Assembly (NCBI RefSeq): GCF_023277745.1
Contig: NZ_CP086322.1
Location: 124,001-188,000 of the forward strand
Origin: Streptomyces halobius
GTDB lineage: Bacteria; Actinomycetota; Actinomycetes; Streptomycetales; Streptomycetaceae
Direction of reading: 5' to 3'
Length of the DNA: 64,000 nt
Part shown: positions 1-64,000 of the stretch, piece by piece
Layout of the letters: every line of letters begins with the position of its first letter
How positions within the stretch are numbered: the stretch's first letter is position 1
Made by a program: the position numbers and the translations under genes
Notes under the pieces: model-generated
What the model was told of the DNA's origin: nothing
Databases searched by the model: none
The model's input: the letters and a program-made list of their open reading frames with translations, nothing else

Positions 1-3000
1 CGGTGAGCAGCACCGTGCCTTCGGTCCACTTCGGAGGGTCGGCGGTGGCTGCCGGAGCGGCAGCCAGGCGCGGCACGTACGCCACGCCGCGGCGGATGGC
101 CACCTGCGGCTCGGACAGGTCCAGCGTCGCCAGTGTGGCCGTCGACGCCTCGTCACCGTCGCTGTCCACCAGGACGAACCGGTCCGGGTGTTCGGCCTGC
201 ACGGACCGCATCAGGCCCCACACCGGCGCGAGCGCCAGGTCCGGCGTCTCGTCCTCGCCGACGGCGACCGCGCCGCGGGTGACGATCACCCGCCGGGTCC
301 CGTCCTCAAGCCACGTCCGCACCCGGCCGAGCAGCTCGTGCGCGGTGGCCCGGGCCGACGCGGGCAGGTCCGCGCCCGCACTCGCCGTCACGTGGGTGAC
401 CTCGGCATCCGCCTGGCTCGTGCCGGTCGTGTCCGTCAGCGGCGTCCAGTCCAGGGTGAACAGGGAGTCCGCCGCCGCGAGGGCGGCCAGCTGGTCGGCT
501 GACGCGGGCACCAGGGACAACGACTCGACGGACAGGACCGGCGCGCCATCGGGCCCGGTGATCCGCAGCGACACCTCATTGACGCCGATCCGCGCCGTCC
601 GGACCCGGAGCGTTGTGCCGCCACGTGCGTGGAACGACACCCCGGACCAGGCGTAGGGCAGCAGCGTCCGCTCCTGGTCCGGCCCGGCAAGCAGATGGAG
701 GACCGGGTGCAGTGCCGCGTCGAACAACGCAGGGTGCACGGCACATCCGGACGAGGCGTGCGGCACGTCGTCGGGGAGCCGGATCTCGCCGTACGCCTCG
801 TCACCGGAGCACCACAGGCCGCGCAGGCCCTGGAACGCGGACCCGTACCCGTAGCCGCGATCCGCGAGCTGGGGGTAGAAGGCCTCCAGCTCGACCGGTT
901 CGTTCCCCGGCGGCGGCCACGCGTCCGGCGCGGCCTGTGGTGCGGGAGGCGGATCGGCCGCGAGGACACCGGTGGCGTGCCGGGTCCACGACCGCGCCCC
1001 CGCTGCCCGCGAGTGGATTCCGATCTCCCGCCGGCCGGTGTCGTCCGCGGCACCGACAGTGACCTGTAGCTCAACGGCGTTGCTGGTCAGCGTCAGCGGG
1101 GCCTGCAGGGTGAGTTCCTCGATCCGGCCGCACCCGGCTATGTCCATGGCCTGCTTGGCCATGTCGACGTAGGCCGTCCCGGGGAACACCACGCCGCCGA
1201 AGATGCGGTGGTCGGCCAGCCACGCGTCGGCGGCCGGTGCGAGGTGTCCGCTGAGGACGATCTGGTCACCGACTGCGACGTCGGTGGCTGCCGCGAGGAA
1301 CGGGTGGTCGATCGCGGTGAGTCCGGCGCCGGTGACGTCGCCGCTCGGCGGCTGTGGCCGCACCCAGTACCGCTGCCGTTCGAAGGGGTAGGTGGGCAGG
1401 TCGGTCTGTCGCCCGGTGACACCGACAGCCGCGAGGTAGGCCGGCCAGTCCACCGCGACGCCCGCGACGTGCAGTCGGGCGAGTGCCTCGGCCAGCGAGC
1501 GGGGCTCCGGCCGCGACGTGCGCACCATCGGCACCGCGGTCACCTCCGGCGCGGCCTGCGCCAGGGTCTCCTGGGCCATGGCGGACAGCACGCCGTCCGG
1601 TCCGACCTCGACGAACACCCCGGCCCCGGCCGCCACCGCGGCGCGCACGCCGTCGGCGAAGCGCACCGTCTCACGCACGTGGCGCACCCAGTATTCCGGC
1701 TGCGCCAGTTCACCGTCCGCCAGGACTCCGGTCACGTTCGAGATGACGGGCAGGCGCGGCGCGGCGTACGACACCGACTGCGCCACCTGCTCGAACTCCG
1801 CCAGCATCGGCTCCATCAGCGGTGAGTGGAAGGCGTGTGAGACCCGAAGGCGCCGGGTCTTGTGCCCGGCACCGGAGAACGTCGACTCGATGTCCCAGAC
1901 CGTGTCCTGGTCACCGGAGATCACCGTCGCGAGTGGACCGTTCACCGCGGCGATGCGGACGGACTCCTGGTGGTCCTCGATCGCCTCGCGGATCTCGTCC
2001 TCGTGTGCCTGGACGGCCACCATGGCCCCGCCGCGGGGCAGCGCCTGCATCAGCCGGCCGCGGGCGGCCACCAGTCGCGCCGCGTCGGCGAGGGAGAACA
2101 CACCCGCCACGTGCGCCGCGGCCAGCTCGCCGATCGAGTGTCCTACCAGGACGGCCGGGACGATGCCGAGCGACTCCAGCAACCGGAACGCCGCCACCTC
2201 GAAGGCGAACAGTGCCGGCTGCGTCATCGCGGTCTCGTCGAGCAGCGCGGCCAGGTCCGAGCCGGGCTCAGCGGCCACCACCTCGTCGATCGAGTGGTCC
2301 AGCAACGGCGTGAGTGCGGCGCAGGCCGCGTTCCATGCCTCGGCGAACACGGGGAAGTGCCGCACCAGTTCCCGGCTCATGCCCAGGCGCTGGCTGCCCT
2401 GCCCGGAGAACAGGACGCCGACGTCCGGCACACCGCCGACGGCTCCGGTGATCAGGCCTGTCGTGCGCTGCTCGGTCGCCAACGCGTCCAGTCCGGACAG
2501 TAGTTCCGCCCGGTCGGTGCCGAGCACGACCGCGCGGTGGTCCAGGACCGTGCGGCCGGTGATCAGGGTTGCCGCGACGTCGGCGACGTGGGGCGCCTGG
2601 TCCTGGCAGACCGCGTCCCGCAGTCGTTGCGCCTGCGCCGTCAGGGCCGAGGCCGTGCGCGCCGACACCAGCCAGGGCACGACCTCCGCAGGCGCCGTGT
2701 CGGCACCGGCCGACTCGTCGGCGTCCGCCTGTTCGAGGATCACGTGCGCGTTGGTGCCGCTGATCCCGAAGGAGGACACGCCCGCCCGGCGGGGCCGGTC
2801 CACCCGCGGCCACGCGCGCTGCTCGCGCAGCAGCTCCACCGCGCCGGTGGACCAGTCGACGTGCGGCGTCGGTGTGTCGGCGTGCAGTGTCCGGGGCAGC
2901 ACGCCGTGCCGCATCGACATGATCATCTTGATGACGCCGGCCACCCCCGCGGCGGCTTGTGTGTGCCCGATGTTCGACTTGAGCGACCCCAGCCACAGCG

Positions 3001-3975
3001 GCTGAGGCCGCTCCTTTCCGTAGGTCGCCAGCAGCGCCTGCGCCTCGATCGGGTCGCCGAGCCGGGTGCCGGTGCCGTGGGCCTCGACCGTGTCGACGTC
3101 CGCCTGGGACAGGCCGGCGTTCGTCAGCGCCTGCCGGATCACCCGCTCCTGCGCGGGGCCGTTCGGCGCGGTGAGGCCGTTGCTCTCGCCGTCCTGGTTG
3201 ACGGCGCTGCCGCGCAGTACGGCCAGCACCCGGTGGCCATTGCGCCGGGCGTCGGACAGCCGCTCCAGCACCAGCACGCCCACGCCCTCGGACCAGCCGG
3301 TGCCGTCGGCGGAGTCGGCGAACGCCTTGCAGCGGCCGTCGCCGGCGAGCCCGCCCTGCCGTGAGAACTCGACGAACATGCCGGGTGTCGACATGACCGT
3401 CACACCCCCGGCCAGCGCGAGAGAGCTCTCGCCCGACCGCAGGGACTGCTTGGCCATGTGCAATGCCACCAGCGACGACGAACACGCGGTGTCCACGGTC
3501 ACGGCCGGGCCCTCAAGGCCGAGGGTGTAGGCGAGGCGGCCGGAGACCACGCTGGACGCGCCTCCGGTCAGGGCATGTCCGGCCAGGTCCTTTGGCACCT
3601 CGGACAGGCGCGGCAGGTAGTCCTGGCCCATGGCGCCCAGGAAGACACCGGTCCGGCTCCGGCGCAGCGCGGCCGGGTCCTGCCCGGCGCGCTCCAGCGC
3701 CTCCCAGGCGACCTCCAGGACCAGCCGCTGCTGCGGGTCCATGGACAGCGCCTCGCGCGGGCTGATGCGGAAGAAGCCCGCGTCGAAGTCGCCGGCGTCG
3801 TGCAGGAATCCGCCGAGCCGGGTGTAGTCCGCGTCGGACGCCGGCCATCCCCGGTCGTCGGGGAAGGGCGTGATCGCGTCGGCGCCGTCGGTCACCAGCT
3901 GCCAGAGGTCCTCCGGGGACACCACGCCCCCGGGGTACCGGCAGCCCATGCCGATGATCGCGATCGGCTCGTCGA
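1..3975 (-). other. PKS D extension module 1: KS-AT(malonyl)-DH-KR... (partial)
   Basis: The KS is intact (DTACSSS near 3495). The AT has GHSIGE (near 2140) and HAFH (near 1830), a malonyl-CoA signature. The DH has [10 protein letters not shown] (near 1200) and FDAALH (near 740), both canonical. The sequence passes straight from the spacer into the KR start at the window edge, so there is no ER. If the KR is active, the product is an alkene. Confidence 0.85.
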
Positions 3976-6900
3976 CGGCAGTGGATCCGGCGGCCTCGAT
4001 CGCGTGTTCGTGCGGGCCCGGCCCGGACAGCTGGTCGTGCATGTGCCGTACCACCGCGTTCGGGGTCGGGTGGTCGAAGATCAGCGAGGTCGGCAGCTGC
4101 AGTCCGGCCGCTCGGGTCAGCCGGTTGCTCAGCTCCACCGCCGTCACCGAGTCGAAGCCGAGTTCCTTGAACGTGCTGTCGGGGCCGACCGAGGTGGCGT
4201 CGGCCAGTCCGAGCACGGCCGCCGCGTGGGAGCGGACCAGCGCGCGCAGGCTCTGTTCGGTCAGCGGGGCGGTCGTCCCCGCTGCCGGCTCCGCTGCCGC
4301 GGGCGCCGTTGTCGTGGTCTCCAGCGGCAGGGGCAGGTGCGGGTCGACGCGCTGTCCGCAGACCCAGAAGGCCTCCCGCTGGAACGCGTAGGTGGGGAGC
4401 GGGATGCGGGCGGCACCCTCGAACAGCGGCCGCCAGTCCACTGCGACACCCTTGGTGTACAGCTCGGCCATCGACCGCAGCAGGCGTCGCGGCTGGTCCT
4501 CGTGCCTGCGCAGCGTGCCCTGCACCACCACGTCGTCCACGATGCTCTGAATGGACGTGGTCAGCACGGGCTGCGGGCTGACCTCCACGAACACACGGTG
4601 TCCCGCGTCGGCCAGCGCCGCGACGGTATCGGCGAAGCGCACCGGCTCACGAAGGTTCCGGTACCAGTACTCGGCATCCAGATCGGCCACGTCCATCCGG
4701 CCTGCCATCACCGTGGAGAAGAACGCCACACCGCTGTCGGTCGTCGCGATGCCGTCGGCGCTCGCGCGTATCTCGTCCCGGATCGACTCCACCTGCGCGG
4801 AGTGGGACGCGTAGTCGATCGGGATCACCTTGGTGCGGATGCCGCGGGACTCGCAGTCGGCCTTGACCGCGCTCACCGCCGCGATCTCACCGGAGATGAC
4901 CACGGCGTTGGGGCCGTTGACCGCTCCGATCGAAACCCCGTCCCGCCCGGCGATCTCCTTCGCCATCTGCTCGGCGGGCATCGCCAGCGACACCATCATC
5001 CCGCGGCCGGAGATGCCCGCGTTGATGGCCTGGCTGCGGCGGGTCGCCAGTCGCAGCCCGTCGGCGAGGGAGATGATGCCCGCGGCGCACGCCGCGGCGG
5101 CCTCGCCCTGGGAGTGGCCGATGACGGCGTCGGGCACCAGGCCTGCCGACCGCCACATCTCGGCCAGTGACATCATCACCGCGAACAGCGCGGGCTGCAC
5201 CACGTCCATCCGCTCCAGCGCGGCCTCGTCGCCGAGTACGTCCCGCAGCGACCAGTCGACCATGTCGCCGAGCAGCCGCTCGCACTCGTTCATCCGGGCG
5301 GCGAACACGGGCGAGGAGTCCCACAGTTCCAGGGCCATTCCCACCCAGTGGGCGCCCTGTCCGGGAAAGACCCACACCACACCGGATCGGGGGGTGACCG
5401 AGCCCTCCACCACGTTGCCCGCCGGTTCACCGGACGCCAACGCGGCCAGGCCGTCCAGCAGTTCGGTGCGGTCCGCGGCCACGACGACACCGCGGTCGGA
5501 CAGCGCCGACCGCGTCGTGACCGTGGAGTGGCCGACATCCACCGGGTGCAGGTCCGTGTCGGCCGCCACCCAGTCCCGCAGCCGTCGGGCCTGGGCCCGC
5601 AACGCTTCGGGGGACGTGCCGCAGAGCACGACCGGAACCGGGCGTGAGGGGTGTACTGCCGGTTCCCGCGTGGGCGCGGCAGGGGGCGCGGCGACGACGA
5701 AGTGGCAGTTCGTGCCGCCCACTCCGAAGGAGCTGACACCCGCGATCCCCGGGCCGCCGTCCGGTCCTTGCGGCCAGGGGCCGGTGCTGGTGTTGACCTC
5801 CAGGTTCCACTGTTCCATCGGGATCGCCGGGTTCGGCTCGGTGAAGTTGAGGCTCGCCGGAAGAGCGCCGTGCTGGATCGACAACGCGACCTTGATCAGT
5901 CCGATGACACCTGCCGCGGCGTCCAGATGCCCGATGTTCGTCTTCACCGATCCGACGAGCAGTGGTTGCCCGGAGTCGCGGCCCGGGCCGAGCACCGACC
6001 CCAGCGCGCTCGCCTCGATCGGATCGCCCACCCGCGTGCCGGTGCCGTGCAGTTCGACGTACCGCACGTGCCCGGGATCCACGCCGGCCCTGGCGTACGC
6101 CTGCCGCAGCAGCGTCTGCTGCGCCTGGCTGCTCGGCACGGTCAGGGCCTGGTCGTCGCCGTCGTGGTTCACCGCGCCGCCGAGCAGCACACAGCTGATC
6201 GGGTCGCCGTCGGCGATCGCGTCCTGGAGTCGCTTGAGGACGACCATGCCCGCGCCTTCGCCACGGACGAATCCGTTGGCGCGGGCGTCGAACGTGTGGC
6301 TGCGGCCGTCGGGGGAGAGCGCGCCCGCACGGGCGAAGGCCAGGGTGCTTTGCGGCACCAGGTTCAGGTGAGCGCCACCGGCCAGTGCCAGCCGGGCCGC
6401 ACCCGACAGCAGGCTCTCGCACGCCATGTGCACGGCGACCAGTGAGGACGACTGGCCGGTGTCCACGGCGAGGCTGGGTCCGTGGAAACCGAACGTGTGG
6501 GAGACCCGGTTGGCGATCACCCCTCGGCTCAGTCCGGCCAGGGAGTGGTGGGACACCGCGTCCGCTCCGTAGCGCTGCACCAGCGCCGCGTAGTCGTCGC
6601 CCGCGGCTCCGAGGAAGACCGCGGTGTCGCTGCCGCGCAGTTCCTCCGGCACCAGGCCGGCGTCTTCCAGCGCCTCCCAGCCGAGCTCCAGTGCCAGGCG
6701 CTGGCGCGGGTCGGTGGCCACGGCCTCGCGCGGGGAGATGTTGAAGAACGCGGCATCGAAGTCGGCTACCCGGTCGAGGAAGCCGCCTTTGCGGTACGGC
6801 GCCAGGTCGGGGACGTCGTACCACCGGTCCGCGGGGGCGTCGGTGAGGGCGTCCACTCCGTCGCGGAGCAGCCGCCAGAAGGCCTGGACATCGCCGGCCC

Positions 6901-6979
6901 CTGGGACCCGGCACGACATGCCGACAACGGCGATGGCCTGTTCCCCCTGGCCATCGGACCTTCGCTCGCCCTGTTTCAC
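1..6979 (-). CDS. Type I modular polyketide synthase D: KSQ loading module and extension module 1 (3' end outside window)
   Basis: This is the start of a PKS gene whose 3' end lies off the left edge; about 2,326 codons are visible. GTG at 6979 is chosen because AGGA lies just upstream and the first KS begins within about 15 residues. Visible order: KS (about 14-441), AT (447-861), ACP (907-987), KS (1002-1412), AT (1430-1860), DH (1887-2160), then an inactive-KR spacer and the first residues of a KR (GTVLLT) at the edge. The first KS reads DTGQSSS, with Gln176 in place of the active Cys, which is the hallmark of a decarboxylating KSQ loading domain. The second KS has DTACSSS. The gene lies 49 bp downstream of the KDSR-like gene, at the end of the operon as seen here, although it should encode the first step of chain assembly. 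Later modules or release domains outside the window cannot be judged. Confidence 0.93.
4020..6940 (-). other. PKS D loading module: KSQ-AT-ACP
   Basis: KSQ, AT and ACP domains of the loading module. The AT carries GHSQGE (near 5115) and YASH (near 4810), the pair typical of methylmalonyl-CoA-specific ATs. After decarboxylation by the KSQ this implies a propionyl starter. The ACP has the phosphopantetheine site GFDS (near 4150). Substrate assignment is from motifs only. Confidence 0.85.
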
Positions 6980-7028
6980 GTTTCCTCAGTCTCCTATCCC
7001 GTACAGCAGCATCGCCACGATGGAACTT

Positions 7029-7907
7029 CTACGGTTCGCGTACTTCACGCGCGGATACGTATCCGACGGGTCGATCGCGGTGTACTTTGCGGACCGTGCG
7101 GTCGACGAACCAGTCGAGCGCACTGGGAAATATCACGGAGAAGGCCGCGCCCATCCGGTTCACCGTGCCGGGCACCATCCGTGTCTTGCGGCGTTCGATG
7201 AGGCGGAGGATCCCGGCAGCCACCTGCTCGGCCGGCATCAGCTTCATGGCTTTGGAGAATTCCTTGGTCTCGATCGGCAGCCGCGGCCGTTCATAGGCGT
7301 AGTGCGGTGTGTCCACATCGGGCGGGCACATGTAGCCGATGTGCAGGCCGTACGGCTTCAGTTCGCCGCGCATTGCCTCCAGCAGGCCGCGTACGGCGAA
7401 CTTCGCCGGGCTGACGGCCGTGTAGCCGAAGGTGCCGGCCATTCCGACGACCGCGGACACGCCGATGATGGTCCCGCGCCGACGCTCGATCATCGACGGC
7501 GCGATGGCCCGGATGGGCCACAGCGTGCCGAAGTAGTCGGTCTCCATGACGTCGCGGAAAGCTCCGTCTTCCAGTTCCTGGAAGTAGCCGGCCTCGGTGA
7601 TGCCCGCCGAGGTGACCAATATGTCGCACGGCCCCTGCCTGGCGGTCAGCTGAGCGACCGCCTCGTCCACCGCGCCCTGGTCGGTCACGTCCGCGGCGGC
7701 CGTGGCCACCTGAGCTCCGCTCCTGGTGAGCTGCGCCGCGGCCTCGTCCAGCCGTGAGGCGGTGCGCGCCATCAGTGAGACGCGCGCGCCCCTGGCGGCC
7801 AGCATCTTGGCCGTGGCCAGGCCGATCCCGCTGGAGCCGCCGGTCACGACGGCGTGCGTCCCGGGACCGATCGGTCCAGCAGTCGCCTCGGCTTTGTTTC
7901 CCTTCAT
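7029..7907 (-). CDS. KDSR-like short-chain dehydrogenase/reductase with altered catalytic residues
   Basis: A 292-residue classical-fold SDR with an intact cofactor motif TGGSSGIG (residues 22-29). The stretch PPDVDTPHYAYERPRLPIET is a close match to the equivalent part of eukaryotic 3-ketodihydrosphingosine reductases, so I place it in that family. The family reduces the 3-keto group of a 2-amino-3-ketone made by an alpha-oxoamine synthase, and such a synthase lies 63 bp upstream. Oddly, the YxxxK motif reads VSPAK: the catalytic Tyr is Val165, with Lys169 kept, and the Ser expected 13 residues before it is Ala152 (Ser151 is adjacent). I checked these codons in the DNA. It may be catalytically dead, use other residues, or act as a partner protein. 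An intact paralogue lies at 61950-62777. ATG 7907 is preceded by GAGAGG. Confidence 0.88.
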   Translation of the reverse strand: MKGNKAEATAGPIGPGTHAVVTGGSSGIGLATAKMLAARGARVSLMARTASRLDEAAAQLTRSGAQVATAAADVTDQGAVDEAVAQLTARQGPCDILVTSAGITEAGYFQELEDGAFRDVMETDYFGTLWPIRAIAPSMIERRRGTIIGVSAVVGMAGTFGYTAVSPAKFAVRGLLEAMRGELKPYGLHIGYMCPPDVDTPHYAYERPRLPIETKEFSKAMKLMPAEQVAAGILRLIERRKTRMVPGTVNRMGAAFSVIFPSALDWFVDRTVRKVHRDRPVGYVSAREVREP

Positions 7908-7970
7908 CGGTTCAGACCTCTCCCAGCCCAGTGAGCACGCGCGTTGACTTCTGTTTCGAACTCGGTGGTG

Positions 7971-9185
7971 TCAGAACAGCTTCTGCTCCCGCAGCTTCTT
8001 CGACACCTCGATGAAGTGGTCCAGCTGCTCGTCGGTGTGCGACGCGTTGAGGATGATGCGCAGCACGGCCTGACCGCGCCGGGCGGCGGGGTACACGTAG
8101 GGAGGGACCCGGATGTCGTGTTCGAGGAAGGCGCCGAAGAGCCTGAGGCACTTGTGCTCGTCGCCGACGACGAGCGAGGTGAAGCAGGTCTCGGTGTCCG
8201 TGATCGGCAGTTCCTCGTCGGTCAGCCGCTTGCGGAAGTCGGCTACCTTCGCGAGGTAGTTGTCGACGATCTCGGGCTCCTGCTCGGTGAGGAGCTTGGT
8301 GATGTAGGTCGTGCCCGCCGCCGCGGGGGCCAGTACTCCAGCGGTGAACGCGCTGGCCCCCGAGAGCAGTTCGAAGGCGGCGATGGCGTCCCGGGGCCCT
8401 GCGATCAGGCCGCCCTCAAGGCCGACGGCCTTCTTCAGGGACACCATGATGAAGGTGGACCGGAGCAGTCCCTGGTACTCCTGGTGGAACTTGCGGTGCG
8501 CGGGACCGTAGACCAGGAAGCCGTTCGCATCGTCCACGTAGGACAGAGCGCCGTACTTCTCGCACACGTCGACGATCTCGTGCATCGGCGCGACCACTCC
8601 GTCGATCGAGTACACCGACTCGAACACGACGACCACGCGCTTGCCCTGCAGTTTCTTGAGGATGGCCTCAAGGCTTTCGACCGAGTTGTGCTCGAACGAG
8701 AACAGCCGCTCGCCGAACTTCAGGCTCTCCGCGGACTTCCACAGCGACCAGTGCGCGTCCCGGTCGAAGACGAAGACGACGTCTCGGTTCACCATCGACA
8801 GGCCCTTCATGAGCGACTGCGTGCCCGCCATCGCGCTCATGAATCCGATGTTCGCGAGCGTTCCGGTCGCGAAGCTGATCGCCGACTCCTTCTGGAGGTA
8901 ATCCGCGATCGTCCGCTCCATGTCGACGTGCGCGGGCGTGACGCCCTGGAGGATGCGGCTGCCACCGGTGGCGAGGCCGTACTGCTTCGTGGCGTCGAGG
9001 AGGACCCGCATCACGTCTTCGCGGCGCTGGAGGTCCAGGAAGTTCACCGATGCGAGATTGGTGATCATCCGGTCGGTGCCGTGCACCGGCCCGGGAATCA
9101 CTTTGGACACCGGCGGTTCGGCCATGCCGGCCGCCCGGATTCCTTCGGCGAACGTGTCGAAATTCCAACCTGGCAGGGAAGTCAT
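7971..9185 (-). CDS. PLP-dependent alpha-oxoamine synthase (serine palmitoyltransferase/AONS-like), proposed polyketide-releasing enzyme
   Basis: A 404-residue fold-type I PLP enzyme of the alpha-oxoamine synthase family (AONS, KBL, ALAS, SPT), which condenses an acyl thioester with an amino acid, releasing CO2 and giving an alpha-amino ketone. Visible motifs: GGSRILQG (74-81), the PLP-stacking His145 in DRDAHWSL, ESVYSIDG (189-196), VDDANG (217-222) with the PLP-binding Asp218, and Lys252 in SLKKAVG as the Schiff-base lysine. In most family members the DDAN position reads D-[DE]-A-H; here the His is Asn221. Length is normal and complete. It follows PKS C, which has no thioesterase, and precedes a KDSR-like reductase, so I infer that it offloads the polyketide chain. 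The amino acid used cannot be read from sequence. An ALAS-type role in C5N unit synthesis is less likely, as the ligase and amide synthase partners are absent. Confidence 0.88.
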   Translation of the reverse strand: MTSLPGWNFDTFAEGIRAAGMAEPPVSKVIPGPVHGTDRMITNLASVNFLDLQRREDVMRVLLDATKQYGLATGGSRILQGVTPAHVDMERTIADYLQKESAISFATGTLANIGFMSAMAGTQSLMKGLSMVNRDVVFVFDRDAHWSLWKSAESLKFGERLFSFEHNSVESLEAILKKLQGKRVVVVFESVYSIDGVVAPMHEIVDVCEKYGALSYVDDANGFLVYGPAHRKFHQEYQGLLRSTFIMVSLKKAVGLEGGLIAGPRDAIAAFELLSGASAFTAGVLAPAAAGTTYITKLLTEQEPEIVDNYLAKVADFRKRLTDEELPITDTETCFTSLVVGDEHKCLRLFGAFLEHDIRVPPYVYPAARRGQAVLRIILNASHTDEQLDHFIEVSKKLREQKLF

Positions 9186-9254
9186 CGCGGGAAAGCCTCG
9201 TCTCTTCTCTGAGCTGTCGAATGTGTCGTGGTCGCGAGACCACGGTGTTGCCGA

Positions 9255-9833
9255 TCAGGTGTACTGCGGCCAGTTCTTGCCGATCGCCCGGAGCAGCTGG
9301 GGGTAGACGAGTACGCGCCGAAAGGGCTTGCCGCCGGTCCTGTAGGCGTGCCCGAGCAGTCCGTTGGGCTTCCACAGCGACGTCATCTGGGCGTAGTACA
9401 TGCCTTTTTGGTCCGGGACCCAGCCGATGTGCATCAAGGTGTGCACCATCCGGTTGGCGAGCTCGGCCACGTACTCGGTGTCCGTCTGGTAGACGGCGAT
9501 GAACGGGACCGACTCGAAGTCCGGGCCGCGCGGCCCGTCGCGGAGGTCCGCCGGGAGCCTGCCCCGGATGGTCTGCACGCGATGCCCCAGGCCCTGGCTC
9601 TCCTTGTCCCATCCGAGCAGCCGGCCAAGCGTCCAGCGGAGTCTGAAGAGGTTTCGGATGATGAAGCGTGAGTTCTCCTCGTCGTCGTCCGCTGTGAACC
9701 CCCGTACGAACCGGGCGAGTTCGTCCGGCCCGCCGGGCGTCGGCAGCGCCCACACATCCTCCACTTCGAAGTCCTGGGTGAACTCGTGGATGCGCCAAGG
9801 CCTGTCGGTGTATTCGGCGTTCGGGATTCTCAT
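9255..9833 (-). CDS. DUF2867 family protein
   Basis: A 192-residue soluble protein of unknown function. The N-terminal run MRIPNAEYTDRPWRIHE and the later VWALPTPGGPDE and LGRLLGWD match my recollection of the DUF2867 family, whose members start the same way; I therefore prefer ATG 9833 to the in-frame ATG at 9878, which would add 15 residues. Neither start has a strong ribosome binding site. The C-terminal half (NRMVHTLMHIGWVP, LWKPNGLLGHAY, PFRRVLVYPQLLRAIG) is also family-like. No catalytic motif is recognisable. It lies between the P450 and the AOS in the operon, which suggests a role near chain release or processing, but this is inference from position. Confidence 0.75.
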   Translation of the reverse strand: MRIPNAEYTDRPWRIHEFTQDFEVEDVWALPTPGGPDELARFVRGFTADDDEENSRFIIRNLFRLRWTLGRLLGWDKESQGLGHRVQTIRGRLPADLRDGPRGPDFESVPFIAVYQTDTEYVAELANRMVHTLMHIGWVPDQKGMYYAQMTSLWKPNGLLGHAYRTGGKPFRRVLVYPQLLRAIGKNWPQYT

Positions 9834-9923
9834 CCGATGTGCTTCATCCGTCCGAAATCGCTGTATCGACCTCTTCATGCGACGGCAACCACCGTGGCGG
9901 GGCCCCGCGCTGCGCCGGCCGTG

Positions 9924-11336
9924 CTAGCCATCGGCCTCCGTCACGCGCCGGGCCCGGTGGGTCCGGGGCCGGAGCTCCAGGCGAGCACCGCGCTTCGGCG
10001 TCATGGTGACGGACCGGCCGACCGGGATCTCCGGTCTCATGTCCGGGCGGTGCAGGTCGCACGTGGTCAGCAGTTCGCGGAGCACCTCCTTCATCTCCAC
10101 GATCGCGATCCGGTCGCCGAGGCAGCGGACGCGGCCGCCGCCGAACGGAATCCAGGCGGAGGTACTGGGCTTGGAGCCGAGGAACCGCTCGGGGCGGAAC
10201 GCGTAGGGGTCCGGGTAGACCTTCGGGTCGTGGTGCACCAGGTAGGCGCTCGCCCAGACCATGCTGCCCGGCTCGTAGCGCACCCCGCCGATCTCGATCG
10301 GTTTGATGACCTCACGGGGGATGATGTGCGGGTTCGGCGGGCACCGGCGGAGCGCCTCGTACACCGTGGCCGTGAGGTACTCGTCGCTGCCGGTCTCGTC
10401 GATCTCGGCGAGGAGCCGCTTGAAGACGGCCGGTTCACGGGTCAGGTGCTCCAGCGACCAGCAGATGGCCGCGGCGGTGGTCTCGGTGCCGGCGACGAAC
10501 ATGGTCATGATCTCGTCCCGTAGCTCGACGGCGCTGAGCGGCGAGCCGTTGTCCGTGGTCATGCCGAGCATCACGGCGAGCATGTCGTCGCCGGGCTCGC
10601 CCGACTCCACGCGCTCGGCGATCGCCTGGGCGAGCAGTTCGTCACAGCGGTCCCGCTGTTTGAAGAAGCGGTCGAGGCCCAGCGGCCGGATCGCCCTGAG
10701 CAGCTTCACGCCGAACGGTGACATCTCGTGCGTCTCGATCATCGTCGCGACGCTCGAATTCAGCTTCAGCATGTCCCAGATGACCTTGAACAGCTCGTCC
10801 CAGCAGGAGGGGACGTGCTTGCCGAAGACGACCTCGCGGATCACCTCGATGGTGAACTTGTGCACGTACGGGCGGAGTGCGACGGCTTTGTTGCGTGGCC
10901 AGCGGGCCACGGACTCCTTGGCCATCTGCCGGACGGATTCCTCCGTCCGCTGGTGTGCGCTGCCGCGTACCGACGGCATGATCTGCTTGCGCCGGGCGAG
11001 GTGTTCCTTCTCGTCCAGCCAGGCCAGTCCTGTCTGGCCGAAGAACTTCTCCAGCGAGGCGCTTCCCGTCCCGGTGTGCAGGACGTCGCTCGGAGCGAGG
11101 AACATCTGCTTCACGTCGTCGGGGTCCGACAGCACGTAGAGCTTGTAGCCGGGGAAGACCTTCAGTTCGAACTGTTTTCCGTACTTGCGGCGGCAGTCCA
11201 TCATGTATTCGCCGGGCCGGCGGAACAGCTGCACGTACTGCATCATCGTGGTCGTCTTGGGGCCCCGGACCCTGGATGCGGGAACTGCGGGCCGTTTCGG
11301 TTCGGTCTCGGCTGTGGTGGTGTTGCGGGTGTCCAT
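9924..11336 (-). CDS. Cytochrome P450
   Basis: A 470-residue heme monooxygenase. The I-helix oxygen-activation motif AGTETTAAA, the ExxR motif in VYEALRR, and the heme loop FGGGRVRCLG with Cys405 are all present. It is longer than typical CYP107-type macrolide P450s (about 400 residues) and its style (QYVQLFRRPGEYMM, PERFLG) is closer to the longer, eukaryote-like bacterial P450s such as CYP110-like enzymes. ATG 11336 has GAGGGG upstream and lies 57 bp after the stop of PKS C. It probably oxidises the polyketide chain or the released amino-alcohol product; the site is not predictable. Electrons may come from the ferredoxin at 50171-50497. No N-terminal membrane anchor is evident. Confidence 0.92.
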   Translation of the reverse strand: MDTRNTTTAETEPKRPAVPASRVRGPKTTTMMQYVQLFRRPGEYMMDCRRKYGKQFELKVFPGYKLYVLSDPDDVKQMFLAPSDVLHTGTGSASLEKFFGQTGLAWLDEKEHLARRKQIMPSVRGSAHQRTEESVRQMAKESVARWPRNKAVALRPYVHKFTIEVIREVVFGKHVPSCWDELFKVIWDMLKLNSSVATMIETHEMSPFGVKLLRAIRPLGLDRFFKQRDRCDELLAQAIAERVESGEPGDDMLAVMLGMTTDNGSPLSAVELRDEIMTMFVAGTETTAAAICWSLEHLTREPAVFKRLLAEIDETGSDEYLTATVYEALRRCPPNPHIIPREVIKPIEIGGVRYEPGSMVWASAYLVHHDPKVYPDPYAFRPERFLGSKPSTSAWIPFGGGRVRCLGDRIAIVEMKEVLRELLTTCDLHRPDMRPEIPVGRSVTMTPKRGARLELRPRTHRARRVTEADG

Positions 11337-11393
11337 TGCGTGGTGACCCCTCGTAGATGTGGCGTGTGGTCCGGTCGGGTCCGTTACGGCACG

Positions 11394-14300
11394 TCAGCCG
11401 CCCGTGGGGACCTGGACGACGGCCGCCAGGTCGCGCAGCGTCTCCAGCAGGCCGGTCTCGCGCAGGTCCTCGACCGGGATCGAGGCGAGCATCGCCCGGA
11501 TCTCGTCCTCCTCCGACAGCTGCGCGTCTGCCGCCGGTTGGCTCGTCCCGGCGTCCGGGGCCACCAGGGTGAGCAGGTGTTCCGCGATGGCCTGCGGTGT
11601 CGGGTGGTCGAAGGCGAGCGTGCCGTCGAGCTGCAGTCCGGTGAGCTTGTTGAGGTGAGTGCTCAGCTCCACCGCGCTCAACGAGTCGAAGCCCAGGTCC
11701 TGAAGCTCACGCTCCGGCTCGATCGCCTCGGCCGAACCGTGGCCGAGCACCACGGCGACCTGGGCCGACACCAGCTCGAGCACGATCCGGAGCCGGTCGG
11801 CCTCGGCCACGCCCGCGAGGCGGACGGCGAGCGACTGGCTCGTCTGCCCGCCGGCAGAGCCGCGCACCAGGCCGTTGGCCTCGATCTCCGGGGCCACCAG
11901 GGTGAGCAGGTGTTCCGCGATGGCCTGCGGCGTCGGGTGGTCGAAGGCGAGCGTGCCGTCGAGCTGCAGTCCGGTGAGCTTGTTGAGGTGAGTGCTCAGC
12001 TCCACCGCGCTCAACGAGTCGAAGCCCAGGTCCTGAAGCTCACGCTCCGGCTCGATCGCCTCGGCCGAACCGTGGCCGAGCACCACGGCGACTTGGGCCG
12101 ACACCAGCTCGAGCACGATCCGGAGCCGGTCGGCCTCGGCCACGCCCGCGAGGCGGACGGCGAGCGACTGGCTCGTCTGCCCGCCGGCAGAGCCGCGCAC
12201 CAGGCCGCGCAGCAGAGCGGGCAGCGTCCCGGCCGATGCCTGGCGCCGCAGTGCGGCCCGGTCCAGCTGCACCGGAACGAGCACCGGAGCGTCCAGTCCG
12301 AGCGCCTGGTCGAACAGCCCCAGGCCGAGCTCGATGGACAGCGGGCGCAGGCCCATTGCTTCCAGACGGGCGACATCGGCCTGGGCCATCCTGCCGGCCA
12401 TCCCGGTGGTGTCCGACCACAGTCCCCACGCCAGCGAGGTGGCCGGGAGTCCTGCGGCGTGCCGGCGCGCGGCGAGCGCGTCGAGCGCGGCGTTGGCCGC
12501 CGAGTAGTTCGCCTGGCCGGGGCTGCCGATCGCCGCCGCGGCCGAGGAGAACAGCACGAACGCGGACAGGTCCATCCCCGCGGTCAGTTCGTGCAGATGC
12601 CACGCCGCATCGACCTTCGACCGCATCACCCGCTCGACCTGCTCGGCGGTCAGCGACCCGACCACGCCGTCGTCCAGCACACCGGCCGCGTGCACGACCG
12701 CGGTCAGCGGCTCGTCCAGCGATGCCAGCAGTGCGGCGACCTGCTCCCGGTCGGCGACGTCGCACGCCGCGACCCGCACGCGGGCGCCGAGCTGCTCCAA
12801 CTCGGCCACCAGCTCGTCCACCCCCTCGGCCATCGCACCGCTCCTGCTGACCAGCAGCAGGTTCCCGGCGCCGTGCCGCTCCACCAGGTGCCTGGCGAAC
12901 ACCGCGCCCAGACCGCTCGTGCCACCGGTCACCAGGACCGTGCCGTCGAAGGCGGGCACCGCGTCCGGCACGGCCTGGATTCGTGCCAGTCGGGGTGCGA
13001 GGGTGCGGCCGTCGCGCACCGCGATCCGCGGCTCGTCGACACCGGCCACCGCGGCCCAGTCGGGGAATTCGGTGTCGGGCACGTCCACGTGGACGAACTG
13101 TTTCGGGTATTCGGCCTGCGCGCTGTGCACCAGAGCGCCCACCGCTGCCTGGACGGGGTCCGGTGTCTCGTCGCCGACCGCGAGGGCCCCGTGGGTCGCC
13201 ACGATCAGTCGTGCGCCGGTCAGCGACTCGACGGCCAGCCACCGCTGGACCAGGTCGAGCGTTTCGGCCACGGCGTCCCGCACGGCCTCAGGGCCGTCGC
13301 CGGGCTGCGTGGTGACGGTGGCGACGACCACGTCCGGCGTCTGCGTACCGTAGGCGAGCTCCTGCTCCAGTGCGTCCAGGTCGGCGAACTCCTGGCCAAG
13401 GACCGCCACCCGTGCCGTTGCCGACGCGCTCGAAACCTGGCTCCAGTCGACCTCGAACAGCGAGTTGCGCTGGGCCCGGCCCCCGTCCACCAGTTGCGCC
13501 GCCTCCAACGGGCGCATGTACAGCCGGTCCATGCTCAGCACCGGCTCGCCCTGCTCGCTGACGATGTCGACCCGGAGCCCGGTGCCTTCCTGCGTCGTGA
13601 CGCGTGACCTGACCCGGGACAGCCCGGTCGTGCCGAGGCGTATGTGCGACCAGGAGAACGGCAGCAGGGCGGTCTGGTCGTCGCCCCGCTGCAGCAGGCT
13701 GGGGTGCATGGCGGCGTCGAACAGGGCCGGGTGGATCCCGAACCCTTCGCCGCTGGTGTCGTCCGGCAGCGCCACTTCGGCGAACACCTCGTCGCCGACG
13801 CGCCACACGGTCCTGACGCTCCGGAAGGCGGGCCCGTAGTCGTAGCCGAGGTCGGACATGCCGGCGTAGAGCTCGTCGACCGACGCCTCCTCGGCGCCCG
13901 CGGGCGGCCATGAGAGGGCCCACTGCGCTGCTATGGGCTCGGCCTCCGGTGCGAGGAGACCTCGGGCGTGACAGGTGGTCTCCGCCAACGCGTCGTCCCC
14001 GCTGTTCTCCGGGCGGGTGTAGATGGCGACCTCGCGGCGGCCGTTGTCATCCGCCGGTCCGACGGTGACCTGGACCTGCCGTGCGACCCCGTCCTCCAGC
14101 AGCAGGGGGGCCTCCACGACCAGTTCGGCGAGCGCCTGGCAGTGGGTGCGTGCACCCGCTGCCAGGGCCAGTTCGACCAGTGCGGTGCCGGGAACGATCG
14201 TCACGTCCTGTACGACGTGGTCCTGGGTCCACCGCTGGGTGTCGGTGGACAGGCGGCCGCTGAACAGCCACTCGTCACGGTTCCCGAGCTGCGTGGCCGC

Positions 14301-17300
14301 CACCAGGATCGGGTGTTTGACCGAGCCGAGGCCGGCCGCGGCGACGTCGCCGGTGCCCGCGCCGGTGGTGAGCCAGTACCGCTCTCGTTGGAAGGCGTAG
14401 GTGGGTAGTTCGACGCGCCGGGCACCGGTACCGGCGTAGTACGCCGCCCAGTCCACCTCCGCACCCGCATTGTGCGCCTGGCCCACAAACCGTGCGAAGG
14501 TCTCCACCTCCGGGTGCCCGCCCCGCAGCACCGGAAGGAACACCCCACCGGACTCACCCTCCAGACTCTGGCGGGCCATCGCGGTCAACACCGCATCCGG
14601 ACCCAACTCCAGGAAACGGCGCACCCCCACACCCCACAGCGTCCGCACACCATCGGCGAAGCGCACCGCCCGACGCACATGCCCCACCCAGTACTCCGCG
14701 TCGAACTCCGCCACCAACTGCCCGGTCACGTTCGACACCAGGGGGATACGCGGCCTGGCGAACGACAACCCCTCAGCGACCGCACGGAACTCCTCCAACA
14801 TCGGCTCCATGCACGGCGAGTGGAACGCATGCGACACCCGCAACCACGTCGTCCTACGACCGTCCCACCGCGGCAGCCACTCCCCCACCGCCTCCCGGTC
14901 ACCCGACACCACCACCGCACGCGGACCGTTCACCGCCGCAATGTCCAACCGGCCCTCGAACCCGGCCAGCGACTCGGCGACCTCATCCTCACCGGCCTGC
15001 ACCGCGACCATCGCCCCACCAGCAGGCAACGCCCCCATCAACCTCCCACGCGCCACCACCAGTTCCACCGCATCCGCCAACGACAACACCCCCGCCACAT
15101 GCGCGGCGGCGATCTCACCCACCGAATGCCCGATCAGGTAGTCGGGGCGGATCCCCAGCGACTCCACCAGCCGGAACAGCGCCACCTCGACAGCGAACAA
15201 CGCCACCTGCGTGAACCGCGTCGAGTCCAGCACCTCACCACCCTGGGCGAGCACCTCCCGCAACGACCGCCCCAAGTGCGGATCAGCCTGCGCACACACC
15301 TCGTCCAACACCGCACCGAACAGCGGGAACCTCTCCGCCAGATCCAGCCCCATCCGAACCCGCTGCGCACCCTGACCCGAGAACAGGAACGCGGTCCCGC
15401 CCGCGATCGCATGGCCCTCGACGGCCGCGGCAGCGGATTCGCCGCCGGCGAGCGCGGCCAACACGGTCAGCAGCTCATCGCGCTCAGCGGCCACCAGTGC
15501 CGCCCGGTGATCCAGCAACGCGCGCGACGTCACCGTCGAGAACGCGACGTCCGCGACGGACAGTTCCGGCCGCGCGACCAGATGGGCCCGCAACCGCTCC
15601 GCCTGCGCCCGCAGCGCCGCACCGCTGCGGGCCGACAGCAGTACGGGCACCGCGCCCGCCGGCCGCTCCACCGGGGACTCGACCGCTTCTTCCGCGGGGG
15701 CTTCCTCAAGGATCACATGCGTGTTGGTGCCGCTGACGCCGAACGACGAGACGCCCGTGCGACGCGGCCGGTCCGAGGCGGGCCACTGACGCGCCTCGGT
15801 AAGCAGCGCGACCGCGCCCGACTCCCAGTCCACGTGCGGCGACGGCTCGTCGGCGTGCAGTGTCGGCGGCAGCACCCCGTGCCGCATGGCCATCACCATC
15901 TTGATCACACCGGCTACACCGGCCGCCGCGGAGCAGTGTCCGATGTTGGACTTGATCGTGCCCAGCCACAGCGGGTCGTCCGCCCGCTCCTGGCCGTAGG
16001 TCGCCAACAGCGCCTGTGCCTCGATCGGGTCGCCCAGGACGGTGCCCGTGCCGTGGCCCTCCACCGCGTCCACGTCGGACGGCGACAGCCCGGCACCGGC
16101 CAGGGCCGCCCGGATCACCCGCTCCTGCGACGGACCGTTGGGCGCCGTCAGCCCGTTGCTGGCACCGTCCTGGTTCACCGCACTGCCCCGCACGACGGCC
16201 AGCACACGGTGACCGTTGCGGCGCGCGTCCGACAGCCGCTCCACCACCAGCAGCCCGAGGCCGTCGGCGAACCCGGTGCCGTCCGCCTGTGCCGAGTACG
16301 CCTTGCACCGGCCGTCGGGGGCCAGACCCCGTTGCCGGCTGAAGTCGACCAGCAGGTGCGGCGCGGTCATCACCGACACGCCGCCGACCAGTGCCATCGA
16401 GCACTCGCCGGAGCGCAGCGCCTGCGAAGCCAGGTGCAGGGCGACCATCGAGGACGAGCACGCCGTGTCGACGGATACGGCGGGGCCCTCCAGGCCGAGG
16501 CTGTAGGCGACGCGTCCGGACACCACGCTGGTGGTGGTGCCGGTCAGGAAGTAGCCGTCCATCTCCCGCAGCTGCGCCGCGCCGTAGTCCGAGGTGACCG
16601 CGCCGGTGAACACACCGGTGTCACTGCCGCGCAGTGACGTCGGGTCGACCCCGGCGCTCTCGATCGCCTCCCATGCTGCTTCCAGCAGCAACCGCTGCTG
16701 CGGGTCCATGGCGAGGGCCTCACGCGGACTGATCCCGAAGAACTCCGCGTCGAAGTCGCCGACCCCGTCGATGAAGCCGCCACCGCGGGTGTACAGGGTC
16801 CCCGGCTGGTCCGGGTCCGGGTCGTAGAGCCGTTCCAGGTCCCAGCCGCGGTCGCCCGGCAGCTCGGAGATGGCGTCCTTGCCGGACACGACCATCTCCC
16901 ACAGGTCTTCCGGGGAGGTCACGCCGCCGGGGTAGCGGCAGCTCATGCCCACGATCGCGAGCGGCTCGTCGGCGTCCGCCGCTTGCGGCCCGGCCCGCAC
17001 CACGGGGCGGGGCGCCTCGACGGCCGCGAGCTCGGCGAGCAGCATCCGTGCGACTGCCGTCGGGTTCGGGTGGTCGAACACGAGGGTCGCGGGCAGTCGG
17101 AGACCGGTGACCTGGGTGAGCCGGTTGCGCAGTTCGACCCCGCTCAGCGAGTCGAATCCGAGTTCCTTGAACGCCCGGCCGTCCTCGATCGCGTCCGCCG
17201 ACGCGTGTCCCAGTACGGACGCGACCTGCGTGCGCACCAGGTCGAGTACGACCTGGTGCCGGTCGTCCTCGGCGACTTGGGCGAGCCGCTGCGCGAGCGA

Positions 17301-20300
17301 TCCGCTCGCCGCCGGACGGCGGGCGGGCGCGCGCACCAGCCCGCGCAGCAGCGGCGGCAGCAGGCCCGCGCGAGCCTGGGTGCGCAGGGCGGCCGGGTCG
17401 AGCTTGACCGGCGCCAGCAGCGCCGCGCTCGTGGACAGGCTCTGGTCGAACAGTTCCAGGCCCAGTTCGACCGGCAGCGCCCCGACGCCCAGCTGCTCCA
17501 GTCGTGCGAGCTCGGCCGCGTCGAGGTGACCGGTCATGCCGGTGGCGTCGGCCCACAGGCCCCAGGCCAGCGAACTGGCCGGCAGCCCGGCAGCGCGCCG
17601 CTGGTGCGCCAGCGCGTCCAGTGTGGCGTTGGCCGCCGCGTAGTTGGCCTGTCCGGGGCTGCCGATCAGCGCGGCGACCGAGGAGAACAGCACGAACGCC
17701 GACAGGTCCAGGTCGGCGGTCAGCTCGTGCAGATGCAGCGCCGCATCGACCTTCGGCCGCATCACGTTCGCCACCCGCTCGCAGGTCAGCGACTCGATCA
17801 CGCCGTCGTCGAGCACCCCCGCGGCATGCACGACCGCCGTGAGCGGGTAGTCCAACCCGTCCAGGAGTGCGGCGAGTTGGCCACGGTCCGCCACGTCGCA
17901 CGCGGCGACCCGCACCTGGGCGCCGAGCGCCTCCAGCTCAGCGGTCAGCTCCTTTGCCCCCTCGGCCGCCGGACCACGCCGGCTGACCAGCAGCAGATGC
18001 CGCACACCGTGCCCGGCGGCCAGGTGCCGGGCGACCAGCGCGCCCAGACCACCCGTACCACCGGTGATCAGGACCGTGCCGTTCTGGTCGATCGGCGCCG
18101 GTACCGTGAGGACGACCTTGCCGGTGTTGTGGCCCTCGCGCAGGAACCGGAAGGCCGCGCCGGCATCGCGGACGTCCCAGGCCCGGAGCGGTGCGTGGGT
18201 GAGCGCGCCCCGCTCGAACAGCGCGGTGATCTCGGTCAGCATCTCCTGCAGCCGGTCCATGCCGGCGTCGAACAGGTCGAACGACTGGTACCGCACCCCG
18301 GTGTGCGCGGCGGCCACGGTGTGCGGGTCGCGGAGGTCCGCCTTGCCCATCTCGACGAACCGGCCGCCGTTCGGCAGCAGGTCGAGCGACGCGTCGACGA
18401 ACTCGCCCGCGAGCGCGTTGAGCACCACGTCGAGGCCGCCGGCCGCGGTCAGGAAGGCGTCCCGGAAGCCGAGGTCGCGCGACGAGGCGATCCGCTCTTC
18501 CGGTACGCCGAGCGCACGCACCGCGTCCCACTTGTGCGGGCTCGCGGTGGCGTAGACCTCCGCGCCGAGGTGGGTGGCCAGCTGCACCGCGGCCATGCCG
18601 ACCCCGCCCGCCGCGGCGTGCACCAGCACCCGCTCGCCCGCGCGCACACCGGCCAGGTCGACCAGGCCGAAGTACGCGGCGAGGTAGGCCACCGGCACCG
18701 ATGCCGCCTCGGTGAACGACCAGTCTGCGGGCATCGGCACGACCGTCCTGCGGTCGGCGACGGCCAGCGGGCCGAAGCCCTCCGGGATGAACCCGAACAC
18801 CCGGTCGCCGGGCGCCAGATCGGTCACATCGGCGCCGACTTCGAGTACGACGCCCGCGGCCTCGCTGCCCAGCGGCGCCTCGTCCGGGTACCGGCCGAGT
18901 GCGATCAGCACGTCCCGGAAGTTCAGTCCGGCGGCGCGCACGCCGACGCGGATCTCGCCCGCGCCCAGTGGCCTGCCGCCTTCCGACGGAGTGAGCGCCA
19001 GGTCCTCCAGCGAACCCTTCCGCGCGCTGGTCAGCCGCCACGCGTCGCCTGACGGGCCCGCGGGTGCCCGGCCGAGCCTCGGCGCGAGCACCCGGCCGTC
19101 ACGCAGCGCGAGTTGCGGCTCGTCCGCGGCCACGAGCGCCGCCCAGTCCGGTGCGTCGCCGGTGCCGGTGTCGGTGTCGACCACCACGAACCGTCCGGGG
19201 TGCTCCGACTGCGCGCTGCGCACCAGGCCCCACACCGGGGCCGACGCCACGTCCGCCGGCTCGTCGCCCACCGCGATGCCGCCGCGCGTCGCCACGACCA
19301 GCCGCGCGTCGCCCATTCGCTCGCCGTTCAGCCACCGCTGCACCAGTTCCAGTGCCCGGACGGCGGTCTCACGCGCGGCGTCCGCGCCGGCGTTCCCGGG
19401 CGCCGGCATCTCGGCGACGACCACGTCCGGTGTGTTCGCGCCGTCGGCGATCGCCTGCTCCAGCGCGTCCAGGTCCGTGAACTCCTCGCCGAGCATGGTG
19501 ACCCGCCCGGCCCCCTTCGGCACGGTGACCTCGGCCCAGTCGATCCGGTACAGCGGGTCGCCGGTCCCCGTGGCGCTGTGAAGCTGCGCGGGGTCGACCG
19601 CGCGGAAGACGAGTTTGTCGATGTGCAGCACCGACTCGCCGTACGCGTCGACGACGTCGACGCGCAGCGTGGAGTCGCCGGCCGGGGAGAGCCGCACCCG
19701 GGCGCCGGTCGCTCCGCCCCCGCCGATCCGTACACCGGACCAGGAGAACGGCAGGACGACCGAGTTGCCCGGCTCCTTCTCCAGCAGGCCGCCGTGCATG
19801 GCGGCGTCGAGCAGCCCCGGGTGGACGCCGAACCCGGCGTTGTCGGCGCCGTCCGGCAGCGCGATCTCCGCGTAGACCTCGTGTCCCAGACGCCATGCGG
19901 CGCGCACGCACTGGAACACCGGCCCGTAGTCGTATCCGAGGTCCGTCATGCCCGCGTAGAGCACGTCCACCGACGCGGCCTGGGCACCCGTCGGCGGCCA
20001 TTGGGCCGCCCAGTCGGCGGCCGGCGCGAGCGCGGGCACGGTGGTCTCGGGGGCGAGCCGGCCGCGCCCGTGACAGGTGGCCTGCTGCCGCTGGTCGTCG
20101 TCGGTCTCCCGGCGCGAGTAGATCGCCACCTCGCGGCGGCCGTCGGCATCAGCCCGGCCGATGGTGATCTGGACCTGACGCGCCGCGTCGTCGGCGAGCA
20201 CCAGCGGTGCCTGAAGCACCATTTCGTCCGCCACGGCGCAGCCCGCCTCGCGGCCGGCGGTCAGTGCCATCTCGACCAGTGCGATGCCCGGGACGATCAC

Positions 20301-23225
20301 CGTGCCGAGCACGGCGTGGTCGCGGGTCCAGGTCTGGCTGTCCGCGGAGATGCGGCCGGTGAACACCCACTCGTCGCGATCGCCGACCGGCACGGCCGCG
20401 GTCAGGACCGGATGGTCGACCTGGCTCAGTCCCGCCACAAAGGCGTCCCCCGCACCGGTTTGCGGCGTCAGCCAGAACCGCTCGCGCTGGAACGCGTACG
20501 TGGGCAGGCCGGTGTGCTGCGCACCGGTGCCCGCGAACAGCTCGGACCAGTCGACGGGGACTCCGGCGGTGTGCGCCTCGGACAGCGACAGCAGGAACCG
20601 CCGCAGGTCCCCCTCGTCCCGGCGCAGCGAGCCGACCACCGCGGCCTGGCTGTCGGCGTCGTGCGCGGCGATCGTCTCTTCCACGGCCATCGCCAGCACC
20701 GGGTGCGGGGATACTTCGACGAAGCAGCCGGCGCCGCCTGCGGCCAGTGCCCGGACGGCGGGCTCGAACCCGACCCGACCGCGCAGGTTGCCGTACCAGT
20801 AGGCGGCGTCCAGCACTTCGCCGTCGACGAACTCGCCCCGTGCGGCTGAGTAGAAGGGGATGCGCGCCGATGTCGGGCGCACCGGTGCCAGCACTTCCAG
20901 CAGCTCGGTCTCGATCGCCTCGACCTGCGTCGAGTGCGAGGCGTAGTCCACGTTCACCCGGCGGGCCCGGATCTCGTCCTGCTCGCACGCCGCGATGATC
21001 TCGTCCAGCGCTGCGGGCTCTCCGGCGATCACCACCGCGGCCGGGCCGTTCACGGCGGCGACCGAGACGCGCCCCTCGTAGGGGGCGAGCAGTTCTTCGA
21101 CGCGCTCGATGGGCAGCGCCACGGACACCATGCCGCCGTGTCCGGCGAGGCGCTCCAGCACCAGTCTGCTGCGCAGCGCCACCACCCGCGCACCGTCTTG
21201 CAGGGACAGCGCTCCGGCCACGCACGCGGCGGCGATCTCACCCTGGGAGTGCCCGAGCACGGCGGACGGCTCGACGCCGTAGGAACGCCACAGCTCGGCG
21301 AGCGAGACCATCACCGCCCACAGTGCGGGCTGGACCACGTCCACCCGCTCCAGCGCGGGTGCGCCTTCGGCGGAGCGCAGCACGTCCTGCAGCGACCAGT
21401 CCACGAAGGGCGACAGGGCCAGGGCGCACTGCGCGATCTGCTCGGCGAACACCGGGGAGGAGTCCAGCAGTTCGACGGCCATGCCCGCCCACTGGGCGCC
21501 CTGCCCGGGGAACACGAAGACCGGCTTGCCTTCCGCCACGCGGCCCTCGACCACGCCGTCGGCGGGTTCGCCTGCGGCGAGCGCGGTCAGCGCGGAGAGC
21601 AGCTCGTCGCGGTCCGCCGCGACGACGACGGCCCGCCGGTCGAGCTGTGCGCGCGTCGTCGCCGTGGAGAAGCCGGTGTCCAGCAGGGAGACCTGGGGCC
21701 GTGCGGTCAGGTGGGTACGGAGCCGCTCGGCCTGCTCTCGCAGTGCGGCCCGGCTCCGCGCGGAGAGCAGTACCGGTACCGAAGGCAGCGGGGCAGCGGC
21801 CTGCTGGGCGGGGGCGTGCTGTTCGGCCGGTGCCTCTTCGAGGATGACGTGGGCGTTGGTGCCGCTGACGCCGAACGAGGAGACGCCCGCGCGCCGCACT
21901 CGCTCGGATGCGGGCCACTGACGTGCCTCGGTGAGCAGTTCGACCTCGCCCGACGCCCAGTCGACGTGCGGGGTCGGCGTGTCCACGTGCAGGGTCGGCG
22001 GCAGCATTCCGTGCCGCATGGCCTGCACCATCTTGATGATGCCCGCGACTCCGGCCGCGGTCGAGGAGTGGCCGATGTTGGACTTGATCGACCCCAGCTG
22101 CAGGGGTCCGTTGGTCCGTTCGCGGCCGTATGTCGCCAGCAGTGCCTGGGCCTCGATGGGGTCGCCGAGGGTGGTGCCGGTGCCGTGGCCCTCGACCGCG
22201 TCCACGTCGGCGGGGCTGAGCCCTGCGTTGGTGAGGGCCTGGCGGATGACCCGCTCCTGCGCGGGGCCGTTCGGCGCGGTGAGGCCGTTGGACGCCCCGT
22301 CCTGGTTGACCGCGCTGCCGCGCACCACGGCAAGGACGTGGTGGCCGTTGCGGCGTGCGTCCGACAGCCGCTCCACCACGATCAGGCCGACGCCGTCGGA
22401 GAAGCCGGTGCCGTCCGCGTCCGCCGCGTACGCCTTGCACCGGCCGTCGGGGGCCAGGCCCCGCTGACGGCTGAAGTCGACGAACAGGGTGGGTCCGGCG
22501 AGCACGGTCACGCCGCCGACCAGCGCCAGCGAGCACTCGCCGGAGCGCAGCGACTGTGCGGCCAGGTGCAGGGCCACCAGGGAGGAGGAGCACGCCGTGT
22601 CCACCGACTCCGAGGGGCCTTCGAGGCCGAAGGCGTAGGAGACCCGTCCCGATACCACGCTCGTCGTCGATCCGGTCAGCCGGAGCCCCTCGATCTGGGG
22701 CAGGCTGCCGGCGGGAGCTGCCGCGTAGTCCGAGGGGCCGACGCCGCAGAAGACGGCGGTGTCGCTGCCGCGCAGTGACGTCGGGTCGATGCCCGCGTCC
22801 TCGAACGCCTCCCAGGCCCCTTCCAGCATCAGTCGCTGCTGCGGGTCCATCGACAGCGCCTCACGCGGGCTGATTCCGAAGAAGTCCGCGTCGAACGTGG
22901 GCACGGTGTCGACGAACCCGCCGATGCGGGAGTAGGACGTGCCGAGCTGGTCGGGGTCCGGGTCGTAGAGCCGCTCCAGGTCCCAGCCGCGGTCGGTCGG
23001 CAGCCCGGACATTCCGTCGCGGCCCGAGGCGACGAGGTCCCACAGTTCGCCCGGCGAGGTGATGCCGCCGGGGTAGCGGCAGCTCATGCCGACGATCGCC
23101 AGCGGCTCGTTCGCACGGTCCTCGAACTCCCGCAGCCGGGTTCGGGTCTCGTTGAGCTCGACGGCCGTCCGCTTCAGGTACTGAACGAGCTTTTCCTGCT
23201 GTGGGTCGGTGCTTTCCGCGCTCAT
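11394..23225 (-). CDS. Type I modular polyketide synthase C: two modules, terminal tandem ACP, no thioesterase
   Basis: 3,943 residues. ATG 23225 is preceded by GAGGAAAG and follows the PKS B stop by 14 bp. An N-terminal coiled-coil docking segment ([20 protein letters not shown]) precedes module C1: KS (41-462), AT (481-912), DH (933-1212), ER (1394-1709), KR (1714-1962), ACP (1976-2062). Module C2: KS (2086-2506), AT (2523-2949), DH (2966-3246), KR (3424-3673), ACP (3679-3772), ACP (3789-3882). The protein ends in a short tail ([20 protein letters not shown]) and has neither a thioesterase nor a reductase domain. As the P450, DUF2867, AOS and SDR genes follow immediately, I infer that C is the last PKS in the line and passes its chain to the AOS. 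Both KS domains have DTACSSS. Confidence 0.96.
11555..12207 (-). repeat. Tandem duplication of the terminal ACP coding segment
   Basis: Two copies of a 320-bp block (11555-11874 and 11888-12207) lie 333 bp apart and differ at about two positions by eye (for example 11603 versus 11936). Each encodes a complete ACP from the SQSLAVRL segment to the LLTLVAP segment. The spacing is a whole number of codons (111), so the frame is kept. Such high nucleotide identity points to a recent duplication or recent homogenisation. Confidence 0.95.
11570..16970 (-). other. PKS module C2: KS-AT(malonyl)-DH(variant)-KR-ACP-ACP, predicted terminal module
   Basis: The AT has GHSVGE and HAFH (malonyl type). The DH N-terminal motif reads [10 protein letters not shown], so the Gly of HxxxGxxxxP is Asp, while FDAAMH is kept; dehydration may be lost or weak. 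The KR is intact and B-type (LDD). Two almost identical ACPs follow, each with GFDS. If the DH is inactive the chain would carry a beta-hydroxyl at release. Confidence 0.85.
14384..15410. repeat. Long direct repeat 1, copy in PKS C module C2 (AT)
   Basis: About 1.03 kb covering most of the AT domain is almost identical to 42933-43959 in PKS A module A1. Only a few differences were seen by eye (14406, about 14756 and about 15136). It ends abruptly near 15410, where the flanks diverge, consistent with recombination or gene conversion. Confidence 0.9.
17030..23110 (-). other. PKS module C1: KS-AT(methylmalonyl)-DH-ER-KR-ACP
   Basis: The AT has GHSQGE and YASH (methylmalonyl type). DH motifs [10 protein letters not shown] and LLDAAMH are intact. 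The ER has the NADPH loop [11 protein letters not shown] near 18600. The KR has the LDD motif of B-type domains and an intact Ser-Tyr-Asn active site. A fully saturated methyl-branched unit is predicted. Confidence 0.88.
17442..18082. repeat. Long direct repeat 3, shorter copy in module C1 (KR)
   Basis: About 640 bp nearly identical to 23879-24519 of module B2 at an offset of 6,437 bp. The match stops at 18082, where C1 carries ER-type flanking sequence instead. Confidence 0.88.
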
Positions 23226-23239
23226 GTTCACTTTCCTCT

Positions 23240-26200
23240 TCACCCCTCGCCGATCTCGGCGTCGATCAACTGGAAGACCTCGTCGGCGGTCGTAGCCGCC
23301 TCGATCAGTGCACGTGTGCTCTGTCCGCCTTCGGTGATGTCGGCGAGCAGCGTGCGCAGTCGACCTGCAACGCGCTGTTTCTCGCTGGTCGCGCTCTGGG
23401 CAAGCATGTTTTCGAGCTTCGTCAACTCCTGGTCGATGGGCGGTTCTTCGGTGCCGCCGCCGATCTCGGAGAGGATCAGTCGTGCTACCGCGGCCGGTGT
23501 CGGGTGGTCGAAGACCAGGCTCACGGGCAGCCGCATCCCGGTGGTCTGGGTCAGTCTGTTGCGCAGCCCGACCGCGGCCAGCGAGTCGAATCCCAGCTCC
23601 TGGAAGGCTCGCTCCGGGCCGATCGTGGCGGCGGAGGTGTGGCCGAGGACGGCCGCGACCTGCTCCCGCACCAGGTTGAGTACGACCTTCTCGCGGTCGG
23701 CTTCCGCCACTTGGGACAGCTGCTGTGTCAGCGATCCGCCTGTGGCGTCGGCGCGCCGTGCCGGTGCGCGCACCAGCCCGCGCAGCAGCGGCGGCAGCAG
23801 GCCCGCGCGGGCCTGGGTGCGCAGGGCGGCCGGGTCGAGCTTGACCGGCGCCAGCAGCGCCGTGTCCGATGCGAGTGCCTGGTCGAACAGTTCCAGGCCC
23901 AGTTCGACCGGCAGCGCCCCGACGCCCAGCTGCTCCAGTCGTGCGAGCTCGGCCGCGTCGAGGTGACCGGTCATGCCGGTGGCGTCGGCCCACAGGCCCC
24001 AGGCCAGCGAACTGGCCGGCAGCCCGGCAGCGCGCCGCTGGTGCGCCAGCGCGTCCAGTGTGGCGTTGGCCGCCGCGTAGTTGGCCTGTCCGGGGCTGCC
24101 GACCAGCGCGGCGACCGAGGAGAACAGCACGAACGCCGACAGGTCCAGGTCGGCGGTCAGCTCGTGCAGATGCAGCGCCGCATCGACCTTCGGCCGCATC
24201 ACGTTCGCCACCCGCTCGCAGGTCAGCGACTCGATCACGCCGTCGTCGAGCACCCCCGCGGCATGCACGACCGCCGTGAGCGGGTAGTCCAACCCGTCCA
24301 GGAGTGCGGCGAGTTGGCCACGGTCCGCCACGTCGCACGCGGCGACCCGCACCTGGGCGCCGAGCGCCTCCAGCTCAGCGGTCAGCTCCTTTGCCCCCTC
24401 GGCCGCCGGACCACGCCGGCTGACCAGCAGCAGATGCCGCACACCGTGCCCGGCGGCCAGGTGCCGGGCGACCAGCGCGCCCAGACCACCCGTACCACCG
24501 GTGATCAGGACCGTGCCGTCCGCGTCCAACGCCCGCGCCCCGGACGGCACCGCCGCGTCGGCACGCCCCAGACGCGGCGCCCGCAACCCGCCCTGGCGCA
24601 CGGCCAGCTGCGGCTCGTCCAGCTCCAGGAGCGAACCCCAGTCCACCTCGCCGCCGCCGACGTCGTCGTCGAGGTCCACCAGCACGAACCGGCCCGGGTG
24701 CTCGGACTGGGCGCTGCGCACCAGACCCCACACCGCGGCCTGCGCGATGTCCGGCGATTCGCCCGCCACCGCGACCGCGCCGCGGGTGACGAAGACCAGC
24801 CGTGTGCCGGTGAACCGCTCACTGGCCAGCCACCGCTGGATCAGTTCGAGCGTCCGCCCGGTGACGGCCCGCGCGCTCTCACCCGCATCGCCCGCATCGG
24901 CCGCATCGGCCTGATCGGCCGGGGCCTCGACCCCGACCAGGACTGCTTCGGGTGCCGCCGCACCCTGCGCGAGGGCCCGCTCCAGCGCGTCCAGGTCCGC
25001 GAACCGCTCGCCGGACACGGCGAGTTCACCGAGGACGGCACATTGCGCCGGTTGGGGCGCCGCGGCTCTCACCGGGGTCCAGTCGAGGCGGAACAGCGGG
25101 TTGTCGGAGCGGTTTTGTGCCGCCTCGATCTGCGCCTGTTCGACCGGCCGGATATCGAGCCGCTGCACGCTCGCGATCGGCAGGCCGTCCTCGCCCGCGA
25201 TGTCGATCCGCAGCGTGGTGTCGCTCGTCGGGGCGCTGCGCACCCGCAGCCGGGTGAGGCCGCTTTGGTGCAGCCGGACCCTGGTCCAGGAGAACGGCAG
25301 CCCGCCCTGGGTGCCGTCCGTCTGGCCGAGCATGCTGAGTCCGCCGTGCAGTGCGGAGTCGAACAGCGCGGGGTGGAGGGCGAATCCCTCGGCCGGTCCC
25401 GCGTCGTCGGGCAGCACCAGTTCGGTGTAGACCGCGTCGCCGGAGCGCCATGCCGCCTGTACGCCGCGGAAGGCGGGGCCGTAGTCGAAGTCGTCGTCGG
25501 TGCGGTGCGCGTAGGCGTTGAGGCGGGTGTAGAGCGTGTCGACGGTGAGGGGTTGTGCATCGGGCGGCGGCCACTGTGCGGGGAACGGCTCGGACGGCTC
25601 GGTGTCCGGGGCCAGCCAGCCACGCCCGTGGCACGTCGTCTCGGGCTGCTCCTCCTGTGCGCCGGACTGCGGCTGCGAGAAGATCGCGATCTCGCGGCGG
25701 CCGTCGTCCGCGGCCGGGCCGACGGTGACCTGGATGTGCCGTACGGCGTCCTCTTCCAGGATCAGCGGCGACTCGATGACCAGCTCGTCCAGCATCTGGC
25801 AGCCCACCTCGTCACCCGCCGTCAGGGCGAGTTCGACCAGTGCGGCCCCCGGCACCACGACCGTCGCGAACACCAGGTGGTCCCGGGTCCAGGGGTGCGC
25901 GTCGAGGGACATGCGGCCGGTGAACACCCACTCGTCCCGGTCGCCCAGCCGCACCGAGGCGGCGAGGACCGGGTGCTCGACGCGGCCCTGTCCGGCCGCG
26001 CTGGCGTCCGTGGTCCTGGCGCTCGGGGTGAGCCAGAACCGCTCGCGCTGGAAGGCGTACGTGGGCAGCGGTACGCGCTGGGCGCCGCTGTGGGCGTACA
26101 GCTTTGGCCAGTTCACCTCCACCCCGGCCGCGTGTGCCTCGGCCAGGGATGTCACGAACCGTGCGAGACCGCCCTCGTTTCGGCGCAGCGATCCGACGAT

Positions 26201-29200
26201 CGCGGACCGGTGGGCGGCGCCGTGCGCCTGGGCGGTGTCCTCCACGGCCATCGCGAGCACCGGGTGCGCCGACACCTCGATGAAGCAGCCGGCGCCGTGG
26301 TCGGCCAGAGCGCGAACGGCCTGCTCGAAGCCGACCGGGCCGCGCAGGTTCGCGTACCAGTAGCGGGCGTCCAGGGTCGCGGTGTCGACGAACCCGCCGG
26401 TCGCGGCGGAGTAGAAGGGCACCTGTCCGGACACTGGCTCGATCGGAGCCAGCACCTGGAGCAGTGTGTCCTCGATCGCCTCGACGTGAGCCGAGTGCGA
26501 GGCGTAGTCCACGTTCACCCGGCGGGCGCGCACCTGGTCCCGTTCGCATACGGCGATGAGTTCGTCGAGCGCGTCGGCGTCACCGGCGACGACCACCGCT
26601 GTGGGGCCGTTCACCGCGGCGATCGACACCCGGCCCTCGTACGGGGCGATGAGGTCCTCGACCCGCTCGACCGGCTGCGCCACCGACACCATCGCGCCCA
26701 GACCGGCCAGCCGCTCACGGATGAGCCGGCTGCGCAGGGCCACGACGCGGGCACCGTCGACGAGGGACAGTCCGCCCGCCACGCATGCGGCGGCGATCTC
26801 CCCCTGGGAGTGGCCCACCACCGCCGACGGTTCCACACCGTAGGAGCGCCACAGCGCCGCCAGCGACACCATCACGGCCCACAGCGCGGGCTGCACCACA
26901 TCGACCCGCTCCAGCGACGGAGCGTTCTGCGTCTGCCGCAGCACGTCCTGCAGCGACCAGTCGACGAAGGACGACAGGGCCAGGGCGCACTGCGCGATCT
27001 GCTCGGCGAACACCGGGGAGGAGTCCAGCAGTTCGACGGCCATGCCCGCCCACTGCGCGCCCTGCCCGGGGAACACGAACACCGGGTTGCCGCCGACCGT
27101 CTGTCCTTCGACGACCTGGTCCGCCGGTGAGCCGAGTGCCAACGAGTCCAGGCCCGCGAGCAGTTCGCCTCGGTCCGATGCGATCACGGCCGCGCGCCGC
27201 TGAAGCTGCGCACGCGTCGTCGCCGACGACAAGCCGATGTCCGCGAGCTCCAGATCGGGTCGTGCCGCGAGGTGTGCGCGCAGCCGGTCGGCCTGTGCAC
27301 GCAGCGCCGTCTCGTTCCGCGCGGACACCAGCACCGGCACCACGGCGGGCCGGGAAGGTGCGTGGCCGGCCGGTGCGGCCGGCTGCCGGTCCTCGGCCGG
27401 TGCCTCTTCGAGGATGACGTGGGCGTTGGTGCCACTGACGCCGAACGAGGAGACGCCCGCGCGCCGCGTCCGCCCGGAAGCGGACCACTCCTGGGCCTGT
27501 GTCAGCAGCTCGACCTCGCCCGCGTCCCAGTCCACGTGCGGCGACGGCTCGTTCGCGTGCAGCGTGGCGGGCAGCACCTCGTGCCGCAGCGCCTGCACCA
27601 TCTTGATCACACCGGCGACACCGGCGGCCGCCGAGGTGTGCCCGATGTTGGACTTGATCGACCCCAGCCGCAGTGGGCCTCCGGTCCGTTCGCGGCCGTA
27701 TGTCGCCAGCAGTGCCTGGGCCTCGATGGGGTCGCCCAGCTTCGTGCCGGTGCCGTGGCCCTCGACCGCGTCCACGTCGGCGGGGCTGAGCCCTGCGTTG
27801 GTGAGGGCCTGGCGGATGACCCGCTCCTGCGCGGGGCCGTTCGGCGCGGTGAGGCCGTTGGACGCCCCGTCCTGGTTGACCGCGCTGCCGCGCACCACGG
27901 CAAGGACGTGGTGGCCGTTGCGGCGTGCGTCCGACAGCCGCTCCACCACGATCAGGCCGACGCCGTCGGAGAAGCCGGTGCCGTCCGCGTCCGCCGCGTA
28001 CGCCTTGCACCGGCCGTCCGGTGACAGGGCTCGCTGCCTGCTGAACTCCATCAGCGTGTACGGGCCCGCCATCAGCGTCACACCACCGGCCAGCGCCAGC
28101 GAGCACTCGCCCGAGCGCAGCGACTGTGCGGCCAGGTGCAGGGCCACCAGCGAGGAGGAGCACGCCGTGTCCACCGACATGGAGGGCCCTTCGAGGCCCA
28201 GGGTGTAGGAGATCCGCCCTGACAGCACGCTCGTCGTCGTGCCGGTCAGCCGGTACCCCTCCAGTTCCTGGACGAGCGCGCCGCCGTAGTCGGAGGTGAC
28301 CGCGCCGGTGAACACACCGGTGTCGCTGCCGCGCAGCGACGTCGGGTCGATGCCCGCGTCCTCGAACGCCTCCCAGGCCGCCTCCAGCATGAGCCGCTGC
28401 TGCGGGTCCATGGCGAGGGCCTCGCGCGGGCTGATCCCGAAGAACTCGGCGTCGAACTCGCCCGGCCGTTGAAGGAATCCGCCTCCGCGCGTGGAGATCG
28501 TTCCCGGCTGGTCCGGGTCCGGGTCGTAGAGCCGCTCCAGGTCCCAGCCGCGGTCGGTCGGCAGTGCGGAGACCACGTCGCGTCCGGAGGCGACGAGCTG
28601 CCACAGCTCGTGCGGGGAGGTCACGCCGCCGGGGTAGCGGCAGCTCATGCCCACGATCGCGAGTGGTTCGTCGGCGTCCGCGCGTCGCGGCCGCGCCACG
28701 GCGCGCGGTGTCCGAGCGATCCCGCCGATCTCGGTGCGGATCAGTCGTGCTACCGCGGCCGGTGTCGGGTGGTCGAAGACCAAGGTGGCGGGCAGCCGCA
28801 CGCCGGTGGCCTGGTTGAGGCGGTTGCGCAGTTCGACGGCGCTCAGCGAGTCGAAGCCTAGGTCCTTGAAGCTGCGTCCGGCGCCGACCGTGGCCGCCGA
28901 GTCGTGCCCGAGGACGGCCGCGGCCTGTGCCTGTACGAGCTCCAGCACGACCCGTTCGCGGTCGGCTTCGGGCACGCCGCCCAGCCGCTGTGCCAGGGAG
29001 CCGCTCGCCTCGGTGCGGCGGGTGGGCGCCGGTGCCAGGCCGCGCAGCAGCGGCGGGAGCAGGCCCGCGCGGGCCTGGGCGCGCAGGGCGGCCGGGTCGA
29101 GCTTGACCGGCGCCAGCAGCGCCGTGTCCGATGCGAGTGCCTGGTCGAACAGTTCCAGGCCCAGTTCGGCCGGCAGGGCGCCGATGCCGGTGCGCTCCAG

Positions 29201-32200
29201 TCGTGCGAGCTCGGCCTTGCCGAGCCCGCCCGCCATCCCGTGCGCGTCGGCCCACAGGCCCCAGGCAAGGGAGGTCGCGGGCAGGCCGTCGGCGCGCCGT
29301 GCCGAGGCGAGCGCGTCGAGTGTGGCGTTGGCCGCGGCGTAGTTGGCCTGTCCGGGGCTGCCGATCAGCGCGGCGACCGAGGAGAACAGCACGAACGCCG
29401 ACAGGTCCAGGTCGGCGGTCAGCTCGTGCAGATGCAGCGCCGCATCGACCTTCGGCCGCATCACGTTCGCCACCCGCTCGCAGGTCAGCGACTCGATCAC
29501 GCCGTCGTCGAGCACCCCCGCGGCATGCACGACCGCCGTGAGCGGGTAGTCCAACCCGTCCAGGAGTGCGGCGAGTTGGCCACGGTCCGCCACGTCGCAC
29601 GCGGCGACCCGCACCTGGGCGCCGAGCGCCTCCAGCTCAGCGGTCAGCTCCTTTGCCCCCTCGGCCGCCGGACCACGCCGGCTGACCAGCAGCAGATGCC
29701 GCACACCGTGCCCGGCGGCCAGGTGCCGGGCGACCAGCGCGCCCAGACCACCCGTACCACCGGTGATCAGGACCGTGCCGTCCGCGTCCAACGCCCGCGC
29801 CCCGGACGGCACCGCCGCGTCGGCACGCCCCAGACGCGGCGCCCGCAACCCGCCCTGGCGCACGGCCAGCTGCGGCTCGTCCAGCTCCAGGAGCGAACCC
29901 CAGTCCACCTCGCCGCCGCCGACGTCGTCGTCGAGGTCCACCAGCACGAACCGGCCCGGGTGCTCGGACTGGGCGCTGCGCACCAGACCCCACACCGCGG
30001 CCTGCGCGATGTCCGGCGATTCGCCGGCCACCGCGACCGCGCCGCGGGTGACGAAGACCAGCCGTGTGCCGGTGAACCGCTCACTGGCCAGCCACCGCTG
30101 CAGCAACTCAAGTGTGTGCGCGGTGGCTTCCCGGGCCGCCTCCGCCGTGCCGGGTGCCGAATCCCGCGCTTCGATCGTGGCGACGACCGCCTCGGGCACT
30201 GGGGCGCCGTCGGTGAGCGCCTGTTCCAGCGCGGCCAGGTCTGTGTAGCCGGTGGAGCGGCTCTGCGTGCTCGCCTGGCCCGCGCCGAGGAGCGCGGTGC
30301 TGCGCGGTTTTGTGGTGCTCTTGGCCGTGACGGTGGTCCAGTCGAGGCTGAAGAGGCTGTTGTTCGTGCTGTGTTGGGCGCTCACGAGCTGTGTCTGCGC
30401 AAGGGGGCGTACGTCGATGGAGTCGACCGATACGACCGGGGCGCCGGTGTCGTCGACGGCGTCGAGCCGCAGCGAGGAGTCGCTGGTGGCGACGGTGCGG
30501 ACGCGCAGCCGCGCGGTGCCCCGCTGCTCGATCCGGGCGCCGGTCCAGCTGAACGGCATCTTGTGCCGGCTGCTGTCGCGGCCGGCCAGCAGGGCGGCTC
30601 CGCTCTGCAGCGCGGAGTCGAACAGTGCCGGGTGGATGCCGAACTGCCCGCCGTCGACGTCGTCGGGCAGGGTCACTTCGGCGTAGGTCTCGTCGCCGTC
30701 GCGCCAGGCGGCACGCACGCCCTGGAAGACGGGGCCGTAGTCGTAGCCGAGGTCGGCCAGATCGCCGTAGAGCTCGTCCACGGACAGCGGCTCGGCGCCC
30801 TCCGGCGGCCATGTGGCGGGCCATGGTGCGGTGGTGGCCGAGGGCTCCGGGGCGAGGAGACCTCGCGCGTGGCAGGTCACGTCCGGCTCGGTGTCATCGG
30901 CTCCGGTTACGGGGCGCGAGTAGATCGCCACCTCGCGGCGGCCGTCGTCGCCGGGCTCGCCGACGGTGACCTGCAACTGCCGTGTGACGCCGTCCTCCAG
31001 GAGCAGCGGCGCCTGGAGCACCAGTTCGCCGAGGACCGGGCTTTGGGCCCGCCGTCCGGCGGCGAGCGCCAGCTCGACCAGCCCGGTGCCCGGCACCACG
31101 ATGGTGCCGAGCAGCATGTGCTGGGCGGCCCAGGGCTGGGTGTCGGTGGACAGGCGGCCGGTGAACAGCCACTCGTCGCGGTCGCCGACACAGACCGCCG
31201 CCGCGAGCAGCGGGTGGTCGAGCCGCCCGAGTCCGGCCGCGGTCGCGTCCTGGCCGCCGGTGTTGGGGGCCAGCCAGTACCGCTCGCGCTGGAAGGCGTA
31301 CGTCGGCAGCTGAGTCCGGTGGGCTCCGGTGCCCGCGTAGAACGCCGCCCAGTCCACCTCGACGCCCGCGGTGTGCGCCTGCCCGAGGAACCCGGCGAAG
31401 GTCTCGGCCTCGGGGTGGCGGGCGCGCAGCGCCGGTACGAACACGACGTCGTCCTCGTTGTCGAGGGACTGCCGTGCCATCGCGGTCAGCACCGCGTCGG
31501 GTCCCAGCTCCAGGAAGCGCCGTACGCCCAGACTCCACAGGGTCTGTATGCCGTCGGCGAACCGGACGGCCTGGCGCGCGTGCCTGACCCAGTACCGCGG
31601 GTCGGTCATTTCCTGGCCGACGGGTTTGCCGGTCTCGTTCGACACGATGGGGATGCGCGGCTCGTCGAACCGCAACCCCCGTGCCACCGCCTGGAATTCA
31701 TCCAGCATCGGGTCCATGTGCGGGGAGTGGAAGGCGTGCGAGACCCGCAGCCGCGTGGTCTTGCGGTCCTGCCACTGCGCCCGCCACTTATCGGCTGCGT
31801 CCGCGTCGCCGGAGACCACGACCGCGCGCGGCCCGTTCACCCCTGCGATCTCCAGCCGTCCCTCGTATCCGGCCAGGGACGCGACGACTTCGGCCTCGGC
31901 GGCCTGGACGGCCACCATGGCGCCGCCCGTCGGCAGCGCGCCCATCAGCCGGCCGCGCGCCACGACCAGCGCGCACGCGTCCGGGAGCGACAGCACACCG
32001 GCCGCATGGGCCGCCGCCAGCTCGCCCACCGAGTGCCCGATCAGGTAGTCGGGGCGTACGCCCAGCGACTCCACGAGGCGGAACAGCGCCACCTCGACGG
32101 CGAACAGTGCCACCTGCGTGTACTGCGTCGAGTCCAGCAGGGCGGCTTCGTCGGAGCCCTCCTCGGCGTCGAGCAGTTCCCGCACCGGCCGCCCCACGCG

Positions 32201-34054
32201 CGGGTCCAGCTCGGCGCACACCTCGTCCAGGGCCTGGCAGAACCGCGGGAACCGCGCCGCCAGCTCCGCGCCCATCCGTGCCCGTTGGGCGCCCTGGCCG
32301 GTGAACAGCAGTGCCGTCTTGCCGCCCACCACGCGGCCCTCGGTCCCACCGGGTGCGGGCTCCCCCTCGGCGAGGGCCTTGAGTCCTGCCAGCAGCCCCT
32401 CGCGGTCGGACGCCACCACCGCCGCGCGGTGTTCCAGGTGTGCCCGCGACGTGGCCCCGGTGAAGCCGACGTCGAGCAGGGAGACTTCGGGGCGCGCGGC
32501 GAGGTGCTTGTGCAGCCGGTCGGCCTGCGCCCGCAGCGCGGTCTCGTTCCTGCCCGAGACCAGCACCGGCAGCGCGCCCGCCGGCCGCTGCGCCGGGCTG
32601 TCGGCTAGCGCCTCGGCCTCGGTCTTGACCGGGGCTTTTGCCCCGTCCCCGTCCCCGTCCTCGACCGGGGCCTGGGCCGGTGCCTCCTCCAGGATCACGT
32701 GCGCGTTGGTGCCGCTGATCCCGAACGACGACACACCGGCGCGCCGCGGCCGTTCGGAGGCCGGCCACTTTTGGGCCGTTGTCAGCAGCTCGATCTGTCC
32801 GTCTTCCCAGTCGATGTGCGGCGACGGCTCGTCCACGTGCAGCGTGGCGGGCAGCCTCCCGTGCCGCAGCGCCTGCACCATCTTGATCACACCGGCGACA
32901 CCGGCGGCCGCCGAGGTGTGCCCGATGTTCGACTTGACCGAGCCCAGCCGCAGCGGGCCGCTGCGCTCCTGGCCGTAGGCCGCCAGCAGTGCGCGCGCCT
33001 CGATCGGGTCACCGAGCTGGGTGCCGGTGCCGTGGCCCTCCACGACGTCGACTTCGGCGGGGCTCAGCCCGGCGCTCGCCAGTGCTTCTTTGATCACTCG
33101 CTCCTGCGCGGGGCCGTTCGGCGCGGTGAGGCCGTTGGACGCCCCGTCCTGGTTGACCGCGCTGCCGCGCACCACGGCAAGGACGTGGTGGCCGTTGCGG
33201 TGCGCGTCCGACAGCCGCTCCACCACGATCAGGCCGAGTCCGTCGGAGAAGCCGGTGCCGTCGGCGGATGCCGCGTACGCCTTGCACCGGCCGTCGGGGG
33301 CCAGGCCCCGCTGACGGCTGAACTCGACGAACAGGAACGGCCCGGCGAGCACGGTCACGCCGCCGACCAGCGCCAGCGAGCACTCGCCGGAGCGCAGCGA
33401 CTGTGCGGCCAGGTGCAGGGCCACCAGGGAGGAGGAGCACGCCGTGTCGATCGTGACGGCGGGCCCTTCGAGGCCCAGGCTGTAGGCGATCCGGCCCGAC
33501 ACCACGCTTCCCTGCGTGCCCGTCAGGCGGAACCCTTCCAGCTCCGGCGGCATCGTGCCGCCGTAGTCGGAGGTGACCGCGCCGGTGAACACGCCGGTGT
33601 CACTGCCGCGCAGCGACGTCGGGTCGAGGCCCGCGTCCTCGAACGCCTCCCAGGCCGCCTCCAGCATGAGCCGCTGGGAGGGGTCCATGGCGAGGGCCTC
33701 GCGGGGGCTGATCCCGAAGAAGTCCGCGTCGAAGTCGCCGACACCGCGGACGAAGCCGCCCGTGCTGGTGGTCACCGTTCCGGGCCGGTCGGGATCCGGG
33801 CCGTTGAGCCGCTCCAGGTCCCAGCCGCGGTCGGTCGGCAGTGCGGACACCGCGTCGCGGCCGGCCGCCACGAGGTCCCACAGCTCGTCCGGCGACGTCA
33901 CGCCGCCGGGGTAGCGGCAGCTCATGCCGACGATCGCCAGCGGCTCGGCGTCGCGGTCCTCCAGCTCGCGCACGCGGCGGTTGGCCGTGCGCAGTTCCGT
34001 GGTCGCCTTCCGCAGGTAGGTACGTAGCTTCTGCTCGTTCGTGTTCCCGTTCAT
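23240..34054 (-). CDS. Type I modular polyketide synthase B: two modules
   Basis: 3,604 residues. ATG 34054 overlaps the stop of PKS A by four bases (ATGA), indicating translational coupling. An N-terminal coiled-coil docking segment ([20 protein letters not shown]) precedes module B1: KS (37-456), AT (492-919), DH (941-1226), KR (1422-1672), ACP (1682-1776). Module B2: KS (1796-2219), AT (2236-2669), DH (2689-2979), KR (3177-3422), ACP (3436-3526). The C-terminal helical region ending in [13 protein letters not shown] is a class 1 docking domain, expected to meet the N-terminus of another PKS. All KS active sites read DTACSSS and both ACPs have GFDS. No ER is present in either module. Confidence 0.96.
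23480..28670 (-). other. PKS module B2: KS-AT(methylmalonyl)-DH(variant)-KR-ACP
   Basis: The AT has GHSQGE and YASH (methylmalonyl type). The DH N-terminal motif reads [10 protein letters not shown], with Ala in place of Gly in HxxxGxxxxP, while FDSALH is intact; activity is uncertain but Ala is a mild change. The KR is B-type (LDD). A methyl-branched alkene or beta-hydroxy unit is predicted. Confidence 0.85.
24075..24838. repeat. Long direct repeat 3, copy in module B2 (KR and preceding spacer)
   Basis: About 760 bp nearly identical to 29337-30100 in module B1. Part of it, extended left to 23879, also matches 17442-18082 in module C1 (23879-24519 against C1). It covers the KR nucleotide-binding half and, for B1/B2, the structural spacer before it. 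Confidence 0.88.
28730..33945 (-). other. PKS module B1: KS-AT(malonyl)-DH-KR-ACP
   Basis: The AT has GHSVGE and HAFH (malonyl type). The DH has [10 protein letters not shown] and FDSALQ, both canonical. The KR is B-type (LDD) with an intact active site. An unbranched alkene unit is predicted. Confidence 0.87.
29337..30100. repeat. Long direct repeat 3, copy in module B1
   Basis: Partner of 24075-24838 at an offset of 5,262 bp, with only isolated mismatches seen by eye. Confidence 0.88.
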
Positions 34055-37000
34055 GCGGACCCGAGCTCCTTGTCGATCAGATTGAACACCTCGTCGTCGG
34101 ACGCCACGTCCAGGTCGTCATCCGGCTCTGCGTCCCCCTCGGACGGTTCTGCGCCCGTTGCGCCGAGCACGGCCCGCAGCCGGTTGCTCAGGTAGCGCAG
34201 GCGCGGCTCGATGCCGGCCAGCGCGCGCTCGTCGCCCGCCACGGCGATCAGCAGCTCCTCCAGCTTGCGCAGCTCCTCGTCGAACGGCGGCTGTCCCTCC
34301 TGCTGGTCGGCCCCGCCGGCCTCCTTGAGGAGCAGCTGCGCGACCTCGGCGGGGGTCGGGTAGTCGAACACGAGGGTGGCCGGCAGCCGCAGACCGGTCT
34401 GTCGGGCGAGGCGGTTGCGCAGTTCGACCGCGGCCAGCGAGTCGAACCCGAGCATCTTGAACGCCCGGTCCGGCTCGACCTCGGCGGCGGACGCGTTGCC
34501 GCGGACGGCCGCGACCTGTGCCTGCACCAGCTCCAGCACGACCTGCTCGCGCTCCGCCTCGGCCACGTGGGCGAGCCGCTGGGCCAGTGATCCGCCCACC
34601 GACTCGGCGCGCCGTGCCGGAGCGCGGACCAGCCCGCGCAGCAGGGCCGGCAGCGTCCCTTCCCGCGCCTGCGTGCGCAGTACGGACAGGTCGAGCCGCA
34701 GCGGCACCAGCAGGGCCGCGTCCGAGCCGAGGCTCTGGTCGAACAGCTCCAGGCCGAGTTCGGCGGAGAGCGCGCCGATGCCGGTGCGCGCCATCCTGGC
34801 GAGGTCCGCCTCGTCCATCTCCCCGGTCATGCCGGTGGTGTCGGCCCACAGGCCCCAGGCGAGGGAGTTGGCCGGGAGGCCGGTCGCGCGCCGCCTGTGT
34901 GCCAGCGCGTCGAGGGCGGCGTTCGCGGCGGCGTAGTTCGCCTGACCGGGGTTGCCCAGCTGTCCCGCGGCCGACGAGAACAGCACGAACGCGGACAGCT
35001 CGTGCCCCGTGGTCTGCTCGTGCAGGTTCCACGCCGCGTCGATCTTCGGCCGCATCACCCGGTCGATCTGCTCCGTGGTGAGGGCCTCGACCACACCGTC
35101 GTCGAGCACGCCCGCGCAGTGCACGACCGCGGTGAGCGGGCGGTCCAGCGAGCCGAGCAGCCCTGCCAGTTGGTCGCGGTCGGCCGCGTCGCACGCCTCC
35201 ACCCGGGCCGTTGCCCCCAACTGCTCCAGTTCGGCGACCAGTTGGTCCACACCGTCGGCGGCCCGGCCGCGGCGGCTGGCCAGCAGCAGGTTCCTGGCAC
35301 CGTGGCGCTCGGCCAGGTGCTTGGCGAACTGGGCGCCCAGACCGCTGGTGCCACCGGTGATCAGTACGGTGCCGTCGGGGTCGAGCGGTGCCGGGACGGT
35401 GAACACGATCTTGCCGATGTTGTGGCCCTCGCGCAGGAACCGGAACGCTTCTGGGCCCCGGCGCACGTCCCACGTACGGATCGGCGACGGCGTGAGCACG
35501 CCCTTGCCGAACAGTGCGGAGATCTCGGTCAGCATCTCCTGGATCCGCTCCGGGCCGGCTTCGGTCATGTCGAAGGAGCGGTAGCGGACGCCCTGGTTCT
35601 CGCGGGCGACGACTTCGGGGTCACGGATGTCGGTCTTGCCCATCTCGATGAACCGGCCGCCGTTCGGCAGCAGTTCCAGCGACGCGTCGACGAACTCACC
35701 GGCCAGCGAGTCCAGCACCACGTCCATCCCGGCGCCGCCGGTCGCGTCCAAGAACGCCTGCCGGAAGTCCAGGTCGCGCGATGATGCGATCCGCTCGGTG
35801 GGGACGCCCAGGGCCCGTACGGCGTCCCACTTGTGCGGGCTCGCGGTCGCGAACACCTGCGCCCCGAGGTGGCGGGCCAGCTGGATGGCGGCCATGCCGA
35901 CACCGCCGGCCGCCGCATGCACCAGCAGCTGTTCCCCGGGCTGCAGACCGGCCAGGTCGACCAGGCCGTAGTAGGCGGTCAGGTACACCACGGGTACCGC
36001 GGCCGCCTCCACGAACGTCAGCCCGGGCGGTATCGGTACGACCGTGCGCCGGTCGGCCACGGCCACCGGCCCGAACGCGTCGGTGATCAGACCGAACACC
36101 CGGTCGCCGGGGGCCAGGTCGGTGACGTCCGCGCCGACCTCCAGTACGACACCGGCGGCCTCGCTGCCCAGCGGCGCCCGGCCCGGGTACAGGCCCAGCG
36201 CGATCAGTACGTCGCGGAAGTTCAGGCCCGCGGCACGGACCGCGACGCGCACCTCACCGACACCCAGGGAGCGGTTGCCTTCGGACGGGGCGATCGCCAG
36301 GTCCTCCAGCGAACCGGCGCGGCCGACGGCCAGCCGCCACGCGCCGTGTGCCGGCAGCGTCTCGCCGGTGCGTGCCAGCCGCGGCGCCAGCAGCCTGTCG
36401 GCGCGCACGGCGAGCTGCGGCTCGTCCAGGTCGAGCAGCGCACCCCAGTCGGGCTCGCGGCCGCCGTCGAGGTCCACCAGCAGGAAGCGGCCCGGGTGTT
36501 CGCACTGGGCGCTGCGCACCAGACCCCACACGGGGGCCTGTGCCACGTGTGGCGACTCGTCGCCCACGGCGACGCCGCCGCGGGTCACCACGGCCAGCCG
36601 TGCCATGCCGAGCCGTTCGCTGGCCAGCCACTGCTGCACCAGGGCCAGCGTGTCGGCGCCGGCCGTGCGCGCCGCCGCGGCCGGTTCGCCCCTCGGCGCA
36701 TCGATCGCGGCGACGACCAGGTCCGGCGCCTGCGCACCGTCGGACAGCGCCTGCTCCAGCGCGTCCAGGTCGGCGTGTTCGGTACCGAGCCGTACGACCC
36801 GTACCGATGCCGACGGCGTGGCCGTGACCTGAGCCCAGTCCACCTGGAACAGCGTGTTCTTCGAGCCCTGTGCGCGATCGAGCTGCCCGGGCTCCAGCGG
36901 GCGGACGCCGAGGGCGTCCACTGACGCGACCATCACCCCGGCGTCGTCTGCGATGGCGACGCGCAGCGCGGAGGGTGCGGAGGTGATCCGCACCCGCGCC

Positions 37001-40000
37001 CGGGTGAGCCCGGTCCTGCCCAGGCGCACACCGGAGAAGGAGAACGGCAGGTCCACCGGCGATCCGGCCTCCTTGGACAGCATCGCACCGTGCAGCGCGG
37101 CGTCGAACAGCGCCGGGTGCAGGCCGAACCCGCCGGTTGCGGTGTCGTCGGGCAGTGCGACCTCGGCGTAGACCGTGTCACCGGCGCGCCATGCCGCCCG
37201 TACCCCCTGGAACAGGGGTCCGTAGTCGAGGCCGATGTCCGCCAGCCGCTCGTAGAGCAGTGCGGCGGCCGCGGGTTCGGCGCCCGCGGGCGGCCACTGC
37301 GCCTCGAACGGCTCCGGCGGTGCCGCGTCCACGGCCAGCCAGCCGCGCCCGTGGCAGGTGGTCTCGGGCCGTTCGTCCCCGTCGCTCTGGGGCCGGGAGT
37401 AGATCGCCACCTCGCGGCGGCCGTCGTCCCCCGCGGAGCCGACGGTGACCTGCAACTGCCGTGTGGCGTCCTGCGCCAGGAGCAGCGGCGCCTGGAGCAC
37501 CAGTTCGTCCACCACCGTGCAGCCCAGCTCGCGACCCGCGGTCAGCGCCATCTCGACCAGTGCCGTCCCCGGCACCAGGACGGTGCCGAACACCATGTGG
37601 TCCTGTGTCCACGGCTGGGTCTCCTGGGAGATCTGGCCGGTGAACACCCACTCGTCGCGGTCCGCGACCGGGACCGCGGCGGCCAGGACCGGGTGCGTCA
37701 TCTGTGTCTGACCGGCCGCGCTGGCGTCTGCGGCACGACTCCCGGCGGTCAGCCAGAACCGCTCCCGCTGGAACGGGTAGGTCGGCAGGGCCGCCCGCCG
37801 TGCCCCGACGTGGAACGGCGACCAGTCCACCGCGACGCCGGCGACGTGTGCCTCGGCCAGCGAGGTCACGAACCGTCCCAGGCCGCCCTCGTCGCGGCGC
37901 AGCGAGCCGATCACGGCGACGCGGTCAGCGGCCCCGTGTGCGGCGGCGGTCTCCTCGACGGCCATGGCCAGCACCGGGTGCGGCGACATCTCCAGGAAGC
38001 ATCCCGTGCCGTCTGCGATCAGCGCCTGTACGGCGGGCTGGAACCCGACCTGGGCGCGCAGGTTGCCGTACCAGTAGGCGGCGTCCATGGTCGCGGTGTC
38101 GATGAAGGCCCCGGTGGCCGTTGAGTAGAGCGGCACCTGGCCGGACTTGGGCGCGAGGGGAGCCAGCAGCTGCGCCAGTTCGGGCTCGATCGTCTCCACC
38201 TGCGCCGAGTGGGAGGCGTAGTCCACGTTCACCCGGCGCGCCCGGATCTCGTCCCGCTCGCACACCGCGATCAGGTCGTCCAGCGCCTGTGGCTCGCCGG
38301 CGAGAACGACGGCGGCCGGGCCGTTCACCGCGGCGAGCGACACCCGGCCCTCGTAGGGGGCGATGAGGTCCTCGGCCTGCTGCGCCGGCAGCGCGACCGA
38401 CACCATCGCGCCCTTGCCGGCGAGGTGGTCCCGTACGAGACGGCTGCGCAGGGCGACCACCCTGGCACCGTCCTCGATCGACAGGCCACCGGCCACGACG
38501 GCGGCGGCGATCTCCCCCTGCGAGTGCCCCACCACGGCGGACGGCTCGACACCGTAGGAACGCCACAGCTCGGCGAGGGAGACCATCACCGCCCACAGCG
38601 CGGGCTGGACGACGTCCACCCGCTCCAGCGACGGCGCGTCCTGGGCGCCTCGGAGCACGTCGTCCAGGCGCCAGTCCACGAAGGCGTCGAGTGCGGTGGC
38701 GCACTGCGCGAGCCGACGGGCGAACACCGGGGAGGAGTCCGCCAGTTCCGTCGCCATGCCCGCCCACTGCGCGCCCTGGCCCGGGAAGACGAACACGGCC
38801 TTGCCGCCCACGGGACGGCCCTCGACCACGGCTGGCGACGGTTCGTTCGACGAGAGGTGACCGAGGCCGGTCAGCAGCGCGCCGCGATCGGTCGCCACCA
38901 CCACCGCGCGGTGCTCCAGCTGCGCCCGCATCGTCGCCAGCGAGAACGCCATGTCCACCGTGGACAGTTCCGGCTGCGCGATCAGTTGGGCCCGCAGGCG
39001 GTCGGCCTGCGTCCGCAGTGCCGCCTGGCTCCTGGCGGACACCACTACCGGCAGCACCGAAGGCGCGGGCACCGGCGCGGTCTGGGTCTCGGCCGGCTGG
39101 GCCGGTGTCTGCGCGGGTGCTTCCTCGATGATCACGTGGGCGTTGGTGCCGCTGATCCCGAAGGAGGACACCCCGGCCCTGCGCGGCCGGTCCGAGGCGG
39201 GCCACTGACGCGCCTCGGTCAGCAGCGCGACCTGTCCCGACGACCAGTTGACGTGCGGCGACGGCTCATCGGCGTGCAGTGTCGGCGGCAGCACCCCGTG
39301 CCGCATCGCCATCACCATCTTGATCACACCGGCCACCCCCGCGGCGGCCTGTGTGTGCCCGATGTTCGACTTCAGCGACCCCAGCCACAGCGGGCCGCCC
39401 GCCCGCTGACGGCCGTAGGTCGCCAGCAGGGCCTCGGCCTCGATCGGGTCGCCCAGCGGGGTTCCCGTGCCGTGGCCCTCCACCGCGTCCACGTCGGACG
39501 GCGACAGCCCGGCACCGGCCAGGGCCGCCCGGATCACCCGCTCCTGCGACGGACCGTTGGGCGCCGTCAGCCCGTTGCTGGCACCGTCCTGGTTCACCGC
39601 ACTGCCCCGCAGCAGGCCCAGTACCCGGTGTCCGTTGCGGCGCGCGTCCGACAGCCGCTCCAGCACCAGCAGACCGCAGCCCTCGCTCCAGCCCACACCG
39701 TCCGCACCGGCCCCGTACGCCTTGCACCGGCCGTCGGGCGCGAGACCGCGCTGGCGACTGAACTCGACGAAGATGTTCGGCCTGGACAGCACGGTGACAC
39801 CGCCGGCCAGGGCCAGCGAGCACTCCTGGGACCGCAGGGCGGCGGTGGCCTGGGCGATCGCGACCAGCGACGACGAGCACGCGGTGTCGACCGAGACCGA
39901 GGGGCCCTCGAAGCCGAACGTGTAGCTGATGCGCCCGGACGCCACGCTGGCCGCGGACGAGATCATGAGGTAGCCCTCGATCTCGTCGCGCCGGTCGCTC

Positions 40001-43000
40001 ATGCCGGCCAGGTGCTGGTAGTCGGCGTACATCAGCCCGGTGAACACACCGGTGTCGCTGCCGCGCAGCCGGGACGGGTCGATCCCCGCGTCCTCCATCG
40101 CCTCCCACGCGGTCTCCAGCAGCAGCCGCTGCTGCGGGTCCATGGCGAGGGCCTCACGCGGACTGATCCCGAAGAACTCCGCGTCGAAGTCGCCGGCCTT
40201 CTCGACGAATCCGCCCTGACGCGTGTACGCGGTGCCCGGGTGGTCGGGATCCGGGTGGAACAGCCCCTCCACGTCCCAGCCCCGGTCCGCCGGGAACGTC
40301 GAGACCGCATCGCGGCCGGACGCCACCAGCTCCCACAGCTCCTGCGGGGAGCTCACCGAGCCCGGGAACCGGCAGCCCATCCCCACGATCGCGATCGGTT
40401 CGTCGTCCACCCGCCGTGGCCGTGCCGCCGGCCGCCGCCTCTCGACGGTCCCGTCGACTTCGCGCAGCAGCAGCCGCGCGACGGCCACCGGGCTCGGGTG
40501 GTCGAAGACCAGCGTCGCGGGCAAGGCCACGCCCGTGGCCTGGGTGAGGTTGTTGCGCAGGTCGACCGCGGTCAGCGAGTCGAACCCGAGGTCGGTGAAC
40601 GCCCGCTCCGGATCGATGGATGCGGCCGACGTGTGGCCGAGCGCGGCCGCGACCTGCCCGGCCACCAGTTCCCGTACGACGCGTTCCCGGTCCGCCTCGG
40701 CGACGTCGGCGAGGCGCTGCGCGAGCGTGACGCCCGTTTCGGCGCGGCGGGGTGCCGGGGCCAGGCCGTGCAGCGGAGCGGGCAGCAGCCCGGCACGGGC
40801 CTGCGTCCGCAGTGCGGCCAGGTCGAACGTCACCGGCGCCAGCAGTGCCGTGTCCTGCCCGAGCGCATGGTCGAACAGTTCGAGCGCCTGTGCGGGGGGA
40901 AGCGCGCCGATGCCCATCCGTGCCAGCCGGGCGAGATCGGCCTCGCCGAGCTCCCCCTCCATGCCGCTCGCGTCGGCCCACAGGCCCCACGCGAGTGAGG
41001 TGGCGGGCAGGCCTTCGGCCCGGCGCTTGGCCGCGAGCGCGTCCAGCACCGCGTTCGCCGCCGCGTAGTTCGCCTGACCCGGGGTGCCGATCAGCGCGGA
41101 CACCGAGGAGAACAGCACGAACGCGGACAGGTCCATCCCCGCGGTCAGTTCGTGCAGGTGCCACGCCGCATCGGCCTTCGGCCGCATCACCCGCTCAAGC
41201 TGCTCGGCGGTCAGCGACTCCACCACACCGTCGTCCAGCACACCCGCCGCGTGCACCACGGCCGTCAACGGCCGCTCCAGCGCGGCCAGCAGGCCCGCCA
41301 CCTGGTCGCGGTCGGTCACGTCGCAGGCCTCGACCCGGATGTCGCAGCCCAGCTCCACGAGCTCGGCGACCAGTTTCTGCGCGCCGGGCGCCGCGATGCC
41401 GCGCCGGCTCACCAGCTGCAGCCGTCGCACGCCGTGCTCGACGAGGTGCCGCGCGATGACCGCGCCCAGGCCTCCGGTACCACCGGTGATCAGCACGCTG
41501 TCGTGTGCGGACCACGACCGCGGCGAGGCGGCCGCGGCACGGTGAAGGCGCGGCGCCAGCAGCCGGCCGCCCCGTACCGCCAACTGCGGCTCGCCGGAAC
41601 CGATCACGGCGCCCCAGTCGGCTCCGTCGGCTCCGTCGGCGTCCACGTCGACCAGGACGAACCGGCCGGGATGTTCGGACTGCGCGGTACGCACCAGGCC
41701 CCACACCGGCGCCTGTGCCACATCCGGTGACTCGGTACCGGCCGCCACCGCACCGCAGGTCACCACCACCAGCCGCGAGCCGGTCACCCGCTCGTCCGCC
41801 AGCCACCGCTGCACGAGCTGAAGTGCGCTGTGGGCAGCCGTCTGCGCCGAACCGTCCGCCGAAGTCCCCACCGACGCGACCACGGCATCGGGCACGCCCT
41901 CGGTCAGCGCCTGGTCGAGGTCCGCCAGGTCCACCACCCGCACCGCCGCACCGGCCGCGGTGACCGGGACCCAGTCGAGGCGGTACAGCGACCGCTTGGC
42001 AGTGTCGAAGTGCCCCTGGTCGAGGGGGCGGACGGCCAGGGAGCCGACCGACAGGACCGGGGTGCCCGACTCGTCGACCGCGTCCAGTTGCACCGCGCCG
42101 TCGCCGGTGACGGTCGAGCGCACCCGCAGCCGCGTGGCGCCCAGGCGGCCAAGCCGTACGTCGCCGAAGCTGAACGGCGCGCGCAGCCGGTTGTCGTCGG
42201 GGTCGGACAGCGGGACGACGGCGCTGTGCAGCACGGCGTCGAACAGGGCGGGGTGAATGCCGTGCCCGGCCCCGTCGGCGGTCTGCGGAAGCACCACTTC
42301 GGCATAGCCGTGGTCACCGTCGCGCCAGAGGGCCTGCACGCCCTGGAAGGCGGGCCCGTAGGCGTAGCCGAGGTCGGACAGGCGGGTGTAGAGGTCGTGT
42401 GCCGAGAGCGGTTCCGCGCCCTTGGGCGGCCACTGGGCGGGCCACGTGGCGAGTGCTGTCGTGGTGTCCTGGTTCAGCACGCCCCGCGCGTGGCAGACGG
42501 CGTCCAGCTCCTGGTCACCGGAGTGCGGGTGCGAAGAGAGCAGTACGTCACTGGACTCGGGGTGTGAGTAGACCGCCACCTCGCGGCGGCCGTCGTCGTC
42601 GGCCGGGCCCACCGTGACCTGGAGCTGGCGGGAGGCGCCCTCCTCCAGCAGGAGCGGCGTCTTGAGCACCATCTCGTCCAGCACCGGGCTGGCGGTCTGC
42701 CGTCCGGCGGCGAGGGCCAGTTCGACCAGTGCGGTGCCGGGCACGACGGTGGTGCCGAACAGTTGGTGGTCTTGGGTCCAGGGCTGCGTGTCGGTGGACA
42801 GGCGGCCGGTGAACAGCCACTCGTCGCGGTCCCCGAGGCGGACCGCGCCTGCGAGGATGGGGTGATCGACGCGCCCGAGGCCGGCCGCGGTGATGTCGCC
42901 GACCCCGCTGCCCGGCGCCGGCCAGTAGTGCTCTCGTTGGAAGGCGTAGGTGGGCAGTTCGACGCGCCGGGCACCGGTACCGGCGTAGTACGCCGCCCAG

Positions 43001-45603
43001 TCCACCTCCGCACCCGCATTGTGCGCCTGGCCCACAAACCGTGCGAAGGTCTCCACCTCCGGGTGCCCGCCCCGCAGCACCGGAAGGAACACCCCACCGG
43101 ACTCACCCTCCAGACTCTGGCGGGCCATCGCGGTCAACACCGCATCCGGACCCAACTCCAGGAAACGGCGCACCCCCACACCCCACAGCGTCCGCACACC
43201 ATCGGCGAAGCGCACCGCCCGACGCACATGCCCCACCCAGTACTCCGCGTCGAACTCCGCCACCAACTGCCCGGTCACGTTCGACACCAGGGGGATACGC
43301 GGCCTGACGAACGACAACCCCTCAGCGACCGCACGGAACTCCTCCAACATCGGCTCCATGCACGGCGAGTGGAACGCATGCGACACCCGCAACCACGTCG
43401 TCCTACGACCGTCCCACCGCGGCAGCCACTCCCCCACCGCCTCCCGGTCACCCGACACCACCACCGCACGCGGACCGTTCACCGCCGCAATGTCCAACCG
43501 GCCCTCGAACCCGGCCAGCGACTCGGCGACCTCATCCTCACCGGCCTGCACCGCGACCATCGCCCCACCAGCAGGCAACGCCCCCATCAACCTCCCACGC
43601 GCCACCACCAGTTCCACCGCATCCGCCAACGACAACACCCCCGCCACATGCGCGGCGGCGATCTCACCCACCGAATGCCCGATCAGATAGTCGGGGCGGA
43701 TCCCCAGCGACTCCACCAGCCGGAACAGCGCCACCTCGACAGCGAACAACGCCACCTGCGTGAACCGCGTCGAGTCCAGCACCTCACCACCCTGGGCGAG
43801 CACCTCCCGCAACGACCGCCCCAAGTGCGGATCAGCCTGCGCACACACCTCGTCCAACACCGCACCGAACAGCGGGAACCTCTCCGCCAGATCCAGCCCC
43901 ATCCGAACCCGCTGCGCACCCTGACCCGAGAACAGGAACGCGGTCCCGCCCGCGATCGCGGACTCACCCGCGGCCACCGAGGCGAGACCCGCCAGCAGCT
44001 CGTCCCGGTCCGACGCCGTGACCTGCGCACGCCGCTCCAGCAACGCGCGCGACGTCACCGTCGAGAACGCGACGTCCGCGACGGACAGTTCCGGCCGCGC
44101 GACCAGATGGGCCCGCAACCGCTCCGCCTGCGCCCGCAGCGCCGCACCGCTGCGGGCCGACAGCAGTACGGGCACCGCGCCCGCCGGGCGAGGCTCCGCG
44201 ACCGGTGTCTGCGCGGGTGCTTCCTCGATGATCACGTGGGCGTTGGTGCCGCTGATCCCGAAGGAGGACACCCCGGCCCTGCGCGGCCGGTCCGAGGCGG
44301 GCCACTGACGCGCCTCGGTCAGCAGCGCGACCTGTCCCGACGACCAGTTGACGTGCGGCGACGGCTCATCGGCGTGCAGTGTCGGCGGCAGCACCCCGTG
44401 CCGCATCGCCATCACCATCTTGATCACACCGGCCACCCCCGCGGCGGCCTGTGTGTGCCCGATGTTCGACTTCAGCGACCCCAGCCACAGCGGGCCGCCC
44501 GCCCGCTGACGGCCGTAGGTCGCCAGCAGGGCCTCGGCCTCGATCGGGTCGCCCAGCGGGGTTCCCGTGCCGTGGCCCTCCACCGCGTCCACGTCGGACG
44601 GCGACAGCCCGGCACCGGCCAGGGCCGCCCGGATCACCCGCTCCTGCGACGGACCGTTGGGCGCCGTCAGCCCGTTGCTGGCACCGTCCTGGTTCACCGC
44701 ACTGCCCCGCAGCAGGCCCAGTACCCGGTGTCCGTTGCGGCGCGCGTCCGACAGCCGCTCCAGCACCAGCAGACCGCAGCCCTCGCTCCAGCCCACACCG
44801 TCCGCACCGGCCCCGTACGCCTTGCACCGGCCGTCCGCAGACAGCGCGCGCTGGCGGCTGAACTCGACGAAGATGTTCGGCCTGGACAGCACGGTGACAC
44901 CGCCGGCCAGGGCCAGCGAGCACTCCTGGGACCGCAGGGCGGCGGTGGCCTGGGCGATCGCGACCAGCGACGACGAGCACGCGGTGTCGACCGAGACCGA
45001 GGGGCCCTCGAAGCCGAACGTGTAGCTGATGCGCCCGGCCGCCACACTGGCCGCGGACGAAATGTACAGGTAGCCCTCGATCTCGTCGCGCCGGTCGCTC
45101 ATGCCGGCCAGGTGCTGGTAGTCGGCGTACATCAGCCCGGTGAACACACCGGTGTCGCTGCCGCGCAGCCGGGACGGGTCGATCCCCGCGTCCTCCATCG
45201 CCTCCCACGCGGTCTCCAGCAGCAGCCGCTGCTGCGGGTCCATGGCGAGGGCCTCACGCGGACTGATCCCGAAGAACTCCGCGTCGAAGTCGCCGGCCTT
45301 CTCGACGAATCCGCCCTGACGCGTGTACGCGGTGCCCGGGTGGTCGGGATCCGGGTGGAACAGCCCCTCCACGTCCCAGCCCCGGTCCGCCGGGAACGTC
45401 GAGACCGCATCGCGGCCGGACGCCACCAGCTCCCACAGCTCCTGCGGGGAGCTCACCGAGCCCGGGAACCGGCAGCCCATCCCCACGATCGCGATCGGTT
45501 CGCTCGCCCGGTCCACGAGTTCCCGGTTCTGTCGCCTAAGGCGCTCGGCCTCCTTGACCGACCTCCGAAGGGCTCCGATGACGTCGTTGTTGTCGGTGGC
45601 CAC
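34051..45603 (-). CDS. Type I modular polyketide synthase A: two modules
   Basis: 3,850 residues. GTG 45603 is chosen because GGAGGGA lies 7-8 bp upstream and because the protein then opens with a typical docking helix ([20 protein letters not shown]) before the first KS. Module A1: KS (35-461), AT (480-881), DH (908-1202), KR (1364-1568), ACP (1625-1722). Module A2: KS (1732-2162), AT (2182-2612), DH (2635-2908), ER (3082-3402), KR (3409-3655), ACP (3668-3762), then a C-terminal docking domain ending [15 protein letters not shown]. The first KS has a normal DTACSSS site and a docking helix, so this is not a loading module; it must receive a chain from an upstream PKS. It is the first gene of the visible operon, so the promoter should lie just right of 45603. 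Confidence 0.96.
34320..40410 (-). other. PKS module A2: KS-AT(methylmalonyl)-DH-ER-KR-ACP
   Basis: The AT has GHSQGE and YASH (methylmalonyl type). The DH has [10 protein letters not shown] and FDAALH. The ER carries [11 protein letters not shown] near 35910. The KR is B-type (LDD). A fully reduced, methyl-branched unit is predicted. Confidence 0.87.
39101..40402. repeat. Long direct repeat 2, copy in module A2 (KS)
   Basis: About 1.3 kb of KS coding sequence is nearly identical to 44201-45502 at a constant offset of 5,100 bp. Differences cluster near 39737-39765 and 39950-39985. It encodes the whole KS of module A2. Confidence 0.9.
42933..43959. repeat. Long direct repeat 1, copy in PKS A module A1 (AT)
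   Basis: Partner of 14384-15410, in the same orientation, offset by 28,549 bp. It encodes the malonyl-type AT of module A1. Confidence 0.9.
44201..45502. repeat. Long direct repeat 2, copy in module A1 (KS)
   Basis: Partner of 39101-40402 in the same gene. Both KS domains are therefore almost the same protein, although they accept different chains. Confidence 0.9.
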
Positions 45604-46597
45604 GCCTATCCCTCCTGACCCGGGCGCGGCGATGCGACCAGGTTCTTGACTGCTCTCATGCCGCACACTCCCCTGTTGGGCCGATACGTCACGGCCTGTG
45701 CACGCCGGATGGCCGGCTGTCGTTGGCGGTCCCGCAGCGTCTGGCTGCGGGACATTGACTGCACCGAAGCAGCTTTCTGGCACGTCAAAAGACCGATGGG
45801 TCGCGGCGCGCGTCGAAGCACCAAGAAAAGACTCCGGAATGCCGGACTCCGGCAGACGAATTCAGCAAGAAACTAAGCGCAGCCTGATGCGCTTACCGAG
45901 TGGCTCGGCTCTCCCGTTCGGCACGGATGCCAGTACTTCTCCCCCTGCATGTTTCCGCGACTCCCCGTGTGTGCTGGATCCCTTGAGGTCCGGTCGGCAT
46001 TTCAGCGAAACGCACGCGGCGAACAGCGATGTTCAAGCCGCGCCGTGTGTTTGCGAATGGTGTGTGCGACGTTAGGGCACGCCGTGGACCATCATCCGCG
46101 AGGGGACAGGTAGCTGTCATGCCCCGCCGGTCGCCCTACGGAAAGTCGCGAATCCGGTTCGTTCCGTTGCGAGTTCCTCGGCCCCAGGCATGAAACTGTC
46201 ACTCGGCTCTCAGGGCGAACTCGCAGGGCGTTGACAGGAGAGTCACCGAACGCGAAACCGTTCCTGTGAACGGCGACCCCGAGGAGATCTCGCGCAGACC
46301 GCCTCGTGGCGGGCCACGTGAGCTCCCATCACCACGCGAACGGGCGCGAGCAAGGATCGCGAACACCGGTCAGCCGGACCACCGCCTGCCCTACGCCGGT
46401 CAGGAGTTCGCGGCGGCGCCGTGGTCCGCACGGCAGGAGCAGGCAGGCTGGGACATACGAGGAGAGGCAGGCAGAGACCTGCCAAGGGCGTCGCAGGCGC
46501 GGACCTTCGAAAGGCGGACGAGGACACGCTGTTCGGTGCGGAACGCGAGGCGTTGGCCGGGTGCGGGCGCTGCGGCTGCCCGGCCGCTGAGAAACGG
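45604..46597 (-). promoter_or_regulatory. Non-coding region upstream of the PKS operon (promoter expected)
   Basis: About 1 kb with no convincing gene on either strand. It separates the first PKS gene (start 45603, Shine-Dalgarno GGAGGGA) from the accBE terminator at 46598. As it precedes at least 38 kb of co-directional genes, it should hold the operon promoter and leader. I could not pick out a reliable -10/-35 pair or operator. Confidence 0.45.
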
Positions 46598-46636
46598 AAA
46601 AAGCCGGGCCTGGGCGCGGAGCGCGCCCAGGGCCCG
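46598..46636 (-). terminator. Intrinsic terminator of the accB-accE operon
   Basis: A GC-rich hairpin with about 14 base pairs (46605-46618 with 46622-46636, a three-base loop and one bulged base) is followed on the minus strand by five T residues (46598-46602). It lies about 8 bp past the accE stop, in the right orientation for this operon. Confidence 0.85.
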
Positions 46637-46644
46637 AGGGTGTT

Positions 46645-46863
46645 TCAGCGGCGGGCCTGCCAGGACACCGGCGAACAGCCGACAGAGCGGTCCCACGGCG
46701 CGGGGGTGGAGGCCGGCTCGGTCTCCGGCTCCGGGTCGGCGTCCGCCCCCACGAGGGTGGTCAAAACAGCCGTGAGCGCGGCCAGCTCCTCGGTGGTGGG
46801 GGTGCCTGTGACGACCTTCAACAGGGGGCTTGCGAGGGGCCCTTCGAGCGGCGGCTTCGACAT
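46645..46863 (-). CDS. accE: Acyl-CoA carboxylase epsilon subunit
   Basis: A 72-residue protein starting MSKPPLEGPLASPLLKVVTG. Small size, the PTTEELAALTAVL segment, an acidic linker and a tryptophan-containing basic C-terminus (SPVSWQARR) fit the epsilon subunits that accompany actinobacterial acyl-CoA carboxylase beta subunits and stabilise or stimulate the complex. It starts 11 bp after the beta-subunit stop, so the two are co-translated, and a strong terminator follows. Its low complexity limits family assignment from sequence alone; the position next to the carboxylase is the main support. Confidence 0.82.
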   Translation of the reverse strand: MSKPPLEGPLASPLLKVVTGTPTTEELAALTAVLTTLVGADADPEPETEPASTPAPWDRSVGCSPVSWQARR

Positions 46864-46874
46864 GGCGGGGCTCC

Positions 46875-48422
46875 TCAGGCCGGGGGGTTGCCGTGCTTGC
46901 GAGACGGCAGCGGGGCATGCTTGGCGCGCAGCATCGACAGGGCCCCGATCAGCGCGGAACGGGTGTCGGCGGGGTCGATGACATCGTCGACCAGGCCACG
47001 CTCGGCCGCGTAGTAGGGGTGCATCAGCTCGGCCTTGTACTCCTTGACCAGCTGCTCGCGTGCCGCATCCGGGTCGTCGGCGGCGGCGATCTGCCGACGG
47101 AAGACGACGCCTGCGGCGCCTTCGGCCCCCATCACGGCGATCTCGTTGACGGGCCAGGCCAGCGAGATGTCGCAGCCGATGGAGCGGGAGTCCATGACGA
47201 TGTAGGCGCCCCCGTAGGCCTTGCGCAGGATGACCTGGACGCGTGGGACGGTGGCATTGCAGTACGCGTAGAGGAGCTTGGCGCCGTGCCGGATGATGCC
47301 GCCATGCTCCTGGTCCACGCCGGGCAGGAAGCCGGGCACGTCGACCAGGGTCACCAGCGGGATGTTGAAGGCGTCGCACATCTGCACGAAGCGTGCGGCC
47401 TTCTGCGACGAGTGGATGTCCAGGACCCCGGCGAGCACCCGGGGCTGGTTGGCGACGATTCCGACGACCTGGCCCCCCAGCCGGGCCAAGGTGGTGATGA
47501 CGCTGCCGGCCCAGCGCGCATGGACCTCCAGGTGCTCGCCGTCGTCGACGAGTTCGGTGATGACCTCATGCATGTCGTAGGGCTGCTTGCCGTCGACCGG
47601 CACCAGGTCCAAGAGGCGCTCGCAGCGGCGGTCGACCGGGTCGGCGACGGGAGCTTTCGGCGGCGGCTGGCGGTTATGGTCCGGGAGCAGCGACAACAGA
47701 TAGCGCACCTCCGCGATGCAGCTCTCCTCGTCGTCGTATGCGAAGTGGGCCACTCCCGAGGTCGCGGCGTGCGCATCGGCGCCACCGAGGCCGTTGTGGG
47801 TGATCTCCTCGCCGGTCACCGCCTGGACGACATCAGGGCCGGTGAGGAACATCTGCGAGGTGTCACGGACCATGAACACGAAGTCGGTGAGCGCCGGTGC
47901 GTAGGCCGCGCCGCCCGCGCAGGGGCCGAGTATCACGCTGATCTGCGGGATGACGCCCGACGCCTTGGCGTGGCGCTGGAAGATCCCTCCGTAGCCCGCC
48001 AGGGCGCTGACCCCCTCCTGGATGCGGGCACCCGCACCGTCGTTGAGCGAGACCAGGGGGGCGCCCGCCGCGAGGGCGAGGTCCATGATCTTGTGGATCT
48101 TGTGGGCATGCGCCTCGCCCAGCGCCCCGCCGAAGATCCGGAAGTCATGGGCGAAGGCGAAGACCGTGCGCCCCTGAACCGTGCCCCAGCCGGTGACCAC
48201 GCCGTCGGTGTACGGCCGCTTCGCCTCCAGACCGAAGCCGGTGGCCCGGTGCCGGCGCAGCTGTTCCACTTCGGTGAAAGAGCCCTGGTCGAACAGGAGG
48301 TCAAGACGCTCGCGGGCGGTCAGCTTGCCCTTGGCGTGCTGCGCCTCGGTGGCCCTGGGCGCGGCGTCGAGCACGCCTTTGCGGATGCGGGCGAGTTCCT
48401 CGGCGGTGTCGGCCAGCTTCAT
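46875..48422 (-). CDS. accB: Acyl-CoA carboxylase beta subunit (carboxyltransferase; propionyl/acetyl-CoA type)
   Basis: A 515-residue biotin-dependent carboxyltransferase. It transfers CO2 from carboxybiotin to acetyl- or propionyl-CoA, giving malonyl- or methylmalonyl-CoA, the two extender units that the PKS ATs in this window appear to need. The family landmarks are present: GKLTARERLDLLFDQGSF near the N-terminus, GPCAGGAAYAPALTDF in the N-terminal crotonase-like half, and VPGFLPGVDQEHGGIIRHGA plus RKAYGGAYIVMDS in the C-terminal half. The start ATG 48422 has GGAG upstream and gives the usual length. The biotinylated alpha subunit is not in the window and probably comes from elsewhere in the genome. 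I infer a supply role because it sits within the cluster, though such genes also occur in primary metabolism. Confidence 0.93.
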   Translation of the reverse strand: MKLADTAEELARIRKGVLDAAPRATEAQHAKGKLTARERLDLLFDQGSFTEVEQLRRHRATGFGLEAKRPYTDGVVTGWGTVQGRTVFAFAHDFRIFGGALGEAHAHKIHKIMDLALAAGAPLVSLNDGAGARIQEGVSALAGYGGIFQRHAKASGVIPQISVILGPCAGGAAYAPALTDFVFMVRDTSQMFLTGPDVVQAVTGEEITHNGLGGADAHAATSGVAHFAYDDEESCIAEVRYLLSLLPDHNRQPPPKAPVADPVDRRCERLLDLVPVDGKQPYDMHEVITELVDDGEHLEVHARWAGSVITTLARLGGQVVGIVANQPRVLAGVLDIHSSQKAARFVQMCDAFNIPLVTLVDVPGFLPGVDQEHGGIIRHGAKLLYAYCNATVPRVQVILRKAYGGAYIVMDSRSIGCDISLAWPVNEIAVMGAEGAAGVVFRRQIAAADDPDAAREQLVKEYKAELMHPYYAAERGLVDDVIDPADTRSALIGALSMLRAKHAPLPSRKHGNPPA

Positions 48423-50170
48423 GCTCCACTCCGTTTCTCGGTCACATGCCTGCCAGTGCGCGGTGGTGCCACGGACACCACCGCGGTGGCGGGGTGCTCG
48501 GCGGATCGTTCCGGCGCGCGTGCGGCCGGGGCGAGCCCGGCCGGCGGCAGCCGAACCGGCCGGTGAGGTGTGCATGGCCTGTCCCCGAAGGCGGTCAGGT
48601 GCGCGGGCGGGGTGGTGGGGTCGGGCCGGTTGCCGGCGCTGGCATACGGCTCGCCTCGATGGGGGCGGCCACGGGCAGGCGCGGGTGCGAAGACGGCGTT
48701 GTGCACAGCGCGCCGGCGTCGGCCGCGGCGGCGGGCGGCGCCTCGATGAAGGCCGAAGGGCGCTGTGGCCGGGCGCGTTGGCCGGGGCGACGCGGACGTC
48801 GCCCCCTTCCCGCAGCAGTGGCACCGGTTGTCGGTGTCCGCCAGGCGCGGCGGCCGGGACGCGATGGTGCCGGCGCGCTCCTGCGCGGTGTCACGCACGG
48901 CCCGGCCACGGGCGGCGGCCGGTGGCGCCACCGTGTCGAGGGTGCGGGCAGCCGGCCGTGCCGTCGCCTGCGCCGCCGTGCACCGCTCGGCGTGGGCGAC
49001 GGCGCCCGCTTGCGAGCCGCACCGGGCCGGTGCGGAGAAAACCGCTCCGCACCGGTGCGGACGCAGTTCGGAACGTCTTTTCCGGCGGCTTTTGAAAGGG
49101 ACTCCGTGAGTTCCCGGACGGGGTTTCCTGCCGGCCTCGCCCCTTCCCGCTTTGTGTGTTCCTTGTCGTGGAAACACCAGGCCGATGGGTATCCGTTTCA
49201 TGGTTCCGTCTTCCTCGGGCGTCTGCACCACAACGCACAGGGCCCCGGATCCGTTATGGCTCTCGGGGCCCCGTGCCACGGCGGCACCTTGGGGGACGGA
49301 CGTATGCCACCGAAAAGCCGCCCGGCCCTGCCCGAGCGCTTTCCATGCGCTCCATCCAACTGCCGGGACCTGCCGTATGCAACGCGGCTTTCAGGAAGTT
49401 GCCAGCAAAATGCTGTGAACGCATTCCGCGGCCGATTATTCCGAAAGGCTGCGGCGCAGCCCGTTGGCCGCAGGCGCGGCGGTTCTGCCGGGCCACAGCG
49501 GCCCGTTCGGGCTCTGGAGACGTTTGTTGCCGGCGGGCGCTGCCTGCCCGGCATCGTCTCGAAGAGGCACGGTGTGCAGGGCCTCCGGCGTCCGGATGGC
49601 CCGGGCGCGCCGGCCGGCCGGGCTGGGCAACCCGGGGCGCGGCTGTGTCGACGGGCAGCGCCCGCAGCGGCCGAAGGGGCCGCCCGAAGCGCCACCGGCC
49701 GTCTTCCGGCGCCCGGTTCGCCACCGGCGCGTCCTGGAGGAGCAGGGCACGGTGAGCGCCGCACCGAGCCGGTCGGCCGCGTCGCAGAGGCGGCTCCCCT
49801 TCGCCGCCCGTGCGGCTGAAGGCCGGTCATCCGGGCGTGTGTGATGTCGATGAGCGCGGGCCCGGCCGAACAGGCGCGTGCGCGGGCGAGCACTGCCGCA
49901 TCGCCGTCGCCGGCCGCGGTGACCGCCGCTGTGGACGCTGCGGTCGCGGTGCGGACTGCCCGCCGGCTCGGTCGGCGTGCGCTCGTGAGCAGCGCTCCCG
50001 GTGGCCGGCCCGGCCGCCACGCCTCACGTGCGCGGGCCGGCCGCTGTTGCAGGTGGCGCACATGCCGATCATTCCCGCCTCACCTCACGTGCGCGGGCCG
50101 GGCGCCCTCAGCGGTGTCCACAACGCTGCGGGTCAATGCGTCGAGGACGTCGGAGTCGTTCTCGTACGCT
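48423..50170. other. 1.75-kb stretch without a recognisable gene
   Basis: Open frames occur on both strands, but all are Arg/Pro/Gly/Ala-rich and look like GC-driven chance frames. One minus-strand ATG near 49200 has a good Shine-Dalgarno (GAGGAAG) and would start MKRIPIGLVFPRQGTHKAG, but the frame then turns low-complexity and is not family-like. The stretch must hold the accB promoter and the ferredoxin 3' region. Confidence 0.5.
50022..50101. repeat. 19-bp direct repeat with a CACGTG core
   Basis: The same 19 bases (containing CACGTG followed by CGCGGGCCGG) occur at 50022-50040 and 50083-50101, 61 bp apart, just beyond the ferredoxin gene. They could be protein-binding sites or chance repeats in GC-rich DNA; function unknown. 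Confidence 0.5.
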
Positions 50171-50497
50171 TCAGGGCCGGCGGCCGGCGGGCCCCAGCCG
50201 GTCGATCAGGGGATGGTCGTCGGTGAGGGGTTCGGCACCGGCGGCGCCGCCGGGTGAGCCGAGGGTGGCGAAGACGTCGGCGTTGGCGGGGCCGTAATCG
50301 GTCCAGTCGGGTGGGAGGTCGTCTTCGTAGAAGACGGCCTCGACGGGGCAGACGGGTTCGCAGGCGCCGCAGTCGACGCATTCGTCGGGGTGGATGTAGA
50401 GCATCCTCCGGCCTTCGTAGATGCAGTCGACGGGGCATTCCTCGATGCAGGACTTGTCCTTGACATCGACGCAGGGCTGGGCGATCACGTAGGTCAC
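50171..50497 (-). CDS. fdxA: 7Fe ferredoxin (3Fe-4S/4Fe-4S)
   Basis: A 108-residue ferredoxin. GTG 50497 (VTYVIAQPC) is preceded by GAGGAA and matches the usual start of the actinobacterial FdxA family. The cysteine pattern [18 protein letters not shown] followed by [15 protein letters not shown] builds one 3Fe-4S and one 4Fe-4S cluster. The length fits, with a C-terminal tail ending [15 protein letters not shown]. It lies downstream of the P450 at 50926-52149 on the same strand, so it is a good candidate electron donor for that P450 and possibly for the one at 9924-11336. No ferredoxin reductase gene is seen nearby. Confidence 0.93.
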
Positions 50498-50925
50498 AAG
50501 GGTTCCTCGACGGTCCAGATCGTGCCGATCGGGTGGGGTGCCGCACAGGGCCCGGCACCGGCTTGTGGCGGTACACGCACGGCGTGCGGGCGGTGATGGC
50601 CGGCGGTGTGCGGCGCGTAGAGCGGGGCCGGGTGACGTGAGCCGTGGCACCGTGTCGAGCCCGGCAGTTTCCGCAGAACGCCGGCCGCGGCCGTGTCACG
50701 GCGGCGGGCGAGCAGGTCCAGGGAATTGCCGTCGCTGTCGACCGCGCGCACCGGCCCCGGCCCGACGCCCTGGGCGGGCGGTCGAACCCGGTACGACGGC
50801 GTGTCCACGTGCCTGCGGCAAAACCCCGGCCCCGGGTGAGCGTGCCGCACGAGGCGGCCCTGACCTGACAACACACCGGGGGTGCCCGTCTGCGGCCAGG
50901 GTCGGCGAGCGGCCTTGGCGTGGCG
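50498..50925. other. Intergenic stretch between P450 and ferredoxin genes
   Basis: 428 bp without a convincing gene. It is long for an operon gap, so the ferredoxin may have its own promoter here; I could not identify one. Confidence 0.4.
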
Positions 50926-52149
50926 TCAGACCGTGATCGGTACGTCCTTGGCGCTGCGCAGCTCCACACGGTCGTTCCACGCCACGTCGCCGGCCGGCGC
51001 CAGGGAGCCGAACCGGTCGACCAGCCTGCTGATCGCGATCCGGCCCTCCATCTTGGCCAGCGCCGAGCCGAAGCAGTGGTGCACGCCGGCGCCGAACGAC
51101 ACGTGCTGACGTGCGTGGGGACGGTCGATGCGCAGCTTGTCGGCATCCTCACCGAAGTGGTCCTCGTCGCGGTTCGCGGCCGCGATGGCGACCATCACCA
51201 GCGAACCGGCGGGGATCTCTTTGCCCCGCAGCGGATACGGCGCCGTGGTGATCCGCCTGGTCTGCTGGATCGGCGGGTCGTAGCGCAGGAACTCCTCGAC
51301 GGCGTTCTCGGCCAACTCCGGCCGACGGCGCAGCAGCTCCAACTGGTCGGGGTTGTGCAGCAGCGCGGCCACGCCACCGCCGATCAGGCTCACCGTCGTC
51401 TCGTGCCCGGCGGCGTAGAGCAGCAGCACCTGGGCGACCAGTTCATCGGCGGTGAGCTTGTCGCCCTCGTGCTCGGCGGCGATCAGCGCGGTCAGCAGGT
51501 CGTCAGCCGGGTGGGCGCGCTTCCAGTCGATCATCTCGCGGGTGATCTTGACCAGTTCCTGTATCGCGGCCATACCCTCGATCATCTCGGCCTCGTCCAG
51601 CAACTCGGGCGAGCGGTGGATCTTGCCGGTCAGCTCGCGTATCCGGTCGCTGTCGGCCGACGGTGTGCCGAGCATGTGCGAGATGACCGCGAACGGCACC
51701 GGGAACGCCAGCTCGTCCATCAGGTTCACCCGGCCACCGTCGGCGATCCGGTCCAGGGCCTCGTCCACCAGCTCGGTCACCGTCGGCTCCAGCGCGACGA
51801 CGGACCTCGGCGTGAACGCCTTGGTCACCAGCGACCTCAGCCGCGTGTGGTCCGGGGGATCCACGTCGAGCAGGGACAGGCTCATCACGTTCGCCGCCTC
51901 CACCATCGCCGGCGGCAGCTCCTGGGCTTCGGCCGAGTCCTCGGCCGAAGCGCCGGCCAGGTTCTTTTCGTTCACCGACATCCGCGGCGCGCGCAGAATC
52001 GCGGTGGCGTCGTCGTGCCGCGAGACCATCCAGTAGCCGGCGGGATGCTCGTGCACCGGGTCGGTCCTGCGCAGCCTCGCGTAGTGCGGATAAGGGTCGT
52101 CGGCCAGCCCCGGCAACGACGGGTCGAACAAGAGCTCCGTGTCGGTCAC
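50926..52149 (-). CDS. Cytochrome P450 (CYP107-like)
   Basis: A 407-residue soluble bacterial P450. GTG 52149 ([20 protein letters not shown]) has AGGGA about 7 bp upstream and gives the typical length; the longer frame upstream has no family resemblance. Motifs: AGHETTVSL in the I-helix, EEFLR as the ExxR helix, the meander with RPHARQHV, and the heme loop [10 protein letters not shown] with Cys359. This style is usual for polyketide tailoring hydroxylases or epoxidases of the CYP107 group. It is preceded by the aminotransferase gene on the same strand (192 bp gap) and followed by a 7Fe ferredoxin gene. The substrate is not predictable. Confidence 0.94.
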
Positions 52150-52341
52150 AGCACATCCCTGCTTGTTGTCGGTGACGAAGTGATGCACAAAGAATTTCGC
52201 GGCGCGCGCGTGTTCCTCTTCCGGCAGGCCCGTTGCCGCTCGAAGCGAGAAGCGGAAGCGGTTCAGCGACGCGGGAGAGGTGCCGTGCAGATCTGTGCGC
52301 CTCGGCAAGCCCACGGTCCCGCGCCGGAGAAGTGCCCGCTG

Positions 52342-53898
52342 TCAGGCGAAACGGCTCGCGTCCTGGTCTTGCAGGATCTGGCAGACGTCGCGGAACGCCA
52401 CGTCCACCTGGGCGATCTCCTCGTCCGAGAGGTAGATCGACGGCTCGAAGCGCAGAGTCTCGTCGCTGCTCGCCGTGGAGAAGATGCGCACTCGGTGCTT
52501 GCGCAGCAGGTGCCCGCCGATGATGTACGACAGCGCCTCGTGCTCGGTCGCCTCACGGATCTCCGGCGATGCCGACCCCGACTGCTTGTGGATCTCGAAC
52601 CCGAGCATCAAGCCCTTGCCGCGGACGTCTTTGACGACGTCCGGGTAGTCGGCCTTGATCGCTTCCATCATCGCCCGGGCCTTCGCACCACGCTCGGCGG
52701 CCAGCTGGTAGGCCTTGCCGTCCTCGGCCTCCAGCATCTGCACGACCTTCACGGCCACCAGGCTGGAAAAGCCGTCCCGGCCGAAGGTGGAGGTGTGCAT
52801 CATCTCGAATTCCTTCTGGTACCGATGCTCGTTGATCAGCACCACGCCGAGCTTCGCGATGCCGCCGCCCAGAGCCTTGGCAAGGACGATGTAGTCGGGC
52901 CTCAGACCGATCTGCGTACCCGCCAGAAACGTGCCCGAACGCCCCATCCCGCACTGGATCTCGTCGGCGACCAGCGGCACCCCGATCGTGTCGCACGCCT
53001 CGCGCAGCGCACGGGCCAGCCGGGCCGACAGCGGGACGATACCGCGCTCACCCATGATCGGCTCGACGACGAACGCCGTGAACACCGGGAAATCACGCTC
53101 CGCCACCTCCACGACACCGTCGCGGACCACCACGTCCCACAGCGTGGCGCGTTCCTCCTCGACGACCTTCGCGATCAACTCGGGGCGGTCACGCGGGATG
53201 AACCGGGTCTGCGCGGCAAGCGCCTTGAACGGAGCACGGAACGCCTCGTTGTAGGTGAGCTGGACGCTGCCGATGAGCTTGCCGTGGAAACCGCCCTCCA
53301 ACGCCAGCAACAGCGGCGGGCGCTGCCCGGTGACGGCGTTGCGCCGTGTCACCTCGGCCACCAGGTCCTCGAAGCCGCCGCCGTGCGCGAACGCCGCGGC
53401 GGCCTCGGAGAGCGCGGCGCCCCGGGCCACCGCCCGGCGCGCCTGCTCGACGTGCCCGGCGATCTCGTCCCTCAGGCCGGCGATGCGCATACCGCGCTCA
53501 AGTTCGGCGTGCTTGACGGCGATCTCGACCGCCTCCGCGCCCGTGTTGCCGAAATGAGCGAAGAACCTGTCCTCGGTCTCCAGCTCACGCCGGACCACCG
53601 TGTTCAGCTCGGCGGCGAGGTTGAGTGCGAACGTATAGCCGGCGAGCTGGGTGTGCACGGGAGTCTGCTGATCCAGCAGCCACTTGGCGTGCGCGACGAT
53701 CTGCGGGTGGTGGTGCCCGAACATCAGCGAACCGAACCCGCCGGCAGCATCGAAGACGCCGACCTCGGTGCCGTCCTCGGCGACGTGGTACAGCGTGTTG
53801 CCCTCGGCGCGCACATACCGCACCGCCAGGCCGAACTCGTTCAGCGTTTCGATCATGAACGAGTCCGCGAACTCGGGCGAACCAATGGAGGAGCGCAT
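52342..53898 (-). CDS. Class III PLP-dependent aminotransferase
   Basis: A 518-residue aminotransferase. ATG 53898 is preceded by CGGAG and starts [14 protein letters not shown]; an in-frame upstream extension has no support. Class III landmarks: the PLP-binding Asp in [15 protein letters not shown], and the Schiff-base Lys341 in [14 protein letters not shown]. It is longer than the usual 430-460 residues because of an inserted helical segment after HAELERGM (about residues 155-210). Members with similar size occur in polyketide and lipopeptide clusters, where they aminate carbonyl groups, but I cannot assign the substrate. It could install a second nitrogen in the product or make an amino building block. 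It is divergent from the exporter genes and probably co-transcribed with the P450. Confidence 0.88.
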
Positions 53899-54270
53899 CG
53901 TTTTCTCCGATTGACAGGTCGAAAAACTGCGTCCGGCAGGTTTTCCGTCACTTCCGGACATGAAGGTCCGCCCGGCACCATGTCGCCGAGTTGCCCTGGC
54001 TACAGCCCTATCACCGACGATGTCCACCCCTCTGTCCGCTTGGCAGGTTCAGGGCACATCCCCGGCGCGTGTGGCAGTTTCCGGACAACACCGGACCGTC
54101 ACCGCGCCAGGTCACTAAAGTCGCACTGCCACGGCGTGGACGCCGCCGGGCCGGTAGCCGTGGTGACCCGGAGCGCATCCGCCGTGCATGGCCGACGGCC
54201 ACATGAACGCGCCGGCAGTCCCACCGTCCGGCGCACAGGGATGCGGACGGGAGACGGAAGTGAGCCAGCT
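53899..54270. promoter_or_regulatory. Divergent intergenic region between aminotransferase and ABC exporter
   Basis: 372 bp between two divergent starts (53898 minus, 54271 plus), so promoters for both directions should lie here. No reliable promoter elements or operator palindrome could be picked by eye. Confidence 0.5.
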
Positions 54271-55244
<974 letters not shown>

Positions 55245-55248
<4 letters not shown>

Positions 55249-56318
55249 CCACCATCGGCACCGAGCCCACCCGCAACTGCCTTCAACCAGGGTGCACCGG
55301 CACGGTGATCGCCGGCAGCTGCCAAACGTGCACAAACCCAGCCCCACCAACGCCCCAGCAAACCCCCAGCCCACACGACCAAACCAGCCCACACGACCAG
55401 ACCGGCCGGCAGGACCAGACCGGCGGGCAGGACCAGACCGGCGGGCAGGACCAGACCGGCGGGCAGGACCAGACCGGCGGGCAGGACCAGACCGGCGGGC
55501 AGGACGAGGCGTCAGCGGTGACACACCTGGACACCCAGCTCAACGCCGGCCACAGACCGCCGCGGCCGTCCGCATGGTCGGCGTCGGTCACCTTCGGCTG
55601 GCGCGCCATGCTCAAGATCAAGCACCTGCCGGAGCAGATGTTCGACGTCACCGTCTTCCCGATCATCATGGTGCTGATGTTCACCTACCTGTTCGGCGGG
55701 GCACTGGCCGGATCGGTGACCGACTACCTGCAATACCTGCTGCCCGGCATCATGGTCACCAGCGTCATCATGATCACGATGTACACCGGCGCAGGCATCA
55801 ACACCGACACCCACAAAGGCATCTTCGACCGGTTCCGCACCCTCGCCATCTGGCGCCCCTCACCACTGCTCGGGGCACTGTTCGGCGACGTACTGCGATA
55901 CCTCACAGCGGCAACGGTAATCCTGCTCCTCGGACTCGCCCTCGGCTTCCGACCACAAGGCGGAGCCGGCGGCGTGATACCGGCAATCGCACTACTGGTC
56001 GGATTCGCATTCGCACTCTCCTGGCTGTGGACCATGATCGGACTGCTGATGCGGTCGGAGAAATCGGTGATGGCCCTCAGCATCAACGTACTGTTCCCAC
56101 TGACATTCCTGTCCAACGTATTCGTCGAGACGCACACCATGCCCGGATGGCTCCAGACAGCCACCGACCTCAACCCCATCACCCACCTGGTCACCGCAAC
56201 ACGCAGCCTGATGCACGGCACCCCGAACGGCACCGAAATCACCTGGGTCCTCATCTCAGGAGCAACCCTCACCACCGTGTTCGGCACACTGACCATGCGC
56301 ATCTACAACCGGAAATAA
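55245..56318 (+). CDS. ABC-2 type permease (DrrB-like) with N-terminal four-Cys motif and hexapeptide repeat
   Basis: A 357-residue membrane protein. From about residue 100 it is a normal DrrB-type permease, with about six hydrophobic segments (for example [19 protein letters not shown] and [11 protein letters not shown]) and the conserved [20 protein letters not shown]. The first 90-odd residues are unusual: Cys12, Cys17, Cys26 and Cys29 form a zinc-ribbon-like pattern similar to the N-terminus of actinobacterial PknG-type proteins, followed by six DQTGGQ-type repeats (residues 51-86). ATG 55245 overlaps the ATPase stop (ATGA), which supports translation from here. GTG 55518 (VTHLDTQL) would give the conventional short form. 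Which start is used, or both, needs experiment. Confidence 0.9.
55395..55502 (+). repeat. Six tandem 18-bp repeats in the permease gene
   Basis: Six consecutive 18-bp units beginning GACCAGACCGG run in frame and encode DQTGGQ; the first differs by one base (DQTGRQ). A degenerate unit precedes them ([11 protein letters not shown]). The perfect identity suggests recent expansion by slippage, and copy number may vary between strains. Confidence 0.95.
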
Positions 56319-56436
56319 CCACCCCAGCACGGCACACACCAAGACCCGGCACCCACCACCGCCCACCAAGACCAGAACACAGCACACACAGCCACCTGAA
56401 CCGCCCCCAGTTCCGTAGCGGCCGGATTGCCTGTTT
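56319..56436. other. Short non-coding stretch after the exporter
   Basis: No gene. It probably contains the exporter terminator and the left end of the IS3-family remnant, but neither could be delimited. Confidence 0.35.
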
Positions 56437-56731
56437 TCAGGCGGCGTTCGAGGTCGCCTGGGATCGGCAGTGCTGGGCTTCGAATTCCTCGGGTGGGAGT
56501 AGTCGAGGGCACAGTGCAGGCACTCGGTGTTGACCAGCCGACCCACTGCACGACGGCACGTTCGACCTGGTCAACGTCCCACCACGGGCCTTGGCACTCG
56601 ATCAGTTCGGCCTTCAAAGAGCGGTTCAGGACCTCCGCCATCGCGTTGACGTAACCGTCGGCGACGAAGCCAACGGACGCGGCCGCACCGGCCTCAAGCA
56701 GCCGCCCGCCATAACGGACCGACAGGTATTG
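56437..56731 (-). pseudogene. IS3-family transposase OrfB, C-terminal remnant (interrupted by IS30)
   Basis: The minus strand encodes QYLSVRYGGRLLEAG and AELIECQGPWWDVDQVERAV, which match the C-terminal catalytic region of IS3-family OrfB. The match then jumps frame twice, to NTECLHCALDYSHP and then EEFEAQHCRS ending at 56437, so the gene is decayed. It joins exactly in frame to the remnant at 60739-61321 if the IS30 element and one copy of its 3-bp duplication are removed. The usual Asp/Asn positions in VADGYVNAMAEV are altered from the common DSYDNALAES. Confidence 0.85.
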
Positions 56732-56759
56732 GGCGGATTCAACTGGTCGTCGCAACACC
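56732..56759 (+). repeat. IS30 left terminal inverted repeat
   Basis: It begins GGCGGATTCAACTGG and matches the reverse complement of 60711-60738 at 27 of 28 positions. It is preceded by the TTG target duplication. Confidence 0.93.
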
Positions 56760-56777
56760 TTGATCGTGGAGGTGTTG

Positions 56778-57657
56778 ATGGGCAGGCCAGCGGGCTGGAT
56801 GAAGGAGCTGACCGGCAGGTCACCGATGAAGTCGCTGGGCAAGCCGTCGCTGCGACGCGACGTGGAGCGGTTGTTCTGGCGTGAGGTCCGCAAAGGGCTC
56901 ACCAGTGAGGAGGCCGCGATCGCGGTCGGCGCGTCGCAGGCGGCTGGCGGTCGGTGGTTCCGGGAGCGTGGCGGCATGCCGACGTTCCTGCGTGTCCCGG
57001 TCACGGGCCGATACTTGTCGTTTGAAGAGCGGGAAGAGATCGCCCTGTTGAAGGCTCAGGATGCTGGTGTGAGAGAGATCGCCCGCCGGGTCGGCCGCCA
57101 TCCCTCGACCATCTCCCGGGAGTTGCGCCGCAACGCGGCCACCCGTGGTGGCAAGCTCGACTACCGGGCGTCGGTTGCCCAGTGGAAGGCGGAGCTGATG
57201 GCCAGGCGCCCCAAGTCGGCCAAGCTCGTCGAGAACGACCGGCTGCGCGACTATGTCCAGGACCGACTGTCCGGAGAGGTCAGGGCACCGGATGGAACGA
57301 CGGTGACGGGGCCGCATACGCGGGCGTGGAAGGGGCGGAACAAGCCGCGACGCCAGGATCGCCGGTGGGCGACGTCCTGGAGCCCGGAGCAGATCGCCCA
57401 CCGGCTCGAGTTCGACTTCCCTGAGGACGAGACGATGCGGATCTCGCATGAGGCGATCTACCAGGCGCTCTATGTCCAAGGCCGCGGTGCGCTCAAGCGT
57501 GAGCTGGTCGCCTGCCTGCGTACCGGGCGGGCATTGCGGGTGCCGCGCGCACGCTCGCGGCGACGGCCTGGCGGGCACGTCACCCCGGACGTCGTGATCA
57601 GCGAGCGGCCGGCCGAAGCGGAGGACCGTCAGGTGCCCGGCCACTGGGAGGGTGACC
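56778..57657 (+). CDS. IS30-family transposase, 5' exon (before the group II intron)
   Basis: Residues 1-293 and the first base of codon 294 of a DDE transposase; the rest is at 60214-60731. ATG 56778 has GGAGG five bases upstream. An N-terminal helix-turn-helix region (YLSFEEREEIALLKAQ, then REIARRVGRHPSTISREL) matches the IS30 DNA-binding domain. The exon stops in VPGHWEGD, whose Asp293 is the first residue of the DDE catalytic triad; the intron enters one base after its codon. Unspliced, the frame runs on to a stop at 57713. Splicing would rejoin a continuous 465-residue protein with no frame damage, so this is an interrupted but potentially functional gene. Confidence 0.92.
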
Positions 57658-58336
57658 GTGCGACACGATGCCGCACGAATTTGAGTGGACTGACCGATTG
57701 GAGAGGCGGTTGATGAAACCGTAGGTGCAGTCACGGGTCCGTGTCTGTATGACCCGTCCCCGCCCTTGACGTGCGATGCCGGCAACGGCGTGGTGCGAAG
57801 CTCAGGGGAAAGCCCAAGGACTTCCGTTCCATCCGGGAGTTACCGGCAAGGGGAAGACCGGACGGGTGAAGCAAATGAACTCCCGATGATGCCTCGTGAT
57901 CCCAAGCCCCGCCGATGGAATGCGTGAGTGGGGTGCATGGCTAGCCGTTGAGAAGCGGCAGGCGCTGGCCGGTAGAGGTCACTCCGGCCAGGTGGACACC
58001 GCCGCCTCGGGGTAAAGGGAGCACCCACCCCGGTCGTATCTCATTCGTGTGGAACGTGGAAACCCCGTTGCGGTCCGGGCCTCTTTGGCTCGGTCAGCCG
58101 ACCGCGAGGAAGGCTCAACTCCCCAGCGGGAACAGGACGGCCCAACAAGCCAACGCCGGAAGCCGAAAGGAAACGGGAAAGCGGTGCATCATGACCGGCC
58201 TCTCCGCCGGACGCCTCGCATAACCGTCCGGATACGGGCGCACTGCCCGGACCCGAAAGGGTGCTGACGTGGGCCGGGTGAGCCTGTGCAGAATCACTGG
58301 ATAAAGACGACGGAACCGAGGGGCAAGTTGGACACC

Positions 58337-60139
58337 ATGCAGATAGTGGACGGATCGGCCCCGGCCCTTCCGGCTGCCTCTGTGCCGGTGAACGGACCCG
58401 AGGGCGAAGACTTGGACTGGGCGTCGATTGACTGGCGGCGGGTCGAGGAAGACGTACGGCGTCTGCGGCAGAGGATCTTCACGGCATCGCAGGCAGGGGA
58501 CTTGAAGAAAGTCCGCAATTTGCAGAAGCTGATGCTCCGGTCTCGCTCGAACACACTCCTGAGTGTGCGACGGGTAACGGAGATCAACGCTGGACGCGCG
58601 ACGGCGGGAGTCGACGGAAAGGTCGTGTTGATGTCCCAGTCCAAGGCCGCATTGGCCCACTGGGTCCAGCACCGCGCCCGACCGTGGATTCCCAAACCCG
58701 TCAAAAGGGTGTTCATCCCCAAACCGGGAACCATGAAGAAGCGCGGACTCGGGATTCCCGTGATTGTCGACCGGTGCCTGCAAGCTGTGGCACTGGGAGC
58801 ATTGGAGCCCGAGTGGGAAGCGCGGTTCGAGCCGAAGTCGTATGGCTTTCGGCCCGGCCGCGGCTGTCACGACGCGATCGGGGCCATCTACTCCACGCTC
58901 AACGGGAAGAACCCGCAGCGGGCGTGGGTACTCGACGCGGACCTGACGGCGGCGTTCGATCGCATCGACCACGCCCGGCTCATGGCCGCACTCGGCACCT
59001 TCCCCGCCCGGGGATTGGTCCGGCAGTGGCTGAAGGCCGGGATCGTGGATCGCGGTCGGTTCGCCCCGACCGAGGAGGGAACTCCGCAGGGTGGGGTGAT
59101 CAGCCCATTGCTCTTCAACGTGGCCCTGCATGGAATGGAGGAAGCCGCAGGGGTCCGCTACTACACCACCGGCAGAGATGCCGGGAGTGCACAAAGCGGC
59201 AGCCCTGTGCTGGTGCGGTACGCAGATGATTTTGTCGCGATGTGCACAAGCCGTGAACAGGCTGAACAGGTCAAAGAGCGGCTGGCTGCCTGGCTGACGC
59301 CCAGGGGACTCGCCTTCCACGAGGACAAGACACGAATCGTCCATGCGGAGAGCGGGTTCGACTTCCTGGGATTCAACGTCCGCCGCTATCACGGCAAACT
59401 GCTAATCAAACCGAGCAAAGCGGCTCAGCGACGGATCCGGGAACGGCTCAGCACCGAAATGTTGGCCCTGCGAGGGGCAAACGCCGGTGCAATACTCAAG
59501 AAGATCAACCCGATCGTGCGGGGTTGGTCGGCCTACTACCGGACGGTGGTGTCCAGCGAGATCTTCACGGCGCTGGACAATCACATGTGGAAGCTCGCTT
59601 ACAAGTGGGCCAAACACAGCCACCCGAACAAGCCGAAGCACTGGATATCCGACAAGTACTTCGGCCGGTTCAACAGGACCAGGAAGGACCGATGGGTGTT
59701 CGGCGACCGCGACAGCGGCGCTTACCTCCTCAAGTTCTCCTGGACGAAGATAGTCCGGCACCAGCTGGTCAAGGGAAAGGCGTCCCCGGACGATCCCACC
59801 CTGGAATCCTATTGGGCTCAGCGGCGCCGCAAGGGCACCCCTCTACCAGTCGACGCCATGACCGTACGCCTACTACAGGCACAGCACGGCCGTTGCCCGA
59901 TCTGCGGAAGGCTCCTGCTGCACGCCGACCACTCGCCACAAAGCCCACGAGAATGGGAAGCGTGGCGGGTCGTCATCCGGAAGGCGATCTCCAAGCAATA
60001 CATCGCGTTTCCAGACGAGAGCACGCCGGACGGTCAACGAATCCGTCTCCTCCACACTCATTGTCAACGGCGGAATGGAGCCGCCGCAATGACAAGTCCA
60101 GCACCTTCTCCTGCCAGCCAGCCTTTGGGGCTTGCTTGA
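58337..60139 (+). CDS. ltrA: Group II intron reverse transcriptase/maturase
   Basis: A 600-residue intron-encoded protein that splices its host intron and copies it into new DNA sites. The RT domain has GIPVIVDRCLQ, YGFRPGRGCHDAI, TPQGGVISPLLFN and the catalytic YADD at 295-298. The maturase (X) domain includes INPIVRGWSAYYRTVV. The C-terminus has CPICGRLL, then HADHS and LLHTHC, a divergent HNH-type endonuclease zinc site. ATG 58337 is used; an in-frame GTG at 58286 with GGGTGAG close upstream is an alternative adding 17 residues. The stop overlaps the first bases of domain V. No frameshift or missing motif is seen, so the intron may still be mobile. Confidence 0.92.
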   Translation: MQIVDGSAPALPAASVPVNGPEGEDLDWASIDWRRVEEDVRRLRQRIFTASQAGDLKKVRNLQKLMLRSRSNTLLSVRRVTEINAGRATAGVDGKVVLMSQSKAALAHWVQHRARPWIPKPVKRVFIPKPGTMKKRGLGIPVIVDRCLQAVALGALEPEWEARFEPKSYGFRPGRGCHDAIGAIYSTLNGKNPQRAWVLDADLTAAFDRIDHARLMAALGTFPARGLVRQWLKAGIVDRGRFAPTEEGTPQGGVISPLLFNVALHGMEEAAGVRYYTTGRDAGSAQSGSPVLVRYADDFVAMCTSREQAEQVKERLAAWLTPRGLAFHEDKTRIVHAESGFDFLGFNVRRYHGKLLIKPSKAAQRRIRERLSTEMLALRGANAGAILKKINPIVRGWSAYYRTVVSSEIFTALDNHMWKLAYKWAKHSHPNKPKHWISDKYFGRFNRTRKDRWVFGDRDSGAYLLKFSWTKIVRHQLVKGKASPDDPTLESYWAQRRRKGTPLPVDAMTVRLLQAQHGRCPICGRLLLHADHSPQSPREWEAWRVVIRKAISKQYIAFPDESTPDGQRIRLLHTHCQRRNGAAAMTSPAPSPASQPLGLA

Positions 60140-60213
60140 GCCGTGTGCGGCGAATAGCTGCTTGCACGGTTCTGAGGGGGCGGGGACGCAGTAATGCGTC
60201 CCCGCTACCCGAC
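60138..60213 (+). ncRNA. Group II intron domains V and VI
   Basis: Domain V (60138-60176) starts GAGCCGTGTGCGG and closes with GCACGGTTCTGAG, the canonical catalytic hairpin. Domain VI follows as a long GC stem (CGGGGACGCA paired with TGCGTCCCCG). An unpaired A at 60207, seven bases before the 3' splice site, is the expected branch point. Confidence 0.9.
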
Positions 60214-61317
<1,104 letters not shown>

Positions 61318-61321
<4 letters not shown>

Positions 61322-61490
61322 CGCGTCGGCCTCGTGCGAGGCTGATCGAGCTCCTTCGCGAAAAACACCGACGCAGCCTTCAGGATCTCGTCCTCCCGCC
61401 GCAACCCGGCCATTCCCCGGCGAAGTTGGGTCAACTCCGTTCGCTCGGCGCTGGCCAGCACGTCAGGCCGACTGCCCTGGCCGGCCTCAG
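61318..61490 (-). pseudogene. IS3-family transposase OrfA, C-terminal remnant
   Basis: The minus strand reads AERTELTQLRRGMAGLRRED and then EILKAASVFFAKELDQPRT to a stop at 61318. This is the leucine-zipper end of IS3 OrfA, overlapping the OrfB start in the usual way for programmed frameshifting. The N-terminal helix-turn-helix part is missing; similarity fades near 61490. Confidence 0.8.
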
Positions 61491-61949
61491 CATGGCGTCG
61501 ATCACCTGCCCGGCCTCATCCCGGACAGTCGACCTCCTGAACAAAAACACACCGACGGCTTCGAGGACTCATCAGCCCACCCCAACCCACAACGCCCTTA
61601 CGGAAATTGCCCAAGCCCCCCCGCTCAGTGCTCGTGAGCCCCCGTCACACTCGCTGCGGCCGGCCCCGGCCTGGCGGGCGACCTCAACCGCGCAGAGCCC
61701 TATAAGGACACCGAGATCCCTCGCGACACAGACGACCGGACAGCCGGCGGTCCGAACCCCGCGGACCGCACGCTCACCGAGCCCGTCCCGGAGCTCACCG
61801 GGTACCACCGCGATGCCGGTGATCTCCCTCACCAGCACCCCAACCTGGCATCACGGCACCACCAACCTCAACACACCTCAACCCACCAGGACCACCACAC
61901 GCCACACACAGCAGACTGCCGCCAACCCACCCCGCGGTGCGCCCCCTGC
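61491..61949. other. Non-coding stretch between IS remnant and SDR
   Basis: About 460 bp with no recognisable gene. Base composition changes here to C- and A-rich on the plus strand, as in the following genes. It probably holds old junction DNA and the end of the SDR transcript. Confidence 0.4.
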
Positions 61950-62777
61950 TCAACCACCCGAGGAACCAGCAGCCGAGCGGATCTTCCCGTCCAGATACCG
62001 GCGGAGCAACGGACCCATCACACCACCCCAGCCGGCCAACAGCCGAGTAGAACCATCCAGATAAATCAACGGCCTCCCCCGGTCCAACCCACGCAGAACC
62101 CCCCGCGCGACAGTCCCCGGCGCCAGCGGACTGCTGGGATTGGGAATCGCATCAAGCTCCGCCGGCCGCTGCCGCTTCTCCTCGGCCAACTGCGGAGTAT
62201 CCACATCCGGAGGAAACACACCCGCCACCCGTATCCCATGCGGACACAGCTCATTACGCAACGCCTCGGTCAACCCTCGAACGGCGAACTTGGCCGGTCC
62301 ATAAGCCGTATACCCACACACCCCGACCAACGCAGCCGTCGAGGCAACCGTCACCACCGTGCCACGACCCCGACACACCATCCCCGGCACCACCGCACGC
62401 ACCGCCCACAGAGTGCCGAAATAATCCACCTCCATCATCGTACGGAACACATCATCGGGCATCTCAAGGAAATAACCCGGCCGAGCCTGCCCAGCCGAAG
62501 TCACCAACACCGCACAGGGACCCGCCTCAGCCTCCAACTCCCCCACCGCAACCGCCAACCCCACCGGATCACAAACATCCGCACTACGCGTAAACACCCT
62601 GGCCCCGGCCTCCCGCAACCCCTCCGCCGCCACAGACAACCGCCCCCCACCACGCGCCACCAACGAGACCACCGCACCCCGCACAGCCAACTCCCCAGCC
62701 AATGCCAAACCGATACCACTCGAACCCCCCGTCACAATCACATGCTCACCCGGCCGCAACCAATCCCGCTTCCCCAC
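61950..62777 (-). CDS. KDSR-like short-chain dehydrogenase/reductase with intact catalytic triad
   Basis: A 275-residue SDR related to the gene at 7029-7907: both share TGGSSGIGLA, YFGTLWAVRA-type and FPPDVDTP segments characteristic of 3-ketodihydrosphingosine reductases. Unlike that copy, this one keeps the full catalytic set: Ser146, Tyr159 and Lys163 (S-13x-Y-x-x-x-K, in YGPAK). The cofactor motif is at residues 16-23. GTG 62777 is used because it gives a normal N-terminus; an upstream GTG at 62819 would add a Trp-rich leader (CWSVFWWGWVL). It is a good candidate for the actual reductase of the amino ketone produced by the AOS. It lies beyond the IS island, next to a DUF3995 gene on the same strand. 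The codon style is unusually rich in TGG and GGG triplets. Confidence 0.87.
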   Translation of the reverse strand: MGKRDWLRPGEHVIVTGGSSGIGLALAGELAVRGAVVSLVARGGGRLSVAAEGLREAGARVFTRSADVCDPVGLAVAVGELEAEAGPCAVLVTSAGQARPGYFLEMPDDVFRTMMEVDYFGTLWAVRAVVPGMVCRGRGTVVTVASTAALVGVCGYTAYGPAKFAVRGLTEALRNELCPHGIRVAGVFPPDVDTPQLAEEKRQRPAELDAIPNPSSPLAPGTVARGVLRGLDRGRPLIYLDGSTRLLAGWGGVMGPLLRRYLDGKIRSAAGSSGG

Positions 62778-62861
62778 CAAAACCCACCCCCACCAAAAAA
62801 CACTCCAACACAAACCCACACCACCGCAACGAAAACCGCCGCAACAGCCCCCGACACCACC

Positions 62862-63296
62862 TCAATAACGCTTGCTCGCAGCCACCGCAACGATCCCGCC
62901 CAGCACACCAAGCACCACACACAACGGCGAATACAACACACTGTTCAACCGCCGAAACTCAACAACAGCACCCGAATTCAACAAATAACCACCCAACCCA
63001 CGACCAAGCAAAGCCACCGTCAGACCATACATACCCACCAACCGCAACCACCCCGGACCAACCCCCGGAATCGACTCATTCACCATCAAAGTCAACACCG
63101 CACCACCAACCAACGCCAAACCCACCACAATCGCACTCAACGCCGACGGCATCACCCCATCATCACCACCACCAATCGCCCTGGTAAACGCCACCTCATC
63201 CTTCAACGGCCACGGAGAAAAAGCCCACACAAAATGCAACACACCAACAACCGCAAGAACAACCGCCAACCCCACAGGCACCACAGTGCGGACCAT
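62862..63296 (-). CDS. DUF3995 family membrane protein
   Basis: A 144-residue protein with about four hydrophobic segments (VGLAVVLAVVGVLHFVWAF, IVVGLALVGGAVLTLMV, the MYGLTVALLG stretch, and LCVVLGVLGGIVAVAA). The motif HFVWAFSPWPLKDEVAFTRA is characteristic of DUF3995 as I know it. ATG 63296 has GAAGG eight bases upstream; a longer in-frame start at 63365 is possible. Function is unknown. It is upstream of, and probably co-transcribed with, the second SDR (84 bp gap). Confidence 0.78.
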   Translation of the reverse strand: MVRTVVPVGLAVVLAVVGVLHFVWAFSPWPLKDEVAFTRAIGGGDDGVMPSALSAIVVGLALVGGAVLTLMVNESIPGVGPGWLRLVGMYGLTVALLGRGLGGYLLNSGAVVEFRRLNSVLYSPLCVVLGVLGGIVAVAASKRY

Positions 63297-63563
63297 AACC
63301 AGCACCTTCAACTCGAACCAACACGACAACACCCCCAGTATGACAACACCACCCCCCACACCCACCGCCGGGTCCCGCCAACGCGCCGACTGATGGCGGT
63401 TGTTGAGGTGTCAGCCTCGATCCGCCGCGGTGAATCCTGCCCTTCGAATTCGGGAGGGTTCCTGGTGACTTTTCCGTCTGCGGGCAGGACGGGGTTCCGG
63501 GTGGCCGTCCGGTCGCGGCCTCTTTGAGGTTCTCCTGTCGTGGGCGGCAGTCGGACGCGGGTG
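63297..63563. other. Non-coding stretch
   Basis: No gene seen. It should contain the promoter for the DUF3995-SDR pair and a junction to the IS remnant on the right. Confidence 0.35.
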
Positions 63564-63745
63564 TCAGGTGCGCAGGCGGTGGCCGGTGACCTTCCACAGG
63601 TCGGTGAAGACGGCTGCCCAGCGCCGGCGTTCGGACAGGTGCAGGGATACGGCGCACGCCGGCGGCGATCCGGGCCGGAATCTGGATCAGGTGGCGGCAG
63701 ATGGTGCCGGTGCGGGCCCTGGCGTTCCGCTCCGCCCATGAAGCC
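63564..63745 (-). pseudogene. Transposase C-terminal remnant (IS1380-like)
   Basis: The minus strand encodes ARTGTICRHLIQIPARIAA and, after a frameshift near 63655, SLHLSERRRWAAVFTDLW to a stop at 63564. This pattern resembles the C-terminus of actinomycete DDE transposases of the IS1380 family. The N-terminal part is absent. The family call is moderate. Confidence 0.5.
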
Positions 63746-63764
63746 GCTGCTGTCTCCAACGAGC

Positions 63765-64000
63765 CGGAACCACCTCCGATGCCGGACGACTTCCTCGACA
63801 TCCACGGCCGGCCCCGCCCCATCGTCACCACCATCCGCGAGCGGCACCGCGCCGTCCAGGAACTCCACGCAGCAGGCCGCCCTGCTCGGAATCAGCCGCG
63901 ACCTGGATCTCGACTACTACTCGGTCCGCCGCTACGCACGGACGGAGAATGTCGACGAGCTGCTGGTCAAAGTCACCCAGCACCGGACCAAACCGGACGA
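63765..64000 (+). pseudogene. ISL3-family transposase fragment
   Basis: The plus strand reads TTIRERHRAVQELHAAG, then in another frame SVRRYARTENVDELLVKVTQ, which resembles the helix-turn-helix and following linker of ISL3-family transposases. The frame change near 63870 marks it as decayed. It continues past the window edge. Confidence 0.55.

What the first reader, a model, noticed from the sequence alone, without database searches (positions are those of the whole stretch)
7029..23225. A modular PKS line that appears to end in sphingolipid-type chain release: tandem ACP, no thioesterase, then AOS and KDSR-like reductase
PKS C ends in two ACPs with no TE or reductase domain, and the genes that follow in the operon include a complete alpha-oxoamine synthase and a reductase whose PPDVDTP segment is KDSR-like. 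In fumonisin biosynthesis an AOS (Fum8) and a KDSR-like reductase (Fum13) do exactly this to a fungal polyketide. The gene set here predicts a bacterial modular-PKS product with a 2-amino-3-oxo or 2-amino-3-hydroxy terminus on a methyl-branched, partly unsaturated propionate-primed chain. I know of no well-described bacterial modular PKS released this way, but I cannot search.
Basis: partly seen in the sequence, partly recalled or inferred. Interest (0 to 1): 0.92.

Follow-up and report, generated by a model that had tools for sequence, protein, structure and literature searches.

The report
Polyketide line released by amino-ketone enzyme
A Streptomyces-like bacterium carries a long polyketide assembly line that lacks the usual cutting-off domain; close sister lines have that domain, whereas this one has a sphingolipid-type enzyme in the same gene row, which most likely frees the chain by joining it to an amino acid, a route known from simpler systems but, as far as I could find, not from such a long bacterial line.

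Summary
On the minus strand lie PKS A, B, C, then P450, DUF2867, a complete alpha-oxoamine synthase (AOS), an SDR, and PKS D, which runs 1.15 kb out of the window. D does not end the line; it starts it (KSQ loading module). No PKS has a thioesterase (TE) or reductase release domain. Six related clusters found with the AOS share this layout (about four lineages). A control that did not use the AOS as probe found four sister lines with related P450 (three also with DUF2867 and PKS D): all four end in a TE and none has an AOS in the stretch. So TE and AOS replace each other. In the window and its nearest relative one module (E) is lost, yet the terminal ACP belongs to the E-ACP clade. The AOS is not of the aminolevulinate class; this genome has a separate one. 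The 'tandem ACP' is a recent duplication, and the KDSR label is weak. Best reading: decarboxylative release with an amino acid to a methyl-branched, unsaturated 2-amino-3-ketone, perhaps reduced to a sphingoid-like base. The amino acid is unknown. AOS release of PKS chains is known elsewhere, so this is a new variant.

The parts
34051..45783 (-). PKS A, modules 2 (KS-AT malonyl-DH-KR-ACP) and 3 (KS-AT methylmalonyl-DH-ER-KR-ACP); N-terminal docking domain
23240..34054 (-). PKS B, modules 4 (AT malonyl, DH, KR) and 5 (AT methylmalonyl, DH, KR)
11394..23225 (-). PKS C, modules 6 (AT methylmalonyl, DH, ER, KR) and 7 (AT malonyl, DH with altered HxxxG motif, KR), two terminal ACPs, no TE or R domain
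11550..12210 (-). approximate stretch with the duplicated terminal ACPs; 321-nt copies at a 333-nt offset, 319 identical; copy 1 at 11887-12207
   Evidence: E-ACP clade
9924..11336 (-). cytochrome P450
   Evidence: relatives in 6 of 7 AOS clusters and in 4 of 4 TE-bearing sister lines
9255..9878 (-). DUF2867 protein, predicted helix-grip-like fold (weak match)
7971..9185 (-). alpha-oxoamine synthase, proposed chain-release enzyme (PLP Lys252, His145, Asp218, Asn221 where other AOS have His, Arg376)
7029..7907 (-). SDR with PPDVDTP segment, proposed 3-ketone reductase
1..6979 (-). PKS D (continues to -1153, i.e. 1.15 kb left of the window): KSQ-AT-ACP loading module plus module 1 (KS-AT malonyl-DH-KR-ACP)
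61950..62819 (-). second SDR with PPDVDTP, 70.7% identical to the SDR at the edge of the G234 cluster; may be a displaced cluster gene

Best explanation
This is a cis-AT modular PKS in the order D (loading, m1), A (m2, m3), B (m4, m5), C (m6, m7). Its finished acyl chain is removed from the terminal ACP by a discrete PLP-dependent alpha-oxoamine synthase that stands in for the thioesterase of sister lines. The AOS forms an amino-acid aldimine, attacks the acyl-ACP thioester, loses CO2 and frees a 2-amino-3-ketone. The adjacent SDR then probably reduces the C3 ketone; P450 and DUF2867 act on the line's products in general, since TE-bearing sister lines have them too. Shown: gene content; absence of other release domains; exchange of TE for AOS between sister lines; AOS fold and catalytic residues; retention of the E-type terminal ACP through loss of a module. 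Inferred: that the AOS uses the ACP-bound chain, which amino acid it uses, that the SDR acts on its product, and the final structure. Domain reading predicts a propionate-primed acyl chain of 17 backbone carbons with three methyl branches and several double bonds; with serine or alanine this gives a C19 sphingoid-like skeleton.
Against: No biochemical or metabolite data. Structure does not separate SPT-like from ALAS- or KBL-like activity. Asn221 replaces the His of other AOS in 102 of 102 close and intermediate homologues, so chemistry could differ. The free thioesterase could release some chain (found in 3 of 7 AOS clusters). The AOS clusters were found with the AOS, and pairs among them are near-identical (AOS G234/G226 98.5%, G028/Kitasatospora 95.3%, window/S-118 92%), so there are about four lineages. 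In one search the KS margin for C2 over E is small (81.9 against 79.2%) and KR and tail are ambiguous. An SDR was seen in 4 of 7.
Confidence: 0.86

Rival explanations
1. The AOS makes a small side piece (5-aminolevulinate for a C5N unit or another short aminoketone) that is attached to a polyketide acid released by another enzyme such as the free thioesterase.
For: ALAS-type AOS occur in Streptomyces polyketide clusters (recalled); a free thioesterase gene lies 262 bases after PKS D.
Against: AOS scores 170.4 against the ALAS cut-off of 338.55; the genome has another AOS over that cut-off beside an AMP-binding gene at C1:7.936 Mb; no PF00501 match between C1:104672 and C1:536195; free thioesterase not found in the G234 (100 kb) and G226 (40 kb) clusters; TE of sister lines is gone exactly where the AOS is present.
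Confidence: 0.06
2. The AOS does release the chain, but the aminoketone cyclises (pyrrolinone, pyrrole, hydroxypiperidine or pyrazine type), so the product is an alkaloid and not a linear sphingoid base.
For: An SDR that would remove the ketone was seen in only 4 of 7 AOS clusters; prodiginine and tambjamine pathways use AOS products for pyrroles (PMC3870968 and PMC4698589, passages; RedL recalled).
Against: No direct evidence of cyclisation. P450 and DUF2867, the obvious helpers, also stand in TE-bearing sister lines without an AOS, so they are not tied to amine chemistry. DUF2867 proteins are common (at least 7797 homologues at E 1e-5 in a capped search).
Confidence: 0.25
3. The line is incomplete here: PKS C hands its chain to a further PKS module encoded elsewhere, and the AOS is incidental.
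For: 5 of 7 AOS clusters have an extra module E after C.
Against: In the four E-bearing clusters where the end of C was seen, C carries an extra SIDDMDA-type tail that the window's C lacks, and the window's terminal ACP is itself of the E type; E is also followed by the AOS and has no TE.
Confidence: 0.04
4. The cluster is decayed and makes nothing.
For: Terminal ACP duplication, gene-conversion traces, altered DH motif in module 7, mobile elements to the right.
Against: The reading frames are open; AOS catalytic residues are intact; S-118 has the same layout with a 92% identical AOS and the same altered DH position.
Confidence: 0.06

Closest known systems
SgaABC of Pseudomonas fluorescens MYb115 (PMC12134224; abstract, sections 8 and 9 and passages seen)
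   Same: Bacterial type I PKS whose chain goes to a discrete AOS (shown with acyl-CoA surrogates to use L-serine) with a KDSR-type SDR proposed for the next step
   Different: SgaA is a single iterative PKS making long-chain sphinganines; here four proteins with seven extension modules make a methyl-branched unsaturated chain, in actinomycetes, with P450 and DUF2867
Fumonisin and sphingofungin pathways (fungal; KDSR homologues FUM13 and SphF named in PMC12134224, the rest recalled)
   Same: PKS chain released by an AOS, then 3-ketone reduction by a KDSR-type SDR
   Different: Iterative fungal PKS; the AOS here lies in a separate bacterial clade (which held no fungal row)
RedL / RedN and PigH of prodiginine pathways, TamD of tambjamine (RedL and RedN recalled; PigH and two S. 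griseoviridis proteins in PMC3870968 passages; TamD in a PMC4698589 passage)
   Same: ACP-bound substrate condensed with an amino acid by an AOS in bacteria; RedL is a type I PKS with one extension module ending in AOS
   Different: AOS is a domain in cis; short pathways to pyrroles; not a long multimodular line with a separate AOS
S. albus J1074 D6B3S9, KR-CP-AOS protein (PMC3870968 table row seen as a passage)
   Same: AOS at the end of a PKS-type protein in Streptomyces
   Different: AOS fused in cis; product and function not given in what I saw
Albogrisin AOS Alb29 (PMC11906848 passage; structure 8xha)
   Same: Streptomyces natural-product AOS
   Different: [quoted passage not shown] 21% identity in the structural alignment
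   Same: Related PKS modules, P450 and, in three of four, DUF2867 and KSQ loading protein D in the same order
   Different: Terminal PKS ends in a thioesterase and there is no AOS in the stretch

Membership tests
alpha-oxoamine synthase (AOS) superfamily | Fold type I PLP enzyme with PLP lysine, Asp to PLP N1, stacking His and carboxylate-binding Arg | tested here: met
   [not shown]
alpha-oxoamine synthase (AOS) superfamily | His in the D-[DE]-[AS]-H motif | tested here: not met
   Asn221 in the window and in 102 of 102 close and intermediate homologues, His in 14 of 14 distant ones; one fused row (P0107) was left out before the count. A subclade trait
serine palmitoyltransferase | Curated SPT profile score | tested here: not met
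   161.6, 157.9 and 144.3 bits against cut-offs of 500, 640 and 670
serine palmitoyltransferase | Use of L-serine and a long acyl thioester | not testable with these tools
   needs an enzyme assay
5-aminolevulinate synthase (C5N pathway) | ALAS profile score and clustered acyl-CoA ligase | tested here: not met
   170.4 bits against 338.55; no PF00501 match between C1:104672 and C1:536195
3-ketodihydrosphingosine reductase (KDSR) | Sequence closer to KDSR than to other SDRs | tested here: inconclusive
   TSC10 is rank 18 of 573 with a five-sequence profile (116.5 bits; best hit 137.8), rank 49 of 609 with one sequence; last 111 residues alone give no KDSR hit; PPDxDTP as a KDSR mark is recalled
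cis-AT modular type I PKS | Successive KS-AT-(DH-ER-KR)-ACP modules on several proteins with docking domains, and a loading module | tested here: met
PKS released by AOS (SgaAB, fumonisin, RedL type) | AOS consumes the PKS-bound chain | not testable with these tools
   TE/AOS exchange and ACP retention agree; needs assay
PKS released by AOS (SgaAB, fumonisin, RedL type) | No TE or R release domain in the line | tested here: met

The most novel reading that the evidence does not exclude
These clusters are the first multimodular assembly lines dedicated to sphingoid-base mimics: a programmed, methyl-branched, polyunsaturated C19 (window, S-118) or C21 (relatives with module E) skeleton is released by a discrete ACP-dependent AOS of an Asn-type subclade. 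In evolution the release step of one PKS family was exchanged between TE and AOS, and the E-type terminal ACP stayed when a whole module was lost, so terminal ACP plus AOS behaves as a portable release cassette.
Probability: 0.43. Interest if true: 0.8.

Novelty: new variant of a known kind. Interest (0 to 1): 0.65.

Why it matters
If right, modular PKSs have a further release mode that leaves a 2-amino-3-ketone or 2-amino-3-alcohol instead of an acid or lactone. The same PKS family occurs with a TE and with an AOS, which gives a natural comparison of the two release modes, a clean in vitro test (AOS with the terminal ACP), a reason for TE-less orphan clusters, and an engineering part that evolution appears to have moved already.

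Full report
Setting. The window is C1:124001-188000 of a 9.24 Mb single-contig genome; named relatives of the locus are Streptomyces and Kitasatospora, so the host is taken to be Streptomyces-like (inference).

What is there. Along the minus strand: PKS A 45783-34051, B 34054-23240, C 23225-11394, P450 11336-9924, DUF2867 9878-9255, AOS 9185-7971, SDR 7907-7029, PKS D 6979 to -1153, and a free thioesterase gene at -1416 to -2201. Gaps from A to D are 69 bases or less. PKS D starts with a KS whose active Cys is Gln (DTGQSSSL), an AT with YASHS motif and an ACP, that is a KSQ loading module, then module 1. Pfam finds a docking domain at the N terminus of A, B and C and none in the in-window part of D. 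D therefore opens the line.

Domains. Seven extension modules were read by motif and Pfam: m1 malonyl DH-KR; m2 malonyl DH-KR; m3 methylmalonyl DH-ER-KR; m4 malonyl DH-KR; m5 methylmalonyl DH-KR (HxxxA instead of HxxxG in DH); m6 methylmalonyl DH-ER-KR; m7 malonyl DH-KR with HxxxD. The m7 change is shared with S-118 (HxxxE) and not with G234, G226 or G028, so m7 may leave a beta-hydroxyl in this lineage. AT specificities by motif are predictions. In G028 the loading AT has the malonyl-type motif, unlike window, S-118, S. oceani and G234.

Release enzymes. Pfam shows no TE or R domain in A, B, C or the in-window part of D; the rest of D, read by eye, ends KR-ACP. Genome-wide, the only PF00975 match in the region is the free thioesterase at C1:121841-122509; PF07993 has no match nearer than C1:537934; PF00501 has none between C1:104672 and C1:536195.

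AOS clusters. In the order draw 8 of 293 genomes had an AOS at E 1e-60, 4 of them (window included) beside a modular PKS. In the genus draw 4 of 392 passed E 1e-110; in the phylum draw 1 of 396, the window, passed E 1e-80. With the window this makes 7 clusters, about four lineages (AOS identity G234/G226 98.5%, G028/Kitasatospora 95.3%, window/S-118 92%). Because they were found with the AOS, its presence is by construction; what is informative is that in each the AOS lies next to the last PKS or after it with only P450 and DUF2867 between. P450 and DUF2867 were seen in 6 of 7 (in G028 on the other strand, about 11 kb off; for Kitasatospora the stretch is 21 kb, and a DUF2867 protein of that strain is on a contig of the same length); an SDR of the two window types in 4 of 7; the free thioesterase in 3 of 7. 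Stretches run from 16 to 144 kb, so absence counts only for G028 and G234 (100 kb) and partly for G226 (40 kb). Frankia QA3 (L022) shows the end of a P450, DUF2867 and 158 of 404 AOS residues, a remnant.

Control without the AOS. The KSQ domain of PKS D was searched in the same 293 genomes: 59 have a match at E 1e-150, and those at 70% identity or more are, besides the window, G213, G239 (two places), G028, G226, G234, G047, G140 and G010. The P450 at E 1e-120 is found in 8 of 293: window, G028, G213, G220, G226, G234, G239 (two places) and G007. Of these, the lines in G213 (C1:7.27-7.30 Mb), G239 (C1:150-190 kb and 1.73-1.77 Mb) and G007 carry PKS modules related to A-C next to the P450 and, in three of four, DUF2867 and D. 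None shows an AOS at E 1e-4 in the stretch, and G239 and G007 have none in the genome at E 1e-60 (G213 has one, 3 Mb away, fused and beside other KS genes). In all four the terminal PKS ends ACP-TE, with PF00975 at 59.5, 64.0, 51.8 and 86.9 bits against a cut-off of 26.4. Between DUF2867 and D, where AOS lines carry the AOS, the three complete sister lines have 105 to 205 bases. TE and AOS thus exclude each other in this PKS family: TE without AOS in 4 of 4, AOS without TE in 7 of 7 (Pfam for window, S. oceani and G234; end sequence for S-118, G226, G028 and Kitasatospora). Which state is older was not tested. G047, G140 and G010 are other clusters.

The lost module. Five of seven AOS clusters have an extra PKS E (KS-AT-DH-ER-KR-ACP; in S. 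oceani without ER). The window and S-118 show none (S-118's contig starts inside C). Where the end of C was seen in E-bearing clusters (4 of 5), C has an additional SIDDMDA-type tail; E and the window's C do not. In a 36-row ACP tree the terminal ACPs of window C and S-118 C fall within the E-ACP clade (100/99) next to S. oceani E (97/90). By BLAST, the linker-ACP segment fits E (67%) better than C2 (60%), DH fits C2 best, KS fits C2 by a small margin (81.9 against 79.2%), KR and tail are ambiguous, and the AT was converted from module 2 of PKS A (94% identical). So the module was cut out and the ACP that stands before the AOS was kept. The tree has only 90 columns.

The AOS. It falls under the cut-off of all 14 NCBIfam models it hit. 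In a 56-row tree of rows chosen by me it sits in a 47-row clade split from the ALAS, KBL and other paralogues by a branch of 2.37 (100/100); 12 rows, 5 of them with a PKS context seen, form its subclade (100/99), beside rows that include the fused AOS of strain SAJ15. The program warns of long branches among the outer rows. Asn221 stands where other AOS have His in 102 of 102 close and intermediate homologues of a capped search. The predicted fold is a full AOS fold; SPT, KBL and ALAS chains tie within 1 Z, so structure does not tell the substrate.

The SDR. It has the SDR core and PPDVDTP. The KDSR structure 8jat (TSC10) is rank 18 of 573 with a five-sequence profile and rank 49 of 609 with one sequence. 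This is compatible with KDSR function and does not show it. A second type at 61950-62819 is 70.7% identical to the SDR at the edge of the G234 cluster.

Mechanism. The terminal ACP presents the acyl chain to the AOS; the amino-acid quinonoid attacks the thioester, CO2 leaves, and the aminoketone is free (established AOS chemistry; PfSgaB as a tested AOS beside a bacterial PKS, assayed with acyl-CoAs, PMC12134224 section 8). The SDR may then reduce C3 in this strain (inference). Chain length predicted from modules is 17 backbone carbons here and 19 in E-bearing relatives, plus the amino-acid carbons.

Prior art. AOS release from PKS is known: SgaAB (seen: abstract, sections 8, 9 and passages), PigH and related carrier-AOS proteins and a S. 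albus KR-CP-AOS protein (PMC3870968, passages), TamD (PMC4698589, passages), Alb29 (PMC11906848, passages), fumonisin (named in PMC12134224) and RedL (recalled; the paper is not held). In the held library I found no discrete AOS closing a multimodular cis-AT PKS. Hence 'new variant of a known kind'.

Limits.

Noticed in passing
window 58286-60139 +: Group II intron reverse transcriptase/maturase (RVT_1, RVT_N, GIIM).
   Followed up: no
window 56760-57713 +: HTH_38 protein, looks like an IS30-type transposase (the IS30 label is recalled).
   Followed up: no
window 54795-56318 +: ABC-2 type transporter membrane protein.
   Followed up: no
window 46875-54027 -: A carboxyltransferase (46875-48824), a second P450 (50926-52314) and a 561-aa class III aminotransferase (52342-54027); none has a counterpart in the related stretches at the thresholds used.
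   Followed up: partly
PKS B and C, KR regions; PKS A module 2 and PKS C module 7, AT: Long stretches of identical KR sequence among modules 4, 5 and 6 (seen by eye) and a 94% identical AT pair: gene conversion within the line.
   Followed up: partly
L064-L066 (G213), L067-L070 and L077 (G239), L075 (G007): Sister PKS lines that end in a TE and lack the AOS; an acyl-CoA dehydrogenase gene follows PKS D in G213, and look-alikes follow D in G239 and in the AOS cluster G226; an MFS transporter sits between P450 and DUF2867 in G213.
   Followed up: partly
G213 4280720 (L031-L032), L019, G358 4811012 (L044-L045): Related AOS in loci with several KS-like genes; in G213 and L019 the AOS is fused to a long C-terminal part that looks like hot-dog domains (labels by eye).
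   Followed up: partly
L034 (G109), L035 (G164), L036 (G279), L020: AOS at about 43-49% identity near a long AMP-ligase-like protein and, in some, an SDR or a thiamine-enzyme-like protein, suggesting other carrier-bound AOS pathways (labels by eye).
   Followed up: no
G000 C1:7936192-7938431: AOS over the ALAS cut-off followed by an AMP-binding gene, likely a C5N-unit locus.
   Followed up: partly
L022 (Frankia sp. QA3): Remnant of the P450-DUF2867-AOS row with a truncated AOS.
   Followed up: no
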